Shown: positions 1 to 60,958 of the stretch, piece after piece
Numbering within the stretch: the first letter of the stretch is position 1
How the letters are laid out: every line of letters begins with the position of its first letter
Source: a virus
Virus record (IMG/VR): IMGVR_UViG_3300045996_002303
Span: 1-60,958 of that record
Length of the DNA stretch: 60,958 nt
Reading direction: 5' to 3' (one strand)
Notes under the pieces: generated by a model
Seen by the model: the letters and a program-made list of their open reading frames with translations, nothing else
The model's database searches: none
What the model was told of the DNA's origin: nothing
Translations under genes and position numbers: made by a program

Positions 1-127
1 GTTCTTGACTGTTGTTTTTATCCGGCCATCCTGAAGATCCAATTTCCGTAAATCTTCCTGAAATGAATCGTAGATATCCTTCTGAATAGACGGTATACGT
101 TTATTCATATTCGATATAGAGTCGTTG
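1..127. repeat. Terminal direct repeat, left copy (assembly overlap of a circular genome)
   Basis: Positions 1-127 are identical to 60832-60958. The repeat lies inside one open gene (the MuF-like head gene), which is restored in frame when the ends are joined. An exact overlap of 127 bases is the size of a common assembler k-mer, so it reads as a circularisation overlap and not a biological terminal repeat. Confidence 0.97.
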
Positions 128-159
128 ATCTTTTCGAGTATGTCTTTGAATTCGGCCAT
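1..159 (-). CDS. MuF-like minor head protein, N-terminal part (continues at 60958)
   Basis: After joining the ends, the minus-strand frame that starts with ATG at 159 (MAEFKDILEKINDS) runs through position 1 into the gene at 60040-60958 and gives a 316-residue protein. The later ATG at 108/60939 would lose 17 residues. The start lies 9 bases past the end of the portal gene, as expected for portal-MuF neighbours. See the entry at 60040 for the function. Confidence 0.85.
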   Translation of the reverse strand, partial: MAEFKDILEKINDSISNMNKRIPSIQKDIYDSFQEDLRKLDLQDGRIKTTVKN

Positions 160-167
160 TAAGTCAA

Positions 168-1988
168 TTAAGCAACTTTTTCAATTTGGGCATCAATTAC
201 TTTATCACTTATTACATCCCCAACTATTACCTTTGCGGTATCAAGCGCTCCGGATATTTCTTTCGCATAAGAAAGCAATTTTATCTTTTGATCTTTAAGC
301 GGTTTACCTGGGAAGTCCGCATCTTCATCAATTGCACGCTGTACAAACTCGTTGATATTACTGCTTACTATATACGTTTCCTGCAATATCCCTTTATTTG
401 ATAACCTTGCCATCTTTTCATCTTCGCTGATATTTGGCAATGGGTCCAGCTTTAAAATAAGGGAAACCAAGTCGCGAACCGATTCATCAGTGTTGAACCG
501 CTTACTCGCATAATCAATTTCCATTGCATTGACAATTACCGGGTTTGTCTTTCCGGTTTTGGCCGAGTTTAATTCAGCCTGCACGTTAGTGATGGACAAT
601 AGATCATATTTTTCAGGTACTGGTATCTGTGGCAACATTTTATCAATCTCCTCGAAAGTGTAAATATTCTTATATCTGTAGTAAGCGATTATCTTATACG
701 TGCTATCCATTATCTTAACCAGATCTTCAGCAATGGCATGTATTGTATTATTCTGCTCATCCCGGTCCACCTGCTTGGATATGCCGCTCTCTGCCAAAGG
801 AACCTGCGCCAAGTCCTGAAAGTTAATTGCTGCTAGACCATTATAAATGTGCTGCTCAACGCTTTTTTCCATAAGTGCCACTATCTCTACGTCCTTTTCA
901 ACGTAGCCGGCAGGAGGGTTTGGTATTGTTCCGCCACCTTCAATGCTATTAGTAGGGCGAATTAGCAATTTAGAATATGGACCCGCTGCGATATATCCAT
1001 TATTGCATCCAACGTTGTCACACGGTATTTGTGTGGGTATAGACGCATCGCATCCTTCATACCACGAAGTATTTCGCCTTTTCCCTGTCCCCTTACATGA
1101 AGAGCATTCTTGTTGCGTAAACTCCCAACGTTCGGGGTAAATGTGTAATACCTTAGCCGCCTGCAGGTCACTATACTCACGCAGCGCTTCATCCATTTCT
1201 GGCAAAATTCCGGCTATCCGGCTTTCGTAAAGGAAGTTATGTCCTTCCGTTTCGCATACGATACCACCTAATTTGAAGCATGGCAAAATCCCTAAGTCGT
1301 GTTCATATACCAGGAATGGCTGCATATTCCCTTTTGCATCCACCTGATCATATCTGATTATTGCTATAGTATCTACATAATAGTACGATTTCCCGTTTTC
1401 GATTGCGCCTTTTTTTGTTATATAGGTACAACCAAGCGGATTGTTCAAAATTGCATGATCATCATACTCATATTTAATCACATCACAGCAATCAAACAAT
1501 ACCGGGTAAGGTTGTAGAAAATCTGTTGCCGGTATTTCGGTTGTTAAAGGCATTATTAAAACAACCCCATTAGAGTCTGTTAGGTATTTTTTCAGAACAA
1601 CGGAAAATACCCAGTTAGTTACAGATTCAAAGTATGGGAATTTTTTTTCGCAATAATCTTCCAGGCTTTCGCCTTCACGTATTCTTGTGAAAGTACTTAG
1701 TTCTGGATATTTAATTGCCCAATCGGAGCTACGGCGAATTTTGCCTAAGCTTGATAATATCCGGCTGAATGTCGGCTTTGTTTTAGGCACCCATATCTTT
1801 TTACGATATTCCTGAACTTCCAGTGGCTCGTTTGGGCGCCTGCACTCAATAAGTTCTTCAGGATAACAACCGTCAGAATGCGGCTCAAACTCCTGACATT
1901 TTTCATTCGCTTTCTTATAATAAAAATGCGTTTGCTTATCAGTAAAATAAGGCTTTAACTTATCGTATGCTGGTAATTCGTAGGCCAT
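168..1988 (-). CDS. Portal protein with an inserted zinc-finger-like motif
   Basis: Putative portal protein of 606 residues, forming the dodecameric ring at the capsid vertex through which DNA is packaged. The call rests on size, on position directly upstream of the MuF-like head gene, and on the C-terminal pattern SGISKQVDRDEQNN followed by a long helical region, as in SPP1-gp6/DUF4055-type portals. The start is the ATG at 1988, one base after the stop of the preceding glycosyltransferase gene; a start at 2030 would overlap it. Unusual: a DnaJ-like cysteine pattern, CSSCKGTG at residues 295-302 and CDNVGCNNG at 323-331, suggests a metal-binding insert. I see no catalytic motif. It could be another large head protein, but portal is the best fit. 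Confidence 0.72.
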   Translation of the reverse strand: MAYELPAYDKLKPYFTDKQTHFYYKKANEKCQEFEPHSDGCYPEELIECRRPNEPLEVQEYRKKIWVPKTKPTFSRILSSLGKIRRSSDWAIKYPELSTFTRIREGESLEDYCEKKFPYFESVTNWVFSVVLKKYLTDSNGVVLIMPLTTEIPATDFLQPYPVLFDCCDVIKYEYDDHAILNNPLGCTYITKKGAIENGKSYYYVDTIAIIRYDQVDAKGNMQPFLVYEHDLGILPCFKLGGIVCETEGHNFLYESRIAGILPEMDEALREYSDLQAAKVLHIYPERWEFTQQECSSCKGTGKRRNTSWYEGCDASIPTQIPCDNVGCNNGYIAAGPYSKLLIRPTNSIEGGGTIPNPPAGYVEKDVEIVALMEKSVEQHIYNGLAAINFQDLAQVPLAESGISKQVDRDEQNNTIHAIAEDLVKIMDSTYKIIAYYRYKNIYTFEEIDKMLPQIPVPEKYDLLSITNVQAELNSAKTGKTNPVIVNAMEIDYASKRFNTDESVRDLVSLILKLDPLPNISEDEKMARLSNKGILQETYIVSSNINEFVQRAIDEDADFPGKPLKDQKIKLLSYAKEISGALDTAKVIVGDVISDKVIDAQIEKVA

Positions 1989-1989
1989 G

Positions 1990-2865
1990 TTACATTTTTT
2001 GTCTATCTGGTATGAATGATTTTTTGTCAATCAACGGAAATACGTGTTGCGTTTGAAATTTATTCGCCGCACATTTTATAATTCTATCGTAAAGCTTCTT
2101 TATATCGCCAGTTGCATAATTGCTGCCGCAACTTAGAAGATAATACTTGTTGTAAACCTCCTCAAAAGATGTTGAATTATTGCCATGTAAGCGCGGCCAT
2201 AACGCAGGTATCCATTTGTATTGATGCGGTTCTATTCCGTGAATGGCTGCACTAATATTGATCCCTAATTCGTCCGGTATCTGATTGCCAAACATTATGA
2301 TACTTTTCAGACCATGGTTAGTATTTATCTTCCGCGCATCGGCAAAGAACTTTTTGACCTTTTCTGTTTTTTTGAAGTAAACAACCTCGCTTCGCCACTG
2401 ATAAATCTTGCCTGACAACGAATACTTTTTTACAATCTCATCAACGTCTGCCCAGAAATAGTATTTCTTGCTGATCTCTGAGCGATCGTTTGAGCCTACA
2501 TTAAAGTACCCCTCGGTTATGCCAGTGTATTCATGTCCGGACAATTGATCCATTAATTCGCCTGGGCCCCTCTTGGGCATCCATGCCATATCTGCATCAA
2601 GGAATAATGTTTCATCGAATGGGCTGAGTTCATCCAAATGGAGCTTGCATGCAAAGCCTTTCACTTTCGCTTCTGGTAATAAAATCATTCGATCAAAGAA
2701 CCGCCTTTGATGAGACCCAAGATGATTAAGGGAGTTTTCGCTATGCACAACGCATATTTGAAAATCCGGATCAATTGCTTTTATTGACATACTAAGGTTG
2801 TATGCCATGCGACCATAATACGGATGTCCGGTTGCGATTAATAATATGCCTCGTTTGTTTAACAT
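1990..2865 (-). CDS. GT8-like glycosyltransferase inside the structural operon
   Basis: A 291-residue protein with a GT-A-type start (GILLIATGHPYYGRMAYNLS) and a DxD metal/nucleotide-sugar motif, FLDADMAW, at residues 88-95, resembling family 8 retaining glycosyltransferases. No signal peptide or membrane segment, so it should act in the cytoplasm. It overlaps the upstream tail gene by 7 bases and ends one base before the portal start, so it is co-transcribed with virion genes. That placement suggests a virion protein as acceptor (inference). The donor sugar and acceptor cannot be read from the sequence. Confidence 0.72.
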   Translation of the reverse strand: MLNKRGILLIATGHPYYGRMAYNLSMSIKAIDPDFQICVVHSENSLNHLGSHQRRFFDRMILLPEAKVKGFACKLHLDELSPFDETLFLDADMAWMPKRGPGELMDQLSGHEYTGITEGYFNVGSNDRSEISKKYYFWADVDEIVKKYSLSGKIYQWRSEVVYFKKTEKVKKFFADARKINTNHGLKSIIMFGNQIPDELGINISAAIHGIEPHQYKWIPALWPRLHGNNSTSFEEVYNKYYLLSCGSNYATGDIKKLYDRIIKCAANKFQTQHVFPLIDKKSFIPDRQKM

Positions 2866-4031
2866 AAGCCAAAATATGTTATCTCCAAATCGCCACCCGA
2901 TCCGAACAACGAAACAGGGGCTCCCGGTTCAGTTTGTAATGCACACACAAGTACGGACGTAGAGCCCTGTACGTGTAAATTTTGTTCATTGCCCGCGCAG
3001 TCTATATAGGTTACAATGGAAAAGTTGCCCGGGAAGCTTGGATTATAAATTTGATATTGCCCACACGACTCAGTATCGGCAGGAGGATTAGTAGTAAAGT
3101 TTATATAAATAAATTCGCTGATTCCATCGATACAGGTACTCCTAACATAGAATCTGTATTCGGTAGATGGACTTAAGCTTTCTAAGTCTGCATATAAATC
3201 TATAATATTACCAGTAAAAATTGGGGTAAGAAGGTCGCTGGCCAGGTACAATTCCCAATGATACTCCGGAGGGGCCGGAATTGGCGCCTGCCAAATGGCT
3301 TGTGCGGAAGCCTCCCCAATGCTTGTAATCTCTAAATTGATCGGACTTAAACATTCTTCGGCTGTACCTGAGACATTAGCGAAAACATTTGCCTCGTCAT
3401 ATGAACCATTTGGACATGTTACCCTGTATGTTAATAAATTAACATTGGTAGCTGACGGAAGCTCTGCCTGCATATCTATTGTCACAATGCCGCTTGCTGC
3501 ATCAATCGTTGCTGCACTTACAAACATTGGGTTAATTGTGGTGATCTCGGCTGTTATCGGCTTGCAACAAATGCTGTCATTCTCGAATACATTGAACTCG
3601 TATTGCTGGCCTTCGTCAAGCGATTCATATGCGCCTGTCACTGTATCATCTTCAAGGCTTAACTGCGTCGCTTCCTCGCATGTTTGACAATTATCATTTG
3701 AATAGTTAAAAGGCGTTACATCTACTTTAAATGCTGCTTTTGCTAAAGGGTAGTCTAAAAACTTAATCCAATCAATCTCGTAATCTCCTTCTAATGATAC
3801 GCCCCCTAAATAATATTTGCCTTCAATTGTTACATCATCATGCTTTAGCGCAATAATAAAACGTTCGTGTATTTCCCTGGGCAGGTTCTCTGTTTCTCCT
3901 TCGAATAATTTCCTAATAACGGATGATAGTGTTTTCCTTGTTCCGTTTGCAAGCCGGAACGTATTACTCTCGGTCGGGAACTGCGGCCGTGTAACGTAAA
4001 AAGGCAATCTTATTCTATTTCTAAAAGACAT
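2859..4031 (-). CDS. Tail-tip/structural protein with fibronectin type III-like domain
   Basis: A 390-residue protein of the tail region. The N-terminal 110 residues resemble a small tail domain. Residues about 225-315 have the fibronectin type III pattern: a strand ending in AQAIWQAP, a central Tyr/Trp strand (YHWELYLA), then SPSTEYRFYVRSTC and a final INFTT. Fn3 and other Ig-like modules are common on phage tail tips and fibres and bind glycans or neighbouring virion proteins. Cysteine pairs (CQTC, CC) are frequent. It follows the 248-residue tail protein by 5 bases and overlaps the glycosyltransferase gene. It is probably a tail-tip or receptor-contact protein. Confidence 0.55.
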   Translation of the reverse strand: MSFRNRIRLPFYVTRPQFPTESNTFRLANGTRKTLSSVIRKLFEGETENLPREIHERFIIALKHDDVTIEGKYYLGGVSLEGDYEIDWIKFLDYPLAKAAFKVDVTPFNYSNDNCQTCEEATQLSLEDDTVTGAYESLDEGQQYEFNVFENDSICCKPITAEITTINPMFVSAATIDAASGIVTIDMQAELPSATNVNLLTYRVTCPNGSYDEANVFANVSGTAEECLSPINLEITSIGEASAQAIWQAPIPAPPEYHWELYLASDLLTPIFTGNIIDLYADLESLSPSTEYRFYVRSTCIDGISEFIYINFTTNPPADTESCGQYQIYNPSFPGNFSIVTYIDCAGNEQNLHVQGSTSVLVCALQTEPGAPVSLFGSGGDLEITYFGLC

Positions 4032-4036
4032 AGTCG

Positions 4037-4783
4037 TTATTTTATTACAATTATCCCGCTGGCTGGCCCACCGAAATCAAAGCTGATAATCGTCGGCGGA
4101 TAGGTGTCGAACGTTGCGGTAATGCCCATATTCACCAGGTTTGTTCCATCGCTAACCCATACCTGAACCGTAGGAACGTCCCCGTATGCGGCCTGTAAAC
4201 TTGCCGTATAAGGAATTGACAATGTGCTTAGATTAGTAAATGGTATAACTGTAGGCTGGCACGATATTTCTTCTGGCTCAGCCCCAGACCCACAGTAATT
4301 GAACCCAAAGCAATTGTCATCACATCCGTATTCTATTACCGATGTAAAGCAATCGTCTGCTGTTCTTTCAAAGCAGTTACTACAAAACTGAACCGCTCCA
4401 ATTTGTACACGAATTTTAAAACACTCATTATACCCAACCACCTCAGTAAATCCAGGTACCCCATGCGACCAGTTTACTAATAACTGGGTTTCGCTTAACC
4501 TATAAATATCCGGCTCATCGTTATAGGGATTGCCAGTAAAGTCTAAAAGGAAATCGGCATCATCACACGATCTCACTAATCCTACCTCAACAGGCATTCC
4601 ATAAACGCCGCACAGAGCATCAATTTCTGTACTGTTACCTGTAATAATAAACTGAAACGCTACATCATCAGGCTGGAATACTGGCAAGCAAAAGTTTAAC
4701 AAGTCAAATACGCAATGAGCTATTTTGCCAGTTTCCGAGAACTGAACGAATGATTGCGCCGGAGATGTTATGCCATACGACAT
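4037..4783 (-). CDS. Tail-associated protein with C-terminal PATG-type module
   Basis: A 248-residue cysteine-rich protein with no family I can name. Its last 70 residues (from about 178) start with IPFTNLSTLSIPYT and end with GGPASGIIVIK. Related modules form the whole 80-residue protein at 11730-11972 and the C-terminal third of the protein at 11969-12565, so this is a module used three times in the virion genes. It overlaps the next upstream gene by one base and sits in the baseplate block after the tape measure, so a tail-tip or adsorption role is likely. Confidence 0.5.
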   Translation of the reverse strand: MSYGITSPAQSFVQFSETGKIAHCVFDLLNFCLPVFQPDDVAFQFIITGNSTEIDALCGVYGMPVEVGLVRSCDDADFLLDFTGNPYNDEPDIYRLSETQLLVNWSHGVPGFTEVVGYNECFKIRVQIGAVQFCSNCFERTADDCFTSVIEYGCDDNCFGFNYCGSGAEPEEISCQPTVIPFTNLSTLSIPYTASLQAAYGDVPTVQVWVSDGTNLVNMGITATFDTYPPTIISFDFGGPASGIIVIK

Positions 4784-6987
4784 TATGAATATTTAATTTT
4801 AAGTACAAAATCCGCTTCTCCTTTATTCAGGCGATAGCGCAAATCTTTGATATAGCCTTTTCTCCACTCCCCTGTTCCGCACTGGAATGAAATATACCCA
4901 TATGGGTTCGCCTTTAATGTTTTATAATCGGATACGCTAAGAGGATACTTTAAAGTAGCATAGTCTGGCTTCCATAAAGGGGTTGCCTGGGCGACATCGA
5001 CGAAATCCATCTTACTTAAATCTCGGTTCTCTGCTTTAACCCCATTTTCTAGTTTGCAAGTCGGGTAAGCGCCAGCAATTTGGCCGGCAGCCAGGAAATT
5101 GCCAGTACCGGAACTGAAGTAAAGCTTATTTTCAGAGTCGTTAATATTGGGATAACTATTTGCAATTGACTTAAACCATCTCATTAAGTTGCTGTATGGC
5201 CTAATCCGCCAATTGTACAATGTTTGCGGGCTGAAAACATTCGAAGCATTATCAATATTGCCTTGTTCCACCCGAAAGGTATATGCCTGACGTTCAACAC
5301 AAATAATAAATGTCTCATTATCGTATGAGGTATCTGCAGCGCCTGTGGTGGCAAAACTTTGCTGCCTGGTGGTCTCAATCGGATAACTACCTGCTACAAA
5401 CTTAGAGGTTATATCAAGTGGGTTATTAACTGATGTCAATATCGTTCTGTACTCCCGGTTGCTATTCGGCTCGTCGAGACCGTTTATTCTTTCAACTTCC
5501 CATTTTTGGTAACCGGACCTTATTAAGCTGTAATGCAATTGTTCTTGAACTGATATTTCGGCCTCCGGGACATATGGCAAAGCCAAAATTTCATCATCCT
5601 GGTAAAAGTATTCAACCGATTCAATACGCAACCAATCAAAACCAGAAATAAAAGGATTTGGTTCTATCCCCATGCCAATGTTATCAACCCCACGAAGCCC
5701 TTCAAATAACTCTTTGAGAGAGGCAAAAAAGGAAGCATTTGGCGCCTTTCGTATTTTCAACCCGCTGGTTAATACCCGTAATGAACCGCAGCCATCTTCT
5801 ACGCTCACATATGGTTGGCTGTCGGTTCGACCATAGTAATCAGATTTAACCCGTAGGCAATTATCCGTAATAGCCTCTGCCGCCCTGCTCAATGTTTCGT
5901 TGACCATGTATACTCTCGCATCTGTACTGGGGCACGCCTTAATAGCATCAATATCAATTGACGTATTGGTATCGAAATGTACATCCATCGTACTGTCTCC
6001 GCCTTCCACAACTAGGCTTACTTCTATAACAGAATAAAAACCGAGTCCATCTGTAATTGTGGTCGTTCCGGTTAAAGTGTTGTCAAATGTTATATTTAAT
6101 GGACCGTCTGTGGGTCCTGTATACAATGTTGTTTCAGCGACTAAATCATGGTCTACGAATATATTGCCGATCGCATCCCATTTGAATAGTTTATGTTTAA
6201 CTGTTGACAGCTTGAGATTTGTTGAAATTGTCAATTCGCCTTTATACCTCGATGTATACACAAAACTGCCATCGAAACATTCAATAATATCTTCAAATAA
6301 CAACTGAGGTGTAATTGGCCCGTCGCAACCGTCTGTTACCGCTGCGTTACTCGTGACGCAATTATTAATTCCGATTAATTGACCTGTTTGGATATTGTTA
6401 TATCTTTCTACCGAATAATCTGGCCGTAAATAAATAGTTGCGAATGTCAACCCTCCGATATTGTCAAATGCTAAGCTACTATCATATCCATCAACACCTA
6501 CACTCCCATCAACCGCAGCCTGCAGTTCCTTGGCCGGCAACTCCATTTCAAAATTCATCTTATCATACTGCTGAAGTGCGGACAGCTTACTAAAGGTCAG
6601 GGTGCTGTCAATGTCCACCTTCTGGTCATACCTGTTGCGTAAAGTCATCAGGCAACCGATTTGTTCAACTGGTACTTTTACCAGACAAGTGTTGCCGCAA
6701 GTAGCTGAATACTTCCCAAAATCAAGCCTGCCCTCAAAAATAGTTTCGAGTTCTTCGTATACTCCACATGCTTGTAATGCGCGGAATGTAACACTTGCCT
6801 TTAATCCTTGCGTTTCTTTAATATTTATTAAATATGTTGCAGCAACGCCGTAAAAAGCAAGCTCCGAGGTACTAGCCTCGAAGAATATGCCATGCCAGGT
6901 ATCGTCCCGCTTCATGGTCAATACCATATCCGAAAAACCCTGTGGCTCCTCTATCTCTAAATCGTCTAAGTAGAATTCGAAGTACAT
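4783..6987 (-). CDS. Putative baseplate hub / distal tail protein
   Basis: A 734-residue protein directly downstream of the tape measure (one-base overlap), where siphophages carry distal-tail (Dit) and tail-associated hub (Tal) proteins. The first 120 residues look like a Dit/hub beta domain (FEFYLDDLEIEEPQGF; later a repeated TFRAL/EGRLDF strand pattern), and the rest is beta-rich with a long central region. I see no peptidase or hydrolase motif. It probably forms the hub joining the tail tube to the tip proteins encoded next. The call is by position and size; the fold would need a structure comparison. Confidence 0.55.
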   Translation of the reverse strand: MYFEFYLDDLEIEEPQGFSDMVLTMKRDDTWHGIFFEASTSELAFYGVAATYLINIKETQGLKASVTFRALQACGVYEELETIFEGRLDFGKYSATCGNTCLVKVPVEQIGCLMTLRNRYDQKVDIDSTLTFSKLSALQQYDKMNFEMELPAKELQAAVDGSVGVDGYDSSLAFDNIGGLTFATIYLRPDYSVERYNNIQTGQLIGINNCVTSNAAVTDGCDGPITPQLLFEDIIECFDGSFVYTSRYKGELTISTNLKLSTVKHKLFKWDAIGNIFVDHDLVAETTLYTGPTDGPLNITFDNTLTGTTTITDGLGFYSVIEVSLVVEGGDSTMDVHFDTNTSIDIDAIKACPSTDARVYMVNETLSRAAEAITDNCLRVKSDYYGRTDSQPYVSVEDGCGSLRVLTSGLKIRKAPNASFFASLKELFEGLRGVDNIGMGIEPNPFISGFDWLRIESVEYFYQDDEILALPYVPEAEISVQEQLHYSLIRSGYQKWEVERINGLDEPNSNREYRTILTSVNNPLDITSKFVAGSYPIETTRQQSFATTGAADTSYDNETFIICVERQAYTFRVEQGNIDNASNVFSPQTLYNWRIRPYSNLMRWFKSIANSYPNINDSENKLYFSSGTGNFLAAGQIAGAYPTCKLENGVKAENRDLSKMDFVDVAQATPLWKPDYATLKYPLSVSDYKTLKANPYGYISFQCGTGEWRKGYIKDLRYRLNKGEADFVLKIKYS

Positions 6988-9962
6988 TATTTGCTGCTGT
7001 ATCTTTTATCCATGTAATTTTTACGCTCTAACCCCTTCTGCTCCCATATCTTGAACCCTTCTTCATCTATATTGAAGCCAGGAATATTTACGTGTTTCCC
7101 TACGGCCTTGCCGAGTTTATCGTAATCAATTTCTGTTTGGTTTTGAGGAGCAGGCTGCCATTGCATTATTTGCTTATCGACCTCTGGTAGTAACATTTGT
7201 TTCGTTTCGGTAGGGTTATACACTTTGTCTTTCGCGCTTAACCACACTATTTGTTTTTTATCAGCAAGAAACATCCGTCCATTCTGCTCATATAACTCGG
7301 GTCCGGTTTCGCCAATCTCGGCAGGCCCTTCATATCCGCTTTTTTTACCATGTCCGAACCTGGGCAGCGGCCTGGCGGCAACAATAACAGCCTGAGCCGC
7401 GGCAATAGCAGCGTAGATGGCGCCTAATACCGGTCCGCCCTGTGCAAGGCCTTGTAAAAAAGCCTGGGGGATCGCGAGGAACGCCCGAAACACAGCTATA
7501 GTTTTTTCTCGTTGAGCCTGTTGGGCTTTCGCTTTCTTTTCTTCGGCATCTATGCGCTTGTTTCTCGCCGCTGCTTCCCTTTCGGTTATAGCGCCAGCCT
7601 CTAAAAGTTCCGCAACCCTTTGCCGTTCACCCTCAATACGATCGTTTTCTTTCTGGCTTTGCGTGTCACTTATAGATTGGAAAAGATCAAGTAGTTGATT
7701 GGTAACATTTATAGCTATATCTATCCTTTCTATTGTTTCTGCTTTTATTAAATCAGTAGTTGCCTTTTCTGATTCCTCTGTGATCTCCCTTTTCTTGTCT
7801 TGTAGCTGTTTGTATTTTAATATATAATCTTTTTCACTGATTAGCTTTTTCTCCTTCTCGTCTTCAAGAGCTTTTAATTGGATATCGATATTGCTAACCT
7901 GAAAGTCAGCCAACTGCTTAATGGCGGATTTTCTAGCAATAAACGCCTTTCTCTCATCTGCAATAATGCGTTGTAAAGCGCGTGTCGCTGGTCCGTTATC
8001 AGCAATACGGATATCGATTTCATACTGAGCAGCATCCTCAATAAACTTTTTCCGCACACCAAGTATATCGGCATCTCGCTTTGCGTTTATTTCTTTTATT
8101 TTCGCTGAGTTTCCTTTTGCTGCATCAACTTCCGCAGCAGCGGCAAGTTCTATATTGGCAATTTGGAGTATTAGCTTCGCCTCATCATTTGTTTTTAATA
8201 ACTGAATTTCAGCTTCATTCCTGCTTATTTGATCTTCAATTGCCTCACGCCTAACCTGATTATTATAATCTGTTTGTAGTTTACGAAGTCTTGCGAAGCC
8301 GTTCTCCTTTATTTTAATTTTCTCATCTTCACTTAGTTTTGTATTTGATAATTCAGATTGCGTCTGTAGCTCTATTTGTTGTTTTTTAAGATTAAGCTCC
8401 TCTTCTGACCCCTCTTTTACGTTTATCAGTTTTGTATCTATAGCTTTTAACTGATTGTCAATATCTCTCTTGTTTGCTGCCGCAACGGCTTCAGCTTCGG
8501 CCTGTCGGCCTCTTTCGGCTATAGCGGCACGTTCGTTCGCCAACAACCCATCCGCATTAAGCTCCAGCGCAGTTCGGGCTGCAATTAGCCGTTTTTGTAT
8601 GTTCAGTTGATTCTTACTACCTTCTTCGGCTTTTGATAATTGAACCTCTAATCCTGCGATTGTATTTTTTAAATCTTCTTCGCGTAGCTTCTTTTTTTGT
8701 TGGACTTCCAGATTGCTTAAGAATAGTATATCTGTAGTTGCCTGATCTTCAAGTCTGCTTATTTCTTCGTCAACCTGTTTTCTTTTTTCTAGATCAGCTT
8801 CAGCGTTATTTGCCTTTGCTTGCCTAAGCTCCTCTAGCCTTTCTTTTGTGATGTTTGCAATTTTCCGTTCGTTCTCCAGTCTTTTTTCTGCTATTTTACT
8901 ATCAGTAGCACCGACATTTTCAAGACCTGCAATCTCTGCTTCTTCGGTTCGCTTCGCAGCCTCAATTCTTGCTTCATACCCTTTCGCCCCCTGACCCAGT
9001 GCGACATTCAGATTAGTCGTCTGCTGTCTGGCAGCGGCCGCACTCCTGCCGTAGGTGCCTAATAACGTTATAAGTCCCGCCAGCGCAACTACGACAATGC
9101 CAATCGGGTTAGCCGCCATAGCTGCGTTAAGCGCCTTTTGTGCTATTATTGCGCCACCACGAACGACGATAGAAGTTGATTCGAGCCCGTTCTCAATAAC
9201 CTTCTGCGCATTTTTTACTTTCAACTGAATATTGGTAGCAAGTAACGATAACGCGCCCTCTTTTTCCAGTGCCGCACTAATACTCTGCAGACCTTGGGTG
9301 ATTGCGATTGCCGCATTAACCTTCAACATTGTTTTTTCGAGATCCTTATTTTCCTCACCAAACAACGCAACGGCTCCCTGTGCTACAGCAAAGCCACCGG
9401 CAACCGCCTGGGCGGAACCTAACAGATTGTCAAATGTGCGGGTGTCGCTTCCGGCATTCCTTATCTCGGCACCGGCATCAGCCATTGCATCTTTAATGTT
9501 GCCGGCTTCTACTACTAACTTTTGAAACGCGTCCGTCCCATCGTCCCCCGCCAACTTCATCTCAGCTATCTGCTGAGTAAGGTTCTTAAGGCGTTGCCGA
9601 AGACTTTCCGTTGGCTCCTGAACCTCCGTTTGGCCCGTTTTAAGGGCCTCGGTAAACTGTTCAACTGTTACACCGGCCTCTTTCAGCGTTTCAATGACGC
9701 CTTCATTGAACCCTGTCATGAAGTCTTGGGTGAAACTTTTGGTCGCCTTGTTAACATCATCAAGGCTTTTCTTTAATGGAGCCGTAGATGCAGCCGCCTT
9801 CTTTATTTCATTGGATTGCTTCGATATTTCGGAAGTAGTTTGCTTAAATGCATTAGCTAATTGACTGTCAACCGCGCCTGTCTTTTCAAGCTTATTGATA
9901 GCACTATCAAGCTGCTCGTCATTTGTTACAAACTCAATAACTACCGTTTGAACGTCTGCCAT
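6987..9962 (-). CDS. Tail tape measure protein
   Basis: A 991-residue, mostly alpha-helical protein that fixes tail length and is ejected ahead of the DNA. It begins with a typical tape-measure lead-in (VVIEFVTNDEQLDSAINKLE), has long Lys/Glu/Gln-rich coiled coils between residues about 300 and 830, and contains hydrophobic segments near residue 280 (ANPIGIVVVALAGLITLLG) and again near 850. At about 0.15 nm per residue it would specify a tail near 150 nm, so a siphovirus or long-tailed virion. It is preceded by an HNH gene and then by the frameshifted chaperone gene. It starts with ATG at 9962. Confidence 0.93.
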   Translation of the reverse strand: MADVQTVVIEFVTNDEQLDSAINKLEKTGAVDSQLANAFKQTTSEISKQSNEIKKAAASTAPLKKSLDDVNKATKSFTQDFMTGFNEGVIETLKEAGVTVEQFTEALKTGQTEVQEPTESLRQRLKNLTQQIAEMKLAGDDGTDAFQKLVVEAGNIKDAMADAGAEIRNAGSDTRTFDNLLGSAQAVAGGFAVAQGAVALFGEENKDLEKTMLKVNAAIAITQGLQSISAALEKEGALSLLATNIQLKVKNAQKVIENGLESTSIVVRGGAIIAQKALNAAMAANPIGIVVVALAGLITLLGTYGRSAAAARQQTTNLNVALGQGAKGYEARIEAAKRTEEAEIAGLENVGATDSKIAEKRLENERKIANITKERLEELRQAKANNAEADLEKRKQVDEEISRLEDQATTDILFLSNLEVQQKKKLREEDLKNTIAGLEVQLSKAEEGSKNQLNIQKRLIAARTALELNADGLLANERAAIAERGRQAEAEAVAAANKRDIDNQLKAIDTKLINVKEGSEEELNLKKQQIELQTQSELSNTKLSEDEKIKIKENGFARLRKLQTDYNNQVRREAIEDQISRNEAEIQLLKTNDEAKLILQIANIELAAAAEVDAAKGNSAKIKEINAKRDADILGVRKKFIEDAAQYEIDIRIADNGPATRALQRIIADERKAFIARKSAIKQLADFQVSNIDIQLKALEDEKEKKLISEKDYILKYKQLQDKKREITEESEKATTDLIKAETIERIDIAINVTNQLLDLFQSISDTQSQKENDRIEGERQRVAELLEAGAITEREAAARNKRIDAEEKKAKAQQAQREKTIAVFRAFLAIPQAFLQGLAQGGPVLGAIYAAIAAAQAVIVAARPLPRFGHGKKSGYEGPAEIGETGPELYEQNGRMFLADKKQIVWLSAKDKVYNPTETKQMLLPEVDKQIMQWQPAPQNQTEIDYDKLGKAVGKHVNIPGFNIDEEGFKIWEQKGLERKNYMDKRYSSK

Positions 9963-9964
9963 AA

Positions 9965-10546
9965 TTACTTAAATTTCCAGATAAAGCCTTTATATGATTT
10001 ATCAGCGCCAGAGCAAACGCCTTGAATTCCCATAACCCTAATCCCTAATTCTCTAGCAGCATCAGACATGCTCGCGAATTCGTTTATAAAGACACCAGCC
10101 TTCGTAAATTGCAATACTGGTTTAGACTTATGATGATCCTTGCCGAACTTACCAGATGAAGGTGCTTTTCTTAATTTATTTGCGTAAGCATGCTTTATAT
10201 TTTCGGAATACGTCGCCCATTCAAGATTGCCAACGTAGTTGTCTGTTTTAATCGCATTCCTATGGTTAATAATTGGCTTTCTTAAAGGGTTATTGAGAAA
10301 ATGTGATGCGACTAATGAATGGATGCAGAAGGTCTTTTTAGTTCCGCTATTTGATAATGTTGTCATAAGGTATCCGTTCGATGCCGCCGAGGCAGACATT
10401 AATTTTCTGTGCATTAGGCTTTTAACCTCTCCATGGTTCGATATCTCATAAAGCCCTTCATAACCTTTAATAGGTTTCCAGAACTTTAAAACGTTGCTGC
10501 CATTATCAATTCTAAGGGCTAAAAAATTATGTTGTGTTTCTGCCAC
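9965..10546 (-). CDS. NUMOD4-HNH homing endonuclease (between chaperone and tape measure)
   Basis: A free-standing homing endonuclease of 193 residues. NUMOD4 DNA-binding motif FWKPIKGYEGLYEISNHGEV near residues 22-41; HNH core with IINHRNAIKTDN and NLEWATYSENIKHA; C-terminal NUMOD-type helices ending KGFIWKFK. It cuts DNA and drives its own spread between phages. It lies exactly between the chaperone gene and the tape measure, a junction that is normally tight. The GTG at 10546 is used as start and overlaps the stop of the frameshifted chaperone product. It is a relative of the HNH proteins at 14146 and 28926. Confidence 0.88.
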   Translation of the reverse strand: MAETQHNFLALRIDNGSNVLKFWKPIKGYEGLYEISNHGEVKSLMHRKLMSASAASNGYLMTTLSNSGTKKTFCIHSLVASHFLNNPLRKPIINHRNAIKTDNYVGNLEWATYSENIKHAYANKLRKAPSSGKFGKDHHKSKPVLQFTKAGVFINEFASMSDAARELGIRVMGIQGVCSGADKSYKGFIWKFK

Positions 10547-10824
10547 TACTTTTTCATTTTCTTTTTGAGAGAAGCTATTTTACTATCTAAAATTGAGTAA
10601 TACTCCGGTAGTGGCATGCGGTTGTACGCATCAATTAGGGAAGGATTAAAGTCGGCCAGCCAATGAATTTGCTCGTTATGTTCATCTACTGATTTGCCGA
10701 CAATATTTTTGTAAGATCTGTTAGGTGTATTCCGGCGACTTGTTCCGCTACCTGAAAAAACGTTTTTGAATTTCCGGTGGCAGGTTTTAAGGACGGTATC
10801 AATTCGTTGGATAGCCTGCTCAAA
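10546..10824 (-). CDS. Frameshift extension of the tail-assembly chaperone (GT-like product)
   Basis: This minus-strand frame has a TGA right before a run of nine T (10822-10830) and is then open for 92 codons to TAG at 10546-10548. It is -1 relative to the preceding chaperone gene. The peptide starts FEQAIQRIDTVLK and ends NRMPLPEYYSILDSKIAS followed by a Lys-rich tail, protein-like in composition. Its only internal ATGs are late. It is best read as the downstream half of a programmed -1 frameshift product (148 + 92 = 240 residues), as in the lambda G/GT chaperones that load on the tape measure. An indel in the T run is the alternative. Confidence 0.68.
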   Translation of the reverse strand, partial: FEQAIQRIDTVLKTCHRKFKNVFSGSGTSRRNTPNRSYKNIVGKSVDEHNEQIHWLADFNPSLIDAYNRMPLPEYYSILDSKIASLKKKMKK

Positions 10825-11267
10825 AAAAAATCAAGCGTGTCGCCAGATTTCTTCCACTGCTCGATCTTCTTTGCATTATAATCGAACGAATAGGAGTATG
10901 GGCTTTCTGTCTCGTCAAAAAATATCACACTGGCCAACTTGTATACAAAATCCGGCAAAGGCATTAGCTCTAATCGCTCCTTAAGGTTTAAATTGAGCTG
11001 GGCAATGTACATTACATTGATCTTCTTTGGATCGCTTAATAGCTTCTCCATCGCCTTCGTGTGGAGTTCCAAATATGCCTTATCAACCTTCATCTCCATT
11101 TCCGTATAAACCGCCAATGCTGCCAACATTCGGCCAGTGGGGACCTCAGCCGTTTGGTCAAACATGTAATAAGTTGTGCCGCCGAGTTGGAATGCCTCAA
11201 TTACCTTGTACTTATTATCCAGCAACCGGCTTCTGAAACGTTTTCTGAAGATCTTTCTCCAAATCAT
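10686..11267 (-). CDS. Tail-assembly chaperone, zero-frame product (G-like)
   Basis: A 193-residue protein encoded two genes upstream of the tape measure. It is helical, with no enzyme motif. At residues 146-149 (DFFL) the codons GAT TTT TTT TTG contain the slippery heptamer T TTT TTT, after which both the zero frame (45 more codons) and the -1 frame (92 codons) are open. That arrangement is diagnostic of siphophage tail chaperones. The ATG at 11267 overlaps the upstream gene by 53 bases; a TTG at 11225 (LLDNKYKVIEAF) is an alternative start that removes most of the overlap. Confidence 0.65.
   Translation of the reverse strand: MIWRKIFRKRFRSRLLDNKYKVIEAFQLGGTTYYMFDQTAEVPTGRMLAALAVYTEMEMKVDKAYLELHTKAMEKLLSDPKKINVMYIAQLNLNLKERLELMPLPDFVYKLASVIFFDETESPYSYSFDYNAKKIEQWKKSGDTLDFFLSRLSNELIPSLKPATGNSKTFFQVAEQVAGIHLTDLTKILSANQ
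10822..10830 (-). promoter_or_regulatory. Candidate -1 ribosomal frameshift site (T9 run)
   Basis: Nine consecutive T on the coding strand, read GAT TTT TTT TTG in the zero frame, contain the canonical X XXY YYZ heptamer T TTT TTT. The -1 frame carries TGA immediately upstream and is open immediately downstream, so the shift must happen at or after this run. I did not find an obvious downstream pseudoknot by eye. Confidence 0.65.
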
Positions 11268-11445
11268 TCAAGCTTTTTAATGGAACAACTATTTCGTTCT
11301 TCCGTTTTATTTTGAATTGGTTTTTCGTCTTTCTGATATAGATCACAAAAGGGCCGTTACGGTATTTGTCGTTACGTATACCCCCGCAATCGCAGGAGCC
11401 ACACGAGTAGAATCCATACCCTTTTATGATTTCTTCAATATTCAT
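11215..11445 (-). CDS. Small cysteine-rich protein
   Basis: A 76-residue protein of unknown function. The N-terminal part has a compact Cys/Gly cluster, YSCGSCDCGGIRND, that could bind a metal; the rest is basic and mixed alpha/beta with VVPLKSLNDLEKDL. It sits in the small structural gene group between terminase and chaperone and touches its upstream neighbour (shared base at 11445). Probably a tail or head accessory protein, by position only. Confidence 0.6.
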   Translation of the reverse strand: MNIEEIIKGYGFYSCGSCDCGGIRNDKYRNGPFVIYIRKTKNQFKIKRKNEIVVPLKSLNDLEKDLQKTFQKPVAG

Positions 11446-11729
11446 TATTGTTTATCCGGCGCCCATTTATTGATAATTACATTCCCTCCCATCGCCCCAA
11501 TAATTACTACCGGCCATTTCCATAATTCATGCTGCCAGGGTATTATCCAATAAAGGATTGAGCCATACCATGGGCACATGCAAATATTGCAAGCAAATAC
11601 AGCTGGATGGATTTTATCAGGCAAATGATCTTCCAGCCAATCGCCTAGCTTCCCAAATATTTCATCAGGCTGCATCGTGTAATGGATGGAAAGAACGAGT
11701 AAAGCGATTATGATGATTTGTTCGATCAT
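11445..11729 (-). CDS. Small membrane protein with CxxCxC motif
   Basis: A 94-residue protein with two predicted membrane segments: an N-terminal one (IIIIALLVLSIHYTM) and a C-terminal one around WPVVIIGAMGG. Between them, ACNICMCPWYGS holds three cysteines. A membrane protein inside a virion gene cluster is notable; it may be a virion-associated membrane contact or an injection accessory, but no family is recognised. Confidence 0.6.
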   Translation of the reverse strand: MIEQIIIIALLVLSIHYTMQPDEIFGKLGDWLEDHLPDKIHPAVFACNICMCPWYGSILYWIIPWQHELWKWPVVIIGAMGGNVIINKWAPDKQ

Positions 11730-11972
11730 TTACCCAATTTTAATTAACCCTGTCGCGGGAGCGCCACCATGATCCACAATAATCTGCGTCACCGGAAAAC
11801 CACTTAATTTGATTTGTGTCATAATACCCGCCGCCACATACTGCGTCCCATCCCAATAAGTCACTGATATATTTGGCGCTGATCCGAATTGAGATTGAAG
11901 CGAAGGCCCGTACGTGACCGTGCTGGTTGATTTATTAAAGAATGGTATTATGAGAGGATTGCAGCAACTCAT
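11730..11972 (-). CDS. Stand-alone PATG-type beta module protein
   Basis: An 80-residue protein consisting only of the module shared with the C-termini of the proteins at 4037 and 11969: it starts IIPFFNKSTSTVTYGPSLQ, has a central GTQYVAAGI strand and ends HGGAPATGLIKIG. It overlaps the upstream gene by 4 bases. Presumably a small beta-sandwich virion component or decoration protein; the function is unknown. Confidence 0.6.
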   Translation of the reverse strand: MSCCNPLIIPFFNKSTSTVTYGPSLQSQFGSAPNISVTYWDGTQYVAAGIMTQIKLSGFPVTQIIVDHGGAPATGLIKIG

Positions 11973-12565
11973 GAAACTAAAATATAACCGGTAGCCGGAC
12001 CGGCATTTGAAACTACTATTGAGGTTAATACTTCATCTGTGAACACTTCCTGAATTCCAACATCAACTAATTGGTACTTTGTACCGCTGACGAGGTGATA
12101 AACCTGAATAACTGGACTATTACCGAACGATGCCAATAAACCACTTGTCCACTCAATAGTTATCTCGTCGTCATTTGTAAACGGAAATAATTGGGTTTGA
12201 CTGCCTGCCGCAGGCGTGCAACTGAAATCACAACCAAGCGTATCTTTCTCATAATTGCCGCCTTTAACAGTGAAGTTGATACAGTCGTATTCCTGAGCAA
12301 CCTTGAACTTCACGGGTTTACACCCGGTATCTTGGACCTGTAAAGTAAACTCGCCGGAATACTGTGTAAGTAGCCCGGACGGTAATTCATCAACCGGTAT
12401 TTGCCAAAATCCGTCTGAATCAGTTGTAAATTCTCCCTGGTATTTATTCCCAAATTTGTCGGTTATCACCCATGTATAATCTGTTAAAGGCGTCAATTGT
12501 GCATAAACCTGTACTGACAGGTTACATTTGGCGAGGTAGTCCGTGAAACAGCAATTGCAGTTCAT
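11969..12565 (-). CDS. Ig-like tail/virion protein with C-terminal PATG-type module
   Basis: A 198-residue protein. The first 120 residues are beta-rich and Ig-like (YTWVITDKFGNKYQGEFTTD, SGEFTLQVQDTGCKPVKFKV), starting with a Cys cluster NCNCC. Residues about 130-198 carry the shared module (LFPFTNDDEITIEW to NAGPATGYILVS). It is the first gene after the large terminase, and therefore likely a virion surface or adhesion protein. The short gap upstream (12566-12611) holds no gene. Confidence 0.55.
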   Translation of the reverse strand: MNCNCCFTDYLAKCNLSVQVYAQLTPLTDYTWVITDKFGNKYQGEFTTDSDGFWQIPVDELPSGLLTQYSGEFTLQVQDTGCKPVKFKVAQEYDCINFTVKGGNYEKDTLGCDFSCTPAAGSQTQLFPFTNDDEITIEWTSGLLASFGNSPVIQVYHLVSGTKYQLVDVGIQEVFTDEVLTSIVVSNAGPATGYILVS

Positions 12566-12611
12566 GAATTAAAGTTACAGTATTTTCAAATTAAATTGAA
12601 AGAATTGAAAA

Positions 12612-13859
12612 TTATTGCTTTAATACCCAGCGAAAGAAAGTGTTTAAATAATACCGGAAGCAGTCTAGGGCGTCAAGCTGTTTGGTGGGATCTTTCCGGT
12701 CGGTTTTGTCTAAAGAACCGTCAGGGAGTACCGCAGCGTATTCCAGGTCGAAGATTAATCCTTTACATTTATCTTTATCAAGGAGCACTGATTTGTTATG
12801 CAGAATTGAATTTACCAGAACCCGGTTTTCTTCAATTGACGGATTAATAGTAGGCACTTTTAATTGTGACGGTCCTAAGTTGAGTCTCGATTTGATAACT
12901 GTATAGTAATTCAAATTGTCTTTCACCAAAGCAGAGGAGGCCTTCCCTGTAGCGTCCCCAGTAACTATATACATAAACCCTGGATAATTGGTGATTATAT
13001 AATCACATAAATCATAAATATTTGAGTTGCTTAGCTTTATTTGTTCAATCCCATATATGCAATCGTTATAATGCTGAAATGCTCCACATGTAATCGGGTC
13101 TCGGTTGAAATCGAATGAAAGGAACAATTCAACAGATATTTTAACCTCCGTTTTCCCAATATGCTTTTCCGGATTATAGCAGTAAGCCCAAGCATTTATG
13201 TTATCTGTGACGAAACTTGCCAAGTATTCTTGCGCAAAGGTTAGTGGGTCCAATTGCAACCTGGCTTGTTCTATTTCTGATGGCAAAATATAGGGGTTGT
13301 CAGAGGTTGGTAATTGCCAGGACGTCCAATCATCGAACTTTTGATGCATCTGGAATTGTTCATAGAAATAGTTATTCTTGCCTTTAGGAGTACTCAAAAA
13401 CCACGCATCTCCTTGCATATCTGTTAAAGTTGGCCTTATAACCCTTATCCACGCCTCCTGTAAATAACGGACAATTGCCGCCTCATCTACAACTGCCCGT
13501 TTATATTTTCGCCCCCTAATAACGTCCGGTTCGTCTAAAGACCAGAAATCAATTACCCCGCCGCCGAAAATCTCGATCCGTTTTTCAGTTTCGGATTTTG
13601 TTCTAATTACCCCATGAAGCGTTTGGTTGATTTCCCTCCAAACTTCCATCAACATTTTATAGGTAGGTGCAAAATAGGCCACAGGATAGCCCGCGAGAAT
13701 GCCATTGCACTCATCATCAGGAGATAATAGCAAATCTTCGCTCAAGGCAGTTTTACCCCAACGCCTGCCGCAACAAAGGACATTAAACCGCTTTGCGTTA
13801 TTAATCACCTTAGTCTGGCCTTGGTGAAGTTGTTTGAGGTTTAGTATTATCTCTGACAA
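12612..13859 (-). CDS. terL: Terminase large subunit (ATPase-nuclease)
   Basis: DNA-packaging motor of 415 residues. Walker A at residues 31-37 (GRRWGKT), Walker B AVVDEAA with D125/E126, coupling motif STPKG at 156-160. The RNase H-like nuclease domain shows acidic residues D250 (LSFDFNRD), D302 (TGDATGK) and D396/D399 (DALDC). It is of the Terminase_6/6C type with the normal length. Its start overlaps the end of the upstream small protein by 50 bases. Confidence 0.95.
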   Translation of the reverse strand: MSEIILNLKQLHQGQTKVINNAKRFNVLCCGRRWGKTALSEDLLLSPDDECNGILAGYPVAYFAPTYKMLMEVWREINQTLHGVIRTKSETEKRIEIFGGGVIDFWSLDEPDVIRGRKYKRAVVDEAAIVRYLQEAWIRVIRPTLTDMQGDAWFLSTPKGKNNYFYEQFQMHQKFDDWTSWQLPTSDNPYILPSEIEQARLQLDPLTFAQEYLASFVTDNINAWAYCYNPEKHIGKTEVKISVELFLSFDFNRDPITCGAFQHYNDCIYGIEQIKLSNSNIYDLCDYIITNYPGFMYIVTGDATGKASSALVKDNLNYYTVIKSRLNLGPSQLKVPTINPSIEENRVLVNSILHNKSVLLDKDKCKGLIFDLEYAAVLPDGSLDKTDRKDPTKQLDALDCFRYYLNTFFRWVLKQ

Positions 13860-14106
13860 TTCGGATTATTGTTTCGTTCTTAGTGTCGCCAATGAATTCA
13901 GTACGTGAGAGTTTTGGCGCTTTGTATTCTAGTAGGTCGCAATAAAGTGTTACCCTTTGTGAAGCTGTTAGTTTTTTAATATCATTTTCGAGGTGATCTG
14001 TTTCTATAATAGCAAGCACCTTCGAAACCCGGTCTAAAACTTCCGCAGTTTTTTTATTTGGAGTACCTTTGGTTCTCCCACCTGACTTAATGCCATTTCT
14101 TGCCAT
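13810..14106 (-). CDS. Putative small terminase subunit
   Basis: A 98-residue basic protein starting MARNGIKSGGRTKGTPNKKT, the N-terminal signature seen on many small proteins encoded just before the large terminase. The middle is helical (VLDRVSKVLAIIETDHL) and could be the DNA-recognition/oligomerisation part. Called small terminase by position and size; it could also be a packaging accessory. A perfect 8-bp-arm palindrome lies just upstream. Confidence 0.55.
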   Translation of the reverse strand: MARNGIKSGGRTKGTPNKKTAEVLDRVSKVLAIIETDHLENDIKKLTASQRVTLYCDLLEYKAPKLSRTEFIGDTKNETIIRIVRDNTKPQTTSPRPD

Positions 14107-14112
14107 TTCTAC

Positions 14113-14131
14113 TTAATCTATTGTAGATTAA
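14113..14131. promoter_or_regulatory. Palindrome upstream of the packaging genes
   Basis: TTAATCTA, spacer TTG, TAGATTAA: two perfect 8-base arms in an AT-rich stretch, 7 bases before the small terminase start. It could be an operator controlling late transcription or a leader hairpin. No -7 element is seen exactly in place, so the role is inferred from position only. Confidence 0.4.
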
Positions 14132-14145
14132 TTATATAATTATAA

Positions 14146-14706
14146 TTAAATCGCATTCTTTAACCCATAATTCGACATAGCCATTATTTTAGCATATTCT
14201 TTTTTGTATCTTCTGCCCGCACAAATATTTATAATTGTCGCTTCTGATGCATCCATTTGCGAAGCAATTTCTTTAGCAGATTGTCCATTCCTGAAACGAG
14301 CAATTAATATTTTCAGAATGTCAACTTCGCTGAATTTTGCCTTACAATGTTTGGCACCATGGCGATTACTAATAAAGTCGACACCGTGTTGAGAATTTTG
14401 GCTATAGCTACACCATTCTAAATTATTCAATTCGTTATTTTTACGATTGCCGTCAATATGGTTTACTACCTGATAATCAAGCGGGTTAGGTATAAAATGT
14501 TCCGCAATAAGCCTATGTATAAACCCGGTTGTTCGCACATTGTCAATTGACATCACAATGGTCCAGTAACCATGACTAAGACCGGGTTTAAGTAGTTTGG
14601 GCTGTAATCGTGGCCTTCCATGGAAATAAAGACTTTTGACCGTCCCTTTATTCGAAATTTCGTATTTTCCATCGGTGCCATTTATTGGAATGAATACCTC
14701 TTCCAT
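14146..14706 (-). CDS. NUMOD4-HNH homing endonuclease at the early/late junction
   Basis: A 186-residue homing endonuclease. NUMOD4-type start (FIPINGTDGKYEISNKGTV), HNH core with FIHRLIAEHFIPNP, VVNHIDGNRKNNELNNLEW and a C-terminal helix-turn-helix (SAKEIASQMDASEATIINIC). It was placed between the last early gene and the terminase genes. ATG at 14706 is preferred because the domain begins there; an in-frame start at 14724 adds six residues. Confidence 0.87.
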   Translation of the reverse strand: MEEVFIPINGTDGKYEISNKGTVKSLYFHGRPRLQPKLLKPGLSHGYWTIVMSIDNVRTTGFIHRLIAEHFIPNPLDYQVVNHIDGNRKNNELNNLEWCSYSQNSQHGVDFISNRHGAKHCKAKFSEVDILKILIARFRNGQSAKEIASQMDASEATIINICAGRRYKKEYAKIMAMSNYGLKNAI

Positions 14707-14742
14707 AAGAATTCCTTTCATCAAATATACTGAAAGTTCAAT

Positions 14743-14964
14743 TTATTTTGAAAATTCAATATTTAGTTCCACGGGAAACACCTCCTCCCGACAAAATATA
14801 TACTCTGCTTTATTCGTTTTCATATTGAGACAGTGGCGTTTAGTCTGTGCAGTCCAGTGCTGAGTCGGCATATGGGTTATGGTCCGGTAGGTCGTTTTGC
14901 AGCCCTTCTTACGGAAGTATTCTGAAATCCCCAGTTCACCCAGTTGTTTTGGTTTCGGTTTCAT
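14743..14964 (-). CDS. Hypothetical basic protein
   Basis: A 73-residue basic protein (KPKPKQLGELGISEYFRKKG) with three cysteines and no recognisable domain. It is the last gene of the early cluster before the HNH insertion, 14 bases downstream of its neighbour, so probably co-transcribed. Confidence 0.5.
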   Translation of the reverse strand: MKPKPKQLGELGISEYFRKKGCKTTYRTITHMPTQHWTAQTKRHCLNMKTNKAEYIFCREEVFPVELNIEFSK

Positions 14965-14978
14965 AGCGATTGTTTTGC

Positions 14979-15506
14979 TTACCCTTTCTCATCAAGTATC
15001 AGCAAATCATTCTGATCCTTGGGCCAGGTTACGGTACTATCGCCCCATATGAATGCCCCTTCTTTATTGAACATGCCAGCCCCTTTTGACCTGCTATCTT
15101 TTGCGTGGTAAGGCATACCGGCCTCGTGTTTGAACTCCGATGCCTTCACCCACTTCGGGCCCGTCCTCACTGCTTCCCGTTTCCCTCTTTCGTAACCGGT
15201 GTCATGGCCTGCTGAATACCCGGACTGAAATGTTGCTTCTTCAAGGGACATACCAGCAAGCTGGTTAGCTACTATCTGTTCCCCTGCGCCAGCGTATTCA
15301 AACATTAAATGCGCGATCATTGAATTTCTTCTCAATAACTCTTTCTGCTCCTCCGTAGTCATTGCATCAAATCTTTCTTTGTCGGCTACAGCGCATGGCT
15401 CGCATTGTACTGCGCGCTTGTTGCCATGAAACCTAGTATTGCACGTTGCGCATGTACAGTTATAATTCCCCGGCGCATATCCCCCTATCGGGTATTTCTT
15501 TTCCAT
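14979..15506 (-). CDS. Zinc-ribbon-like phage protein
   Basis: A 175-residue protein with an N-terminal zinc-ribbon pattern (NCTCATCNTRF ... VQCEPC, residues about 16-38), an acidic helical middle (MTTEEQKELLRRNSMIAHL) and a C-terminal part rich in charged and aromatic residues with WPKDQNDLLIL. A DNA- or RNA-binding accessory role is plausible. The family is not identified. Confidence 0.6.
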   Translation of the reverse strand: MEKKYPIGGYAPGNYNCTCATCNTRFHGNKRAVQCEPCAVADKERFDAMTTEEQKELLRRNSMIAHLMFEYAGAGEQIVANQLAGMSLEEATFQSGYSAGHDTGYERGKREAVRTGPKWVKASEFKHEAGMPYHAKDSRSKGAGMFNKEGAFIWGDSTVTWPKDQNDLLILDEKG

Positions 15507-15519
15507 GTTGGTTATTGTT

Positions 15520-15744
15520 TTATATTTTCACACAAATAGATGCTGGGTACGGCGCTGCCTGGCTGTGTTTCTTTGGGTCATCGTCGCCTATCGGAAATTC
15601 GATCAGTAAATAACCATCTTCCAATATTTCAGAAACAACGCCTTCGTTATTTGGTTTCGCTCCCGGAGGCGCAAACTGTTGTAGCATCAATAGTCCTTGA
15701 TCCAATACGCGAACTTTGTCGCCTACTTGTAAGTTGTTTTGCAT
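15520..15744 (-). CDS. Hypothetical protein with SH3/KOW-like pattern
   Basis: A 74-residue protein beginning LQVGDKVRVLDQG and continuing NEGVVSEILEDGYLLIEFP, the strand pattern of small SH3-like or KOW-type barrels. No other motif. It lies in a closely spaced early operon. The function is unknown. Confidence 0.5.
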   Translation of the reverse strand: MQNNLQVGDKVRVLDQGLLMLQQFAPPGAKPNNEGVVSEILEDGYLLIEFPIGDDDPKKHSQAAPYPASICVKI

Positions 15745-15747
15745 TGT

Positions 15748-16056
15748 TTATTGTTGTGGGGTTATCTTGAAAACTTTCCTTTTCTTCGGCACCATAATCG
15801 TCTCTTCTTTAACCTCTACTGTAAAGTCTACATTGTTAATTTTTGGGAAAATATCATTAGGCGTGCATTTGAATAGTTGACACATCGTAACAATATTCTC
15901 AGCAGTAAGTCCCTGACGACCAGTTTCGATATTGGTTACTGATGTTCGAGTAATATTTAATATTGCCGCAACTACTTCCTGGCTTACACCTGCTGACTTT
16001 CGTAGTTCCTTCACTCGCTTACCAAGATAAAGTCTTAGTTCTTTATCGATGTTCAT
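15748..16056 (-). CDS. Cro/CI-type (XRE) HTH regulator
   Basis: A 102-residue DNA-binding protein. The XRE domain spans residues about 9-70: LGKRVKELRKSAGVSQEVVA, then RTSVTNIETGRQGL, the canonical recognition helix, and CQLFKCTPNDIF. A basic tail (VPKKRKVF) follows. It lies in the middle of the early operon, away from the lysogeny switch, so it may control the early-to-late step. It overlaps the upstream gene by 4 bases. Confidence 0.85.
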   Translation of the reverse strand: MNIDKELRLYLGKRVKELRKSAGVSQEVVAAILNITRTSVTNIETGRQGLTAENIVTMCQLFKCTPNDIFPKINNVDFTVEVKEETIMVPKKRKVFKITPQQ

Positions 16057-16466
16057 TGTTTATCCTCCTTTTCGGGCCGCAGGCCAGTATAAAATTCGTT
16101 TAGCGCATCTTGGCCTAACTTCTGCCTTACGAAATATCTCAATTTCTGGTATTCGTCATATTCCCTCCTTGCTGATACGGCTTTGTTCACCTTTTTTATT
16201 TCAGTATTTAGAAGAGTTAACTCAGCCATTACCTTACGTTGTTTCCATGCTGGTGTTTTCGGGTCATTGAATATGGCCCTTAATTCTGCCCTTTTATCTT
16301 CCTGTGAGAGAACCTGCTGTTTCAATATCTCAGTAAGGGCAAATGTAAGCCTGGTGGTTGCGATGGCTTTAACTTCTTCTACCTCATAAAACCGCTTCGT
16401 TGCTACTTCTTCTGCTATGTTCTTGGCGAAGTCCTCAATTATTTTGTCGATCTCAATTGCCTCCAT
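16053..16466 (-). CDS. Helical early protein
   Basis: A 137-residue mostly helical protein (IIEDFAKNIAEEVATKRFYE, later KQRKVMAELTLLNTEIKKVN). I chose ATG at 16466 because it is preceded by an unusually good Shine-Dalgarno stretch, AAGGAGGTGGGAG, rare in this genome; a start at 16511 would lengthen the overlap with the upstream gene. No family recognised. Confidence 0.6.
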   Translation of the reverse strand: MEAIEIDKIIEDFAKNIAEEVATKRFYEVEEVKAIATTRLTFALTEILKQQVLSQEDKRAELRAIFNDPKTPAWKQRKVMAELTLLNTEIKKVNKAVSARREYDEYQKLRYFVRQKLGQDALNEFYTGLRPEKEDKQ

Positions 16467-16998
16467 CTCCCACCTCCTTCTCCCCTGCGAGGGCTTCGTT
16501 GCGTAGTACATCAGTTACATCGTGGTATTTTTTAAATATAGCATCTGCCTGTTTATAATACTTCTCTTGATCTCTTGATAACTCAACATGCATGAACGCC
16601 TTCAATAACATTCGCATGGCCAGCCGCATTTCATATCGTTCCTTCTCGTACCGCTCGACTTTGGCTTGGAGGGCGGCGTAGTCCTGCTTACTTCGTGCCC
16701 AAACTTCACCCCCGTGAATATAATTTGCATACTTTATGATTGCGTCAATAGCAATAGCACAATGAATGTTTATTTCTTCGGTAAACCTATTCATGTTGCC
16801 ATCCTTTCCTTGTCGGAATCCAGCAACCCTTATTGTCCCGCATTGGCTACATACGCACACGCTCACATCATGGTAAAAATTAGGGCCGCTTCCAGATTCT
16901 TCCGATTGAAATGCCCAAGATGAAAATCCATTTGGCAACTTATGTACGCATATTGCGGGTTCGTATTCCGGTAATTGCGGTTGTGTGTTATTGGTCAT
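16453..16998 (-). CDS. Hypothetical protein with Cys pair and C-terminal coiled coil
   Basis: A 181-residue protein starting MTNNTQPQLPEYEP. It has a CVCSQCGTIRV cysteine cluster near residue 48 and a coiled coil (AALQAKVERYEKERYEMRLA) in the second half. It overlaps both neighbours slightly, a sign of translational coupling. The function is unknown. Confidence 0.55.
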   Translation of the reverse strand: MTNNTQPQLPEYEPAICVHKLPNGFSSWAFQSEESGSGPNFYHDVSVCVCSQCGTIRVAGFRQGKDGNMNRFTEEINIHCAIAIDAIIKYANYIHGGEVWARSKQDYAALQAKVERYEKERYEMRLAMRMLLKAFMHVELSRDQEKYYKQADAIFKKYHDVTDVLRNEALAGEKEVGDGGN

Positions 16999-17290
16999 TG
17001 GCTTTAATTTTATACTTATTTGGGATATTGGGGTCATTTATTGTTTGCACTGGCAGAATAACAATCCCTATATCTTGATTAAAGGATTGGTATAATAAAT
17101 ACCTTTCCTCCAAAATATTGGTATTTTCAACTAGCCCTTGCGTTGCTACCAATACCATTTTACACTTCTTTGGGTTGTGAGTAAACCTAACATCTCTCAT
17201 TAGCTTATTTAGTTTATCCCAATTGTTCTTCTTAATAAAGTCCATCACTTTATAATGCAGTTCTTTAAGGTCTGTAATTTCGTTATCCAT
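16988..17290 (-). CDS. Hypothetical early protein
   Basis: A 100-residue charged protein (DLKELHYKVMDFIKKNNWDK) with a central beta part (KMVLVATQGL) and no recognisable motif. It overlaps its upstream neighbour by 8 bases and its downstream neighbour by 11. Real by operon context. Confidence 0.5.
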   Translation of the reverse strand: MDNEITDLKELHYKVMDFIKKNNWDKLNKLMRDVRFTHNPKKCKMVLVATQGLVENTNILEERYLLYQSFNQDIGIVILPVQTINDPNIPNKYKIKANDQ

Positions 17291-17546
17291 TGCTTACCTC
17301 CTTGTATTTGGCGAGTATTCCTAATAACTTACTTTTGTAGGTTCCATTTTCCATCCACCCTACAATGCAATCAATTTGGTCAATTGTGTCTTGCGCCCTC
17401 TCTGCCTCATGTAGTGCGCCTTCCTGATATCCCTTAACTTTATCGTCATTGTAAAACTTATTGCTTCCGTTGTATGGAACAACGAAGCCGTACCTGTCAG
17501 CGTCCGCATTAATTCGAGTGAGGGTTTCTTTACTTAGGTTGCTCAT
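17283..17546 (-). CDS. Hypothetical early protein
   Basis: An 87-residue acidic protein (SKETLTRINADADRYGFVVP, EGALHEAERAQDTIDQIDC). No domain recognised. It shares one base with the upstream DUF1508-like gene and overlaps the next gene, consistent with an operon. Confidence 0.5.
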   Translation of the reverse strand: MSNLSKETLTRINADADRYGFVVPYNGSNKFYNDDKVKGYQEGALHEAERAQDTIDQIDCIVGWMENGTYKSKLLGILAKYKEVSNG

Positions 17547-17830
17547 TACAGATAGCTTTTAAGTTCTAAATCTGGTTTGCTGTGGTCGTAGTATGGAATC
17601 AATTCATAAGGCTTCCCACCTAAGAATATTTCCGCAGCAACCAATATGCTTTTCTTTGCATTCCCCTTCCGCGTATACGTCTCGCTCGATCGCGCTATGA
17701 TGCGGCCGTTCTTAGAAACTATATTCCAATACCATTCAGTTTTGCCCTGGTAGCCTGTCCCTTTTTTAATCGGCTTCCAGTTGTACGACTTGTGCAAGTG
17801 GATGCCTGGTTTGAGTTTAGTGTTTTTCAA
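17546..17830 (-). CDS. DUF1508 (YegP-like) protein
   Basis: A 94-residue protein whose core WYWNIVSKNGRIIARSSETY followed by TRKGNAKKSI matches the DUF1508/YegP repeat, a small alpha/beta module found in bacteria and phages. One repeat copy is present; bacterial members usually carry two. The function of the family is not known. Confidence 0.65.
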   Translation of the reverse strand: MKNTKLKPGIHLHKSYNWKPIKKGTGYQGKTEWYWNIVSKNGRIIARSSETYTRKGNAKKSILVAAEIFLGGKPYELIPYYDHSKPDLELKSYL

Positions 17831-17831
17831 C

Positions 17832-18191
17832 TTATTGCTTTTTAAGTATTAACCAATTTTTGTTTGTGTCACATCCTTTTGAAGTCAGCAAGCATTTGAA
17901 CGACCCCGTAGCATCAATGTGGGACCGATTGCCGTGGTAGCATTTAAAGAAAAGATCACCATCAGTTTCAATAATTGAAGTAACATCCTTAATCCTCGCC
18001 TCCTTACTCGTGCAGACTATTTGCCATGTGCCGGGGTCGATTTGTATTGGCACTGGCAGGCCCGGTTTGAACATCTTATCTTTTAAGTAGACCATTACCG
18101 CTAATGGATGATCTTCTTTGTTATACAATTCGTAATGAACTGTCTCCTCCGGCACCTCAGCCGCAAAAAAGTTATCTCGTAGTTGTATCAT
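17832..18191 (-). CDS. Hypothetical early protein
   Basis: A 119-residue beta-rich protein (VHYELYNKEDHPLAVMVYLK, KPGLPVPIQIDPGTWQIVCT). It has four cysteines but no recognisable motif. It overlaps the upstream secreted-protein gene by 4 bases (ATGA-type coupling). Confidence 0.5.
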   Translation of the reverse strand: MIQLRDNFFAAEVPEETVHYELYNKEDHPLAVMVYLKDKMFKPGLPVPIQIDPGTWQIVCTSKEARIKDVTSIIETDGDLFFKCYHGNRSHIDATGSFKCLLTSKGCDTNKNWLILKKQ

Positions 18192-18499
18192 GGCGCTACC
18201 CTCCTCTTACACCCCCACACAGTATACTCCGGCCCGATCGTTATCCATCTCTTACGCCAGAACCTCAGATGCTTGCCGGTACATACATTATCCTTATACA
18301 CACAATACCCGTCGATCGAGTGCGTGAACGCCGGCGGTTCATGCGAGATGAGGATACGGGAGGGGAGGGTGTCGAGGGTGGTAGCCGACTTTATACCCCA
18401 CCGCTCAGGGTCGAACCTGCGCATGTAAACTGTATCGGGCACCTGGCTGAACCCGTCCAGCGAGCCGGAGAAGATCCAGAGAAGGAGGAGTTTTTTCAT
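18188..18499 (-). CDS. Small secreted/exported protein
   Basis: A 103-residue protein with an N-terminal signal peptide (MKKLLLLWIFSGSLDGFSQ, likely cleavage near residue 19) and a basic, Trp/Arg-rich mature part. An exported product in the early operon could act at the envelope, for example in superinfection exclusion, but this is only inferred from export. Confidence 0.55.
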   Translation of the reverse strand: MKKLLLLWIFSGSLDGFSQVPDTVYMRRFDPERWGIKSATTLDTLPSRILISHEPPAFTHSIDGYCVYKDNVCTGKHLRFWRKRWITIGPEYTVWGCKRRVAP

Positions 18500-18543
18500 G
18501 AGTTTGCTTTTTATTAGGTTATCAATCGGGTACGGATTAGTTT

Positions 18544-18951
18544 TTAATCGTGTTCGTATTCTTCCTTTTCGATTGTTCCATCACGATTCACGGTTATCTC
18601 CATGTGATCACCAAAAAGGTCTTTGTAGAATTCATCAGGAACGGACTGAAGGATATCTGATAGTTCAGCATATACAGCCTTCTTGTCCTCAATCCCATAA
18701 ACGGAATCATCATAGTAATCGACGCCATTTATTTCAAGTGAGCTATAATCGTTACTTACACCAAAAACACATTCATCGCCATCATTGAAATAGGGTGTGT
18801 ATTGGCGCCATTGAAACTTTTCAACCCACTCGTGTTTCGCAAAGAAGTCTTTGAACAAGTCAGGAAACTGCTTTTGCAATTCTTCGCATAGTTGCTTTCT
18901 CTTTTCATCGAAGGCCGCGATCTCTGATTTAATTTTTTCAATCAGTTCCAT
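18544..18951 (-). CDS. Acidic hypothetical protein
   Basis: A 135-residue acidic protein starting MELIEKIKSEIAAFDEKRKQ with a Tyr/Asp-rich middle (DVYYD-like, VDYYDDSVYGIEDKKAVYAE). The ATG at 18951 is preferred; the longer form would need a TTG start at 18960. No domain recognised. It starts just after the DUF6915-like gene. Confidence 0.5.
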   Translation of the reverse strand: MELIEKIKSEIAAFDEKRKQLCEELQKQFPDLFKDFFAKHEWVEKFQWRQYTPYFNDGDECVFGVSNDYSSLEINGVDYYDDSVYGIEDKKAVYAELSDILQSVPDEFYKDLFGDHMEITVNRDGTIEKEEYEHD

Positions 18952-18952
18952 T

Positions 18953-19351
18953 TTAATCAATTGTTTTATGTGAATAATCGGTATCCTTTACTTTGTACAG
19001 CTTCTTTGCGGAATCAGGTGTGCCGCGCCCGTTCTGCATCCACTGTTTAAATTCCATTTCCTGAATAAAGTCCTGCGGGGTCGGTATGAATTTGTGCCGG
19101 TAATCTTCCAATATGTGCTGCTCGCATATGTCTTTAACCGATACCAGCTTGCCATCGGAATTTGTCAGTGTATGGCCGAACAGCGGTACCATAACCTCCT
19201 GAATCCAAAACATCGTATGAGTCAGCACCCGGTGCCGGTTGTCCGGGAAATATCCTTTGCTGCAGTCCATCTTTGCGTGCAAATGAATGTAGTCTTCCAT
19301 CTTGCCGCCGTACTTTTTAGCTGACGATATTGCGTGTATGTGTGGGGTCAT
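18953..19351 (-). CDS. DUF6915-like protein
   Basis: A 132-residue protein with the pattern HAISSAKKYGGKMEDYIHLH ... RHRVLTH ... NSDGKLVSVKDICEQHI ... FIPTPQDF, which I recognise as the DUF6915 family carried by phages and plasmids. Conserved His residues in HxxxSxKKxGG and RHR suggest metal binding. The function is unknown. It overlaps the upstream gene by 4 bases. Confidence 0.6.
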   Translation of the reverse strand: MTPHIHAISSAKKYGGKMEDYIHLHAKMDCSKGYFPDNRHRVLTHTMFWIQEVMVPLFGHTLTNSDGKLVSVKDICEQHILEDYRHKFIPTPQDFIQEMEFKQWMQNGRGTPDSAKKLYKVKDTDYSHKTID

Positions 19352-19737
19352 TGTGCAATAGTTTTTTGATCTACGGCCAAACCCGCATCAATTAGGTTGA
19401 ACAAATCGAAGTGTTGGCGCAGGAGGTAGTGGACAATATATATCGCCTTTTGAAAGTCGCCTTCAGCAACAGACATTTGGCTTATCCCATTTGCTTTAAA
19501 TGAAGGATAGTAATGTAGCACATCATCCCTGTTTGCGTCGGGGTCTACGATTTTTACCGCTTCAAAAAACTCCTCCTCAGTCATATCTTCCAGCCGGCGG
19601 AGATGCAGCTGAACGCCTTTATTTCTTTCACACATTTCAATAATGTAAGGCAGCGTTTTCGCATTCAGGTTGCCCTGACTGTTGTTTGTCCAGTAGTCGC
19701 AGCCGATGTAATAATGTAAGTAGTCAATCAGGTTCAT
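19348..19737 (-). CDS. Hypothetical early protein
   Basis: A 129-residue acidic protein from MNLIDYLHYYIGCDYWTNNS; resembles small Bacteroidetes-phage proteins with a central RRLEDMTEEEFFEAVKI helix. ATG at 19737 fits the end of the upstream gene (19740) with a 2-base gap. No function assigned. Confidence 0.5.
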   Translation of the reverse strand: MNLIDYLHYYIGCDYWTNNSQGNLNAKTLPYIIEMCERNKGVQLHLRRLEDMTEEEFFEAVKIVDPDANRDDVLHYYPSFKANGISQMSVAEGDFQKAIYIVHYLLRQHFDLFNLIDAGLAVDQKTIAQ

Positions 19738-19739
19738 TG

Positions 19740-20294
19740 TTATGCTTTTTTGGTGAGGGATGGGGTGTAGTCGATGGATGGCGACCAGCAAATTATCTGG
19801 CCGGTGAACAGCAATTCTTTTTTCTTCGGATGAATTCTAAACCAATTGTAGAAGTCGATCAGGTTAAGGCCGTCATTTAGCGCAACTTGTTCCTGCCCTT
19901 CTTTGTCTTGTAGAGCATCATTCACCTTCACTTCAAAAGTAAATTCGGAAGCATACACTACTATATCCCACACCCTCTTTACCTCCACCTGCGCGAACTC
20001 AATTTGCTTGCTGCGGTACGGCTTATCAGACCACACACGCAGGCTTGCCATTTCACCGGGTTTCCAGCGGTCGCCACTGCGGATGGTGTGGTGTTTGATA
20101 TCGCGAATCGCCATTGATTCTAAATATTCATCGCCTTTTAGCAAAGGGACGTAGCTTTCTGTCCACGGCCTGAATTGCTCAGGCAATGCAAAATTTTCCC
20201 TGAATCCGTTCCATACCTTTTCAACGAAGTACGTGGGCTGCCCTGCCTTCGGATGCCTGGTGGGAAACTGCCTGCTAAATGTCAATACTTTCAT
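19740..20294 (-). CDS. ASCH/PUA-like domain protein
   Basis: A 184-residue protein that resembles ASCH (PUA-like) RNA-binding domains: KHHTIRSGDRWKPGEMASLR, RSKQIEFAQVEVKRVWDI, then a helix (ALNDGLNLIDFYNWF) and FTGQIICWS. Such proteins may bind or modify RNA. ATG at 20294 overlaps the TGA of the upstream peptide gene (ATGA). Confidence 0.5.
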   Translation of the reverse strand: MKVLTFSRQFPTRHPKAGQPTYFVEKVWNGFRENFALPEQFRPWTESYVPLLKGDEYLESMAIRDIKHHTIRSGDRWKPGEMASLRVWSDKPYRSKQIEFAQVEVKRVWDIVVYASEFTFEVKVNDALQDKEGQEQVALNDGLNLIDFYNWFRIHPKKKELLFTGQIICWSPSIDYTPSLTKKA

Positions 20295-20434
20295 AAACTG
20301 TTTTTGATTTTATCCTCTTCAATAACCTCTTTGATCATAGCTCTATTCATCTCAGCCCCTTTCTTCAGTCCATCACTATACCACTGTGCTTTCAGGCATA
20401 TACACCCGCACATGATCAGGATTATTCCCAGCAC
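20291..20434 (-). CDS. Small membrane peptide
   Basis: A 47-residue peptide with one membrane segment (VLGIILIMCGCICLKA) and a charged C-terminus (KKGAEMNRAMIKEVIEEDKI). GTG at 20434 is used; ATG at 20413 would remove part of the membrane segment. Its TGA overlaps the ATG of the next gene, which supports translation. The function is unknown. Confidence 0.45.
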   Translation of the reverse strand: MLGIILIMCGCICLKAQWYSDGLKKGAEMNRAMIKEVIEEDKIKNSL

Positions 20435-20454
20435 CAGCCAGCCGCGACTGCAAC

Positions 20455-20541
20455 TTATACTGAATGGGAAAGGGTAATTCGCGTGTCCGCGAGGAAGGAC
20501 AGGATGAGGGTTAAGGCGAGGGATGAGAGGTAGGTTTTCAT
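20455..20541 (-). CDS. Tiny signal-peptide-like protein
   Basis: A 28-residue hydrophobic peptide, MKTYLSSLALTLILSFLADT plus eight residues. Its ATG overlaps the TGA of the upstream gene (20538-20540), suggesting coupled translation. With the next peptide it forms a pair of small membrane products. The role is unknown. Confidence 0.4.
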   Translation of the reverse strand: MKTYLSSLALTLILSFLADTRITLSHSV

Positions 20542-20861
20542 TGTTTTTCGTTTGAATAATTTTCCATAATTATTTTCTTAGTCTCTAATCTATCAATCTC
20601 TGCCGCCGCCCATGCTATCTTCCACCATTCAATTTCTACGAGCGTTACGGTTTCGTCTCGGTGATAGTCCTGGCACTCTGTTTTATCAGGATAGTTGTCC
20701 ATGCCATCGATATCAAAATGCTCTTTTAGGCAATAAGTGGAATATCCTGATGGAGGATCAGTGAGTGGATGGCGCCGCCCAATATCTCTTCCGCTAATAC
20801 AGTTAGCGCACCAACTGCAAAGAGTTGGGAATCGTTTTTTATCTTTATTCTCCACTGGCAA
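20538..20861 (-). CDS. Cys-rich zinc-binding-like protein
   Basis: A 107-residue protein with cysteines arranged LCSWCANCISGR ... STYCLKEHF ... ECQDYHRD, consistent with a metal-binding fold. The C-terminus is acidic and helical. No family is recognised. It overlaps the upstream gene by 17 bases. Confidence 0.5.
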   Translation of the reverse strand: MPVENKDKKRFPTLCSWCANCISGRDIGRRHPLTDPPSGYSTYCLKEHFDIDGMDNYPDKTECQDYHRDETVTLVEIEWWKIAWAAAEIDRLETKKIIMENYSNEKQ

Positions 20862-21138
20862 TACCTAACGGTGATTTGTTTGAATAAATAGCAGGCGGGC
20901 GCTCTAGCTTCTTAACATCGTCTTCTAAAAACTTCTTAGGATCATCAATGCCTTCGCCGGTTAATCTGGCAAAAAGTATTTGCGCCTTCGCTGATTCAAC
21001 GATTACCTTCCCTACATCGGAAATAGCTTTACTTCTTTCTATTTCAGTTTTCATTTGCTCTGGTGTAAGATCTTCGTTGCCTAACCTTTCAAGGGCAGCA
21101 AACATGTGATCTCTTAGATCGCTAATTTTATTTTTCAT
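20845..21138 (-). CDS. Conserved phage early protein
   Basis: A 97-residue helical protein from MKNKISDLRDHMFAALERLG, followed by EDLTPEQMKTEIERSKAISD and VGKVIVESAKAQILFA, a pattern found widely in early regions of phages, often next to an HNH gene as here. The function is unknown. ATG at 21138 is preferred to 21183, which lies well inside the HNH gene. Confidence 0.65.
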   Translation of the reverse strand: MKNKISDLRDHMFAALERLGNEDLTPEQMKTEIERSKAISDVGKVIVESAKAQILFARLTGEGIDDPKKFLEDDVKKLERPPAIYSNKSPLGIASGE

Positions 21139-21751
21139 TTGATAACTGTTTAAGGCGTTTATTAATTTGGCGGTTAAGGGCACCTCTTAATTGGATAATT
21201 TTAAATATTTCAGGGCCAAAACGGAGGGCGCTGTTTCTTATCATTAGCTCGGCATCACTCACGATTTCCAGATTATCAAGGTTGCAATTAAATGGATTGC
21301 GATCTTTGAAAACTATTTTGTGACCGCGAGGAATGGCGCCATTATTTTGCTCCCATATATACCTTTGTAATGGCATGCGCTTGTTTACGTCTAGGTATAT
21401 AACCAATACCGCTTTACCTTCTTTCTCCCATTTTACAATGTCAAGGGGGTTATGTGTATGCCATGGCCTGTTTCCCTTTTGATACTGAGTAGCATGTAAC
21501 CGGGCCATACCCTCTTTTGTCATCCATTCCGTTTGTCTTTTCCCCTTATTGTGCGGAACGTTACCCTTTTTAAACCCCGCATCTTTATAAAACCCTCTTT
21601 TTATTTTTGCGGGCACCTGCAAGCCGAGTAATTCATATCGTTGCCTAATGGTTGGCCCCTGTCGGTCGAGCAGTCGACCTATCTCACAACTTGGTAAGCT
21701 CAAGTAGTGATCTTTAATAAATTGGTCCTCTATAGCGTTAAACCGTTTCAT
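21128..21751 (-). CDS. HNH endonuclease with N-terminal HTH
   Basis: A 207-residue protein: an N-terminal DNA-binding part (FNAIEDQFIKDHYLSLPSCE, GRLLDRQGPTIRQRYELLG) and an HNH-type core with LQRYIWEQNNGAIPRGHKIV then FKDRNPFNCNLDNLEIVS. This arrangement is common in phage early regions beside the 97-residue protein that follows. It likely nicks or cuts DNA; a homing role is possible. Confidence 0.75.
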   Translation of the reverse strand: MKRFNAIEDQFIKDHYLSLPSCEIGRLLDRQGPTIRQRYELLGLQVPAKIKRGFYKDAGFKKGNVPHNKGKRQTEWMTKEGMARLHATQYQKGNRPWHTHNPLDIVKWEKEGKAVLVIYLDVNKRMPLQRYIWEQNNGAIPRGHKIVFKDRNPFNCNLDNLEIVSDAELMIRNSALRFGPEIFKIIQLRGALNRQINKRLKQLSNEK

Positions 21752-21761
21752 TGTGTGTTTT

Positions 21762-22091
21762 TTATTTTACCTCCCACTCCTTCAACACCACCTGATTCCC
21801 CTCCTGACACGCCAGATAAGCCAATCCTCCGACTTTCTTTATATCGTTGAGGAAAGTTATCTGGTCGTCTGATAAGTGGTCATTAAGCGTTTTAACCTCC
21901 GCCACAACCCACCGGCCATCTTTGGTTATGCCGATAATGTCCGGCACTCCTTTTCTGCCGATGAACTTCCTACCTTTGACGGCGAGGTTGTTATTGATCC
22001 ACACGTCATGACCGCGCCAGGTTAGTTCCTTGATCGCCGAAGCGCGGATGACAGCTTTGGTGAGTTCTTTTATGGGTGGGTTGGTTTTCAT
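21762..22091 (-). CDS. VRR-NUC domain nuclease
   Basis: A 109-residue protein of the VRR-NUC (PD-(D/E)xK) family. The active-site pattern is KGVPDIIGITKDGRWVVAEV with D and ExK, preceded by a conserved glycine/lysine strand (GRKFIGRKG). Members cut branched DNA and are frequent in phage replication clusters. ATG at 22091 is used; the longer reading starts with TTG. Confidence 0.85.
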   Translation of the reverse strand: MKTNPPIKELTKAVIRASAIKELTWRGHDVWINNNLAVKGRKFIGRKGVPDIIGITKDGRWVVAEVKTLNDHLSDDQITFLNDIKKVGGLAYLACQEGNQVVLKEWEVK

Positions 22092-22093
22092 TT

Positions 22094-22294
22094 TCAAAAC
22101 ATAAAATATTGTTTACCATACTCCTCATCCCTCGCCTTCTTCTCCTTCCTGGCTTGTCGTTCGCAGTCCTTGCACATAGGTCGCCTGCTGTCCGGTTGAT
22201 CGCGCTGAATCGCGAAGTCGGAAAGCGGCCTGGGGAGACGGCAGCGGGTGCAGGGTTTAGAAGGGCTGGTCGTTGTCTGGTTCATTGTCGTCAT
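22094..22294 (-). CDS. Small zinc-finger protein
   Basis: A 66-residue protein with CTRCRLPRPLSDFAIQ and CKDCERQARKEKKARD, a CxxC...CxxC metal site with a basic tail, as in small phage zinc-finger proteins. It overlaps the end of the primase-helicase gene by 38 bases (an ATG at 22285 is an alternative start). Confidence 0.6.
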   Translation of the reverse strand: MTTMNQTTTSPSKPCTRCRLPRPLSDFAIQRDQPDSRRPMCKDCERQARKEKKARDEEYGKQYFMF

Positions 22295-24053
22295 AATTTG
22301 TATCGTCAGGTTCAGGTGGCAGTTGCCGCCAACTTCCTAAACCTAATTCTTTCGGCGGCTCCTTATCTTCATCCTGCTTAGGCGAGTGGTGAACCGTTTG
22401 TAATTCAATAAATTCGTATTTCCTCGTGTAGGTATCGAATTTGAAAACCACATATCCCTTTTGACCTAGCCAACTTTGCTTTACTTTCTGCACATACACC
22501 GTTGTAAAACCGGTTGCAACATCCAGGTAAACCGTTATGCCGTTGTGGGTCTTATTGTAGAAGTGCGCTGAACCGGAAATATTATAAAGATTCGGCACCT
22601 CAAATTTGCCCCCTTTATCTTTTCCGATCTTCGTCGTATGGGCGATTACAAATACATGCACATCTCGTTTCCTTGCCCACTTAATAATTTTCGTGTAAAC
22701 GGCGCTGACATATTCTGTACCATCCAAACCGGTATTGTTTTCAATCCAGTTCCACGGGTTCAGGCGAAGGCCACGGATACCGTACTTCAACACCAGTCGA
22801 TCTCCCAGAGCAAGAAGCGAATCTATATCGGTATCAATTTCTTCGGTTTTGTAAAAAAAGAAATGCTGATCAATTAAACCTATTGCATCCATGTATTCGG
22901 CAGGAGATAACCGGTGAAATGGATCTTTGCGGAAGTCGAACGATTTACCATGAATTTTTTCCGCCAGCTTCGTTACGGTTTGTTCCGGTTCTTCCTCAAA
23001 ATCTGCGCACCCCCATTTCCAGCCGCAGTTGATGGCTGTTCTGGCTAAGATCAAGTTTGTAAACTCATCCTTACCATGCCCCGGTATGCCGGTAATCGTA
23101 GTCACTTGCTTTGTTGCAAACGTCAACAACTTATCGAAACCTGTAATTCCGGCTTTGGCGCCTTGTGGATACCCTTTCTCATACCAGCTTTGGATAGTGT
23201 CGAACATTTCATCCATCGTTATAATTCCCTCTAAAGGCCATTCCTTTGCCTGATTGAACACTTCTACAACTTTCTCTTTCCCAAACTTTAAAAGAACTTC
23301 ATTTGCATCTTTGCACCCTTCCGGGTAAGTAACTGTGTAACACCTTTCCTTACCTAATCGCCTGGCTAGTTCTTCCCGCAATTCTAAGCCCGGTGCATCT
23401 CCGTCAGTAGCAATAATGATTTTAGTTTTGCCTTCAAAATCCTGCCAGCAATTATCCAGGTACTCCAGCTTCATGCTGCCTCTGCTGGCGCCGTTCGGAA
23501 CACTTACCGCATTGTAGATACCACATTCATGCAATGTCAGGCAGTCAATCTCGCCCTCGACGATTACAGCCTCATCCTGCCCGTTTATTGAATCAAGGTT
23601 GTAGAATATCAGTTCAGCGTCTTTTGCGAGCTTAAACGACTTCTGAGGGCCTCTGAACTTAATGTTTACCAGTTCCTCGTTTCTGAAATAGTTGAAGCAG
23701 ATTGTTACGACCTCTTTTCCGAACTGGGGCATCCACTCTTTTGCTTCCGTTATCTTCAACCGAAGGAGAGTATTGTTGGATATACCCCGATCTTGTTCGA
23801 ACCATTGTAGAGGCTTTTCACTCAACTTTTCCAGGCGCGGCACTGGTTTGACGTATTCCTTCTTCTGCCTTTCAATGTCTACAGCATAACCCCGGTAACC
23901 GCAATTGTGGCAATTGAAGGCGCCGGTGTCCTTATCCACGCTCAAAGACCTGTCTTTCTTGTGCTTCCTACTTGCGTGACATTTTGGGCAGAATGTTTTG
24001 CCACCGGTAACCTTGTTGATTTCAATTCCGTACTTTTCCCAATTCAGTTTCAT
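22257..24053 (-). CDS. T7 gp4/Twinkle-type primase-helicase with altered Walker motifs
   Basis: A 598-residue primase-helicase. Zinc finger C22-x2-C25 ... C48-x2-C51, TOPRIM motifs EGEID (166-170) and ATDGDAPG (D217, D219), then a RecA-like helicase domain. The P-loop at 323-329 reads GIPGHGKD: lysine K328 is present but Ser/Thr is replaced by Asp. The expected Walker B aspartate also seems replaced by Asn in LRLNPWNWIE. ATG at 24053 overlaps the TGA of the initiator-like gene. It should prime and unwind at the phage fork, but ATPase activity is uncertain because of these substitutions. The family call itself is secure. Confidence 0.88.
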   Translation of the reverse strand: MKLNWEKYGIEINKVTGGKTFCPKCHASRKHKKDRSLSVDKDTGAFNCHNCGYRGYAVDIERQKKEYVKPVPRLEKLSEKPLQWFEQDRGISNNTLLRLKITEAKEWMPQFGKEVVTICFNYFRNEELVNIKFRGPQKSFKLAKDAELIFYNLDSINGQDEAVIVEGEIDCLTLHECGIYNAVSVPNGASRGSMKLEYLDNCWQDFEGKTKIIIATDGDAPGLELREELARRLGKERCYTVTYPEGCKDANEVLLKFGKEKVVEVFNQAKEWPLEGIITMDEMFDTIQSWYEKGYPQGAKAGITGFDKLLTFATKQVTTITGIPGHGKDEFTNLILARTAINCGWKWGCADFEEEPEQTVTKLAEKIHGKSFDFRKDPFHRLSPAEYMDAIGLIDQHFFFYKTEEIDTDIDSLLALGDRLVLKYGIRGLRLNPWNWIENNTGLDGTEYVSAVYTKIIKWARKRDVHVFVIAHTTKIGKDKGGKFEVPNLYNISGSAHFYNKTHNGITVYLDVATGFTTVYVQKVKQSWLGQKGYVVFKFDTYTRKYEFIELQTVHHSPKQDEDKEPPKELGLGSWRQLPPEPDDTNYDDNEPDNDQPF

Positions 24054-24697
24054 CAGAATACCATCCCGTTTTGAGTTGTGCTGCCTTTGAATTCCAAATA
24101 TCTTTTCGCTCCCCAATTGTGGAAGTAGCTACGGTACTCTGCGTCCGTAATTCCACTTTTGCCTTCCGCTAAAATGTGAAGGTCAAAGTCATCAAGCATC
24201 CGGTTTAGCTGATCCAGGGTAATGCCCCACCTCATACGAATGCTCTCAATTAGGGTAGCGCTCGTTTCAAAAAAAATCGTGCGCCTTTCTCTTTCTTCTT
24301 TTCCTTCTTCTAATTCTCTTCCTTCTTGTTTGTGGTTATCTGTTGGTTGCTTGTTGGTTATCTGTTGGTTGATTTCCTGGTTGATTGCTTGATAAGATTG
24401 CCAATTAACTATTGATATTAAGGTACTTCTGTTGGTTGCTGATATGGTTATTTCGTTGGTTGATATTAACTTGTCTATTGCTGTTCGTACTTGCTGCTCC
24501 GTTAGCCCTGTTTGCTCAGCCAAACTATGTCTACCTGTGACAACTTGACCCGCTTTAATTTTAATTCCTTTCCATGATTTTGGCTCCCGGTTAGCTGTCA
24601 ACAACAAGTGGGTGAATAGCTTATATACTGGCACATCTTTATACCAGCCCCATTCCAACATTCTCCTGTGTAATTTGATCCAGCCAGTTTCAGGCAT
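24053..24697 (-). CDS. Winged-helix replication initiator-like protein
   Basis: A 214-residue protein with an N-terminal winged helix (WIKLHRRMLEWGWYKDVPVY, TGRHSLAEQTGLTEQQVRTA) of the DnaD/lambda O-like replisome-organiser type, a low-complexity Asn/Gln linker (QEINQQITNKQPTDN) and a short C-terminal domain. It lies just before the helicase gene with a TGATG overlap. The DNA of the linker holds a cluster of direct repeats that could be the origin. Confidence 0.65.
   Translation of the reverse strand: MPETGWIKLHRRMLEWGWYKDVPVYKLFTHLLLTANREPKSWKGIKIKAGQVVTGRHSLAEQTGLTEQQVRTAIDKLISTNEITISATNRSTLISIVNWQSYQAINQEINQQITNKQPTDNHKQEGRELEEGKEERERRTIFFETSATLIESIRMRWGITLDQLNRMLDDFDLHILAEGKSGITDAEYRSYFHNWGAKRYLEFKGSTTQNGMVF
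24334..24462. repeat. Iteron-like repeats; candidate replication origin
   Basis: The plus strand has GGTTATCTGTTGGTTG at 24334-24349 and again at 24356-24371 (22-bp period), then TTCTGTTGGTTG at 24427-24438 and TTTCGTTGGTTG at 24451-24462, so the core GTTGGTTG occurs four times. The position inside the initiator-like gene mirrors the lambda O/ori arrangement. A protein-level low-complexity explanation (Asn/Gln codons) is also possible. Confidence 0.45.
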
Positions 24698-25115
24698 TTG
24701 GATTCGGATTTACAGTTCTTAAATATGCGATCATCGATTCATCCAAAAACGCTTTTAGCCTTTTGTGGAACTCGGGCCACTTTTCTACCAGGGTGCATAT
24801 CTGCGCTACCGGCTTGATAAATACCTGGTGGTCGCGCATCAATTCAATCAGTATCTCATTAATCTGCCCGCCGATCAGGTGTTCGGTATTGTGGCATAAC
24901 TCGCAGTAGGTCACCAAATAACAATCTTCATACTCCCACGGTTCCAGATTCGGTAGGTACTTAATATGATGCACGTGCATCGATAATCCTTCTTTCAGGC
25001 AGTCGCGATTACAGGATAGGCAGGTACATTTGTCGCGCTCAAAGATCCGCAAGCGCTTCATCTGCCAGTTGGCGTTTTTTAATTTCTCACTGTAAGTTTG
25101 GTTACTTTCCCCCAT
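24690..25115 (-). CDS. HNH endonuclease with zinc-binding cysteines
   Basis: A 141-residue protein with CLSCNRDC, then HVHHIKYLPNLEPWEYEDC and VTYCELCHNTEH, a treble-clef HNH nuclease with a structural zinc. Unlike the NUMOD4 proteins it has no homing DNA-binding module, so it may be a replication/recombination or packaging-type nuclease. It overlaps the initiator-like gene by 8 bases. Confidence 0.8.
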   Translation of the reverse strand: MGESNQTYSEKLKNANWQMKRLRIFERDKCTCLSCNRDCLKEGLSMHVHHIKYLPNLEPWEYEDCYLVTYCELCHNTEHLIGGQINEILIELMRDHQVFIKPVAQICTLVEKWPEFHKRLKAFLDESMIAYLRTVNPNPNA

Positions 25116-25203
25116 GTGATTCGGATTTATGGGCGCGGATTAAAAGTGGAAATCTATACCCCCCGGGAATTCAAAAGACAAAAGGGGTATTTTTTTTGTC
25201 GGA

Positions 25204-25392
25204 TTAAAAAAACACATAATTATTCAACCTCACCCACCGCTTCCTAACGGCCATATCGACACTCACGGCATCGGTCGCCTCTATGCTTTCGAGCTCCTTC
25301 ACGATTTCCAGGTAGTCACGAATCGTTGCGTCGGGGTTTTCTCTGATCAGGTCGCGGATCAGCTTATCTTTCGCCTCTAATGTCATGTGCAC
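25204..25392 (-). CDS. Small helical early protein
   Basis: A 62-residue charged helical protein (LEAKDKLIRDLIRENPDATI, then YLEIVKELESIEA). No domain recognised. The 88-base gap to the next gene holds an AT-rich weak stem (GACAAAA ... TTTTGTC) that I did not call as a terminator. Confidence 0.45.
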   Translation of the reverse strand: MHMTLEAKDKLIRDLIRENPDATIRDYLEIVKELESIEATDAVSVDMAVRKRWVRLNNYVFF

Positions 25393-25411
25393 GGGGTTGG
25401 GTCACGTTTAT

Positions 25412-26137
25412 TTACTTCCAGATTACTACGTAGTCAGCGCAGGATTCGAGTTCCGCCTTCAGGATTTTCTCACCTTCCAGTTCGATCAGTTCAGCAAGCT
25501 CCACGCTCTCAAACCAAAAGTTGCAGCCGCCGTCTGTCACTTCCAGGCAAATTTCAACATGGAACTTCAGCGGGCTTTGTCCCTTGAAAATGGGAATATT
25601 TAGCACGAAGTCGATGGGTAGGTTCGTTTCAACTTTCTTGTTGAATGATGATGATTTATTGCCACGGTTGTCTGAATCGGACGCCATATCAATGTATGCT
25701 TTGGCGTTGAAAGCCCGGTAAGCATTCAGCAACATGCCGTGTTTTTCACCGTCATCGAATGCCAGCCGGGAAAACTTGATCAGATCCACCAGTTCCTTTT
25801 GCTTAAAGGTCTTTTTGTCGTTTATGTGGAAGGCAACCAGGTCGGGGTTTAGTTCCATGCTGGCCTTTACAATTGCTGCATAAGGATCAGCAGGATCGAG
25901 CATGAGAATAATTGTTCTGGCTTTCTTGTCAACCTCTACAATAGCACGGGCGGGGTTGATATACTGTTTACCGCCGAGTTCATCACTGACGCCTTTGCGC
26001 CCTTTAATGAAAGATGAGACTGATTTGATGTCACCGGATAAACTGATTTTATTCGGTGCTACAGGCGGCAATGCCTGACCTTCCCGGAATATAATTTCGT
26101 TTGTATTCCCGTCTACTTTTAATGTCAGATTTTCCAT
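25412..26137 (-). CDS. DUF2303/YfdQ-like protein
   Basis: A 241-residue protein in the recombination cluster. Features fitting DUF2303 (YfdQ) proteins are the early KSVSSFIKGRKGVSDEL region, a central VDKKARTIILMLDP strand pair, FKQKELVDLIKFSRL, and the C-terminal FVLNIPIFKGQSPLKFHVEI. These phage proteins are of unknown function. The family match is by eye and moderate. Confidence 0.45.
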   Translation of the reverse strand: MENLTLKVDGNTNEIIFREGQALPPVAPNKISLSGDIKSVSSFIKGRKGVSDELGGKQYINPARAIVEVDKKARTIILMLDPADPYAAIVKASMELNPDLVAFHINDKKTFKQKELVDLIKFSRLAFDDGEKHGMLLNAYRAFNAKAYIDMASDSDNRGNKSSSFNKKVETNLPIDFVLNIPIFKGQSPLKFHVEICLEVTDGGCNFWFESVELAELIELEGEKILKAELESCADYVVIWK

Positions 26138-26188
26138 TTTAGTTATTAAAGAATGAGTAATTGAGTTTGGAGGGACGGATTAAAAAGG

Positions 26189-26614
26189 TTACTGATTTGC
26201 GGCGGGGCGATCCACCACCTGCATGCGCACCTGCCTTTCGTCTGGACGCAGACGGCGGGATGAAACAAGTTCACCGGTTTCATCGTAGGTCTCCATCATT
26301 GAATCGGCATGATTCGCCATGTGAAAGAGTTGGCCTTTTACCTCTTTCTTTTTGGTCTTTACTTCCTGCTGAAGGCTGCGGTTGATGAGCTTTATCGGCT
26401 CAATCTTATTTTTATACTCCTTCTTTTTTTCGGCCAATTCATCTTCCAGCTTACTAACTGAAATGGAATTATCAACGAATTCCTCACGCTTAGCGTCAAG
26501 TTCTTCCTGAGTAAGTTCCTTTTCGTAAGTAGTTGTTTCGATTTTGTCAGCATTGTTGCGAAGGACATTAAGCCTTTCCTCGGCCGATAGTTCTGGCATG
26601 AATACTTTAGGCAT
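26189..26614 (-). CDS. Coiled-coil early protein
   Basis: A 141-residue highly charged protein with a long coiled coil (KLEDELAEKKKEYKNKIEPI, RSLQQEVKTKKKEVKGQLFH) and a C-terminal segment GELVSSRRLRPDERQ. Such proteins often accompany phage recombination genes. No enzymatic motif. Confidence 0.55.
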   Translation of the reverse strand: MPKVFMPELSAEERLNVLRNNADKIETTTYEKELTQEELDAKREEFVDNSISVSKLEDELAEKKKEYKNKIEPIKLINRSLQQEVKTKKKEVKGQLFHMANHADSMMETYDETGELVSSRRLRPDERQVRMQVVDRPAANQ

Positions 26615-26689
26615 AGTGTTATTTTGGTTTTAAGTTTTCGTTTTATACGTATTCACAAGATTCGATATGTTGGGGCCGGGAAAGCCCGG

Positions 26690-27094
26690 TTATTGGTAAT
26701 TGGAAATTTTAGCCTCCTCCTTCAGGGCCGAGATGCAGGTACGCAATGCCTCGATGGTGTGTAACAATGTCCGGCTACAACGCTCACATACATCATAATC
26801 GTACTGCTCCTGCTCCACCTTCGCGCTGATATAGTCTTTTGCAAGCATCGGGCTGATCGTTTCGTTGTTAGCAAGGGTGCTGCCGATCAGGTTATTGTAT
26901 GCACTCACCTTCTTTTTGTTCAGCAACTTCTTTGCAACCGCCATTTGGTTATTTACGAATGCCAAGGACTTGCATAACAACCCCACCTGATCGATCAACC
27001 ATGCGATTGACTGGGAAGCCGTGTAGCCATCGGCGGCTGTCTCCAACCACTCCATACAATCTTCAACCCGTTTAATCTGTAATTCTGCTTGCAT
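26690..27094 (-). CDS. Conserved recombination-region protein
   Basis: A 134-residue helical protein with the C-terminal pattern SPMLAKDYISAKVEQEQYDY DVCERCSRTLLH, which I associate with small proteins next to phage ssDNA-annealing genes. It has a pair of cysteines (CERC) but no further motif. It shares one base with its upstream neighbour. A short GC hairpin (CCGGG AAAG CCCGG, 26676-26689) lies right after its stop. Confidence 0.55.
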   Translation of the reverse strand: MQAELQIKRVEDCMEWLETAADGYTASQSIAWLIDQVGLLCKSLAFVNNQMAVAKKLLNKKKVSAYNNLIGSTLANNETISPMLAKDYISAKVEQEQYDYDVCERCSRTLLHTIEALRTCISALKEEAKISNYQ

Positions 27095-27405
27095 TATTCG
27101 AATATTGTTGCGTTTACCTGTTCATCATACTTTGCCACCACAACCGACACCGGCGGCGCCATTACTTTCAACCGTTGATAAAGGCTGGCAATCATCAATT
27201 CCGCATTGGCTTGGCTTTCCAGCAAAGGCCCATGCCAATAACCGCTGTCATCCATAAGAAACACCGCACCTGAGTGAACACATACACCGTAACACGAAAA
27301 CAAGCTAATGTGCGGGGATGCCTTCACTTTAATAGCGTCATTGAACATCACCTGACGGTCAGGGTAGCTATTTACTGTGTCGGTGATAAATTGGAGGTGG
27401 TTCAT
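27094..27405 (-). CDS. Hypothetical early protein
   Basis: A 103-residue protein from MNHLQFITDTVNSYPDRQVM. It is mixed alpha/beta with a central LFSCYGVCVHSGAVFLMDDS. ATG at 27405 gives a 38-base overlap with the upstream DUF3268 gene. No family recognised. Confidence 0.5.
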   Translation of the reverse strand: MNHLQFITDTVNSYPDRQVMFNDAIKVKASPHISLFSCYGVCVHSGAVFLMDDSGYWHGPLLESQANAELMIASLYQRLKVMAPPVSVVVAKYDEQVNATIFE

Positions 27406-27790
27406 GATAGTATGGTTTACATATTTCAATAACCCGTTTGCATTGATCAACATCGAATAGACCGATGTGCGTATCTTTTACTGGTAAACCCATCTGACCC
27501 GCTAACCATTCATATGCCTTGTGCCGCGCTTTCGTCTTGCTGTAACCTTGTTTCATTTTCTTTTGCCACAGCGGATCAAAGAACTTGTGAGCGTCTTTCT
27601 TCCATTTCCTTAGCTCTCTGTTCGCCAACCTGCCGAGCGCATTGTTTGTTCCTTTGTGAACTCCTACCCAGGCGCCGCACGGCTCACACAGATATATCAT
27701 TCCGTAACTCTTTGTGTATACCCGTTTACTGTCTACGTACTGGGTAGGTCGATTGCAGTAAGGGCAGATTTTACCAGTATTGATACTCAC
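27368..27790 (-). CDS. DUF3268 zinc-finger protein
   Basis: A 140-residue protein with an N-terminal zinc ribbon (ICPYCNRPTQYVDS ... YLCEPCGAWVGVHKGTNNA) and the C-terminal IGLFDVDQCKRVIEIC, as in the DUF3268 phage family. It lies with Gp157 and ERF genes, where it is likely part of DNA metabolism. Confidence 0.8.
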   Translation of the reverse strand: MSINTGKICPYCNRPTQYVDSKRVYTKSYGMIYLCEPCGAWVGVHKGTNNALGRLANRELRKWKKDAHKFFDPLWQKKMKQGYSKTKARHKAYEWLAGQMGLPVKDTHIGLFDVDQCKRVIEICKPYYHEPPPIYHRHSK

Positions 27791-28350
27791 TTTATTTGCA
27801 GGTTCTTTTTCTCGATTGTTGCGGCACCGGGAATCTTTAGCCCGGTTTTTAATGCCTCGCCTATTCGCTTCTTACTGACAGAGGGCTTTACATCAAAGTA
27901 TTCGATCAGCCTGGCAACTTCAGCCGGCGCCCCTTCTTTTGGCACGATTTCGATGGACACATTTTCGAGAAACTTATCTTCGAAGTCCTCTGCCAGTTCA
28001 ACTGGGTTTGATTTACGGAATGAGAGTTTAAGAATGGGGGTGTCGATCTTCTCGATACCGAACTGCCGCATGGCTTCATCGAGCCGGTTCTTGAATGTCT
28101 CAGCTCGTTTGGCAGCTTTCGCCTTAAGATCTGTTAGGCGTTTGATTTCCTTTGCCAGTACCTCCTCCACATCTTCAAACGACTTCACAACAAAACCATA
28201 ACTGACAGCTTTATCCTCAAACTCTTCTTCAGTGAGCGCCAGCGCCTGTTCCATTTCGGGAGTTAATTCACCTTCGGCTTCTTCAATCTCTTTTAACAGG
28301 CCGAGGTGTTCGGCCCGGATGTGATACATTGATTTAGTTTGCAGTTGCAT
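27787..28350 (-). CDS. Gp157 family protein
   Basis: A 187-residue protein of the Siphovirus Gp157 family: acidic N-terminal coiled coil with LTEEEFEDKAVSYGFVVKSF, then IKRLTDLKAKAAKRAETFKN, and the conserved C-terminal half (DTPILKLSFRKSNPVELAED, PSVSKKRIGEALKTGLKIPG). The family is linked to phage resistance and recombination regions; the mechanism is unknown. Confidence 0.85.
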   Translation of the reverse strand: MQLQTKSMYHIRAEHLGLLKEIEEAEGELTPEMEQALALTEEEFEDKAVSYGFVVKSFEDVEEVLAKEIKRLTDLKAKAAKRAETFKNRLDEAMRQFGIEKIDTPILKLSFRKSNPVELAEDFEDKFLENVSIEIVPKEGAPAEVARLIEYFDVKPSVSKKRIGEALKTGLKIPGAATIEKKNLQIK

Positions 28351-28353
28351 TTG

Positions 28354-28926
28354 CTATTGTTTTGATTGTTCGATTAATTTTTGCTCAGTAGCCTTGCTTA
28401 TCCTGAAGTATTTTTTTAAAGCCGCTATGCTACTTTTACCGGCCCTCATCTTTTCCAGTGCCCCTTTAAATTGATCAGTCCCCTCATTCAGCCAAGGCAA
28501 CCCATCTTCATTGCCTTCATCTTTTTGTTTTTTCTCAGCCTTGCCGCTGGCATTATTTCCGTCATCATCTTCCTCTATGTTAAGCCCAAGTATCGCGCAG
28601 AGAGCATACCGTCGTTGATAAGTTATTGCCGATCCTATCCCTTGAGGGTCATTTTTTGATGGCTTCATAACATACTCTCCTATTATAAACTCCCCGGTTT
28701 CGCCATGCATAAGAATCGTTGTAAGCCCGCCCTCTCCGGTTGGTACTTGAGAAAATGACAAACCGCTTTCCGCCAATGGTGCTTGTATATTTTCAAGAAT
28801 ATTGGAGAGGCTGGCATATTTTGATTTAAAAAAAGGATTGTTGGCATCCTTTTTAATTATATCCACTTTCATATGGAATAATAACAAGGCTTTCGCAATA
28901 CCCTTAATTGATTCGCTCTTTTGCAT
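28354..28926 (-). CDS. erf: ERF-family single-strand annealing protein
   Basis: A 190-residue ERF recombinase. The family region spans residues about 5-115: LLLFHMKVDIIKKDANNPFF, KYASLSNILENIQAPLAESG, the TTILMHGETGEFI strand and the SAITYQRRYALCAILGLN motif. The C-terminus is acidic then basic. It anneals ssDNA during recombination-dependent replication or circularisation. It shares one base with the upstream HNH gene. Confidence 0.92.
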   Translation of the reverse strand: MQKSESIKGIAKALLLFHMKVDIIKKDANNPFFKSKYASLSNILENIQAPLAESGLSFSQVPTGEGGLTTILMHGETGEFIIGEYVMKPSKNDPQGIGSAITYQRRYALCAILGLNIEEDDDGNNASGKAEKKQKDEGNEDGLPWLNEGTDQFKGALEKMRAGKSSIAALKKYFRISKATEQKLIEQSKQ

Positions 28927-29501
28927 TATAACTCGTTTTTATATTTCCAAATAAACCCCTTATGGCTCTTTCTTTCTCCTTTACAAACCTTACAAATATT
29001 TGCAACTTGAAATCCATTCCTTTGAGCTTCAGCAATCGAAGGCCAGAGTTTTACAAATTGCCCATCAAGCGAAAACTGGTTAACCGGTATTGATCTTGCG
29101 CTTAATTCGTTCCTTTTGCCAAGTTGTGGCTTCGTAGACTTGCGAAGATTACTGCGAAACGCATGTTTTAGGTTGTCTGACACGCTTGACCATTTAAGAT
29201 TTGCCTCGTGGTTGTTTGCCTTTACACCATCTTCATGATTAACGTGGGGTAAAGAATCAGGGTTAGGGTGAAAAGTAATGGCGATGATTCTGTTAAGGCG
29301 CTTATTTTTGAACTCCCCATTCTCCCGCATTGACACATATACATACCCATTCTTGTATGTAGTATTAGCAATTACACGCTTTGAAATTTGGTTCACAACA
29401 AATCCTCTTTCATTTGCGCCATAACCGGGAAAGCCTGGAACATCAGTCCAAAGTGTGGGGTTTAACGCGGCTCGTTGTTTGTCACATTTACGTAATTGCA
29501 T
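28926..29501 (-). CDS. NUMOD4-HNH homing endonuclease upstream of ERF
   Basis: A 191-residue homing endonuclease: NUMOD4 region WTDVPGFPGYGANERGFVVN, HNH core RIIAITFHPNP with HVNHEDGVKANNHEANLKW, and C-terminal SIAEAQRNGFQVANICKVCK ending HKGFIWKYK. It is a relative of the proteins at 9965 and 14146, so this genome carries at least three related invaders. It is translationally coupled to ERF. Confidence 0.88.
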   Translation of the reverse strand: MQLRKCDKQRAALNPTLWTDVPGFPGYGANERGFVVNQISKRVIANTTYKNGYVYVSMRENGEFKNKRLNRIIAITFHPNPDSLPHVNHEDGVKANNHEANLKWSSVSDNLKHAFRSNLRKSTKPQLGKRNELSARSIPVNQFSLDGQFVKLWPSIAEAQRNGFQVANICKVCKGERKSHKGFIWKYKNEL

Positions 29502-29543
29502 AACTTTACCCTCGATTATGATTTGATGATTTAGTTTTAAAAT

Positions 29544-29567
29544 GGCCGGGGCTGCGTTTCCCCGGCC
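29544..29567 (-). terminator. Intrinsic terminator before the recombination genes
   Basis: GGCCGGGG and CCCCGGCC form a perfect 8-bp stem with an 8-base loop; on the minus strand it is followed by ATTTTAAAA. It lies between the gene ending at 29585 and the HNH-ERF genes, and would end or attenuate early transcripts there. A weak U tract makes attenuation likely. Confidence 0.6.
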
Positions 29568-29584
29568 TGCTTCACGGTCACCTT

Positions 29585-30055
29585 CTACCCTTCAACACCG
29601 CCTTCTTCGGCAACTTCCATTGCCTGGTCTTGTGACGCGCTTTCCTGTGCGTTGGTTTGTTCAGTGGCTTGCTCTGTTGCTTCCTGTTGCCCTGCTGCTT
29701 GTTGATTCGGATCGAACATTGTATTTGTAACGCCTTCCTTTAAGGCGGGTTTAACTGACGTTGACATCTCGGGGAATGAAACATAGTGCGCTAAATGACA
29801 CAGATATTTATCTTTTACAGCATCAAACTCAGACTTATCGCAAGGGGTGTAACGGGTTGCCAATTCCTGGATGTCTTTTTCGTATGACGATGTATCCGGT
29901 GTAGTAATAAAAGACAATACTTTGGATATGTAGACCAATGTGCCGCCTGGGCTTAAATAATAAACTGTCTCCTTTAGCAGGTTTCCTCTGTAATAACCGG
30001 GTGTAACCTCTATCGTTTTCGTTTCAGTGACCTGAGTGTTTATTTGAATTTTCAT
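29585..30055 (-). CDS. Hypothetical protein with Gln/Glu-rich tail
   Basis: A 156-residue protein. The N-terminal 110 residues are beta-rich (KTIEVTPGYYRGNLLKETVY, GGTLVYISKVLSF), the tail is low complexity (QQAAGQQEATEQATEQTNAQ). No family recognised. It precedes the terminator at 29544 and follows the YopX gene by 2 bases. Confidence 0.5.
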   Translation of the reverse strand: MKIQINTQVTETKTIEVTPGYYRGNLLKETVYYLSPGGTLVYISKVLSFITTPDTSSYEKDIQELATRYTPCDKSEFDAVKDKYLCHLAHYVSFPEMSTSVKPALKEGVTNTMFDPNQQAAGQQEATEQATEQTNAQESASQDQAMEVAEEGGVEG

Positions 30056-30057
30056 GA

Positions 30058-30576
30058 CTATATTATGCCTTCCTTTAAGGCGGGTTTTATGAGTTCGGGG
30101 TTGTCGTGGATGTTGCTGATTAATTCAATCCACTCCGCGTTTCCATTGGATGAACCATGTAATGACGTGAACAGATAATCATAAGGGGCATTCTTACTAA
30201 ATTCTACATGGTCTTTAATTGGTGACACTTCTCTGCCAAACCATCCGGCATCATAAACACTCCATTCAACAACGCATATAACGGTTATGCGGTCAGGATA
30301 TCCTTTTTTCTTATAACCCCTACTTGGCATATATCCCCTCTCTGCTAAATAAATATCGCCCTGATAAATGTCAATATTGTTCTTATCCTTCAGCCCAGTC
30401 CACATGCCAACGGTTTCAGGCACATCTTCATAATCTGTAAACGAATTTTGTCGCCCTTCGTCAATGTGATAAGTTTCGTGGCAATGCCTTATAAAGGCTC
30501 CTTCAAAAAAGTAAAACCAGCCTGTTACCCACTCACCATTATCCACCCGCTTGCCTCTGAATAAGTATTGTTGCAT
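30058..30576 (-). CDS. YopX family protein (copy 1)
   Basis: A 172-residue YopX protein: LFRGKRVDNGEWVTGWFYF, then VGMWTGLKDKNNIDIYQGDI and the C-terminal WIELISNIHDNPELI. YopX proteins are common in phages of Firmicutes and Bacteroidetes; the function is unknown. It is 3 bases downstream of another YopX gene, so the two are tandem paralogs. Confidence 0.85.
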   Translation of the reverse strand: MQQYLFRGKRVDNGEWVTGWFYFFEGAFIRHCHETYHIDEGRQNSFTDYEDVPETVGMWTGLKDKNNIDIYQGDIYLAERGYMPSRGYKKKGYPDRITVICVVEWSVYDAGWFGREVSPIKDHVEFSKNAPYDYLFTSLHGSSNGNAEWIELISNIHDNPELIKPALKEGII

Positions 30577-30579
30577 GTG

Positions 30580-31029
30580 TTACGCTGTTTTAAGTTCTTT
30601 GTTTTGATGAATGTTGCCGATGACTTCCAATTCCTCACCGCCAAACGGCCGCACTGTATACTGCTTATATTGCTTATCTTCTATTGGCTTGTATTCAAAG
30701 CCAGCGATTTGGCTATTATAGGCCACTTCATACGTATCGAATATTCGACTTACAAAGTTTCCATCAATCTGTTGTGTCCTCTTAATGATATCGCCATCGT
30801 ATATCTCAACACCGTTCTTGTCTTTCAAGCCTATGTATTGCATGATAGGAGCACCCTTGCATTTTTCTTTAGTAGCACTCTCGTATTGTTCGTGCCCCCA
30901 AAATCCAGCGTACCCATCAACAACGAACGACATCGCATAGCTTCCTTCGAAATCGAAATACTGTAAAGCCGCAAATGGGAGAATAACCATTTCGCCATCT
31001 ATGTAAGCCCTGAACTTTAAATCACGCAT
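30580..31029 (-). CDS. YopX family protein (copy 2)
   Basis: A 149-residue YopX protein: LKFRAYIDGEMVILPFAALQ, MQYIGLKDKNGVEIYDGDII and the C-terminal EELEVIGNIHQNKEL. It is the first protein gene after the RNA block and its terminator (31058-31081). No function known. Confidence 0.85.
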   Translation of the reverse strand: MRDLKFRAYIDGEMVILPFAALQYFDFEGSYAMSFVVDGYAGFWGHEQYESATKEKCKGAPIMQYIGLKDKNGVEIYDGDIIKRTQQIDGNFVSRIFDTYEVAYNSQIAGFEYKPIEDKQYKQYTVRPFGGEELEVIGNIHQNKELKTA

Positions 31030-31057
31030 ATACTAATTTGTTATTTGCTTTTCAAAA

Positions 31058-31081
31058 ACCGGCGGCAGAACCTCCGCCGGT
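31058..31081 (-). terminator. Intrinsic terminator closing the RNA gene block
   Basis: ACCGGCGG and CCGCCGGT form a perfect 8-bp stem with loop CAGAACCT; read on the minus strand it is followed by TTTTTG. It lies downstream of the tRNA-like gene and upstream of the YopX genes, so it should end the structured-RNA transcript. Confidence 0.75.
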
Positions 31082-31150
31082 GTACCCTGTTACCTATTGT
31101 GAAGAAAGAAGAGACTTTTTAAAAGAAGGCCGGCAAGACTACCAGCCCGC

Positions 31151-31188
31151 GTTACAGTCTTTATTAATCACTCACGTAAAACTGTAAC
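31151..31188. other. Inverted repeat 3' of the tRNA-like gene
   Basis: GTTACAGT (31151-31158) and ACTGTAAC (31181-31188) are perfect 8-base arms separated by 22 bases. On the minus strand it follows the tRNA-like gene and precedes the terminator, so it may be a processing hairpin or part of a further structured RNA. No known family recognised. Confidence 0.4.
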
Positions 31189-31216
31189 CCTGTGATGTAA
31201 TCCGCTGAAAAACCAG

Positions 31217-31322
31217 TGCGAGGGACGGGAGTTGAACCCGCATGCCTGAGCGATCAGGGCTTACGATGATAATGTTGTTCGCTGCATTTATCACCGTGCG
31301 TCTACCGTTCCGCCACCCTCGC
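31217..31322 (-). tRNA. Class II tRNA-like gene with enlarged anticodon loop
   Basis: On the minus strand, acceptor arms CCCTCGC (31224-31218) and GCGAGGG (31322-31316) pair perfectly, U8-G9 is followed by a D-arm GCGGAACGGTAGACGC, a long variable arm with CCTGA/TCAGG and a T-arm GCGGG TTCAACT CCCGT, the layout of tRNA-Leu. The anticodon stem CGGTG/CATCG closes a 23-nt loop where 7 is normal, and that stem can extend by ATAA/TTAT. The gene is 105 nt; no CCA is encoded. No normal anticodon can be assigned. It may be a degenerate tRNA or a specialised RNA. A GC hairpin (CCCCGGC/GCCGGGG, 31326-31345) flanks its 5' end. Confidence 0.6.
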
Positions 31323-31440
31323 ATAACCCCGGCAGCTCGGCCGGGGCCGTTAACCATAAACCTTCCCCTTGATCCTATTGGCTGCCAGGGGCAATGAAAG
31401 TTGAGTGACAATTATTGTTTAACCCGGGGCCAATAAGTGC

Positions 31441-31452
31441 TTTTAAAGAACC
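31441..31452 (-). promoter_or_regulatory. boxA-like motif 3
   Basis: Minus strand GGTTCTTTAAAA, close to the boxA antitermination core (GCTCTTTAA). Similar motifs sit at 32304-32313 (GTTCTTTAAG) and 32437-32447 (GCTCTTTAAAA), all ahead of structured RNA elements. It would let RNA polymerase pass structured RNAs with NusB/S10; the role is inferred from similarity and position. Confidence 0.4.
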
Positions 31453-31497
31453 AGGCTGAGAACAACCCGGTTGGTATAGCCATGAAAAACAAAAACT

Positions 31498-31605
31498 TTA
31501 TCTTTTTACCATGTTGATCACCCACTCTATACAGAACAAAAACACATAGAAAGCTATCAACATTCCCAACCATACTATCATATAGAAGGCATTACCTTCG
31601 TTCAT
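31498..31605 (-). CDS. Mini membrane protein d
   Basis: A 35-residue peptide, almost all hydrophobic (MIVWLGMLIAFYVFLFCIEW), one membrane segment. Its start overlaps the end of the preceding mini gene by 14 bases. One of four consecutive single-span peptides between tRNA genes. The function is unknown. Confidence 0.5.
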   Translation of the reverse strand: MNEGNAFYMIVWLGMLIAFYVFLFCIEWVINMVKR

Positions 31606-31723
31606 CTCTGAGTTGTCTGTACGCTTCATCGCTTACCTTATATCGATTATGAATTATTGCGATGTTAACCAGGGTGCCGATTATAAGGGTGATAACAGTT
31701 GCCGAATCAATTGTAATGCTCAT
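31592..31723 (-). CDS. Mini membrane protein c
   Basis: A 43-residue single-span peptide (MSITIDSATVITLIIGTLVN) with a basic C-terminus (DEAYRQLRDERR). ATG at 31723 overlaps the preceding gene by 17 bases; a longer reading from 31804 would overlap it by almost 100. The function is unknown. Confidence 0.5.
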   Translation of the reverse strand: MSITIDSATVITLIIGTLVNIAIIHNRYKVSDEAYRQLRDERR

Positions 31724-31904
31724 ACGGAATGAATGGGCGTTCGCAGTAGTTATCAATATCACGGTAATCAATATCATCTCTGCCGGGAATGTCCTGCGCT
31801 TCATCTTCTACACACTCTGCCTTTCTTAAAGAATACGCAAGTATTGACAGGCCCAGCATGAACAGAAAGAAGCCGATAGAATACGCAAGGGTTAACTTTT
31901 CCAT
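31707..31904 (-). CDS. Mini membrane protein b
   Basis: A 65-residue protein with an N-terminal membrane segment (YSIGFFLFMLGLSILAYSLR) and an acidic cytoplasmic or periplasmic tail (ECVEDEAQDIPGRDDIDYRD). It follows mini protein a by 3 bases. The function is unknown. Confidence 0.55.
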   Translation of the reverse strand: MEKLTLAYSIGFFLFMLGLSILAYSLRKAECVEDEAQDIPGRDDIDYRDIDNYCERPFIPYEHYN

Positions 31905-31907
31905 ACG

Positions 31908-32006
31908 TTAGGGTTTTAAGAGTTTTCTACTTTTGATAATTGTGACCACTACGCTGATCAGGGCGATTATGGCCAGTCCAACTGACGACCAGAATATTAG
32001 TTCCAT
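31908..32006 (-). CDS. Mini membrane protein a
   Basis: A 32-residue single-span peptide, MELIFWSSVGLAIIALISVV and a basic tail KSRKLLKP. It begins 20 bases after the tRNA-Thr 3' end. First of four overlapping or abutting mini genes. The function is unknown. Confidence 0.45.
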   Translation of the reverse strand: MELIFWSSVGLAIIALISVVVTIIKSRKLLKP

Positions 32007-32025
32007 TGGGTGAGGATTATTTCAG

Positions 32026-32097
32026 AGCCTCGTGGGTTACTCGAAAACCCTTATCCGGTTTACAAGACCGGTGAATCACCGTCAATTCTTACGAGGC
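32026..32097 (-). tRNA. tRNA-Thr (anticodon TGT)
   Basis: Minus strand: acceptor GCCTCGT/ACGAGGC, D-arm GAAT...ATTC with a GG-containing loop, anticodon arm CCGGT CTTGTAA ACCGG (anticodon TGT, codon ACA), T-arm GGGTT TTCGAGT AACCC, discriminator T, no encoded CCA. All four arms pair perfectly, so it should be functional. Confidence 0.9.
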
Positions 32098-32487
32098 ATT
32101 TGCCGCTCACTTACCCGGAGCGGCTTAGGGGCGTACTTCGTGTTGTTGTGCGGCTTCACATAATCGATTCTCTTACAATGCGCCCTTTATACGACACAAG
32201 GTCAATTATGCTTAGGTGTTAACTTCGTTTCGCTTGCCTATCCCATTGCCAGAAGGAATTAATCGTTTCGGCATCCACGAAGCGCTCACCGCGCCTTTTT
32301 TATCTTAAAGAACTTAAAATCGGTGACGGAGGAAATGAGACGCACTACTGACTTCATAACCAAGTACGCCACCGAAAGATTTTACCTGGATGTAGAAACA
32401 TCCGGGCTGAGTGTCTGCGACACTTCAATCTGGTAATTTTAAAGAGCTTTTAAAAAGGGGCCGCATGAGCCCAGCCCCGAACCGTCG
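32098..32487 (-). ncRNA. Structured-RNA region with tRNA-like remnants
   Basis: About 390 bases without a protein gene. Visible elements: hairpin GCCGCTC/GAGCGGC (32102-32124); a 52-nt element with tRNA-like acceptor GGTGGCG/CGTCACC, U8-A9 and D-arm CTT GGTTATG AAG (32322-32373), missing one arm; a three-way junction closed by TTACC/GGTAA with hairpins GGATG/CATCC and AGTGTC/GACACT (32382-32436); boxA-like motifs at 32304-32313 and 32437-32447. No complete tRNA was found apart from the neighbour at 32026. These look like decayed tRNAs or unknown small RNAs. Confidence 0.4.
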
Positions 32488-32793
32488 CTAATATTTTAAA
32501 TGAGGCGCAAGAGCCGCCATTATGGTCTGGTTTACGTGCTGATTGTTCAGCAAGGGCGTTGCATTGGCAATCGCTGCGCTCTCCACTTCCTTGTTAAACT
32601 CCACCCACTTACCAGCGCAGGCGATCATGCCTAACAGGTACATTGGGCCGGAAACATCTGCCGCAGCGACTACATGCCCGTTATCTGTGATCCCCGCCTT
32701 ATATGTCACATCAACGTACTGCGCTTCACTCCATCTGAAATTGTACAGTGACGGGTCAACGTGGAGCTTGAAAGTGTTGGTAACGGTTTTCAT
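32488..32793 (-). CDS. Hypothetical early protein
   Basis: A 101-residue beta-rich protein (TNTFKLHVDPSLYNFRWSEA, VDVTYKAGITDNGHVVAAAD) with a helical C-terminus. It overlaps the upstream gene by 4 bases (ATGA). No family recognised. Confidence 0.55.
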   Translation of the reverse strand: MKTVTNTFKLHVDPSLYNFRWSEAQYVDVTYKAGITDNGHVVAAADVSGPMYLLGMIACAGKWVEFNKEVESAAIANATPLLNNQHVNQTIMAALAPHLKY

Positions 32794-33062
32794 GGCTGAG
32801 GGGTTGAAAGGTGAGCCAATAAAGCATCGGCAAGCTTTACTGCATTTTCTGCAACACTATCGGCGATTTCACCATCTGCCATCCATGTGCCATTTGCATC
32901 AGTAGCAGAGCATAAACCTTGTAAGGCCATAGCAGCGAAGTACTCCCGTTTACTCAGGCCCGTGAACGAGCAGCCGTTATCATGCGATGAAAGCGTTGTA
33001 TAAATACCTGCCTCATTTGCCGTTACAGGCAGAGGAAACGCCGGTGTGTTCTTGTTTTCCAT
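32790..33062 (-). CDS. Conserved small phage protein (KREYFAAMALQG type)
   Basis: A 90-residue protein with GLSKREYFAAMALQGLCSAT and a C-terminal VAENAVKLADALLAHL, a pattern widespread in phage early regions. The function is unknown. It overlaps the upstream gene by 50 bases. Confidence 0.6.
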   Translation of the reverse strand: MENKNTPAFPLPVTANEAGIYTTLSSHDNGCSFTGLSKREYFAAMALQGLCSATDANGTWMADGEIADSVAENAVKLADALLAHLSTPQP

Positions 33063-33246
33063 GACTATTTTTATTAAACTGTTTAAAATATTCGCTCTCC
33101 GCCTCCTCCCTGCTCATCCCCTCGTCAATTGCCTTGTGGTAGCTTTCTATCGCACTGTCCTCTATCGCCTGGCGACTACCGCGACGGATCTGTTTTAGGC
33201 GGTGGTAGTCGGTGAGCTGGTCGGGGTGGTCGATGGCGGGGGTCAT
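33013..33246 (-). CDS. Charged early protein
   Basis: A 77-residue charged protein, HPDQLTDYHRLKQIRRGSRQ followed by KAIDEGMSREEAESEYFKQF. No domain recognised. It overlaps its downstream neighbour by 50 bases. A CAC-rich low-complexity leader precedes it. Confidence 0.45.
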   Translation of the reverse strand: MTPAIDHPDQLTDYHRLKQIRRGSRQAIEDSAIESYHKAIDEGMSREEAESEYFKQFNKNSHGKQEHTGVSSACNGK

Positions 33247-33359
33247 AAAAGTTCAATTTCTGAATGAATAAAAATTAACTTAACTAAACAGAACTAAACA
33301 GAACTCCGCTTCACGTCACGCAACTGAACACCAGTTCACAGCACGCCACTCCACGCTAA
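33247..33359. other. Low-complexity leader, also seen at 33921-34004
   Basis: A gene-free stretch with a tandem 10-mer (ACTAAACAGA twice plus a partial copy) followed by CAC-spaced sequence (CACGTCACGC ... CACGCCACTCCACGC). A similar composition follows at 33930-33990 (CTAAACGCCACGCGACCTAA), upstream of the next gene. On the minus strand both are G/T-rich leaders. No known element matches. Confidence 0.35.
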
Positions 33360-33920
33360 TTATTTCAAATCGATTAATTCAAACCTTCCGAAGCTCCCGT
33401 TGTTGGTTGGTCTATATGAACCGATACCTACATAGTTACCTGTAGTTGTTACCAACTCGGTTATTGTTTCTTTGGTAATTGTTTTTTCGCCAATTTCCAG
33501 GGTAAAAGCTGCCTGCCATTCAGTCCATTTGGGTCGAACAGTAATTACCCTTGCTTTTACGTTTCGATTAACAGCAGACCTTTTATCAATTACATCATAC
33601 TCCGGTAAAAGAATTTCATCTGGTGTTACCATGAACATGGCTGCAATTATGCTTTTCATGCTCTTAGTTTTAGTGCCAACTTTAGATTTAAGGTAGCCGC
33701 CCCCATTGATTAATGCCATTCGTAATTGATCTGCCGGTATATAACATTTACCGTCGCTGTTTCGGTAGCAATGGTATTCGGCGCGTACAGCATCTTCGTG
33801 GCTCACCTCTGGTCGTTCAATAATGTGCTTTCTGTTTTTCTCCCATTGTTCTAACTTCTGATCATCCATTCGATGTTGCATGTAGGGAGTTAATCCTTTA
33901 ATTGTTACTTGATATTTCAT
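33360..33920 (-). CDS. Conserved phage protein with GxYxGIGxxRP motif
   Basis: A 186-residue protein from MKYQVTIKGLTPYMQHRMDD with a C-terminal TTGNYVGIGSYRPTNNGSFG RFELIDL. Proteins of this type occur in early regions of many phages and resemble RAMP/Cas7-like folds in this signature, but that link is only by eye. No catalytic residues. ATG at 33920 is preferred over 33950. Confidence 0.5.
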   Translation of the reverse strand: MKYQVTIKGLTPYMQHRMDDQKLEQWEKNRKHIIERPEVSHEDAVRAEYHCYRNSDGKCYIPADQLRMALINGGGYLKSKVGTKTKSMKSIIAAMFMVTPDEILLPEYDVIDKRSAVNRNVKARVITVRPKWTEWQAAFTLEIGEKTITKETITELVTTTGNYVGIGSYRPTNNGSFGRFELIDLK

Positions 33921-34004
33921 ATAAAAAAACTTTACTTTGCTAAACGCCACGCGACCTAACAGAACGGAACTACACGGTACCGGACTCTACTTCGCATTAA
34001 AATA

Positions 34005-34085
34005 TTATTTCAATAAACTCATTATTCTTGTGCATGCTTTTGCTGCTTGATCGGCACTTAAAGGCACGGATACATGGTCTTTCAT
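34005..34085 (-). CDS. Tiny early peptide
   Basis: A 26-residue peptide (MKDHVSVPLSADQAAKACTR and six more). It lies 11 bases after the upstream gene and has its own ATG. Weakly supported; the function is unknown. Confidence 0.35.
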   Translation of the reverse strand: MKDHVSVPLSADQAAKACTRIMSLLK

Positions 34086-34096
34086 TATTATCTGGG

Positions 34097-34303
34097 TTAT
34101 TGGTTTGTCACAGGGGAATCAATTCTAATCTTGATGCTGTCATTGGTGATAACAAGGCCCGTAATCCTTTCACCCTTACCAATCCTGCACTCTTTCCCTA
34201 GTAAGAACCTCAGGGTTTCGTAGTTAATGTTCATAAACGAGCCGGTTGTATCAACCTCAGAATCTTTTAGACCATCGAACGGGATGGTTATTTTGTCACT
34301 CAT
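34097..34303 (-). CDS. Hypothetical early protein
   Basis: A 68-residue beta-rich protein (KITIPFDGLKDSEVDTTGSF, GERITGLVITNDSIKIRI). Its ATG overlaps the TAA of the membrane peptide gene upstream. The function is unknown. Confidence 0.5.
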   Translation of the reverse strand: MSDKITIPFDGLKDSEVDTTGSFMNINYETLRFLLGKECRIGKGERITGLVITNDSIKIRIDSPVTNQ

Positions 34304-34380
34304 TACTGACAGATATAATTGATGAAATAAATAGCGCCGATGATCAATGCGCCGAGTAAAACAGGGTAGAGTTTTTTCAT
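34303..34380 (-). CDS. Tiny membrane peptide
   Basis: A 25-residue single-span peptide, MKKLYPVLLGALIIGAIYFI plus five residues. TAATG overlap with the downstream gene supports coupled translation. Unknown role. Confidence 0.4.
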   Translation of the reverse strand: MKKLYPVLLGALIIGAIYFINYICQ

Positions 34381-34396
34381 GATATCTATTTAAGGG

Positions 34397-34636
34397 TTAA
34401 GAAACTTTTTTAATAAACTGTTCGGGTATACTTTCTAACTTGTAGAGGTAACCGCCGCCGGGACTTTCTTTATACTCAATGATCTTCTGCTCCCTCGCCG
34501 CCTGCAGCTTCCTTTTATTCCAGCCTGTCACCTCCATGATCCACACGTGGGTTACCCAGGTGGATTTCTCTGGCACCTTCTTCAGGCTCTGTACTTCACG
34601 AAGAAGGCGGTCAATCTTCTTTTCGATGTCAGACAT
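34397..34636 (-). CDS. Excisionase/MerR-like HTH protein
   Basis: A 79-residue DNA-binding protein. After a short coiled coil (KKIDRLLREVQSLKKVPEKS) the HTH is TWVTHVWIMEVTGWNKRKLQ with a wing GGGYLYKLESIP, like excisionase or MerR-type winged helices. In an early leftward operon next to the switch it could be an excisionase or early activator. Confidence 0.65.
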   Translation of the reverse strand: MSDIEKKIDRLLREVQSLKKVPEKSTWVTHVWIMEVTGWNKRKLQAAREQKIIEYKESPGGGYLYKLESIPEQFIKKVS

Positions 34637-34698
34637 AAAATATTGTTAAGTGATGGGGTGAGGGTTGTGCGGGTGAAACTTTTCTGTTTGCTTTGCGA

Positions 34699-34914
34699 CT
34701 ACTTTGCTGCAGCAGTTAATGCAGCCCTTATCTTCTCTACCGTGCCAGGTGATGCCGAACCGATCAGTAACACACGATTCAGCACCAGCCTGTCAATGCC
34801 GATAGATACAGCACATTCCACTTCCGTGTCAAACCCTTTGCGATATTGCTTAAGCGCCTTTCTTTCTTCTGCTGTCAGCTTTTCGCTTTTCCTGCTAGTT
34901 GTATAAGTGCTCAT
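34699..34914 (-). CDS. Cro-like small regulator
   Basis: A 71-residue basic protein (TTSRKSEKLTAEERKALKQY, then DTEVECAVSIGIDRLVLNRV and SPGTVEKIRAALTAAAK) with an HTH-like second half. It is the first gene of the leftward operon, divergent from the repressor across the 34920-34958 palindrome, which is the Cro position. Confidence 0.6.
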   Translation of the reverse strand: MSTYTTSRKSEKLTAEERKALKQYRKGFDTEVECAVSIGIDRLVLNRVLLIGSASPGTVEKIRAALTAAAK

Positions 34915-34919
34915 AATTT

Positions 34920-34958
34920 GTTTTACATTTGTTTTGCATCACAAGTCAAATGTAAAAC
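34920..34958. promoter_or_regulatory. Lysogeny-switch palindrome with two divergent -7 elements
   Basis: GTTTTACATTTG (34920-34931) and CAAATGTAAAAC (34947-34958) are perfect 12-base arms separated by 15 bases. Each arm contains TACATTTG, the Bacteroidetes -7 element (TAnnTTTG), one for each direction. For the leftward promoter a TTTG lies 20 bases upstream, the right -33 spacing; the rightward one has TTG 22 bases upstream. A regulator binding here would control both the Cro-like gene and the repressor. Confidence 0.7.
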
Positions 34959-35011
34959 CGTTTGGAACTTTATCCAAATTTATCTTAGCATTTTGTCGAA
35001 ATATTGAATTT

Positions 35012-35593
35012 ATGCAACTAATAGAGAGGGTTAATGATAAACTTTTAAAGGAATCAATGTCTGTTTTGAAAATGTCTAAAGAAACAGGCATTCCTTCTTA
35101 TCGTATTTATAAATGGATTGACGGCAAAGGGAACCCCAAAACCGAAGATGCGGCAATTTTAGAACAATGGCTAAGCGGAAATTTAGATATAGTTCCAAAC
35201 AGGAAAGCGAACTACGATGTAAGTAATCCTAATGATCCAGCATACTTAGCCGGTCAGCTCGCAATGGCTGAAAGGCTTATAGCCAAATTGGAAGAGAGCC
35301 ACGAAGAGGCTAAGGCTGATAAGAATAAATTGTTTGATGCGTTGGCTGAAACTCGCCAAACAATAAATGATCTTTTAAAACCGATGGTAGCTAGTTTAAA
35401 GGAAATTCCGCCGGTTCTTGACACAATAGTTCGTAATTCAAATGAACACGATAAAGAGATAATGAAGGCGCTGGATCATCTTGTTGGCAATGCTCCTGGC
35501 ACTCTTGCGAAAGAATCGGGCAAGCGTATTCTAAAAGGCGCGATGGAACAGCAGAAAACGGGCAAGGTTGAAGTTGGCAAGTCTGACAAGTAG
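35012..35593 (+). CDS. CI-like repressor (no protease domain)
   Basis: A 193-residue protein. The HTH is at residues about 8-45 (NDKLLKESMSVLKMSKETGI, PSYRIYKWIDGKG), then a long coiled coil (AMAERLIAKLEESHEEAKAD), and a basic C-terminus. It lacks the LexA/CI S-K protease motif, so induction would need another signal. ATG at 35012 fits the HTH and the divergent promoter; an upstream in-frame ATG would sit inside the operator. Confidence 0.75.
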   Translation: MQLIERVNDKLLKESMSVLKMSKETGIPSYRIYKWIDGKGNPKTEDAAILEQWLSGNLDIVPNRKANYDVSNPNDPAYLAGQLAMAERLIAKLEESHEEAKADKNKLFDALAETRQTINDLLKPMVASLKEIPPVLDTIVRNSNEHDKEIMKALDHLVGNAPGTLAKESGKRILKGAMEQQKTGKVEVGKSDK

Positions 35594-35639
35594 ATTTAGT
35601 GCATGAGTTGTTCATGGCAGTAGCAGTTTGTTGATATGT

Positions 35640-35813
35640 ATGTACGCCAAATACTGGGTGTCTGAGGGAGAAGGTAAAAAGGGCGCAGCCTTCGAAGTAG
35701 CGATCAAGGCCCTGGCAGGCCCGCGAAACCACAACTACAGCCGCGCCTTATCGGCGCATACTAGTAGTTACCGGTTCCGCATTAAAACTGCCAGGTTTAG
35801 ACCGCGTTGGTAA
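35640..35813 (+). CDS. Small basic protein
   Basis: A 57-residue basic protein (KYWVSEGEGKKGAAFEVAIK, then RFRIKTARFRPRW). No family recognised; codon and composition fit a gene but it is short. It follows the repressor by 46 bases. Confidence 0.4.
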   Translation: MYAKYWVSEGEGKKGAAFEVAIKALAGPRNHNYSRALSAHTSSYRFRIKTARFRPRW

Positions 35814-36227
35814 ACTAAAGTATCCAATATCATTAACCAGCTATTTCGCTGGTAGAAGGCCGCAAAAGTAATGGATTATGTCGAATATAAACGGTACAAA
35901 ATCATGGCAGCAGGGTTTAGTGTAGTTAGGAATTTGATTAAGTAGGAAAAGGCTGCTATTGGGTATAGGCTAAATTTAAACTTAAATATCCATACACCAA
36001 TAAAGGTAATAACGTTTAAGATTAACCTAAATCAATTTTGTATGATAAATACCCAATCGGTTTAGGGGTAAGTCTATATCAATTACCAGTTCGTGGTATA
36101 TGATATATCTAAGATATACATAATTTGTGTGCCTGGAAATAGCGGTTTTTCACATAATCACATTTTAACATTTCAACCCTAATGGGCTAAATATTTATAT
36201 CTATATAAACAATAACTATTAACGCTT
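35814..36227. other. AT-rich gene-poor stretch upstream of secreted genes
   Basis: About 410 bases with no convincing gene. It holds a hairpin ACCAGC TATTTC GCTGGT (about 35839-35856), a 24-codon reading frame from 35871 that I do not support, and AT-rich inverted sequence (GATATATC) before 36120. It likely carries the promoter of the moron genes, but no clean -7/-33 pair is seen. Confidence 0.4.
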
Positions 36228-36320
36228 ATGAATAAACTAACATGCTTGATTATCTGCGTTTTATTGATTACGGTCAAGCATACCAAAGGTTTATCATTTA
36301 ATCACTTAAATCAAAGCTGA
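36228..36320 (+). CDS. Small exported peptide
   Basis: A 30-residue peptide with an N-terminal hydrophobic segment (MNKLTCLIICVLLITVKHTK). It is followed after one base by the secreted protein gene, so it looks like the first gene of a two-gene exported unit. Short, hence modest confidence. Confidence 0.4.
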   Translation: MNKLTCLIICVLLITVKHTKGLSFNHLNQS

Positions 36321-36321
36321 C

Positions 36322-36951
36322 ATGAAAACAATAATAGCCTTTTTGCTTACAACCGTATTAATTAAGCATGCAGAATGCCAAGAAATATTTAACGGTATCG
36401 ATGTGTTTAAAATCAATGATTATTCAATTGGTCATTTAATGAATTATGCAAAAGATAACAAACTAAAAATAAAGATTATTGATAATCGAAGTGATGAAAC
36501 AAAATATAAAGACATTAAGAATTCTCTACTGGAATTGGTTCCAAATAAAGAAAATAAAAATCGCAGTCCGATATACTCGATAGATGTTGACGGAGTCAGA
36601 GTTTTCAATATTCCCCGTATTAAAATTAACAACTTAGATGTAAGCTACATTACTCTTTCGTTCAAAAATAATATCTTATTTGATATTAAATGTGACTACA
36701 CACCCGAGCTTGGCGATTTAATAGAAGAAAAATATGGTAAAGGGAAAATGAAAAGTGAAGAAAAAGAAGCACAATGCATGTCCACTCTTAAAGAGATTAC
36801 GTTTTATACTTCCTGGGATAGTGATAAGATAACAGCAACCGCCATACAAAGCAAATATTATAACTTACAATGCGAAGAAAAGCATAGAGCTTTCCTTACA
36901 ATTTTTGACACAAAGACAACAAGCGAAGTAATCAATAATTTAAATAAATAA
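36322..36951 (+). CDS. Secreted moron protein
   Basis: A 209-residue protein with a signal peptide (MKTIIAFLLTTVLIKHAECQ, cleavage near residue 19). The mature part is charged and mixed alpha/beta (KINDYSIGHLMNYAKDNKLK, SYITLSFKNNILFDIKCDYT). AT content is higher than that of the phage genes, and it lies in the lysogeny region in its own unit. It is probably expressed in lysogens and acts in the periplasm or outside the cell. No family recognised. Confidence 0.65.
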   Translation: MKTIIAFLLTTVLIKHAECQEIFNGIDVFKINDYSIGHLMNYAKDNKLKIKIIDNRSDETKYKDIKNSLLELVPNKENKNRSPIYSIDVDGVRVFNIPRIKINNLDVSYITLSFKNNILFDIKCDYTPELGDLIEEKYGKGKMKSEEKEAQCMSTLKEITFYTSWDSDKITATAIQSKYYNLQCEEKHRAFLTIFDTKTTSEVINNLNK

Positions 36952-37007
36952 AAGTAACCCACCCCCATAATGAGATCCCGCTATTAATAACCCTCAACTA
37001 CACCATT

Positions 37008-37211
37008 ATGACCTCAGATCAATTCATGATTTACACCGCCGTCGCAATAGTCGCGGTGGCATTATTGTACTATTTCATCCAATGGTCACACCAGATCAGC
37101 AAGCGCAACCGGTATATGGAAGCGCAAATTAAATTACTTTCAAAGATTGCAGAGAAACAAGGCGTTAGTATAGACGATATTGAAGTAATAGGTCGTGTTG
37201 CCGATGTTTAA
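37008..37211 (+). CDS. Small membrane protein
   Basis: A 67-residue protein with an N-terminal membrane segment (IYTAVAIVAVALLYYFIQ) and a basic, helical tail (KLLSKIAEKQGVSIDDIEVI). It lies in the lysogeny region between secreted genes and the integrase. The function is unknown. Confidence 0.55.
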   Translation: MTSDQFMIYTAVAIVAVALLYYFIQWSHQISKRNRYMEAQIKLLSKIAEKQGVSIDDIEVIGRVADV

Positions 37212-37258
37212 GAAATAACCCCATCCTCTCATACTGAGATTCCCCTAAAATTTCCAGT

Positions 37259-37432
37259 ATGAAATTCTTATTAAACCTTTTTATCGACTTCAAGTTTGCT
37301 CGCCGCAGGCTCGGTGGAACGTGGTATTGTGTAGTAATTGATCCTGGTGGCGGTATGCAGGGATCTGTGCTACATTGGACGCAGGAAAAGCCTGGCGATG
37401 ATTCAGAGATTTTGAAAACGGAAGAGTATTGA
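37259..37432 (+). CDS. Small basic protein
   Basis: A 57-residue protein (LLNLFIDFKFARRRLGGTWY, then GGGMQGSVLHWTQEKP). Its TGA overlaps the TTG start of the next peptide. No family recognised. Confidence 0.45.
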   Translation: MKFLLNLFIDFKFARRRLGGTWYCVVIDPGGGMQGSVLHWTQEKPGDDSEILKTEEY

Positions 37433-37521
37433 AACGCCATTACCGCGAGCAAATCTACCTCGGGCTGATTATTGTTGCTCTTATTGCTCTGTGGAAGGCG
37501 GTGGTGTGGTTGATGAGGTAG
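37429..37521 (+). CDS. Tiny membrane peptide
   Basis: A 30-residue peptide, KRHYREQIYLGLIIVALIAL followed by WKAVVWLMR, with one membrane segment. TTG start overlapping the previous stop. It runs 41 bases into the antisense end of the integrase gene, so it is tentative. Confidence 0.35.
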   Translation: MKRHYREQIYLGLIIVALIALWKAVVWLMR

Positions 37522-38641
37522 CCCATGCCGTCGTACACTCTTTATCCACCTTGCGGTTGGTAATTTTATAATAGTTGTCAACGCATGTCTTTAAGGTAAT
37601 ACCCATCAATTCCGCGCATGTCTCAGCACTGATCCCCTGCTCCGCGCACATTGTGATAGCGAACGAATGTCGGCCGCCATGCGTCCCAATCTTTTTGCCT
37701 GGCAGTAATTGCTTCAGCGTCCGGTTCATCTCCTGCTCTGTGATCTTCAGCCTGCAATTCCTCACGCGGTCGAGGTGCTGGGCCAGCCTGCCAATCACCG
37801 GCATGGTCACCCATTCGCCGTTTTTCTTAGCTCTTATATATAACCGGTTTTCTTTAATGTGCTTATTGAAGTCGAACTGATACCAGTCGGAAACCCGCAG
37901 ACCGGTATAGGCACCCAGTAAAAAGTATGTCGCGGTTTGTCTTACCGTTGCATTGGTGGTTGTATCGGCGATCTTTTCCAGGCCGTCAAGCTCGGTAAGG
38001 GTTAAATAATCCTTCCTCGGCGCCTCATAGACGGGATTCTCGTAGGTATCGAATGGATAGCTGGTAATTACACCCCGCTTTTTTGCAGCGTTAAAAAGGG
38101 CTTTTAAGTTCTTCCAGATGTTATGAATGTAGTTACCGCTGAAGTTCTTTGCTCGCAGTGCAGCTTCGAATTTCACCAGGTAGTCGTGGGTGATTTCCTC
38201 GAAGGTCAGGGACTTAGATCCGTGGTAGTCCTCGATGATCTTCATGTACTTCTTATACTGCCGGTGGGTGCCTGCACTCCTTTTGTGATGCACCTCTTTA
38301 TGATACGCCTCCGCAAAGTCGAACAGGTTATGCAGGTCGGTATTGTTGGCAACCAACAGCTTTAGAGCGGAGGCCGTGATCTGCAGCCCCTTGACCTGGT
38401 GATCGACGATGACCTTGATAATTGCTTGCTTTCGGCTGGTGATGTCCGGGTTGATCAGCGCCGCCTGCAGGTGAGCCGGCCGGACCTGTTCAGCTTTTTC
38501 ATCCCAAAACTTTTTGTCAATGAAGTGGCCGGTTGATATGTAGGACTGCCGACGATTAACGGTTATTCGGATATAAATCGGAAATTGGCCTTTGGCATTA
38601 GCCTGGTGTTTGTAGAGTATCAACACGACGGAGTATTTCAT
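37481..38641 (-). CDS. int: Tyrosine integrase, Bacteroidetes type
   Basis: A 386-residue site-specific recombinase. Arm-type N-terminal domain (VVLILYKHQANAKGQFPIYI), SAM-like core-binding domain (residues about 105-200) and catalytic domain with R249 (TGLR), HxxR at H321/R324 (GTHGGRHSF) and nucleophile Y357 (VDNYYKI). Where LGH is usual the sequence reads MGIT. It integrates and excises the phage. ATG at 38641; two near-identical 26-bp repeats and a terminator-like hairpin lie upstream. Confidence 0.95.
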   Translation of the reverse strand: MKYSVVLILYKHQANAKGQFPIYIRITVNRRQSYISTGHFIDKKFWDEKAEQVRPAHLQAALINPDITSRKQAIIKVIVDHQVKGLQITASALKLLVANNTDLHNLFDFAEAYHKEVHHKRSAGTHRQYKKYMKIIEDYHGSKSLTFEEITHDYLVKFEAALRAKNFSGNYIHNIWKNLKALFNAAKKRGVITSYPFDTYENPVYEAPRKDYLTLTELDGLEKIADTTTNATVRQTATYFLLGAYTGLRVSDWYQFDFNKHIKENRLYIRAKKNGEWVTMPVIGRLAQHLDRVRNCRLKITEQEMNRTLKQLLPGKKIGTHGGRHSFAITMCAEQGISAETCAELMGITLKTCVDNYYKITNRKVDKECTTAWATSSTTPPPSTEQ

Positions 38642-38651
38642 GGCAGTTGGT

Positions 38652-38677
38652 TTACTACTACAATACTAATACAAAAA
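38652..38677. repeat. Direct repeat A upstream of the integrase
   Basis: A 26-base sequence starting TTACTACTACA and ending TAATACAAAAA, found again at 38870-38895 with 23 of 26 bases identical. It lies 11 bases from the integrase start. Candidate integrase arm-binding site, possibly part of attP; promoter duplication is the alternative. Confidence 0.5.
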
Positions 38678-38757
38678 GGGCATATTTAATGACCGAGGCG
38701 TGCGGAGTGGTGCGGAGGCGTTCTGCTGAAACCTTTACCAGACGTGCATTTAAGCGA

Positions 38758-38780
38758 AAACCCGCCACTAGAGCGGGTTT
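38758..38780. terminator. Hairpin terminator upstream of integrase
   Basis: AAACCCGC and GCGGGTTT, perfect 8-bp stem with loop CACTAGA. On the minus strand it ends in TTTT, on the plus strand in GTTTG. It could block read-through into the integrase from either side. Confidence 0.55.
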
Positions 38781-38869
38781 GATAAAATACGTTAAGTGAA
38801 CCGGATTGGATTCGAAGCTACTTTTATACTAAGTTCATTATCAAATACTTCTAAACGGTTAAATAATCC

Positions 38870-38895
38870 TTACTACTACATAATTAATACAAAAA
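38870..38895. repeat. Direct repeat B upstream of the integrase
   Basis: Second copy of the 26-base repeat at 38652-38677 (three mismatches at positions 12, 13 and 15). The two copies are 218 bases apart in the same orientation and bracket the terminator hairpin. Confidence 0.5.
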
Positions 38896-38929
38896 CCGGT
38901 CTTAAATCATTTTCCCCGACCTTCGCGCC

Positions 38930-39184
38930 ATGCCCGGCAAGAAACAAAACACCTACTACGAATCTCCTTACGCCAAAGACCTGGTTAAAATTATGGAGGC
39001 CGGTAAAGGCCCGTACACGCGCAGCATGCTGGCTGAGGAACTGGGTAAGCTGCATCCAAAAATGTACTGGCAAGAATTAATGAATGAGATCAGCGGGGCG
39101 ATGTTGATGGATAAGCTGTCCAAGGCTGGAAGGTTTAAGTCTGTGAGGCATGGGTGGTATGGGCTGGCGGGGCGGGAGTATTGA
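38930..39184 (+). CDS. Small winged-helix-like protein
   Basis: An 84-residue protein (SPYAKDLVKIMEAGKGPYTR, SMLAEELGKLHPKMYWQELM) with an HTH-like middle and a basic C-terminus (FKSVRHGWYGL). A DNA-binding regulator of the lysogeny region is plausible. Confidence 0.5.
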   Translation: MPGKKQNTYYESPYAKDLVKIMEAGKGPYTRSMLAEELGKLHPKMYWQELMNEISGAMLMDKLSKAGRFKSVRHGWYGLAGREY

Positions 39185-39766
39185 GACAAACAGAGCCCTA
39201 CCCTGGCAACCCCTTTGTTACCGGTTTAGCCTGCCAACTATATCTGCCAACCCCTTCATACATCTTAGTGAGAAAAATCACTGGCAATTACTACCAAATG
39301 AGCAGATGTACTAAGCGAATGCAAATTTTCTATATTTTTCGCATACGCAAAACAGATATACGCTTTACATAAGACAGAACTCAATTTTCTGGTTGCCTTT
39401 GTGACCGGGTTGACGGCTCTGAGGGTCATTGCCCGGGTTAGCGTTTGTTGACATCGAAACTTTGAGATTGTTGGCGCGCAATTGCCACCCGGTCAAAGAC
39501 CTTAAAAACACCGGGCATAAAAAAGCCCACAAGTTGTGAAACCTATGGGCGCGCCAAAAATTCAAAAAATAAACCGAGGGATATTGTACATGCAATATAG
39601 ACAATTTTAACATTGGTGTATTTTTATGAATTTTTTGGCACCACTAATTTCGGCTAATATTCTTAGCATATAGCCATTTTTTTATGCACACGATTACCAC
39701 AATGTTGATAAAATTGACCCTTATCAACTATTTAGTTTCGCTGCGAAATACTTCTTATATTGCCAC
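39185..39766. other. Gene-free region with nested inverted repeats
   Basis: About 580 bases without a convincing gene. Inverted repeats: TGACCGGGT (39402-39410)/ACCCGGTCA (39487-39495); GGGC/GCCC (39513-39528); GCCCA/TGGGC (39525-39550); a long pair starting GCCAAAAATTCA (39553-39571) against its near-complement (39619-39639); and inside it ATATTG/CAATAT (39581-39598). The nesting suggests a structured RNA, regulatory region or origin. No known family recognised. Confidence 0.45.
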
Positions 39767-39967
39767 ATGGCAAAGATTGTTATTGATACAAAGAAATGGG
39801 CGACCGCAAAAACTCTCGCTAAGGAAAACGGGTGGGACAATAAGAAGAACTACACTCAGCGGGTAACAACAATGGTCGGCCGGTATGGAATTAAAACATG
39901 GACTATCGAGGAACTTGATGTAAGGTTAATTGATCGTGATCAATTTAATAAGCATCTGACAAAATAG
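39767..39967 (+). CDS. Small hypothetical protein
   Basis: A 66-residue basic protein (DTKKWATAKTLAKENGWDNK, then GIKTWTIEELDVRLIDRDQF). First gene of the plus-strand small-gene array. It may be a small DNA-binding protein, but no motif is clear. Confidence 0.5.
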   Translation: MAKIVIDTKKWATAKTLAKENGWDNKKNYTQRVTTMVGRYGIKTWTIEELDVRLIDRDQFNKHLTK

Positions 39968-40029
39968 ATTTGTTTCGTAACGAAACGTTACCTATCTTCG
40001 ATATATCAATCACTCAAAAACTTGCAATT

Positions 40030-40284
40030 ATGAACACTCCCCAAACTCTCGCCGACCTGAAACATTTTCAAAATGTATTCGCTGTTGATACCGCCAGCGT
40101 TGGTATTCAAAGTGAAGCATCGCGAGTATTTAACGAAAAGATGGGTGAAGATACTTTACCCGGCAACGTTAAGACTCGTTTCCTTTTTGCGGAGAATGAC
40201 AGCGAAGGCAAACAGGTAAAAGTTTATGAAGCGTATAAGGATTCAGGTAGCGAAGATTATATATACTTGACTGCAAAACTTTAA
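40030..40284 (+). CDS. Small hypothetical protein
   Basis: An 84-residue protein from MNTPQTLADLKHFQNVFAVD. Start at 40030 is preceded by an AT-rich leader. Mixed alpha/beta with an acidic end. No family recognised. Confidence 0.5.
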   Translation: MNTPQTLADLKHFQNVFAVDTASVGIQSEASRVFNEKMGEDTLPGNVKTRFLFAENDSEGKQVKVYEAYKDSGSEDYIYLTAKL

Positions 40285-40340
40285 TCCGGTTTTTTAATCG
40301 CACCAGGGGCTTCGGCCCCGTAGGAATTAAAACAAAAGTC

Positions 40341-40547
40341 ATGAATAATCAAAAATTCCAAACCTGGGCTACTGAAATAAAAAAAGATTGGACTGCTGGC
40401 TATAACGCAACGGCTACAGGCGAATCGTTGCAGGTTACTTTCAACTCCGAAGAAGTTGCACGGATCGACTACAATAACGGAAGATACACAGTAACGGGCA
40501 ATGATAAAGAGGCCGTAGGCCAGTTGGAATGGATGGTAGCCCGTTAA
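40341..40547 (+). CDS. Small hypothetical protein
   Basis: A 68-residue protein (QKFQTWATEIKKDWTAGYNA, beta-rich TGESLQVTFNSEEVARIDYN). A UUCG-loop hairpin lies 21 bases upstream. The function is unknown. Confidence 0.5.
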   Translation: MNNQKFQTWATEIKKDWTAGYNATATGESLQVTFNSEEVARIDYNNGRYTVTGNDKEAVGQLEWMVAR

Positions 40548-40620
40548 TATCTTTAACCGCACCATGCCCTACGGGGCTTAGGAATTTAACTCACCGCCCT
40601 CGGGCACAAACCTATAAGCC

Positions 40621-40833
40621 ATGTCAAAACTCATTACAACGAAGATTTCAGGCTCTGGCACTCGGTCGATATATACTGATAACGCAGACGTTGACTTTTT
40701 CGAATCTGTCAAAACCGCTGCCGAAGAACTTCAAAAAACTAATCTTCATTACGCAGAGGTTTGCTTATTCGACGACGAAAACGACGAGTACGACAAAGCG
40801 GTAAAGAAGGTTGAACTAATGCGGCATAAGTAA
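40621..40833 (+). CDS. Small acidic protein
   Basis: A 70-residue acidic protein (KTAAEELQKTNLHYAEVCLF, DDENDEYDKAVKKVELM). Two short hairpins lie upstream. An acidic small phage protein could act as a DNA mimic, but nothing specific shows this. Confidence 0.5.
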   Translation: MSKLITTKISGSGTRSIYTDNADVDFFESVKTAAEELQKTNLHYAEVCLFDDENDEYDKAVKKVELMRHK

Positions 40834-40872
40834 CAAATTTCAATTAAACAACCGGCGGGGAGGCCGGGAGTG

Positions 40873-41085
40873 ATGAATACCAAAATTACCCACGAACGCT
40901 GTGAGCGCTGCGGAGAAGTGCTTAATCAGAAAAATATTAAATGGTTTGAGCATTCAAATACGGATGGCAATTATTACAATGCGAGCCATTTGCCTAGTGG
41001 GCATATATCGCAGGGTTTATTCCCATTTGGGACAGCTTGCGCAACAAGGCAGTTGAATGAAACAATTGGAAAACTAAAAGCATAA
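40873..41085 (+). CDS. Small Cys-rich protein
   Basis: A 70-residue protein with ERCERCGEVLNQKNIKWFEH and a later GTACATRQLN, four cysteines in a zinc-ribbon-like layout. ATG at 40873 (a GTG at 40870 is an alternative). Hairpin CCGGC/GCCGG ends 5 bases upstream. Confidence 0.5.
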   Translation: MNTKITHERCERCGEVLNQKNIKWFEHSNTDGNYYNASHLPSGHISQGLFPFGTACATRQLNETIGKLKA

Positions 41086-41117
41086 AACCGCCCGCCGCTA
41101 CGGTAACGGCGAAGGAG

Positions 41118-41360
41118 ATGAGGGAATATTCGGATAGAGAAAAGTGGTTTATCGAACGCATCGGCAAAGTGGTTTACCGAAACGCAACATCATGTAGATG
41201 CGATATATGTAAGAACGTAACGGTTAACGGGCTTATTATCGCCGACCACAATCACGCATTGTATTTATCTGAAATAGAAGCCGAGTATAATTTGGATAGC
41301 CATCCACTGAGGTATTGCGATACGAAAGAGGAGGTAACCGAATTTATTAACCAATTATGA
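41118..41360 (+). CDS. Small Cys/His protein
   Basis: An 80-residue protein with SCRCDICKNVTVNGLIIADH and HNHALYLS, a CxCxxC plus His metal-binding pattern. It overlaps the next gene by 4 bases. The function is unknown. Confidence 0.55.
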   Translation: MREYSDREKWFIERIGKVVYRNATSCRCDICKNVTVNGLIIADHNHALYLSEIEAEYNLDSHPLRYCDTKEEVTEFINQL

Positions 41361-41596
41361 AACGACTCACGATTGCCATACTTGCATTTGTTATATCTTC
41401 TTGCGGCACCACAAGAATAAGACCCGATACCGAAGCAGGTAAAAAGCTCTGGCGGCTGGATACATGTATAGTTGATATCGATACGCCAATTTGCTTATAC
41501 CAACAAGGTAAAGACAGTTATGTATACCGAAAGGACACCTGCTATTATCACAACAAGAACGGGTTTACAGCGATCTTTGTAAGAATAAAAAATTAA
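41357..41596 (+). CDS. Small lipoprotein
   Basis: A 79-residue protein with a lipoprotein signal (AILAFVISSCGTT, lipobox SSC at residue 16). The mature part is short and basic/Tyr-rich. It follows a Cys/His protein gene with ATGA-type overlap. It may act at the cell envelope in lysogens. Confidence 0.65.
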   Translation: MKRLTIAILAFVISSCGTTRIRPDTEAGKKLWRLDTCIVDIDTPICLYQQGKDSYVYRKDTCYYHNKNGFTAIFVRIKN

Positions 41597-41663
41597 CCAC
41601 GCCGGATAGCAATTCCGGTTTCCCGTAAATCCACCCCGCCATCATCCACTACCTTAGCATTCT

Positions 41664-41888
41664 ATGGGCAAAAAATTATCATCAATGACCTGGGACGACG
41701 TTCAAAAAGAAATGAGCGTAGCGGGTAGTCCTGAGAAGATAACGCAGTTGGGGCGGGATATTGAGGTGCTGATAAGCGCTAACCTCGATGCAACCAACCG
41801 GGCTGAGTTTACTAATATCGAGTTCATGCTGAAGCGGTTGACGGCAGAGGTGAGATTGTGGGGGAAGATGTATGATAGTTCACATTAA
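41664..41888 (+). CDS. Small hypothetical protein
   Basis: A 74-residue mainly helical protein (LSSMTWDDVQKEMSVAGSPE, RDIEVLISANLDATNRAEFT). No family recognised. It is separated from the lipoprotein gene by 67 bases holding a weak CCGG hairpin. Confidence 0.5.
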   Translation: MGKKLSSMTWDDVQKEMSVAGSPEKITQLGRDIEVLISANLDATNRAEFTNIEFMLKRLTAEVRLWGKMYDSSH

Positions 41889-41914
41889 AAAAACACGCCG
41901 GTGGGCGAAAGAGT

Positions 41915-42349
41915 ATGACAGTCGCAGAACAAAAAGTACATGACATAATTAAAGACGGCCAATCAGGTAAGTATAAAGGGTTTGTTCGATCGTATACGGG
42001 CCGCATAACCCAAATGGTTAAACTTAAGAACCCGCTTGATGGGCATCTTATTGTAACAGACATTGATCGAATACTCGAAATAATCGACCCCGAACTGAAG
42101 GGAGAAATAGACTGGCTGAAACGATTGCAATTAGCTGTCAAGGAGTGGTGCAATGAAAAGGTTATTACGAACCGGTTGCTGGGGATCAAGAACGATAACG
42201 AGTATGATATGTCCGTATTTGAAGATGTTGTCAGAGAAAAGTTTTTCTATCAGTTGAAAGAGAAGCCGAAGCCCGGCGCTGTAGTTGAAACGGACTTTCA
42301 AACAATGGTCGAGCTTGTTGAAATGGGAGCCCGCCGGTTCCGACATTAA
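41915..42349 (+). CDS. Helical hypothetical protein
   Basis: A 144-residue protein (EQKVHDIIKDGQSGKYKGFV, GEIDWLKRLQLAVKEWCNEK, FEDVVREKFFYQLKEKPKPG). Last gene of the plus-strand array; it ends 7 bases before the late terminator on the other strand. No family recognised. Confidence 0.5.
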   Translation: MTVAEQKVHDIIKDGQSGKYKGFVRSYTGRITQMVKLKNPLDGHLIVTDIDRILEIIDPELKGEIDWLKRLQLAVKEWCNEKVITNRLLGIKNDNEYDMSVFEDVVREKFFYQLKEKPKPGAVVETDFQTMVELVEMGARRFRH

Positions 42350-42356
42350 CAATAAA

Positions 42357-42376
42357 GCCCCGACTTTCGCCGGGGC
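42357..42376 (-). terminator. Terminator of the late operon
   Basis: Read on the minus strand, GCCCCGGC GAAA GTCGGGGC forms an 8-bp stem (one G-U) with a GNRA tetraloop followed by TTTATTGTT. It lies between the lysozyme gene and the convergent plus-strand array, so it stops late transcription; the reverse direction is also plausible. Confidence 0.8.
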
Positions 42377-42441
42377 ACCCAGTCCGCTACTGCGGGTTAA
42401 AAAAAATATTAGAGGTTATTAGAGATTTATTAGAGGAAATA

Positions 42442-43002
42442 TTAGAGCCCCACCCTACTCAACCAGCTCGTCAAAAATATCTCCTGACTTGGATTCGCCT
42501 CACAAATTCCAATGTACTTTGCGCCCTGCAGCGCGTTCAATAGTTTATACACCTGCTCCTGCCGGGGATGGCCATTCAGTGTGGTAATCGTTACAGGCCC
42601 AATGTTGCCATCAACCTGCAAGTCGGGGTAATCTTTGCCGTTTCGATTTGACACGTTTAACGAGCGCTGCAAGAACAATGCCGCTACCCCCTGCCCCATG
42701 TTGACGGACGTGTCGAATAGTTCATTGGCAATCTTCTGATTATTCACCTGATCGAGTTTCAGGTGATCCCAAAATTTGACCTTGTAAAACGATTCAACGA
42801 GATCCTGCAGGCCTGCTATGCTATGCAGGTTCGCCGGGAAGTCGCCTTGCTTCGCCTTGTCAACCAATACCCAGCCAGGCCAGTCGGGGTGCTTCTTACG
42901 TGCAATCCCTTTCCAGGTTTCGCCGCCGGTGTCGTTGACGTGGTTTGCATACCCGCCTTCATGGGCCATTGTTATTTTGTAAGCCGTTTTGAAGTCTGCC
43001 AT
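42442..43002 (-). CDS. Endolysin, GH108 lysozyme with peptidoglycan-binding domain
   Basis: A 186-residue N-acetylmuramidase. The family motif HEGGYANHVNDTGGETWKGI (E15, D24) starts the GH108 domain, and a PG_binding_3-type C-terminal region follows (FDTSVNMGQGVAALFLQRSL, VDGNIGPVTITTLN). It lyses the host at the end of infection. No signal peptide, so a holin is needed; candidates are the membrane proteins encoded just upstream. It is the last late gene. Confidence 0.9.
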   Translation of the reverse strand: MADFKTAYKITMAHEGGYANHVNDTGGETWKGIARKKHPDWPGWVLVDKAKQGDFPANLHSIAGLQDLVESFYKVKFWDHLKLDQVNNQKIANELFDTSVNMGQGVAALFLQRSLNVSNRNGKDYPDLQVDGNIGPVTITTLNGHPRQEQVYKLLNALQGAKYIGICEANPSQEIFLTSWLSRVGL

Positions 43003-43205
43003 CGCTTTTGTTTCAATTTATCTTTAAATAATTGCAAAGGGTACACATGTAGTCGGCCGAAGCCTTCAAGATCAATATACCCCAAACTCATGTCCCGCGG
43101 AGTAGCGCCGTTTTCGTCAGGCCATTTAGTATAGTCGCTCGCCTCTTCTTCAGCCGCAAAGGCGCAATACTTGCGATCAGGCAAGTAGTTGTTGGTAATG
43201 ATCAT
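42972..43205 (-). CDS. Hypothetical late protein
   Basis: A 77-residue protein (NNYLPDRKYCAFAAEEEASD, PRDMSLGYIDLEGFGRLHVY). It overlaps its neighbours on both sides (31 and 4 bases). It sits between a fibre-like gene and the lysozyme. The function is unknown. Confidence 0.5.
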   Translation of the reverse strand: MIITNNYLPDRKYCAFAAEEEASDYTKWPDENGATPRDMSLGYIDLEGFGRLHVYPLQLFKDKLKQKRWQTSKRLTK

Positions 43206-43702
43206 ACTTTCTCAATTTTAATTGCAATTGTATGCGGGGCTGAACTGGTTCCGCCAAAGTACGGAGCCAACCGGTAACACAACCGCTTTTCATGGTAATG
43301 ATCGACGAATGCCGAGCCCGCCGGTACTGTTTGCCCAACCTCCAACACCTCGAAATAGTAACAGGTCGCTAGCACTTTCAACTTCATCACGTACTCCTTG
43401 CCGATCTCGCAAAAGCCCACATGCTGAATCACCCGCCTACCATTGACATAACAATAAGCGCTTATCTCGATCTCCCTGCGTTCCGTCCAATACCGCCAGC
43501 TGAAACGTGCGGAGTTCTTATGATGATGCGGCAGGTAACCAATGCCGACGAGCTTGTTTGTGTCGAATTGATCGTCATTCTGTAGATCATACCGGCATGA
43601 TTCATCGAACTTCACCACCCATGTGAATGAAGTCTTTGCCCACCATAACCATGGTCGCCAGGGCCGAGCGCGGTGTTTACCGGATGGGATGCGGAAGATC
43701 AT
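43202..43702 (-). CDS. Conserved Bacteroidetes-phage late protein
   Basis: A 166-residue beta-rich protein with MIFRIPSGKHRARPWRPWLW, the Cys/Asp pattern FDESCRYDLQNDDQFDTNKL and NSARFSWRYWTERREIEISA. I recognise this as a protein type frequent in late regions of Bacteroidetes prophages, function unknown; an adhesion or tail accessory role is possible. Confidence 0.5.
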   Translation of the reverse strand: MIFRIPSGKHRARPWRPWLWWAKTSFTWVVKFDESCRYDLQNDDQFDTNKLVGIGYLPHHHKNSARFSWRYWTERREIEISAYCYVNGRRVIQHVGFCEIGKEYVMKLKVLATCYYFEVLEVGQTVPAGSAFVDHYHEKRLCYRLAPYFGGTSSAPHTIAIKIEKV

Positions 43703-44001
43703 GAGTTCGACAATGCGACTATGAATATTTCAACTACCAGCGCAATGCCACCCCATGCCCAAAACGGGTTAAGCTGTTGCCCTTCGCGACCTTTTCCCGT
43801 CAACGGCTTTCTCGCATTGTATGCGCCTGCAAAGATGGCTGCAGACACTAACGCGAAAACCGGCGCTAATACCCATGCCCAAAACTTGCCATGCTGGTCT
43901 ATGTAATCGAGAAACCACACGTTCCATACAATAACCGGCAGGAATAAAGTGATTAAACCGCCTATGATGCCGATAAGAAAAAACTTTAAGTCTGAGTTCA
44001 T
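43699..44001 (-). CDS. Multi-span membrane protein (holin-like)
   Basis: A 100-residue protein with three hydrophobic segments (FFLIGIIGGLITLFLPVIVW, WAWVLAPVFALVSAAIFAG, WGGIALVVEIFIVAL) and a basic loop. Size, topology and position near the lysozyme fit a holin, but other membrane proteins close by are alternatives. Confidence 0.5.
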   Translation of the reverse strand: MNSDLKFFLIGIIGGLITLFLPVIVWNVWFLDYIDQHGKFWAWVLAPVFALVSAAIFAGAYNARKPLTGKGREGQQLNPFWAWGGIALVVEIFIVALSNS

Positions 44002-44015
44002 ATAAATTGTTTTCG

Positions 44016-44468
44016 TTAACTAATAATTTTTTTTCTTCTTCCTGTTTGCTTATACTTACCATTATATAATACTTTTTCTACGGGAAGCCCCCGCTTAATT
44101 CTTGCTTTTAAGGCCGGAGCGGTTAGCCCGAGGATGTCAGCCCATGCCTGCACGCATTTAGTTTCCCCATCCTTTGTAATTAAGAAATTGCTTCGCCTGT
44201 TCCTTAGGTTCGTAGTGTAAGTAACATACCGACAGTTATTCGGACTATACCCTTTGTTATTATCTATCCTGTCTAACGTTAATCCTTTCGCCCATCCGTT
44301 ATTAATAGCCCATGTGTAAAATTTTATAAAACCATATCTCCATTCATCACATACATTAATACCCCTTGCTCCATAATTTTCATATCCCTTATAGATCGGG
44401 TTATAACACCTTTGTATCATAGAGCTGTGCACTTTGTATAAAGGGTGTTTAGAAAGACCATGATTCAT
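44016..44468 (-). CDS. HNH/AP2-type homing endonuclease
   Basis: A 150-residue endonuclease-like protein: QRCYNPIYKGYENYGARGIN, VCDEWRYGF, the signature LTLDRIDNNKGYSPNNCRYV and a C-terminal HTH (CVQAWADILGLTAPALKARI). It lies between the lysis-type membrane genes and probably invaded there. Confidence 0.75.
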   Translation of the reverse strand: MNHGLSKHPLYKVHSSMIQRCYNPIYKGYENYGARGINVCDEWRYGFIKFYTWAINNGWAKGLTLDRIDNNKGYSPNNCRYVTYTTNLRNRRSNFLITKDGETKCVQAWADILGLTAPALKARIKRGLPVEKVLYNGKYKQTGRRKKIIS

Positions 44469-44531
44469 AATAACCGATTTTAAAAAAGAATTTTCAAAGA
44501 GTATTAAATCTCATGGCGTAAAATTGCGCCG

Positions 44532-45173
44532 TCATTTCAACACCGCAGCCGCCCCGCCTACTAACCCGAGCAGCGCCGCTATTTTGGTTTTTAACTTCTC
44601 CCTTTTGATCGTCTTGCGCGCTGCAGTATAATCAGCAAACAAAGTCTTGTATGCTTCCATCAGTGCGTCATATTGCCGCTTCAGTTCATCGTATAGCTTG
44701 CGCCGGGCTTCGAGTGCGGTTATATAGTCCTCGTTCTGGCTGTCCATAATACCGGTTAAACTATCGCTATAACTTTTATATTGCTCGTATAAGAAGGCAA
44801 AACTCTGCGCCTGTTCGGCGAGGCTGTCGCACTTATGCGCGAATTCCGACGTGTCGCCTCTGCGCAGCTCCTTAACCTCTTTAGCCAGCCTGGTTGAAGT
44901 AGCTGCGTATTTGTCTGCCTGAATTTGCGTTGCCTTTTTCTCGGCCTTTAACGCAGCAATAACACTATCCTTTGCCTTCGCTGATTCAATCAGTGTCTTG
45001 ATATAAAGTAGCGTTGTCGCCTCATTCTCCTTGAATGCTTTATTCTCCGCGACCACCCGGCTATAATCGTCGTTGTGGCTGTCGGGCAGTGGCTTATCGC
45101 GTAGGAGGAAGTAGAGCAGGAGAAATACCCCTGCGGCAAAAAGTGTTATTATTAACAAATTATACTTTTTCAT
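44532..45173 (-). CDS. Spanin-like coiled-coil membrane protein
   Basis: A 213-residue protein with an N-terminal membrane anchor (LLIITLFAAGVFLLLYFLL), a long periplasmic coiled coil (VVAENKAFKENEATTLLYIK to YEQYKSYSDSLTGIM), and a short hydrophobic C-terminus (LLGLVGGAAAVL). This topology resembles an inner-membrane spanin (i-spanin), used in outer membrane disruption. No embedded outer lipoprotein is visible. Confidence 0.5.
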   Translation of the reverse strand: MKKYNLLIITLFAAGVFLLLYFLLRDKPLPDSHNDDYSRVVAENKAFKENEATTLLYIKTLIESAKAKDSVIAALKAEKKATQIQADKYAATSTRLAKEVKELRRGDTSEFAHKCDSLAEQAQSFAFLYEQYKSYSDSLTGIMDSQNEDYITALEARRKLYDELKRQYDALMEAYKTLFADYTAARKTIKREKLKTKIAALLGLVGGAAAVLK

Positions 45174-45553
45174 TCGCCGTCTTTTTTGGTCACACCATCG
45201 GCCACGTTGGTCTTGTGGTCAATGATGTTCATAATATATTTCTTTGCCGCGCTACCTTTCGACACAACTATTGATGAGCCCCATGCGCCGAAACCACAAA
45301 AGAACCATTTGGTATAATCCACTATAACCGGTTTCCAGTGGGTCAACTGGTCGAGGCCAATAACCAGAACCGCCCCGATTAACTGGGTGCCGATAATAGT
45401 ATTCCAGTCAGAACGCCAATAACGGTTCCAACTAAAGTCCTCGTTTGCCTTCGCATACAGTCCGCGGATCTCGGGTATCTTAAATAAAAACAAATCTATT
45501 GCTTGCCCGAGAATATACATCGCAACGCATTGTAGGTATAGGGATAGTGTCAT
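45170..45553 (-). CDS. Membrane protein (holin candidate)
   Basis: A 127-residue protein with segments at the N-terminus (LYLQCVAMYILGQAIDLFLF), middle (IIGTQLIGAVLVIGLDQL) and YTKWFFCGFGAWGSSIVVS. It overlaps the spanin-like gene by 4 bases. A second holin candidate besides 43699. Confidence 0.5.
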   Translation of the reverse strand: MTLSLYLQCVAMYILGQAIDLFLFKIPEIRGLYAKANEDFSWNRYWRSDWNTIIGTQLIGAVLVIGLDQLTHWKPVIVDYTKWFFCGFGAWGSSIVVSKGSAAKKYIMNIIDHKTNVADGVTKKDGE

Positions 45554-45554
45554 A

Positions 45555-45809
45555 TCAATTTCGTTTTAATGAATCATATGTGATCTCTTCCTCTGGCTTC
45601 ATAGGGACATTCTGGTATACCCGCAGCTTTTCAATTAGGCGTTGATCTGTCATAATATCAACCTTCGCCTGTAATGCCGGAACAGTTTGCATGATCTGCT
45701 TTATATCCTCTCTCATATCCTTGACAAGAAAACAAACAATAGCTATTAATGCCCTTGTCACCCATTCGAATGCCTGTGCTTTTATACTCTTTACTGCGTC
45801 CTGCTTCAT
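45555..45809 (-). CDS. Small membrane/coiled-coil protein
   Basis: An 84-residue protein with a central membrane segment (WVTRALIAIVCFLVK) and a charged helical C-terminus (MREDIKQIMQTVPALQAKVD). XhlA-like hemolysin or holin accessory is possible. It directly follows the fibre-like gene. Confidence 0.5.
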   Translation of the reverse strand: MKQDAVKSIKAQAFEWVTRALIAIVCFLVKDMREDIKQIMQTVPALQAKVDIMTDQRLIEKLRVYQNVPMKPEEEITYDSLKRN

Positions 45810-45858
45810 TCATATCTTTTGTCAGGGTTGGTTAATGTATAGGATAGGGTCAATAGTT

Positions 45859-47946
45859 TTAATACTTCAACACCACCACATTATAGTCTGCCGCCGATGA
45901 GTAGTTGGCGGAACCAGTAGATACATTGTGAACGCGTAATGTAACTGTATTGGTAGCCGACACAAATGCATCGTATACTTCACCGTTACTATATGCCGCC
46001 AGCTTGCTAACTGTAACAGGGTCACCCACTGCTGCACCGGTTACCGTGAAACTCGTCGATGTGCTGCTACCTGCGCCCACAACGCCGGGTGTCCAGTTGG
46101 TCGTTCCTTTCAATGCGCTGATAGTAGGAGTTGCCCATGACGGCACACCGGTTGCCAGCGTTAATACATCACCGTTCGATGCAGCGGCCAGCCGAACAAA
46201 GTTTCCGCTTCCGTCGCGGTAATATATATCACCGGTGGCATCGCTGCCGAGGTTGATTTTAACGCTGCCTGAAACTTCAAAGGCGGCAGTATTAGTGTTA
46301 TGCAGTGTACTCATCTGCCCGATACGGAAACCGGTTGCATCCGAGCGAAAGCCGAGATTTGTGGATGTATTGCCAGAACCAAAGAACAGAAAATTACCGG
46401 TGAAGCCTATTGGTTTCGCAGGCGTTGCGCTGCCGCTGTAATTGTTAATGGTAAATGATTCTGCAAGCGCTATAGAGGTGCCAGGCACATTGCCTGATGC
46501 GCCGCTATTGTATCGTATGATCTCGGTATATTGATTACCGCCAACGTCCTGCGCTAATATCTGTGTGGTATATGCACCATTTCCGGCACTGTTGTTTTCT
46601 ATCGTTGCTATGGCTCCGGCATTCGCGTTATTCGATACGTTAAAGTGAGAACCAGTAAAGCCAACCGAGCTTGGCCCCGCAACTACCCTGGTTGACCCTC
46701 TGAGTGTTCCGCTGTAATTTCCGTCTACGCCATACACCGTTGACCATCGACGGGATGGGTCACCTAATAAAGTAGTGTTATTGCTTTCTGATCTGAGCGT
46801 TATACCATCTTCAATACGAATTTCCGATGGCCCAATGTCCATTGTGGGTATAATCGCCGCATCGAATCCCATCAATGAAAAGGTTCTGGTACCACTTGAT
46901 ACCGTTCCGGCTAATGTCCCCGTTACGCCTACCGTGGAATCATACACTAACCCGAATCCTTTTGTCTCTGTTAAATTCCAGCTACTACCCGCACCTGTTA
47001 TAGAAGGTTGAGTGCTGAAATAAACGCGATCATCCGCCGGTGATTTAAGGTATAGCCTTGAAACAGTATGGTAGAAGTCATAGCTTCCCGCATCCCGGAT
47101 TGTATAACTACTTAACCTTTTTTGAATACCCGCTCTCGTTATATAGAACTCGTGTTTCTCTGCATCAATTGTATCGCCGACGGTTGGTATATAGGTATGC
47201 TCCCAGCTTTCGCCGATGCCCGGTTCACCTACCTGGTATTGACCGCCGCCGCTATTTATATTCCAGCCCATATGAAAAACGTTATCCCTGCGCGTTACCC
47301 CGCCGAACTTGGTAGCGCCTAAGCCAAACAGTAATGGCGGCGGATCACCAGTGCGATCCAATGGCTTCACCTCCATAAAGTAACCGCCTTTTGCATCGCC
47401 GTCGGCTGCAGTCGATACACTATCGAATACATACATACGATCAGTCACATTACCCAAATCCATCGTCTCCTGCAAAGTGCCGCCCGCGCCGGCAATTGCG
47501 TCTGCCAAATCCGAGGGCGTGACGAGTTCGGAAGTGTCGGCTTTGATTGTTATCGTATTGGCTGTTGTGGTACTGTCTATATCTACACCATACCCCGGAT
47601 TGATTCGCTTAAAATTGCCACCTGGTGTTGCAAGGAGAGCGTAACCGGTGCCGATGTTGTTGAGGGTAACGGAAGTGCCGCCTCCACCAGCCCCTGGTAT
47701 CACCAAGGTGTCAAGACCAATCACAATAGTGCTATCATTAAGAACCTTTGATCTTATGAATCTTGTTAACCCGCCACCTACGTTTGTAAGCAACCCGAGG
47801 CTATCCTTTGTCTTATTGATAACGTAAAGCTCACAAGTTCCGTTTTGCTTCATTATCTTAACCGTATCAAAACGTAAGTAGCCGGTTGTCTGGCCGGCTA
47901 CTTTCAAGGCTGCGAAAAGCAGCACAAACATTATTATCCTTTTCAT
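45859..47946 (-). CDS. Fibre-like protein with signal-peptide-like N-terminus
   Basis: A 695-residue beta-rich Gly/Ser/Thr protein. The C-terminal module (WTPGVVGAGSSTSTSFTVTG to AVGDPVTVSKL) is typical of phage tail-fibre adhesin tips, and the middle has irregular Gly-rich repeats. It begins MKRIIMFVLLFAALKVAGQ, which reads as a signal peptide, unusual for a virion protein. It could be a fibre loaded through the periplasm, or a mis-placed start. It lies between the tail tube and the lysis genes. Confidence 0.6.
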   Translation of the reverse strand: MKRIIMFVLLFAALKVAGQTTGYLRFDTVKIMKQNGTCELYVINKTKDSLGLLTNVGGGLTRFIRSKVLNDSTIVIGLDTLVIPGAGGGGTSVTLNNIGTGYALLATPGGNFKRINPGYGVDIDSTTTANTITIKADTSELVTPSDLADAIAGAGGTLQETMDLGNVTDRMYVFDSVSTAADGDAKGGYFMEVKPLDRTGDPPPLLFGLGATKFGGVTRRDNVFHMGWNINSGGGQYQVGEPGIGESWEHTYIPTVGDTIDAEKHEFYITRAGIQKRLSSYTIRDAGSYDFYHTVSRLYLKSPADDRVYFSTQPSITGAGSSWNLTETKGFGLVYDSTVGVTGTLAGTVSSGTRTFSLMGFDAAIIPTMDIGPSEIRIEDGITLRSESNNTTLLGDPSRRWSTVYGVDGNYSGTLRGSTRVVAGPSSVGFTGSHFNVSNNANAGAIATIENNSAGNGAYTTQILAQDVGGNQYTEIIRYNSGASGNVPGTSIALAESFTINNYSGSATPAKPIGFTGNFLFFGSGNTSTNLGFRSDATGFRIGQMSTLHNTNTAAFEVSGSVKINLGSDATGDIYYRDGSGNFVRLAAASNGDVLTLATGVPSWATPTISALKGTTNWTPGVVGAGSSTSTSFTVTGAAVGDPVTVSKLAAYSNGEVYDAFVSATNTVTLRVHNVSTGSANYSSAADYNVVVLKY

Positions 47947-47968
47947 ATTGTCAGGATGTCATTGTTAA

Positions 47969-48514
47969 TTATGGTGCAACTGTGAAACATTCGAAGATTC
48001 CAGCGGGTTCGTCAAAGGGACATGGCACATCCTTGTCGGCCCATTTAACGAGCACGTCCCATACAACGTCCGAGTTAAGATCTTCGGTTACTGGGTTCTT
48101 TGGAATTACTACAACAGGGTTGTTCGTGATATGTATTTGCGTTTCGGTCTTGAAAGCGTACCGGTAATTTTTACTGTTCTTTAACAGATTGTAGAACTCG
48201 CAGTTGCTTTTATAATTCGGGTCCTTGAAGTTGCTAGTGAAGTTGTAGCCAATAAAGCTTTCGCTTTGTCGACCATAACCGGCGCCAAGTACTTCAGAAC
48301 CACCATCGAACGAACCCAGCACACCTGGTATTACCAGTATATCACGGTTGTTGATACCTGTTTGCCATTCGGTTGGGTTCGAAGGGTCAGTAAATTCAAA
48401 TGAGTCTTTAATAAACGCAACATCGCCTACACGACCTTTTTCGCGAGCTTCGCATGGATCGCATATATGATCAGGGATTTCTACTTCGCAATCAGAGGGA
48501 TAATAAACTGCCAT
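47969..48514 (-). CDS. Putative major tail tube protein
   Basis: A 181-residue protein. The size, beta-rich content (NRDILVIPGVLGSFDGGSEV, YRYAFKTETQIHITNNPVVV) and position downstream of the connector genes fit a tail tube subunit. The N-terminus has CEVEIPDHICDPCEAREKGR, with three cysteines in a row of elements. No motif proves it. Confidence 0.55.
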   Translation of the reverse strand: MAVYYPSDCEVEIPDHICDPCEAREKGRVGDVAFIKDSFEFTDPSNPTEWQTGINNRDILVIPGVLGSFDGGSEVLGAGYGRQSESFIGYNFTSNFKDPNYKSNCEFYNLLKNSKNYRYAFKTETQIHITNNPVVVIPKNPVTEDLNSDVVWDVLVKWADKDVPCPFDEPAGIFECFTVAP

Positions 48515-48524
48515 AAGTTAAAAT

Positions 48525-49058
48525 TTATGGGCACTTTTTAAAGCACCCCTTTGAAAAAGTTGTTTCGATTGAATAATTTATTTTAAAGAAGAACTGATCT
48601 TCTTTCAGTTTGTAAGTGTCGCTGGATATGTATTCCTGTTTATACACTGACAGGCTGTCAAAAACAGAGTTTGTGAATGTTGCAATTACAGACTTGTAAG
48701 GAATGACCGAGAACCTTTCCGGAGTATTAGCTTGAGCAAATAACAAGAACTCGTCAGGATACATTTTAGCTTTTTGTTTGTCCAAAAAAACCACCATCGA
48801 TAACTGATAGGTGTTTACCTGATCGCCAACGCTTCTCCCTGCTCCTGTTCCTGCCTTAATTGCGCTGGTCATGGAATTAAGTCTATGATAAATTCGAACC
48901 GGGTAAACGTCATCAATGCCAACGTACCTTTCATTTATTACCGGAATGGTTACTTCATCACGTGATAATAGTTCAGCAATTCCATTGGCCTCGCTTCCTG
49001 ATGGCAACCAGGTTAAAGAGCCATTTAATTCCTTTACTATGTCACGAATTGAGTGCAT
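48525..49058 (-). CDS. Putative tail terminator / tail completion protein
   Basis: A 177-residue protein located between the gp10-like protein and the tail tube gene, the usual place of tail-terminator proteins. It has mixed alpha/beta composition (IPVINERYVGIDDVYPVRIY, NTYQLSMVVFLDKQKAKMYP). It overlaps the upstream gene by 17 bases. Confidence 0.5.
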   Translation of the reverse strand: MHSIRDIVKELNGSLTWLPSGSEANGIAELLSRDEVTIPVINERYVGIDDVYPVRIYHRLNSMTSAIKAGTGAGRSVGDQVNTYQLSMVVFLDKQKAKMYPDEFLLFAQANTPERFSVIPYKSVIATFTNSVFDSLSVYKQEYISSDTYKLKEDQFFFKINYSIETTFSKGCFKKCP

Positions 49059-49488
49059 CTGAAATGAGTTCGTTAATTCGATCTACCGCATATTTCTGCT
49101 CGGACTGAGAAAGGTTAAATATTACCTTACCCTTATTCCCTTCTACCCATCTTGCCTTTTGCAAATTGAATGGATTCGTAAACCCTATCCCGTAACCGTT
49201 TTGTGTAGCGATCACCGACCAATCGTTTTCAAGTTGACGCGTAAGACTAACGATGACCTTATTACCTGAATCCCGTTTATATTTTGCCTGCCGAAGTCTT
49301 AGATATGCATTATTGTATGTTCCGATTTGACCTCCATCCGAACCTTGTCCATTTTGATGTATTCTTTCGGTCATCAATGGGATCACCTCTAATGCAACAG
49401 GTCGAAGTAAATAATCCTTATTCTTTAATTGCTCCAACTGCTGCTTTATCCGGCCACTTACAACTTTGATATTTGACTTTATCGTCAT
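49042..49488 (-). CDS. HK97 gp10-like head-tail connector
   Basis: A 148-residue protein of the gp10-like/virion morphogenesis type: SGRIKQQLEQLKNKDYLLRP, VIPLMTERIHQNGQGSDGGQ, AYLRLRQAKYKRDSGNKVIV, LTRQLENDWSVI. ATG at 49488 overlaps the TGA of the upstream gene (49485-49487), so it is preferred over the longer TTG start. Confidence 0.72.
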   Translation of the reverse strand: MTIKSNIKVVSGRIKQQLEQLKNKDYLLRPVALEVIPLMTERIHQNGQGSDGGQIGTYNNAYLRLRQAKYKRDSGNKVIVSLTRQLENDWSVIATQNGYGIGFTNPFNLQKARWVEGNKGKVIFNLSQSEQKYAVDRINELISDALNS

Positions 49489-49997
49489 GGCAACCAAGTA
49501 ACTGTTTCAGGATTTCCAGCGCACTGCATGCAGCATTCTGAAGTATCCATGAGTAATACAGCTTGTTTTAATGCTTTTTCATACTCTACCTGATAGAATG
49601 TTTTAAGTTCTTCAGCCTGCTTTGAATCAATTGTGGTAAACCGATTAAGCCTTGAAGATGTAAGTCTGAAAATCATCAACCATGCGCCTAGGCAATACTT
49701 CCATGCCTGAACCAGCGTTTCAATATTGTCGCAGATCAGTGTATCGTAATCACACCCACGTTCCAGCTTGAAACATTTATTCAACTCGGACATTACATCA
49801 ATCCTAAATTGTGCAACGGCGGATTGCTGAACGTCTGCCCAAACTCCCAGGTAAGTGATTTGTTCGCTGTCTGCGATTTTATCAATGCTTTCGATACTGA
49901 TTCCGGGCATGCTATTCAAATAAAGCCCACTGCCAGGCTGTTCATAAACACCAGCACAATACGAAAGGCCGATATAGTCAATAAAGCATGTAAGCAT
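49485..49997 (-). CDS. Head-tail connector protein
   Basis: A 170-residue protein directly after the major capsid gene. Helical with several cysteines (ECCMQCAG at the C-terminus); AQFRIDVMSELNKCFKLERG and QAWKYCLGAWLMIFRLTSSR resemble gp6/gp15-type adaptors. The call is by position. Confidence 0.5.
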   Translation of the reverse strand: MLTCFIDYIGLSYCAGVYEQPGSGLYLNSMPGISIESIDKIADSEQITYLGVWADVQQSAVAQFRIDVMSELNKCFKLERGCDYDTLICDNIETLVQAWKYCLGAWLMIFRLTSSRLNRFTTIDSKQAEELKTFYQVEYEKALKQAVLLMDTSECCMQCAGNPETVTWLP

Positions 49998-50005
49998 TAT
50001 AGAAA

Positions 50006-50021
50006 GGGGGATTTCTCCCCC
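50006..50021 (-). terminator. Terminator/attenuator after the major capsid gene
   Basis: On the minus strand GGGGGA GAAA TCCCCC (6-bp stem, GNRA loop) is followed by TTTCTATAATG. It lies between the major capsid stop (50046) and the connector start (49997), the usual place for attenuating capsid transcripts. Confidence 0.6.
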
Positions 50022-50045
50022 GTATAATTACAAACCCAAAAAAGA

Positions 50046-51179
50046 CTAAACAGGATAAGCGTAAGCAGGACCATTGTAGGCAGTGTTTCCGATGAAGTAC
50101 TTCAGCGTACCATTGGTGCCTTCCAGTTCATCACCGGTATCATAGCCGTTGTCGGGCTGAACCCACAACGCGTAGTCTTTACTGATGATGCCCTGCCATC
50201 CGCGATCTACGAATACCCCTTCTGAAATTTCAGTTCGGCAATCGTAGTACTTCAGCTGCAGATCCATTCTCAGATCATTCAAACAGTCATCGGGACAACC
50301 GAATTCCTGCACAGGCAACGGTAATGTTGTGAATATGCTTCCACCGGGCTTCTGACCAGCAAAAGCGCCCACGTATTTGTTACGGCCGATAAACTTCACG
50401 CTTCCAGGAGCGAACACGCCAATGGCATTGTTACCCCAGATACTTTGCGTGTCTTTATCGAAGAAGAAGCGAGGGAGACCAACTTTACTGGTATCAATAC
50501 CGGCAGCATTGCAACATGCGAGCGCCTGGGCTTTCTCGTAGGCCGCGAACAAGCCGCCACCCACGATACAAGGCTCTCCGCAGATTTCGTTTTCCTGAAG
50601 ATCCTGCATCATATCAACGATGCCGTTATCAAGAATAACCTTGCTGCCATCCTGGTTGATGTTGATCACTTTTCCGGAAGCGCTACCATTGGCCACATTC
50701 ACGCCGAATTCAGTAGCCATCGCGGTAACCAAAACCTGATTGATCTTCTTCAAAACAACGTTGGCGCCTTCTACAACCAGGTCGTACACTTCCTGCATCG
50801 CCTGGGTAGCAGGTTGCCCCACCGATACCATCCGGCTGGCATCTTCGCAATACCGGCTTACCTGATCATCGCTGATATGAAAGGAGTACTGCGCATGTGA
50901 TAGCGCCGGCACATTCCATTCGAGATAACCGGGCTGCGCATTGATGGTGCAATCGTCGGTAGTTTGCACGTCCGAAACCGTTGGCCGACGACGATATTTA
51001 ACTACCATGCTGCGCTGATGACCTCCCTGGTAAGATTCGTTCAGTGGGGACACCGAGCTATTTGCGCAACAAAACAACATCGCGAGGAAACCGGTAACAT
51101 GCATCTTTGAGCCCGGTGCATTATTACCAGCTATCTCCTTAATATGCTTAAGGAGGCTAGGGCAAAAACCATTTGCCAT
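50046..51179 (-). CDS. Major capsid protein
   Basis: A 377-residue protein located between scaffold and connector genes, with a strong leftover terminator after it. HK97-fold-like features: long N-terminal helix, VGQPATQAMQEVYDLVVEGA spine helix, and the C-terminal GTNGTLKYFIGNTAYNG. No internal protease is nearby, so scaffolding by the upstream protein is likely. It assembles into the shell. Confidence 0.75.
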   Translation of the reverse strand: MANGFCPSLLKHIKEIAGNNAPGSKMHVTGFLAMLFCCANSSVSPLNESYQGGHQRSMVVKYRRRPTVSDVQTTDDCTINAQPGYLEWNVPALSHAQYSFHISDDQVSRYCEDASRMVSVGQPATQAMQEVYDLVVEGANVVLKKINQVLVTAMATEFGVNVANGSASGKVININQDGSKVILDNGIVDMMQDLQENEICGEPCIVGGGLFAAYEKAQALACCNAAGIDTSKVGLPRFFFDKDTQSIWGNNAIGVFAPGSVKFIGRNKYVGAFAGQKPGGSIFTTLPLPVQEFGCPDDCLNDLRMDLQLKYYDCRTEISEGVFVDRGWQGIISKDYALWVQPDNGYDTGDELEGTNGTLKYFIGNTAYNGPAYAYPV

Positions 51180-51210
51180 ATAACAATAAATTAAATGATG
51201 AGTAAATGAG

Positions 51211-52164
51211 TTACATCACGCTCGGCTTCTCGAGATCCGCTAAGGCCTGATCTGCTAAAGACGATAACGCGTGGTTTACAGCATTCCCATTGCCATTCCC
51301 ATTTTGATTCTGGTTCTGGTTTTGGCGCTGTTGATTGCCGTTGTTGTTTACATGATTCCTGGCACCGTTACCATTCCCATTTTGATTCTGGTTCTGGTTT
51401 TGGTCAGATACTTTGAGAATTTTGTCGCGGGACATTATTTTGTCGAGATAGCTCTTAGGAGTGAGCAAACGGTTGTCCTCGCCGAAGAAATTTGAACCGT
51501 CTTTTTTTCGTAATGCAAGTTGTCCGGATTCGTCTACGGTGAATTCCGCAGCATCCGCGTTTAATGATTTATTGATAATGGCTTTCAAAGTGATATCTTT
51601 CACCTCTCCGTCCAATTCGTCATATATTGTTTTGTAGCCGCCAAGAATATTGCGTAGCGCATAGGACATGTCTTTATCCTTCAGCTTCTTTTCGTACTCA
51701 GCACGGATGCCGGCTTCTTTGTCCTTTTCGGTGCGTAACTGGCTATTCAGTTCATTGATCTGCTGCTGCAGTGAATCCTTTTCGCCTTTACCGCTGTTCG
51801 CTTTCTTTTCTTCCAGATCTTTTATTTTGGCAGCAAGCAGAACTGCGCGTTTGGTCGAACTCTTTTCGGCCAGGATTTCATTTTTGATTTCATCCGGCAG
51901 TTTGTTATCGTCAATAAACCTGGTCAATTCCTTATCCAAACCGTCATACGCCTGACTGAAATAATGCCCCTTAATTGCTGAGTGATTGTTTTTAGCAGCA
52001 TCAAGCGAAAGCAGGCCGTTGTCAATACCGGTAATTAATGCATCAGGAATGCTGATATTAGCCAACTCAGGGGCGGCCAACAATGGTTTAATTGCTTCGT
52101 CATCAATCTTAACACCGGCTTTAATTGCCAATTCTTTCAAAAAATCTGCTGCTGTTTTGGGCAT
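51211..52164 (-). CDS. Scaffolding protein
   Basis: A 317-residue acidic, helical protein upstream of the capsid gene: charged coiled coil (NSGKGEKDSLQQQINELNSQ, RTEKDKEAGIRAEYEKKLKD), and a C-terminal Asn/Gln/Gly-rich tail (QNQNQNQNGNGNGARNHVNN) ending in a helical capsid-contact-like segment. The tail contains two 33-bp identical DNA copies. It guides capsid assembly. Confidence 0.75.
   Translation of the reverse strand: MPKTAADFLKELAIKAGVKIDDEAIKPLLAAPELANISIPDALITGIDNGLLSLDAAKNNHSAIKGHYFSQAYDGLDKELTRFIDDNKLPDEIKNEILAEKSSTKRAVLLAAKIKDLEEKKANSGKGEKDSLQQQINELNSQLRTEKDKEAGIRAEYEKKLKDKDMSYALRNILGGYKTIYDELDGEVKDITLKAIINKSLNADAAEFTVDESGQLALRKKDGSNFFGEDNRLLTPKSYLDKIMSRDKILKVSDQNQNQNQNGNGNGARNHVNNNGNQQRQNQNQNQNGNGNGNAVNHALSSLADQALADLEKPSVM
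51293..51325. repeat. 33-bp direct repeat in the scaffold gene, copy 1
   Basis: Identical to 51371-51403. It encodes part of the repeated Asn/Gln-Asn/Gly block and begins CCATTCCC and ends TTTTGG on the plus strand. The copies are 78 bases apart and could change copy number by slippage. Confidence 0.8.
51371..51403. repeat. 33-bp direct repeat in the scaffold gene, copy 2
   Basis: Second identical copy of the repeat at 51293-51325, in frame (78-base period, a multiple of three), so the reading frame is kept if a copy is gained or lost. Confidence 0.8.
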
Positions 52165-52173
52165 AATTATAGT

Positions 52174-52257
52174 TTAACGTCTGGGTTTGGAAGGCTTCGG
52201 CCTTGGTTTCGTTCCACCACCGCAGGTACGGCAGTATAAAATGTTATTCAATTTCAT
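52174..52257 (-). CDS. Tiny Cys/Pro-rich peptide
   Basis: A 27-residue peptide (MKLNNILYCRTCGGGTKPRP plus seven basic/Pro residues) with a CxxC. Its ATG overlaps the end of the upstream gene. Short zinc-binding-like peptide; unknown role. Confidence 0.4.
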   Translation of the reverse strand: MKLNNILYCRTCGGGTKPRPKPSKPRR

Positions 52258-52532
52258 TTTTGAAATGATTTAGGCTTTGGCCCCGGCTTCTTGCGATCAG
52301 TATTTTTTACCGATTCGTTCGTTACAACCGGTTGCACATCGTTATTATGTACCTCCTCAATTGTCTTACGCAGGTGTTGAGGCAGATTCCGGTTCTGCTC
52401 CATCAGCATCTTTTTTGCAGACAGCGGCAGCGCTGTTTCTTTATAAACAGGCATGCCGTTTACAATTTTTGGCCTATTGCCATCTTCTGTAACCGGAGAA
52501 ACTACTCTGAGATATGAGGAAGTGAAATACAT
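52254..52532 (-). CDS. Small head-region protein
   Basis: A 92-residue protein (YLRVVSPVTEDGNRPKIVNG, then LPLSAKKMLMEQNRNLPQHL) with a basic Pro-rich tail. It is encoded between MuF and scaffold in the gene order, and is now separated from MuF by the inverted cassette. The function is unknown. Confidence 0.5.
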   Translation of the reverse strand: MYFTSSYLRVVSPVTEDGNRPKIVNGMPVYKETALPLSAKKMLMEQNRNLPQHLRKTIEEVHNNDVQPVVTNESVKNTDRKKPGPKPKSFQK

Positions 52533-52630
52533 AATTGGGATTGCAATTAATTATTACAGTAAAATTATATTTTCATTTTTGATTGAAAATTCTATAACTT
52601 CAGTATTTTGCATCAAATTGGTGTAGTTAA

Positions 52631-52813
52631 ATGGCTAAATCCATCACATTGAGGAACATCCCTAGTGATATTTTTCAGATATTATTACGGGAACAGCATA
52701 AAGTAAAGGCCCACCGAAATATTGGCCGGTTTGGGATAGAGCAAACTGTTTATAAGATTATCCGGGATAACGAACGCTGTAATAAGGAAAATGAAAAGGA
52801 GGATAAGAAATGA
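52631..52813 (+). CDS. Ribbon-helix-helix regulator of the glycan cassette
   Basis: A 60-residue Arc/MetJ-like RHH protein (ITLRNIPSDIFQILLREQHK, then IGRFGIEQTVYKIIRDNE). First gene of the plus-strand cassette, divergent from the late operon; it could repress both directions at the 98-base gap upstream. Confidence 0.7.
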   Translation: MAKSITLRNIPSDIFQILLREQHKVKAHRNIGRFGIEQTVYKIIRDNERCNKENEKEDKK

Positions 52814-52971
52814 AGCGTTTTTTCAAATATCTCCTATGCATATTACTTATAAACTGGATTCTTACGCAAACTATTGATGCTTATAGTCACCCTGATATGA
52901 CTAGCACAAGAAGGTTCTTGAGAACACCAAAGACATTTATTTGGGATTTCACCTATAATAATCAGAAATGA
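52810..52971 (+). CDS. Small membrane-anchored protein
   Basis: A 53-residue protein with an N-terminal membrane segment (YLLCILLINWILTQTI) and a basic tail. Both its start and its end overlap its neighbours by 4 bases, indicating translational coupling into the GT2 gene. Perhaps a membrane anchor for the cassette enzymes. Confidence 0.5.
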   Translation: MKRFFKYLLCILLINWILTQTIDAYSHPDMTSTRRFLRTPKTFIWDFTYNNQK

Positions 52972-53714
52972 ATTTATCCCTCTGCATAACAACATTTAAT
53001 AGGTTCGAACTACTTAAAGAATCCTACGCCCAGGTGATTGACGATACACGGATCTCAGAAATAATAATTGTTGACGATTGCAGCACTGAGCCCGGCATAA
53101 AAGAGAAGGTTAATGGCTTGGCCGGCGGGAAGGTGAAAGTTTACCACCAGGCGCAGAACAGAGGTATGAGCAGGAATAAAGCTGATGCGATTAGCTATGC
53201 ATCAAATGAGTGGTGTATTATTTTTGACAGCGATAATGTGATTGGGAAAGATTATTTGGATGCGTTTTTCAATTACGCGGGCGGGGCAATGGAGATAATA
53301 AAAGAAAAAGAAAGGTATATATTTTGCCCTGATTTCGCTAAACCGGATTTTGATTACAGGGCTTATAGGCAAGGAGGTGGTGGTTCAAGACATATTTATA
53401 GGGCAGGAATATATGGAAGCTCAGAAGCAAGGGTAGAAATAAAACACGACGACTTTAATTGCCTTCTTAACACCTGCAACTACATAGTTCATCGTGATAC
53501 CTATCTGAAGATATACCAGTTCAACCCAACGCACATAGCCAGCGACACAATTTGGCACAATTATAACCATTTAAAAGCCGGTGGTAGATTTTGGATTGTC
53601 CCTGGCATGCAATACTACCACCGCGTCCACAAAGGCAGCGGTTTCCTGCAAGGTGTTGATTACAATATGCGTACGCAGGCGGAGGTAAGAAAAATGATAA
53701 TGGAATTAAAATAG
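52968..53714 (+). CDS. Family 2 glycosyltransferase
   Basis: A 248-residue GT2 enzyme. Nucleotide-sugar-binding start (LSLCITTFNRFELLKESYAQ), IIIVDDCSTE (D36, D37) and the DxD motif IFDSDN (87-89), then acceptor-site region with NYIVHRDTY. It transfers a sugar onto a glycan acceptor, cytoplasmic. First enzyme of the cassette. Confidence 0.9.
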   Translation: MNLSLCITTFNRFELLKESYAQVIDDTRISEIIIVDDCSTEPGIKEKVNGLAGGKVKVYHQAQNRGMSRNKADAISYASNEWCIIFDSDNVIGKDYLDAFFNYAGGAMEIIKEKERYIFCPDFAKPDFDYRAYRQGGGGSRHIYRAGIYGSSEARVEIKHDDFNCLLNTCNYIVHRDTYLKIYQFNPTHIASDTIWHNYNHLKAGGRFWIVPGMQYYHRVHKGSGFLQGVDYNMRTQAEVRKMIMELK

Positions 53715-53718
53715 CACT

Positions 53719-54063
53719 ATGATTAACCTACAACCAGAACAACTAAAGGCTTATTTCAATCCGGGGCAAGAACTGGAAATGCAGGATCAAATAAAGGCTT
53801 ATTACGCAACGCCGAAGCTGCCCGGCTTTCACCTTATATGCATAATGCAGCAAGGCCGTAATACTATGTATCATGTCGCCTTTTCCACTGAACTACCCGA
53901 CACCGGAAAGCCGTTTATAATTGAGGTGTTATTCGAGGAAACTCGGCGTATATCTTATAAAAACTTTCTTTTAAAAGCTAATGCAAAGACAGAGGAACCT
54001 TGGAATAATCCAAACCGATTAATTGCGCTTGCTATGCATAACCAGAAAAACGGTATTGTATGA
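53719..54063 (+). CDS. Hypothetical cassette protein
   Basis: A 114-residue protein (LQPEQLKAYFNPGQELEMQD, YHVAFSTELPDTGKPFIIEV). It overlaps the next gene by 4 bases. No domain recognised. It resembles the small phage-type proteins interspersed in this cassette. Confidence 0.45.
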   Translation: MINLQPEQLKAYFNPGQELEMQDQIKAYYATPKLPGFHLICIMQQGRNTMYHVAFSTELPDTGKPFIIEVLFEETRRISYKNFLLKANAKTEEPWNNPNRLIALAMHNQKNGIV

Positions 54064-54299
54064 GAATGTGGGTTACCGAAATACTAGCTATTGATCCCAA
54101 TGACGGGGTAATGAAATTATGGGCAGGCCCTAATGTGCCAGGTATTAATCACGAGGACGCGGAAAGGTACTGCCAGCAAAACGAATTAGGTTATTGCCAT
54201 GTTTTGGGTGAATTAGTTGCAGAAATACCTTGTAAAGAAGGAACGAATGAGCCGGATATGGGGAAGATTGTGGATTATGAGAAAATTCAAATTAATTAA
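54060..54299 (+). CDS. Small hypothetical protein
   Basis: A 79-residue acidic protein (VTEILAIDPNDGVMKLWAGP, VPGINHEDAERYCQQNELGY). Conserved-looking but not identified. It is encoded in the cassette without a membrane or enzymatic motif. Confidence 0.45.
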   Translation: MRMWVTEILAIDPNDGVMKLWAGPNVPGINHEDAERYCQQNELGYCHVLGELVAEIPCKEGTNEPDMGKIVDYEKIQIN

Positions 54300-54305
54300 T
54301 TACAC

Positions 54306-54740
54306 ATGGCATACGAAGTTAAGCCGTTAATTGAACTGTCTGAATTAAAAATTGGAAATTGTTTATTATATAAGGGCGAAGTAGTGTATATCACCTCGTT
54401 ATCAATGGATATTGATGACGAATATGAGGATATGATTGGATTCTGTAAACTCGGTGAAACAAGTAACGAAATTGCGGCATGGAACAGGTCGTTATATAAC
54501 GATCTTGAAAGAATTCCACTTACTTATGAATGGGTTGTAAAATTAGGAGTCCACTTTAATTATGGCTATGAATTCGCTAAAATATTTAACTTATATATCG
54601 AAAATGGCGAACCGGTTTGTAAGGTTTACATACAACAATACAGCGAAGGCCGGGAACCACTTCCAGATATAAAATATGTACATCAATTTCAGGTATTATT
54701 TGCTGCGCTAATAGGAAAAGAACTAAAAGCTACCCAATGA
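54306..54740 (+). CDS. Conserved Bacteroidetes-phage protein
   Basis: A 144-residue protein with LSELKIGNCLLYKGEVVYIT, PLTYEWVVKLGVHF and a C-terminal VHQFQVLFAALIGKEL, a pattern known from many Bacteroidetes phage and plasmid genes of unknown function. It overlaps the GT11 gene by 4 bases. Confidence 0.6.
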   Translation: MAYEVKPLIELSELKIGNCLLYKGEVVYITSLSMDIDDEYEDMIGFCKLGETSNEIAAWNRSLYNDLERIPLTYEWVVKLGVHFNYGYEFAKIFNLYIENGEPVCKVYIQQYSEGREPLPDIKYVHQFQVLFAALIGKELKATQ

Positions 54741-55495
54741 TTCAACCCAAACTTTTCGCCCAGCTTGGCAACCAGTGTTTCATGATAAGTGCGGCCATTG
54801 CCCATGCTCTCAAAATGGGCACCACTTATTCCATCCCTAAAAAGACTATAAGCCCGGGCATTTGGCGAACTTATTTCAGTCATCTTCCGGAAACAAAGAG
54901 CGCCACGTTACACTATTACAAAGAGAAGCGGCATTGTTATGATCCGCTGCCGGAGGTTGATAGTCTCACCATTGAGGGGTATTTCCAAAGCGAAAAGTAC
55001 TGGCATGGTTATAAAGAGCAGATTGCGGAGGCGCTGGGGTTCGTTCATAAGCCGGCAGATTATGTGGCTGTGCATGTGCGCAGGGGGGACTACTTGAAAT
55101 ATCCTGATCAGTTTCCGGTGATGCATTTAGAGTACTACAAAAAATCGATTGAACTCCTAGCATTACAAGGATATTCAAAGTTTCGTGTTTACAGCGATGA
55201 TATTAGCTGGTGTAAACAATTTATCAAATGCGGGCTGGCAGATCACACTAAGTTTGATGACATATGCCGTTTTGAATATAGTGAGAATAAAGACCCACTC
55301 ACAGACATCAGGGATATGTATAATGCAAATGCTTTCATTATTGCAAACTCGTCTTATAGCCTTTTCCCAGCATTATTGCGAGGCAATAATCCGGCGGTTG
55401 TTGCACCAGACACGAAGCACTGGCCATGGTGCGGTGTTAACGGTAGCGAGGCGGTTGATTTGATGCCGGAAAGGTTTATAAAAATAAAAGCATGA
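54737..55495 (+). CDS. GT11 alpha-1,2-fucosyltransferase-like enzyme
   Basis: A 252-residue enzyme of the GT11 (FUT1/FUT2/WbcG-like) family. Motifs: AQLGNQCF (residues 9-15), the GDP-fucose site HVRRGDYLK (114-122), and SYSLFPALL near the end. It adds fucose (from GDP-fucose) to a galactose-type acceptor; the acceptor here is unknown. No GDP-fucose synthesis genes are in the genome, so the host must supply the donor. Confidence 0.85.
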   Translation: MIQPKLFAQLGNQCFMISAAIAHALKMGTTYSIPKKTISPGIWRTYFSHLPETKSATLHYYKEKRHCYDPLPEVDSLTIEGYFQSEKYWHGYKEQIAEALGFVHKPADYVAVHVRRGDYLKYPDQFPVMHLEYYKKSIELLALQGYSKFRVYSDDISWCKQFIKCGLADHTKFDDICRFEYSENKDPLTDIRDMYNANAFIIANSSYSLFPALLRGNNPAVVAPDTKHWPWCGVNGSEAVDLMPERFIKIKA

Positions 55496-55701
55496 GCAAA
55501 CCCTACCCAGATTATGCAGCCAGGCAATGGCCGAAGGGTGAAAAGCCGGATCTGCGCAGGATAACTAAATGCAGCGACCCCAAAGCATGGTATTCGGCTA
55601 TGGTTGGGAAAACTATAACCGTTCATTACTTCTGCACATTCGGGTGCTGGGATGTTAGCGGCAGGTGGTTGGATTATTACGATTTAAGTGAACCTTTATA
55701 A
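55492..55701 (+). CDS. Small basic protein
   Basis: A 69-residue protein (AARQWPKGEKPDLRRITKCS, then TFGCWDVSGRWLDYYDLSEP). It overlaps the fucosyltransferase end by 4 bases. A small protein of this type also occurs in phages; the function is unknown. Confidence 0.45.
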   Translation: MSKPYPDYAARQWPKGEKPDLRRITKCSDPKAWYSAMVGKTITVHYFCTFGCWDVSGRWLDYYDLSEPL

Positions 55702-55708
55702 ATTTTGT

Positions 55709-56275
55709 ATGCGTACATACTCAGATATAGAACAAATGGCAGGGCAGGATTACTCAATTGGTCTTACTGCTCATTATAAACCACTCGCCCAGTTTTTAAA
55801 AGAACGAGGGTATAAAACAGGTATTGAGATCGGTACCGCTTATGGAGGTAATGCTTATCACCTATTGCAAAACACTGAACTTGACAATCTAACCTGCATT
55901 GACCCTTATCTGTATTATCCGGCTATGCCCGGTTTTTCTTGTCAGGAGGAATACGACAAGCTTCACCAATTCGCCATAGATCGCCTTTCTGGATTTCCTA
56001 ATGCCTCTATTGTTCGGATTGATAGTTATACTTTTTACAATAGCGTTGCCAAAGATTTTAAGTTTGACTTCGTTTTCCTCGACGGCAGCCATGATTATGA
56101 AGATGTGAAATGGGAGTGCGAAAACTATTCTAAGATCATTAAACCTGGCGGCGTTCTGTCCGGCCACGACTACAATATTTTTGAGGGTGTGAACAAAGCG
56201 GTTGATGAGTTTGCGAAAGCAGAAGGCAAGCCGGTTGAGTTGTTGCCTGGTAATATTTGGTATATAAATTATTAA
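55709..56275 (+). CDS. SAM-dependent methyltransferase (class I, Methyltransf_24-like)
   Basis: A 188-residue enzyme. SAM motif I TGIEIGTAYGGNAYHLL, acidic motif CIDPYLYYPA, and the late motif FVFLDGSHDYEDVKWECENY followed by IIKPGGVLSGHDY. In a glycan cassette the likely acceptor is a sugar hydroxyl. No DNA-methyltransferase signature (DPPY/NPPY) is seen. ATG at 55709 preferred. Confidence 0.82.
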   Translation: MRTYSDIEQMAGQDYSIGLTAHYKPLAQFLKERGYKTGIEIGTAYGGNAYHLLQNTELDNLTCIDPYLYYPAMPGFSCQEEYDKLHQFAIDRLSGFPNASIVRIDSYTFYNSVAKDFKFDFVFLDGSHDYEDVKWECENYSKIIKPGGVLSGHDYNIFEGVNKAVDEFAKAEGKPVELLPGNIWYINY

Positions 56276-56277
56276 AC

Positions 56278-56835
56278 ATGACACTTCACGACCTCGCAGT
56301 CAAATACGGAACTGATAAGTTGCAGCACGGCTATATCCCCTTTTACGAAATGTCCCTGCCAAAAGAACCTAAACGTATTTTAGAGATCGGCGTAAAAGAA
56401 GGGGCAAGCTTGGGGGTGTGGGCGGAATACTTCCCTAATGCGGAAATTCACGGCCTTGATCTTTTTATAGAAAATGAAATCAGGAATGTCTATTACAATA
56501 TAGATCGTTTATCTGAAGGTAAACTTAAGTTCGACCGGTTTACAATGCACCAAGGCAACCAATGTGATTGGCAAATATTGGAACTATTACGCAATCTTGA
56601 TTTCGACGTAATAATAGACGACGGCTCCCACAATAGCCGTGACCAATTGATGACCTTCTTTGGGTTGTATAATGGTAAACACTATTTTATAGAAGACTTA
56701 CAATGCAATGATGAAGAATTTTACAGCCAGGGTTTGCCGGCGTCGATGCGGGCAGCAAATATATTCAGAGGTTTGCCTATTAATGGAATTGTCAAGGATT
56801 GTCAATCGCCAATTGTTTTAATTTCGAATTTATGA
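56278..56835 (+). CDS. SAM-dependent O-methyltransferase (MycE/CmcI-like)
   Basis: A 185-residue enzyme with motif I RILEIGVKEGASLGVWAEYF, and VIIDDGSHNSRDQLMTF, the IDDGSH motif of sugar O-methyltransferases such as macrocin/mycinamicin enzymes. It lies 2 bases after the previous methyltransferase gene, and a second ATG region at 56278 is used. Likely modifies a sugar. Confidence 0.8.
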   Translation: MTLHDLAVKYGTDKLQHGYIPFYEMSLPKEPKRILEIGVKEGASLGVWAEYFPNAEIHGLDLFIENEIRNVYYNIDRLSEGKLKFDRFTMHQGNQCDWQILELLRNLDFDVIIDDGSHNSRDQLMTFFGLYNGKHYFIEDLQCNDEEFYSQGLPASMRAANIFRGLPINGIVKDCQSPIVLISNL

Positions 56836-56987
56836 TTAAAGTAGGGGACATAGTTTTTCATAAACTTAGTAAGCTACTTTTTCGGTGTGAAAATAAAAAA
56901 CATGAAAGGTGGATGAACATGAACGAATTCTACCATAAAACAGAGTTAAAAGAAATCGACTACAATAAAATAGAATCATGCTCCTAA
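56832..56987 (+). CDS. Small protein
   Basis: A 51-residue protein (VGDIVFHKLSKLLFRCENKK, HERWMNMNEFYHKTEL). It overlaps the preceding gene by 4 bases and the FkbM gene by 10. No motif; real by spacing. Confidence 0.4.
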   Translation: MIKVGDIVFHKLSKLLFRCENKKHERWMNMNEFYHKTELKEIDYNKIESCS

Positions 56988-57604
56988 ACTTCCCCACCCT
57001 CGTCAATAAATACTCCATCAAAGCCAACGGCTGCATCCATGTAGGCGCTCATTTCGCGCAAGAACATGCCGATTACGTTGCGGCCGGCATAAAGCGTTTC
57101 GTATATATCGAGCCCTGCGCAGCCGCTTTTAATATTCTAAAAAATAAGTTCTCCGCACATCATCATATACAATTGTTCAATGTAGCGTGTGGTGAGGTAG
57201 AGTGTGAACAAGTCATGTATACTGGCAGTCAGAACGAAGGACAGAGCAACAGTCTGCTGAAGATGGATAAACACTTGAAGATCCACCCGGGTATAACTCT
57301 GCCGAATACCGAGATTGTAACGGTAAAGAGATTGGACAGTCTTGGCCTTGCTCACAAAGGATATCAATTACTGGTGATGGATTGCCAGGGTTTCGAAGGG
57401 CGGGTATTAAAAGGCGCCAAAGAAACACTGAAGCAGGTTAATTACGTGTATACTGAAGTGAATAAAGATGAAGTATATCAAGGTTGTACGCTGGTTAATG
57501 AACTTGACGAGTTACTGCATGAATTCGAACGTGTAGAAACGGGTCAATGGGTTGGCGGCATGTGGTCTGACGCATTGTATATTAGAAAAACCCGACTGGG
57601 ATGA
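56978..57604 (+). CDS. FkbM-family methyltransferase
   Basis: A 208-residue FkbM-type enzyme: GCIHVGAHFAQEHADYVAAG, IEPCAAAFNILKNKF, and LLVMDCQGFEGRVLKGAKET. FkbM proteins O-methylate sugars or natural products. Third methyltransferase of the cassette. Its end overlaps the exostosin-like gene by 4 bases. Confidence 0.85.
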   Translation: MLLNFPTLVNKYSIKANGCIHVGAHFAQEHADYVAAGIKRFVYIEPCAAAFNILKNKFSAHHHIQLFNVACGEVECEQVMYTGSQNEGQSNSLLKMDKHLKIHPGITLPNTEIVTVKRLDSLGLAHKGYQLLVMDCQGFEGRVLKGAKETLKQVNYVYTEVNKDEVYQGCTLVNELDELLHEFERVETGQWVGGMWSDALYIRKTRLG

Positions 57605-58461
57605 TCAGAAAAACGACATACCCGAGAACACATGTGGCGCACAGGCCAAAAACAATTCTGCCTACCCCGTTAGAGTTCCGGATTAAACATCCATTCCCAT
57701 ACCCATCTGACAACCTGCACGAGTTCGAACGATGGTTTTTCGACAATACTTTGCCCGATGAAATAACCGGAAGGATTTATGTTCCTATATTCTGGACAGG
57801 TTATTGGGTAAGTAATAATTATGGTAAAAAAGAACGCGGCCGCAACAATATGCAGCGGTTTATTGACAACCTGCCTCGGGATAAAAAGTACTTTACCATA
57901 TGCCAATACGATGATGGCCCAATGGTTGATTTTAAAGACCTCGACATCGTTGTGTTTGGTATGTCTGGAGGCCGTATTGATTACCCTATCCCTTTACTTT
58001 GCCAGCCTCATGGATTTAAGTTCGATTGTAAGCGAGATATATTCGCATCGTTTATTGGAGGAGACACACACCCAATAAGAAAGGAGCTGGTGAAGCAGTT
58101 TGCCGGCGTGAAGGACTGTGTAGTGAACTTTAAGAAAGTACCACTGAAAGAATACTGTAATATCTTGGCCCGGACAGTGTTCGCATTATGCCCGCGCGGG
58201 TACGGAAAAAGTAGCTTTAGGATTGCGGAGGCAATACAGTATGGGGCGATTCCGGTATATGTGAGCGATGAGTTCGTGTTACCTTATAATGACGATTTCC
58301 CTGGTTTAGTTGTTAACGGTAACACGAATGTTCTTGAACTAATATACGGGCACGGCTGTCCCAATTATGCTAAACAATTCAGGCAACAAATAGAGCAGGC
58401 TAAACGCCATTACACTTACGAGGGCTGCAAAAAACGTATACTCGAAGAAGTTAACAAATGA
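57601..58461 (+). CDS. Exostosin/GT47-like glycosyltransferase
   Basis: A 286-residue enzyme with the exostosin signature FALCPRGYGKSSFRIAEAIQ YGAIPVYVSDEFVLPYNDDF, preceded by a Rossmann-like part (IASFIGGDTHPIRKELVKQF). The family adds glucuronic acid or related sugars in polysaccharides. It is coupled by 4-base overlaps to its neighbours. Confidence 0.8.
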   Translation: MIRKTTYPRTHVAHRPKTILPTPLEFRIKHPFPYPSDNLHEFERWFFDNTLPDEITGRIYVPIFWTGYWVSNNYGKKERGRNNMQRFIDNLPRDKKYFTICQYDDGPMVDFKDLDIVVFGMSGGRIDYPIPLLCQPHGFKFDCKRDIFASFIGGDTHPIRKELVKQFAGVKDCVVNFKKVPLKEYCNILARTVFALCPRGYGKSSFRIAEAIQYGAIPVYVSDEFVLPYNDDFPGLVVNGNTNVLELIYGHGCPNYAKQFRQQIEQAKRHYTYEGCKKRILEEVNK

Positions 58462-58823
58462 CTGTACTGCACAAAATAGATATCCCTAACATTGATCTGG
58501 AAAACCAGAAAGTAACGGATTTCACTGAATTGTCATTGGAGATCCGGGACAACAGTGTCATGTATAGCGTCCGGTTTTATGCCGATGAACCAAAGGACGA
58601 AAATGATAAGGAGTTAGGATGGGAGAATGTTTTTAATTCATTTAAAACGGTGGCAGCTAAACAAAATATTGCCGGCATTGAAATAAGCTGGTTAAACCAT
58701 GCAAAGAAATGGTCTGTAATGATTCTTGTTAACGGATTTTCCAATGATATAAAAATGTACTTCAAAAGAGAGGGTGAAGCAAAAGCCTTATTTGATAAAC
58801 TACACAAATGGCTGTATGAATAA
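58458..58823 (+). CDS. Hypothetical cassette protein
   Basis: A 121-residue protein, beta-rich (TDFTELSLEIRDNSVMYSVR, GIEISWLNHAKKWSVMILVN) with a helical C-terminus. No family recognised. It overlaps the GT7-like gene start by 8 bases. Confidence 0.45.
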   Translation: MTVLHKIDIPNIDLENQKVTDFTELSLEIRDNSVMYSVRFYADEPKDENDKELGWENVFNSFKTVAAKQNIAGIEISWLNHAKKWSVMILVNGFSNDIKMYFKREGEAKALFDKLHKWLYE

Positions 58824-59436
58824 GCTATCAATAATAATTCCCTACCGTAACAGGGCTCAACACTTGGCTAAATTCCTTAAACATTACAGGCCAAAGTTTC
58901 CAGATGCGGAATTCCTAGTAATTGAGCAATCGCTAAATAAACAGTTCAATCGGGGGTTAATCAAGAACATCGGAGCCTTACAATCAGAAGCCGACTACTT
59001 CATCTTCCACGATGTTGATATGCTGGTGCAGGGACCGGCTAATTACTCATATCCTGAACACCCGACCCACCTGGCAACCCAGGCTAGTCAGTTCGGTTGG
59101 CAAATGCCACACGAAAAGTATTTTGGTGGAGTAGTTGCGTTCAACCGCGCCGATTTTGAAAAGATTAATGGTTATAGCAACCAGTTTTGGGGATGGGGTG
59201 GCGAGGATGACAGCCTTTATTATTCAGTATTAGCCAATGAATTACAGATAGAAAGGCGGGAGCATCGTTATTTATCTCTCCCCCATCCAAAAGACAACCC
59301 CATAGGTTTCGATCCTGCAAAAATGGCTCAGGCGAAAAAGCCAAGAAAGGCAAAAGACGGCCTGAATAACTGTAAATTTAAGATAATCGCAGAGCGCCCA
59401 ATCCCGCAGGGTAGAATTATAACAGTTGATATATAG
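58816..59436 (+). CDS. beta4GalT/GT7-like galactosyltransferase
   Basis: A 206-residue enzyme with the beta-1,4-galactosyltransferase layout: IIIPYRNRAQHLAKFLKHY, FIFHDVDMLV (DVD at 66-68) and GGVVAFNRADFEKINGYSNQ FWGWGGEDDSLYY (GWGGEDD at 126-132). It would transfer galactose (or GalNAc) in UDP form. Soluble; no anchor. ATG at 58816 chosen because the motif starts there and not at 58774. Confidence 0.85.
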   Translation: MNKLSIIIPYRNRAQHLAKFLKHYRPKFPDAEFLVIEQSLNKQFNRGLIKNIGALQSEADYFIFHDVDMLVQGPANYSYPEHPTHLATQASQFGWQMPHEKYFGGVVAFNRADFEKINGYSNQFWGWGGEDDSLYYSVLANELQIERREHRYLSLPHPKDNPIGFDPAKMAQAKKPRKAKDGLNNCKFKIIAERPIPQGRIITVDI

Positions 59437-59471
59437 AATTATTTGTACTTTTTGGGCCTAAAACCCAAAAA

Positions 59472-59861
59472 ATGAGACACTTCTACTTATTCATTGCAAC
59501 AGTTATCCTGGCTGGATGCGCAAACAGAAAAGCTGAAATCGTTGAAGAAATTAAGGCCACAAAAGCTAAACTATATGATGCTGAATCTCAAAGAAGTAAA
59601 TATAAATCAGCATCTAATAAGCTAAGCGCATACCATACCGCACTCGACGCAAGCAGGAAATATAAGTCTAAGCAAATGGAAATGGACGCACAGGCTTATA
59701 AAGAAGGGTATGAAATGGCGATTCAGCATTTAAAAGATGTTTCCCCAAATATTCTTAAGGATCGAAAAAAACTGGATTCTGTTGCTTTAAAGTATGAACT
59801 AAAAACATGGGAACTACAACACCAACTTGATTCATTAGAGCTAGAGCTAAAAAAATACTAA
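59472..59861 (+). CDS. Coiled-coil lipoprotein
   Basis: A 129-residue lipoprotein (FIATVILAGCANRKAEIV, lipobox AGC) with a charged coiled coil (EEIKATKAKLYDAESQRSKY, KKLDSVALKYELKTWELQHQ). Last gene of the cassette, facing the late operon. A role at the cell envelope or as an o-spanin-like protein is possible. Confidence 0.6.
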   Translation: MRHFYLFIATVILAGCANRKAEIVEEIKATKAKLYDAESQRSKYKSASNKLSAYHTALDASRKYKSKQMEMDAQAYKEGYEMAIQHLKDVSPNILKDRKKLDSVALKYELKTWELQHQLDSLELELKKY

Positions 59862-60040
59862 CCCTCCTCTTTCTCAATTTCAATATAACAACTCGCACAT
59901 GCTATCTGTTCTAAAGGAGTTGCTTGCATGCTTATTACCGTATGTAATTGAAACTGTTTCCAATAAATAGGCTCATGACATACTATGCACGGCTCGCCTG
60001 TACATGGTACCTCTCTCCATTCTAATTCAAAATTGATCAT
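59858..60040 (-). CDS. Small zinc-finger protein
   Basis: A 60-residue protein with PCIVCHEPIYWKQFQLH and IACASCYIEIEKEE, a CxxC...CxxC plus His zinc-finger-like pattern. It is the last minus-strand gene before the inverted cassette; its ATG overlaps the MuF stop. Convergent with the lipoprotein gene (4-base overlap). Confidence 0.5.
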   Translation of the reverse strand: MINFELEWREVPCTGEPCIVCHEPIYWKQFQLHTVISMQATPLEQIACASCYIEIEKEEG

Positions 60041-60958
60041 TAACTATTTGCTGACTTCCAGGCTTTGTAGGCCGATGTCGCATAAACGCGCTCTTTATCA
60101 GATTGCGGCACCTGACGCTCGTTGACGGGTCGTATACTATGCCCGCACCGGTACCCTCCGCGTCTGATAAAGAAATTGCTTGCATCAGTTCCCGGTATCA
60201 TGCCGGAAGGTAATCCGGTTTTTTCATAAATCATAACTGGCTCGCGCTTACCGGTCTTTTTATTGATGTATGTTAACCCCTCGGCTCGGAGAAGTGCCGG
60301 CACTTCGCTAATGTGAAAGTAAGGTCGGTCAGTCATCGCATCGCAGAAAGGGCGGGTTGTTAATATGTCTGTGTTATCGTATTTAAACCATTCATAACCA
60401 AGGTCATTAGAGACAATCTGAGTGTATTGGTTGCTATATTGATTAACTGCATCAGTAGTTATTTGCCCAACATATTTTTCTAATGTTCCAGGTGTCTGCG
60501 TACTCACCAGGTTCTCCCATAATTGTTCTGTTAATTTTTTATAACTCCCCCCTGTTGTTATATTGGTCCGAAGGATATCGGCGATAGGTTCAGCGATATT
60601 GGCGCCAATCCCTGCTTCTGTGAGCTTAGAAACGGTATCGGTGATTGCCTGTTCTTTAATTGCCAGTAATAAGGGCTTGGGCTTAAATGTGGACTCAACG
60701 GCCCGCCAATAATTGTTCTGCAGGCTGGTTATCTCATTAAACGATTTGGCGAAGTCCTTTACCTCTGCTTTATACTCCTCTGTAAGTATTATCCGATTCA
60801 GTTTATTTTTAATAGAATTGATTAATGACAGGTTCTTGACTGTTGTTTTTATCCGGCCATCCTGAAGATCCAATTTCCGTAAATCTTCCTGAAATGAATC
60901 GTAGATATCCTTCTGAATAGACGGTATACGTTTATTCATATTCGATATAGAGTCGTTG
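60040..60958 (-). CDS. MuF-like minor head protein (continues at position 1-159)
   Basis: Most of a 316-residue protein. After circularisation it begins at position 159. The C-terminal half has the MuF region: TTRPFCDAMTDRPYFHISEV ... GTDASNFFIRRGGYRCGHSI RPVNERQVPQSD. MuF-like proteins sit in the head near the portal and may be injected or help DNA packaging. It ends next to a small zinc-finger gene. Confidence 0.82.
   Translation of the reverse strand, partial: NDSISNMNKRIPSIQKDIYDSFQEDLRKLDLQDGRIKTTVKNLSLINSIKNKLNRIILTEEYKAEVKDFAKSFNEITSLQNNYWRAVESTFKPKPLLLAIKEQAITDTVSKLTEAGIGANIAEPIADILRTNITTGGSYKKLTEQLWENLVSTQTPGTLEKYVGQITTDAVNQYSNQYTQIVSNDLGYEWFKYDNTDILTTRPFCDAMTDRPYFHISEVPALLRAEGLTYINKKTGKREPVMIYEKTGLPSGMIPGTDASNFFIRRGGYRCGHSIRPVNERQVPQSDKERVYATSAYKAWKSANS
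60832..60958. repeat. Terminal direct repeat, right copy
   Basis: Identical to 1-127; see that entry. Removing one copy leaves a 60,831-bp circle in which the MuF-like gene is uninterrupted. Confidence 0.97.

Follow-up and report, generated by a model that had tools for sequence, protein, structure and literature searches.

To our knowledge, few phages are documented to have glycosylated particles, and what purpose this modification serves outside animals is still largely open. Virion glycosylation has been described for the mycobacteriophages Che8, Corndog, and Myrna (Freeman et al., 2023, as cited in PMC12363180 and PMC12619734); capsid and tail proteins are the proposed targets of its phage-encoded glycosyltransferases, and the system is common to temperate and lytic phages. 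The flagellin glycosylation islands of Enterobacteriaceae lie beside structural-protein genes, combine glycosyltransferases with methyltransferases including FkbM types, vary highly among close relatives, are missing from many of them, and undergo horizontal transfer (PMC4875605). In the gtrABC operons of P22-like and Shigella phages, the glycosylation genes carried by the phage include a specificity part that can be interchanged, and recombination takes place between phages (PMC3688519). The locus described here resembles each of these in some of these respects.

The window analyzed is the whole 60,958-nucleotide stretch of IMG/VR virus record IMGVR_UViG_3300045996_002303, a circular phage genome. 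Its minus-strand genes are interrupted by a compact plus-strand operon of ~16 open reading frames (ORFs) and 7.2 kb (52631–59861), hereafter the island, inserted between a MuF-like gene (60040–60939, minus strand; 83–87% in close relatives) and a scaffold-like gene encoding 317 amino acids (51211–52164, minus strand; 85–88%). At the low-coordinate end, a small gene of the structural strand (52254–52532, minus; 78–80% in close relatives) adjoins the scaffold-like gene, followed by a capsid-like gene (50046–51179, minus). The MuF-, scaffold-, and capsid-like names derive from gene order and relatives, as a convincing Pfam match was obtained for none of the three. With flank names so qualified, the ORF map and Pfam agree with an initial annotation of this DNA on the coordinates, orientation, placement, and enzyme content of the island. 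Overlaps occur at 11 of its 15 consecutive gene junctions, eight of them of 4 bases, and the remaining junctions have gaps of 2–6 bases (three) or 35 bases (one). The base composition of the island matches that of its own genome, whereas flagellin islands are low in GC on average (PMC4875605).

Four glycosyltransferases and three methyltransferases are encoded by the island, all on the plus strand. The 248-residue GT2 enzyme (52968–53714; PF00535, E = 1.6e-18), found also in the related assemblies G001, G002, and G003, is soluble by hydropathy (maximum over 19 residues, 0.54). The GT11 enzyme, of fucosyltransferase type (54737–55495, 252 residues; PF01531, E = 1.6e-17), has relatives at ~30% identity in cyanophages, for example the Synechococcus phages S-SM2 and S-SCSM1, and the exostosin-type GT47 (57601–58461, 286 residues; PF03016, E = 1.1e-13) has a relative in cyanophage S-SKS1. 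These carriers are large cyanophages, whereas the portal, the capsid, GT7, and the GT8-like gene described below, as well as the island DNA, found no match among GenBank phages. GT7, which is β-1,4-galactosyltransferase-like (58816–59436, 206 residues; PF02709, E = 1.1e-24), contains both Pfam GT7 domains with intact DVD, FGGV, and WGGEDD motifs, and its profile matches B4GALT1 structures over residues 16–220 (E = 3e-32). The methyltransferases comprise a variable Methyltransf_24-type enzyme absent from G001 and G002 (55688–56275, 195 residues; PF13578, E = 2.2e-13), a conserved enzyme present in G001, G002, and G003 (56278–56835, 185 residues), and an FkbM-type enzyme (56978–57604, 208 residues; PF05050, E = 4.8e-15) that is fused with GT47 into one protein in G003. 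The conserved methyltransferase was assigned through the PHROG methyltransferase family phrog_21658 (E = 3.7e-24), its Pfam match (E = 0.002) falling below the cut-off. In known cases GT7, GT11, GT47, GT2, and FkbM enzymes act on sugars or proteins, and Pfam scans of the other ORFs of the window found no base-hydroxylating or nucleotide-hypermodification gene. Both observations speak against a role in making glycosylated or hypermodified bases that protect phage DNA from restriction, which we regard as very improbable even though DNA-glycosylating phage glycosyltransferases are known (cited in PMC12619734).

None of the island enzymes has a membrane segment. A Pfam match to the multi-span flippase GtrA is lacking in the island, as is any island ORF with several membrane segments, and Pfam and hydropathy identified no membrane-anchored bactoprenol or polyprenyl-phosphate glycosyltransferase of the GtrB type among its ORFs. 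Compared with the gtrABC operons (PMC3688519), the island thus has neither GtrA nor GtrB and instead carries soluble enzymes, several glycosyltransferases and methyltransferases together, amid structural genes.

At least six small ORFs of unassigned function, missing from the initial annotation, also lie on the plus strand of the island. They encode 114 amino acids (53719–54063; conserved at 69–81%), 79 amino acids (54060–54299; 49–57%), 144 amino acids (54306–54740; family phrog_10066, E = 2.7e-13, which also occurs in other glycan islands), 69 amino acids (55492–55701; 74% in G002, absent from G001), 51 amino acids (56832–56987), and 121 amino acids (58458–58823; 63–72% in two relatives). 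The island begins with a gene for a 60-residue protein (52631–52813, plus strand) that has relatives in G001 (83%), G002 (42%), G003 (37%), and G004 (29%) and is RHH-like by eye only. Neither Pfam at E = 0.1 nor a comparison of its family profile with the PDB, where an unrelated match at E = 1.1 was the only one, detected a known RHH protein, so the RHH switch initially proposed is unsupported; the gene is nevertheless conserved among relatives at the first position of the island. The other members of the proposed set fared unequally: the glycosyltransferases and methyltransferases stand, the 53-residue signal-peptide-like protein called a membrane peptide (52810–52971, plus) lacks an equivalent in G001 and G002, the closest relatives, and the lipoprotein is no fixed part. 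The latter, encoded by the interchangeable last gene (59472–59861, plus; 129 residues, lipobox-like LAGC, coiled-coil-like body), has a relative located elsewhere, on the late strand, in G002, and its place is taken in relatives by other secreted proteins. Two 106-residue ORFs that close the G003 island look Ig-like, an appearance for which Pfam gave no support. Upstream of the first gene, the divergent intergenic region is AT-rich and conserved and contains an inverted repeat, TTTTCA-N8-TGAAAA (approximately 52582–52601), a candidate operator whose core TTCA-N8-TGAA is retained in three phages while the rest of their intergenic DNA differs. Scans for sigma-70 promoters and terminators returned no more matches than chance.

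An antisense island occupies the same junction in the independent assemblies G001, G002, L006, and G003, and likewise in L104, L105, L114–L117, L120, and L125; its orientation is opposite to that of the late genes in the window and at least 11 relatives. Assemblies sharing it at this junction have portals down to ~50% identity, and across that range the core order GT2-GT11-MT-FkbM/GT47-GT7 is kept, a repetition of gene order far beyond chance. A host locus misassembled into the genome, one of the conditions named at the outset as fatal to a phage-encoded cassette, fails as a reading because independent assemblies carry the island at the same junction; its composition is also like that of the genome. 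In L103 and L112, glycosyltransferase genes lie within the late operon and share its direction, and distant phages (portal ~27%) have a similar island at a neighboring junction. Other phages with the same flanks lack the island or retain only its first gene, and in about 15 contigs only 226–606 bases separate MuF from scaffold. The island therefore behaves as an insertion, and the comparison of related phages suggested with the initial annotation revealed it to be variable, dispensable for the family, and situated at a hot spot. Unrelated cargo at this junction in L139 and L142, read by eye, and HNH endonuclease genes within several islands would suit a generic moron, kept at a recombination hot spot for host metabolism or defense and not for any particular glycan function of the phage. 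The conserved core order across portals of ~50% identity, together with strong purifying selection, points instead to a dedicated pathway, and we consider generic cargo unlikely.

Comparison of aligned genomes indicates that related phages exchange the enzyme set while the surrounding genes stay, a behavior that had not been noted initially. In a distant lineage, L046 and L051 have flanks that are 88–95% identical and a 3′ enzyme block that aligns at only ~50–56%, and in L061 and L042 a GT7-GTb block is 97–99% identical within flanks mostly at 86–92%. At least four types of interchangeable block were distinguished. Nonsynonymous relative to synonymous differences in island genes (pN 0.08–0.35 versus pS 0.69–0.89) indicate purifying selection, and a phage-encoded, conserved glycan-modification set, as first proposed, is borne out by these comparisons. 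Recent acquisition of the island core was considered and rejected because synonymous saturation of its genes is about equal to that of the structural genes. In the L028 lineage, the C-terminal half of the first glycosyltransferase is constant and the N-terminal half variable, the pattern expected for a fixed acceptor and a changing donor. It is seen loosely in GT47 and GT11 and is absent from the GT2 of the window lineage, so that it offers only a hint.

A gene for a further glycosyltransferase lies on the late strand next to the portal gene (1990–2865, minus), outside the range covered by the initial annotation, which missed it. The enzyme is predicted to adopt a GT8-like GT-A fold: an AlphaFold2 model built from 16 sequences reached pLDDT 86 and pTM 0.88 (four sequences gave pLDDT 39), and Foldseek matched the model to glycogenin (E = 6e-9) and also to UGGT, the Skp1 glycosyltransferase, and LgtC. 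A DxD motif (D90, D92) is invariant in the 16-sequence alignment. Pfam and PDB sequence searches yielded no GT8 match, and the designation GT8-like refers to fold only. The gene was found in 15/15 tested records of the window lineage, whether or not they carry the island, and distant lineages have a late-strand GT25 in its place. This enzyme probably belongs to the same system as the island, although, since island-less phages carry it too, the functional link is one that we infer.

Taken together, the enzyme set probably provides every virus with an individual sugar coat, or else recoats the host. We give a probability of roughly 55% to the reading that virion proteins of the phage itself receive a short methylated oligosaccharide built by the island, with the late GT8-like enzyme starting the glycan and the exchangeable island extending and capping it. 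In the cytoplasm, the GT8-like enzyme would attach the initial sugar to one of the structural proteins; the soluble GT2, GT11, GT47, and GT7 would extend and branch the glycan using host sugar nucleotides; and FkbM and the other methyltransferases would cap it. Since phages whose particles are almost alike exchange the island by recombination as one block, it may set the phage "glycotype", and the glycan could shield against receptors, defense, or predators or alter adsorption. Acceptor, order of steps, expression, and benefit are what we infer; the phylogenetic comparison leans toward virion proteins as the target through the soluble enzymes without a flippase or polyprenyl-phosphate glycosyltransferase, the constant GT8-like gene and its GT25 counterpart, the sense-strand genes of L103 and L112, and the first-glycosyltransferase pattern of the L028 lineage. 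To these may be added G012 and G018, which are circular by 127-base terminal repeats, contain glycan genes, and have no detectable tyrosine or serine integrase. The GT8-like gene of island-less phages and the window GT2, which lacks the fixed-acceptor pattern, count against this reading.

An integrase in the window phage, G001, G002, G011, and G015 weighs in the same direction and favors lysogenic conversion, in which a prophage-expressed moron would decorate host surface glycans (lipopolysaccharide or O-glycan, or a lipid-linked oligosaccharide at the cytoplasmic face) and would thereby block superinfection or alter the surface type, with the terminal lipoprotein or secreted protein aiding exclusion. 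Mixtures of glycosyltransferases and FkbM are common in surface-glycan loci. Prophage moron loci expressed in lysogens typically lie antisense and have a first gene of their own, a layout that also counts against the virion reading. Prophage accessory loci are described as characteristically placed antisense to late genes (PMC7067206), and the variable enzyme content recalls serotype-converting phages, in which gtrC varies (PMC3688519). Against conversion stand the missing GtrA, GtrB-type, and membrane enzymes, the sense-strand versions within the late operon, the glycan genes on integrase-less circular genomes, and a late-strand glycosyltransferase in every phage of the lineage tested. We therefore favor virion glycosylation over conversion of the lysogen surface, which has appreciably lower probability and stays a serious rival.

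Virion glycosylation would align the island with the mycobacteriophage system, for which conservation of glycosyltransferases with virion genes is a criterion; here the GT8-like gene is constant and the island sits at a fixed structural junction. Relative to that system, the glycan is here predicted from genes, the hosts are different, and the set is larger, with four glycosyltransferases, three methyltransferases, and a late enzyme of GT8-like fold; the island runs antisense amid the structural genes, and close relatives exchange it as a block. The integrase type (Phage_int_SAM_5, Arm-DNA-bind_5) and DUF7833 presumably point to Bacteroidota, which the island-bearing family, large and mostly uncultured, probably infects; two portal scans of contigs of GTDB representative genomes found no prophage. 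Relatives by portal number at least 144. More tentatively, the virion system of this family may be two-tiered, one late enzyme that stays constant (GT8-like or GT25) priming a structural protein while the antisense island, which is exchangeable, sets the outer methylated glycan, so that phages with nearly identical particles would differ in glycotype, comparable to bacterial serotype and probably selected by receptors, defenses, or predators. Either target would be informative: the virion would mean phages with a serotype-like system swapped by recombination, and the host surface would mean lysogenic conversion that dispenses with the usual gtr machinery. Natural experiments are available in this family, where particles that are nearly identical go with differing islands, reduced islands, or none, alongside a conserved late glycosyltransferase. 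Flagellin islands, which are bacterial, in some cases include sugar-biosynthesis genes (PMC4875605), unlike the window island; in its relative L103, a GMD-like gene was recognized by eye.

The record ends in an exact terminal repeat of 127 bases, and the 60,958-base window is therefore considered a circular, probably complete assembly. The island at 52631-59861 contains about 16 plus-strand ORFs, which overlap at 11 of the 15 gene junctions, and the structural genes flanking it on either side run on the minus strand, as the initial annotation had stated. Its four glycosyltransferases (GTs) were assigned to GT2, GT11, GT47, and GT7 with Pfam and PHROGs, and the three SAM methyltransferases (MTs) were likewise recovered, as Methyltransf_24, FkbM, and one enzyme with PHROGs support. 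The DVD, FGGV, and WGGEDD motifs of GT7 are intact, and a profile search with it hit mammalian beta-1,4-galactosyltransferase 1 (E 3e-32). The RHH identity ascribed to the first gene was not confirmed: the product looks RHH-like by eye, yet neither the gene nor its five-member family profile matched a known RHH protein. A glycan island in the contig L072 encodes a 229-aa protein (12769-13458) whose N-terminus resembles DUF6290/NikA (RHH-type by eye) and whose C-terminus resembles the RNA polymerase alpha-CTD. The lipoprotein gene at 59472-59861 has a 50% identical relative between two tail-region genes on the late strand of G002 (4110-4496), and is thus mobile; a role in lysis or exclusion is possible.

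Presence or absence of the island at the MuF-scaffold junction, raised in the initial annotation as a point of comparison, was surveyed by a portal-based scan that yielded 80 loci from at least 144 relatives; 54 loci had useful downstream DNA and were inspected. Antisense GT or MT genes, at least two per locus, follow MuF in 10 of the 54 (e.g., L101, L104, L105, L114, L116, L120, and L125); an eleventh locus, on a truncated contig, has one such gene, and L103 and L112 carry GT/MT genes in the sense direction. About 15 loci have no insert, MuF and scaffold being 226-606 bases apart, and in G004, L126, and L135 the island is reduced to its first gene, with or without one small ORF. Because it is variously present, reduced, or absent, the island most plausibly represents an insertion at a hot spot that also takes other cargo. 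By eye, the non-glycan genes after MuF in L142 and L139 are PAPS-reductase-like, helicase-like, and ADP-ribosylglycohydrolase-like, and L141 has antisense asparagine-synthase-like, acyltransferase-like, and GT-like ORFs there. In L103, the sense-strand glycan genes of the 5961-base MuF-scaffold interval include an ORF that by eye resembles a GDP-mannose 4,6-dehydratase, which would be a sugar-nucleotide synthesis enzyme encoded by a phage.

The complete series first gene-GT2-GT11-MT-FkbM/GT47-GT7 is found in G003 (portal 53%), in which FkbM and GT47 exostosin are fused in one 462-aa ORF (16177-17565); in the window they are separate, adjacent genes. Two 106-aa ORFs closing that island (18249-18569 and 18626-18946) had no Pfam match, are Ig-like by eye, and could be decoration proteins or acceptors. 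The long contigs G001 and G002 (capsid protein 89% identical) carry the island antisense at the window's junction, as does the 21.6 kb contig L006, which includes only its GT47 end. Close relatives keep a core order of first gene, GT2, 114 aa, 79 aa, GT11, MT, FkbM, GT47, and GT7. Differences include a swap of the 114-aa and 79-aa genes in G001, the absence of Methyltransf_24 from G001 and G002, a second FkbM in G002, HNH-type endonuclease genes within the islands of G001 and L006, and a different secreted protein as the last gene. Values of pN (0.08-0.35) and pS (0.69-0.89) for island genes, with synonymous saturation similar to that of capsid and portal genes, indicate an old island core subject to purifying selection.

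Phages with portals ~27% identical also bear an antisense glycan island between two neighboring structural genes. Eight such phages have related portals (95-100% identity to the reference L028 in six cases) and share a largely constant 5' block followed by one of at least four 3' block types: GTb-GT7, GTc-FkbM-GT2 (GTb and GTc being local labels), MT-FkbM-GT2 plus a fourth enzyme, or MT-GT-GT1-FkbM. DNA alignments revealed ~90% identity in flanks vs. ~50% in blocks for L046 and L051, and a common block of 97-99% with flanks mostly at 86-92% for L061 and L042, a pattern indicating that these islands swap blocks by recombination. HNH/NUMOD homing-endonuclease-type genes, present in the window at 9965-10546, 14146-14724, and 21128-21751 and with similar genes inside several glycan islands, may aid exchange.

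Outside the range of the initial annotation, a minus-strand gene adjoining the portal (1990-2865) encodes a GT8-like protein by fold. Its product has no credible Pfam match; an AlphaFold model from a 16-sequence alignment (pLDDT 86, pTM 0.88) has glycogenin (E 6e-9), UGGT, Skp1 galactosyltransferase, and LgtC as Foldseek neighbors, and D90 and D92 of the DxD motif are invariant in that alignment. The gene occurs in all 15 records tested of the window lineage, with or without the island, and adjoins the portal in every case examined for position; distant lineages lack it, and their late strand carries a GT25 gene instead. The simplest account of a GT encoded in the late operon is a target available during particle assembly.

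This placement argues for the virion as the target of the island, a reading given a probability of about 0.55. It is also favored by the lack of lipid-carrier enzymes and membrane segments in the island, by the sense-strand versions in L103 and L112, and by the circular, glycan gene-bearing G012 and G018, in which no integrase of two classes was detectable, an absence that does not prove a lytic lifestyle. Conversion of the host surface is the less likely but still serious alternative: the window phage has an integrase, and the antisense orientation is described in PMC7067206 as typical of accessory loci. Diversification is expected under both models. A gtr operon was ruled out, since GtrA and GtrB were sought in the island and neither was found. 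In mode of working, the island would resemble mycobacteriophage virion glycosylation as outlined in PMC12363180 and PMC12619734, and in build it resembles flagellin glycosylation islands (PMC4875605). Phage glycan genes as such are already known; the open-access papers searched contained no description of a block-exchanged antisense island accompanied, throughout a phage family, by a conserved late GT.

Among other window genes, the scaffold-like protein (51211-52164) has a QNQN/NGNG-rich tail, the length of which differs between relatives. The 695-aa product of 45859-47946 is 79-83% identical to its relatives over the first ~90 residues and unrelated in the remainder, the G003 version reaching 1748 aa, and looks like a receptor-binding or tail-fiber protein with an exchanged body.
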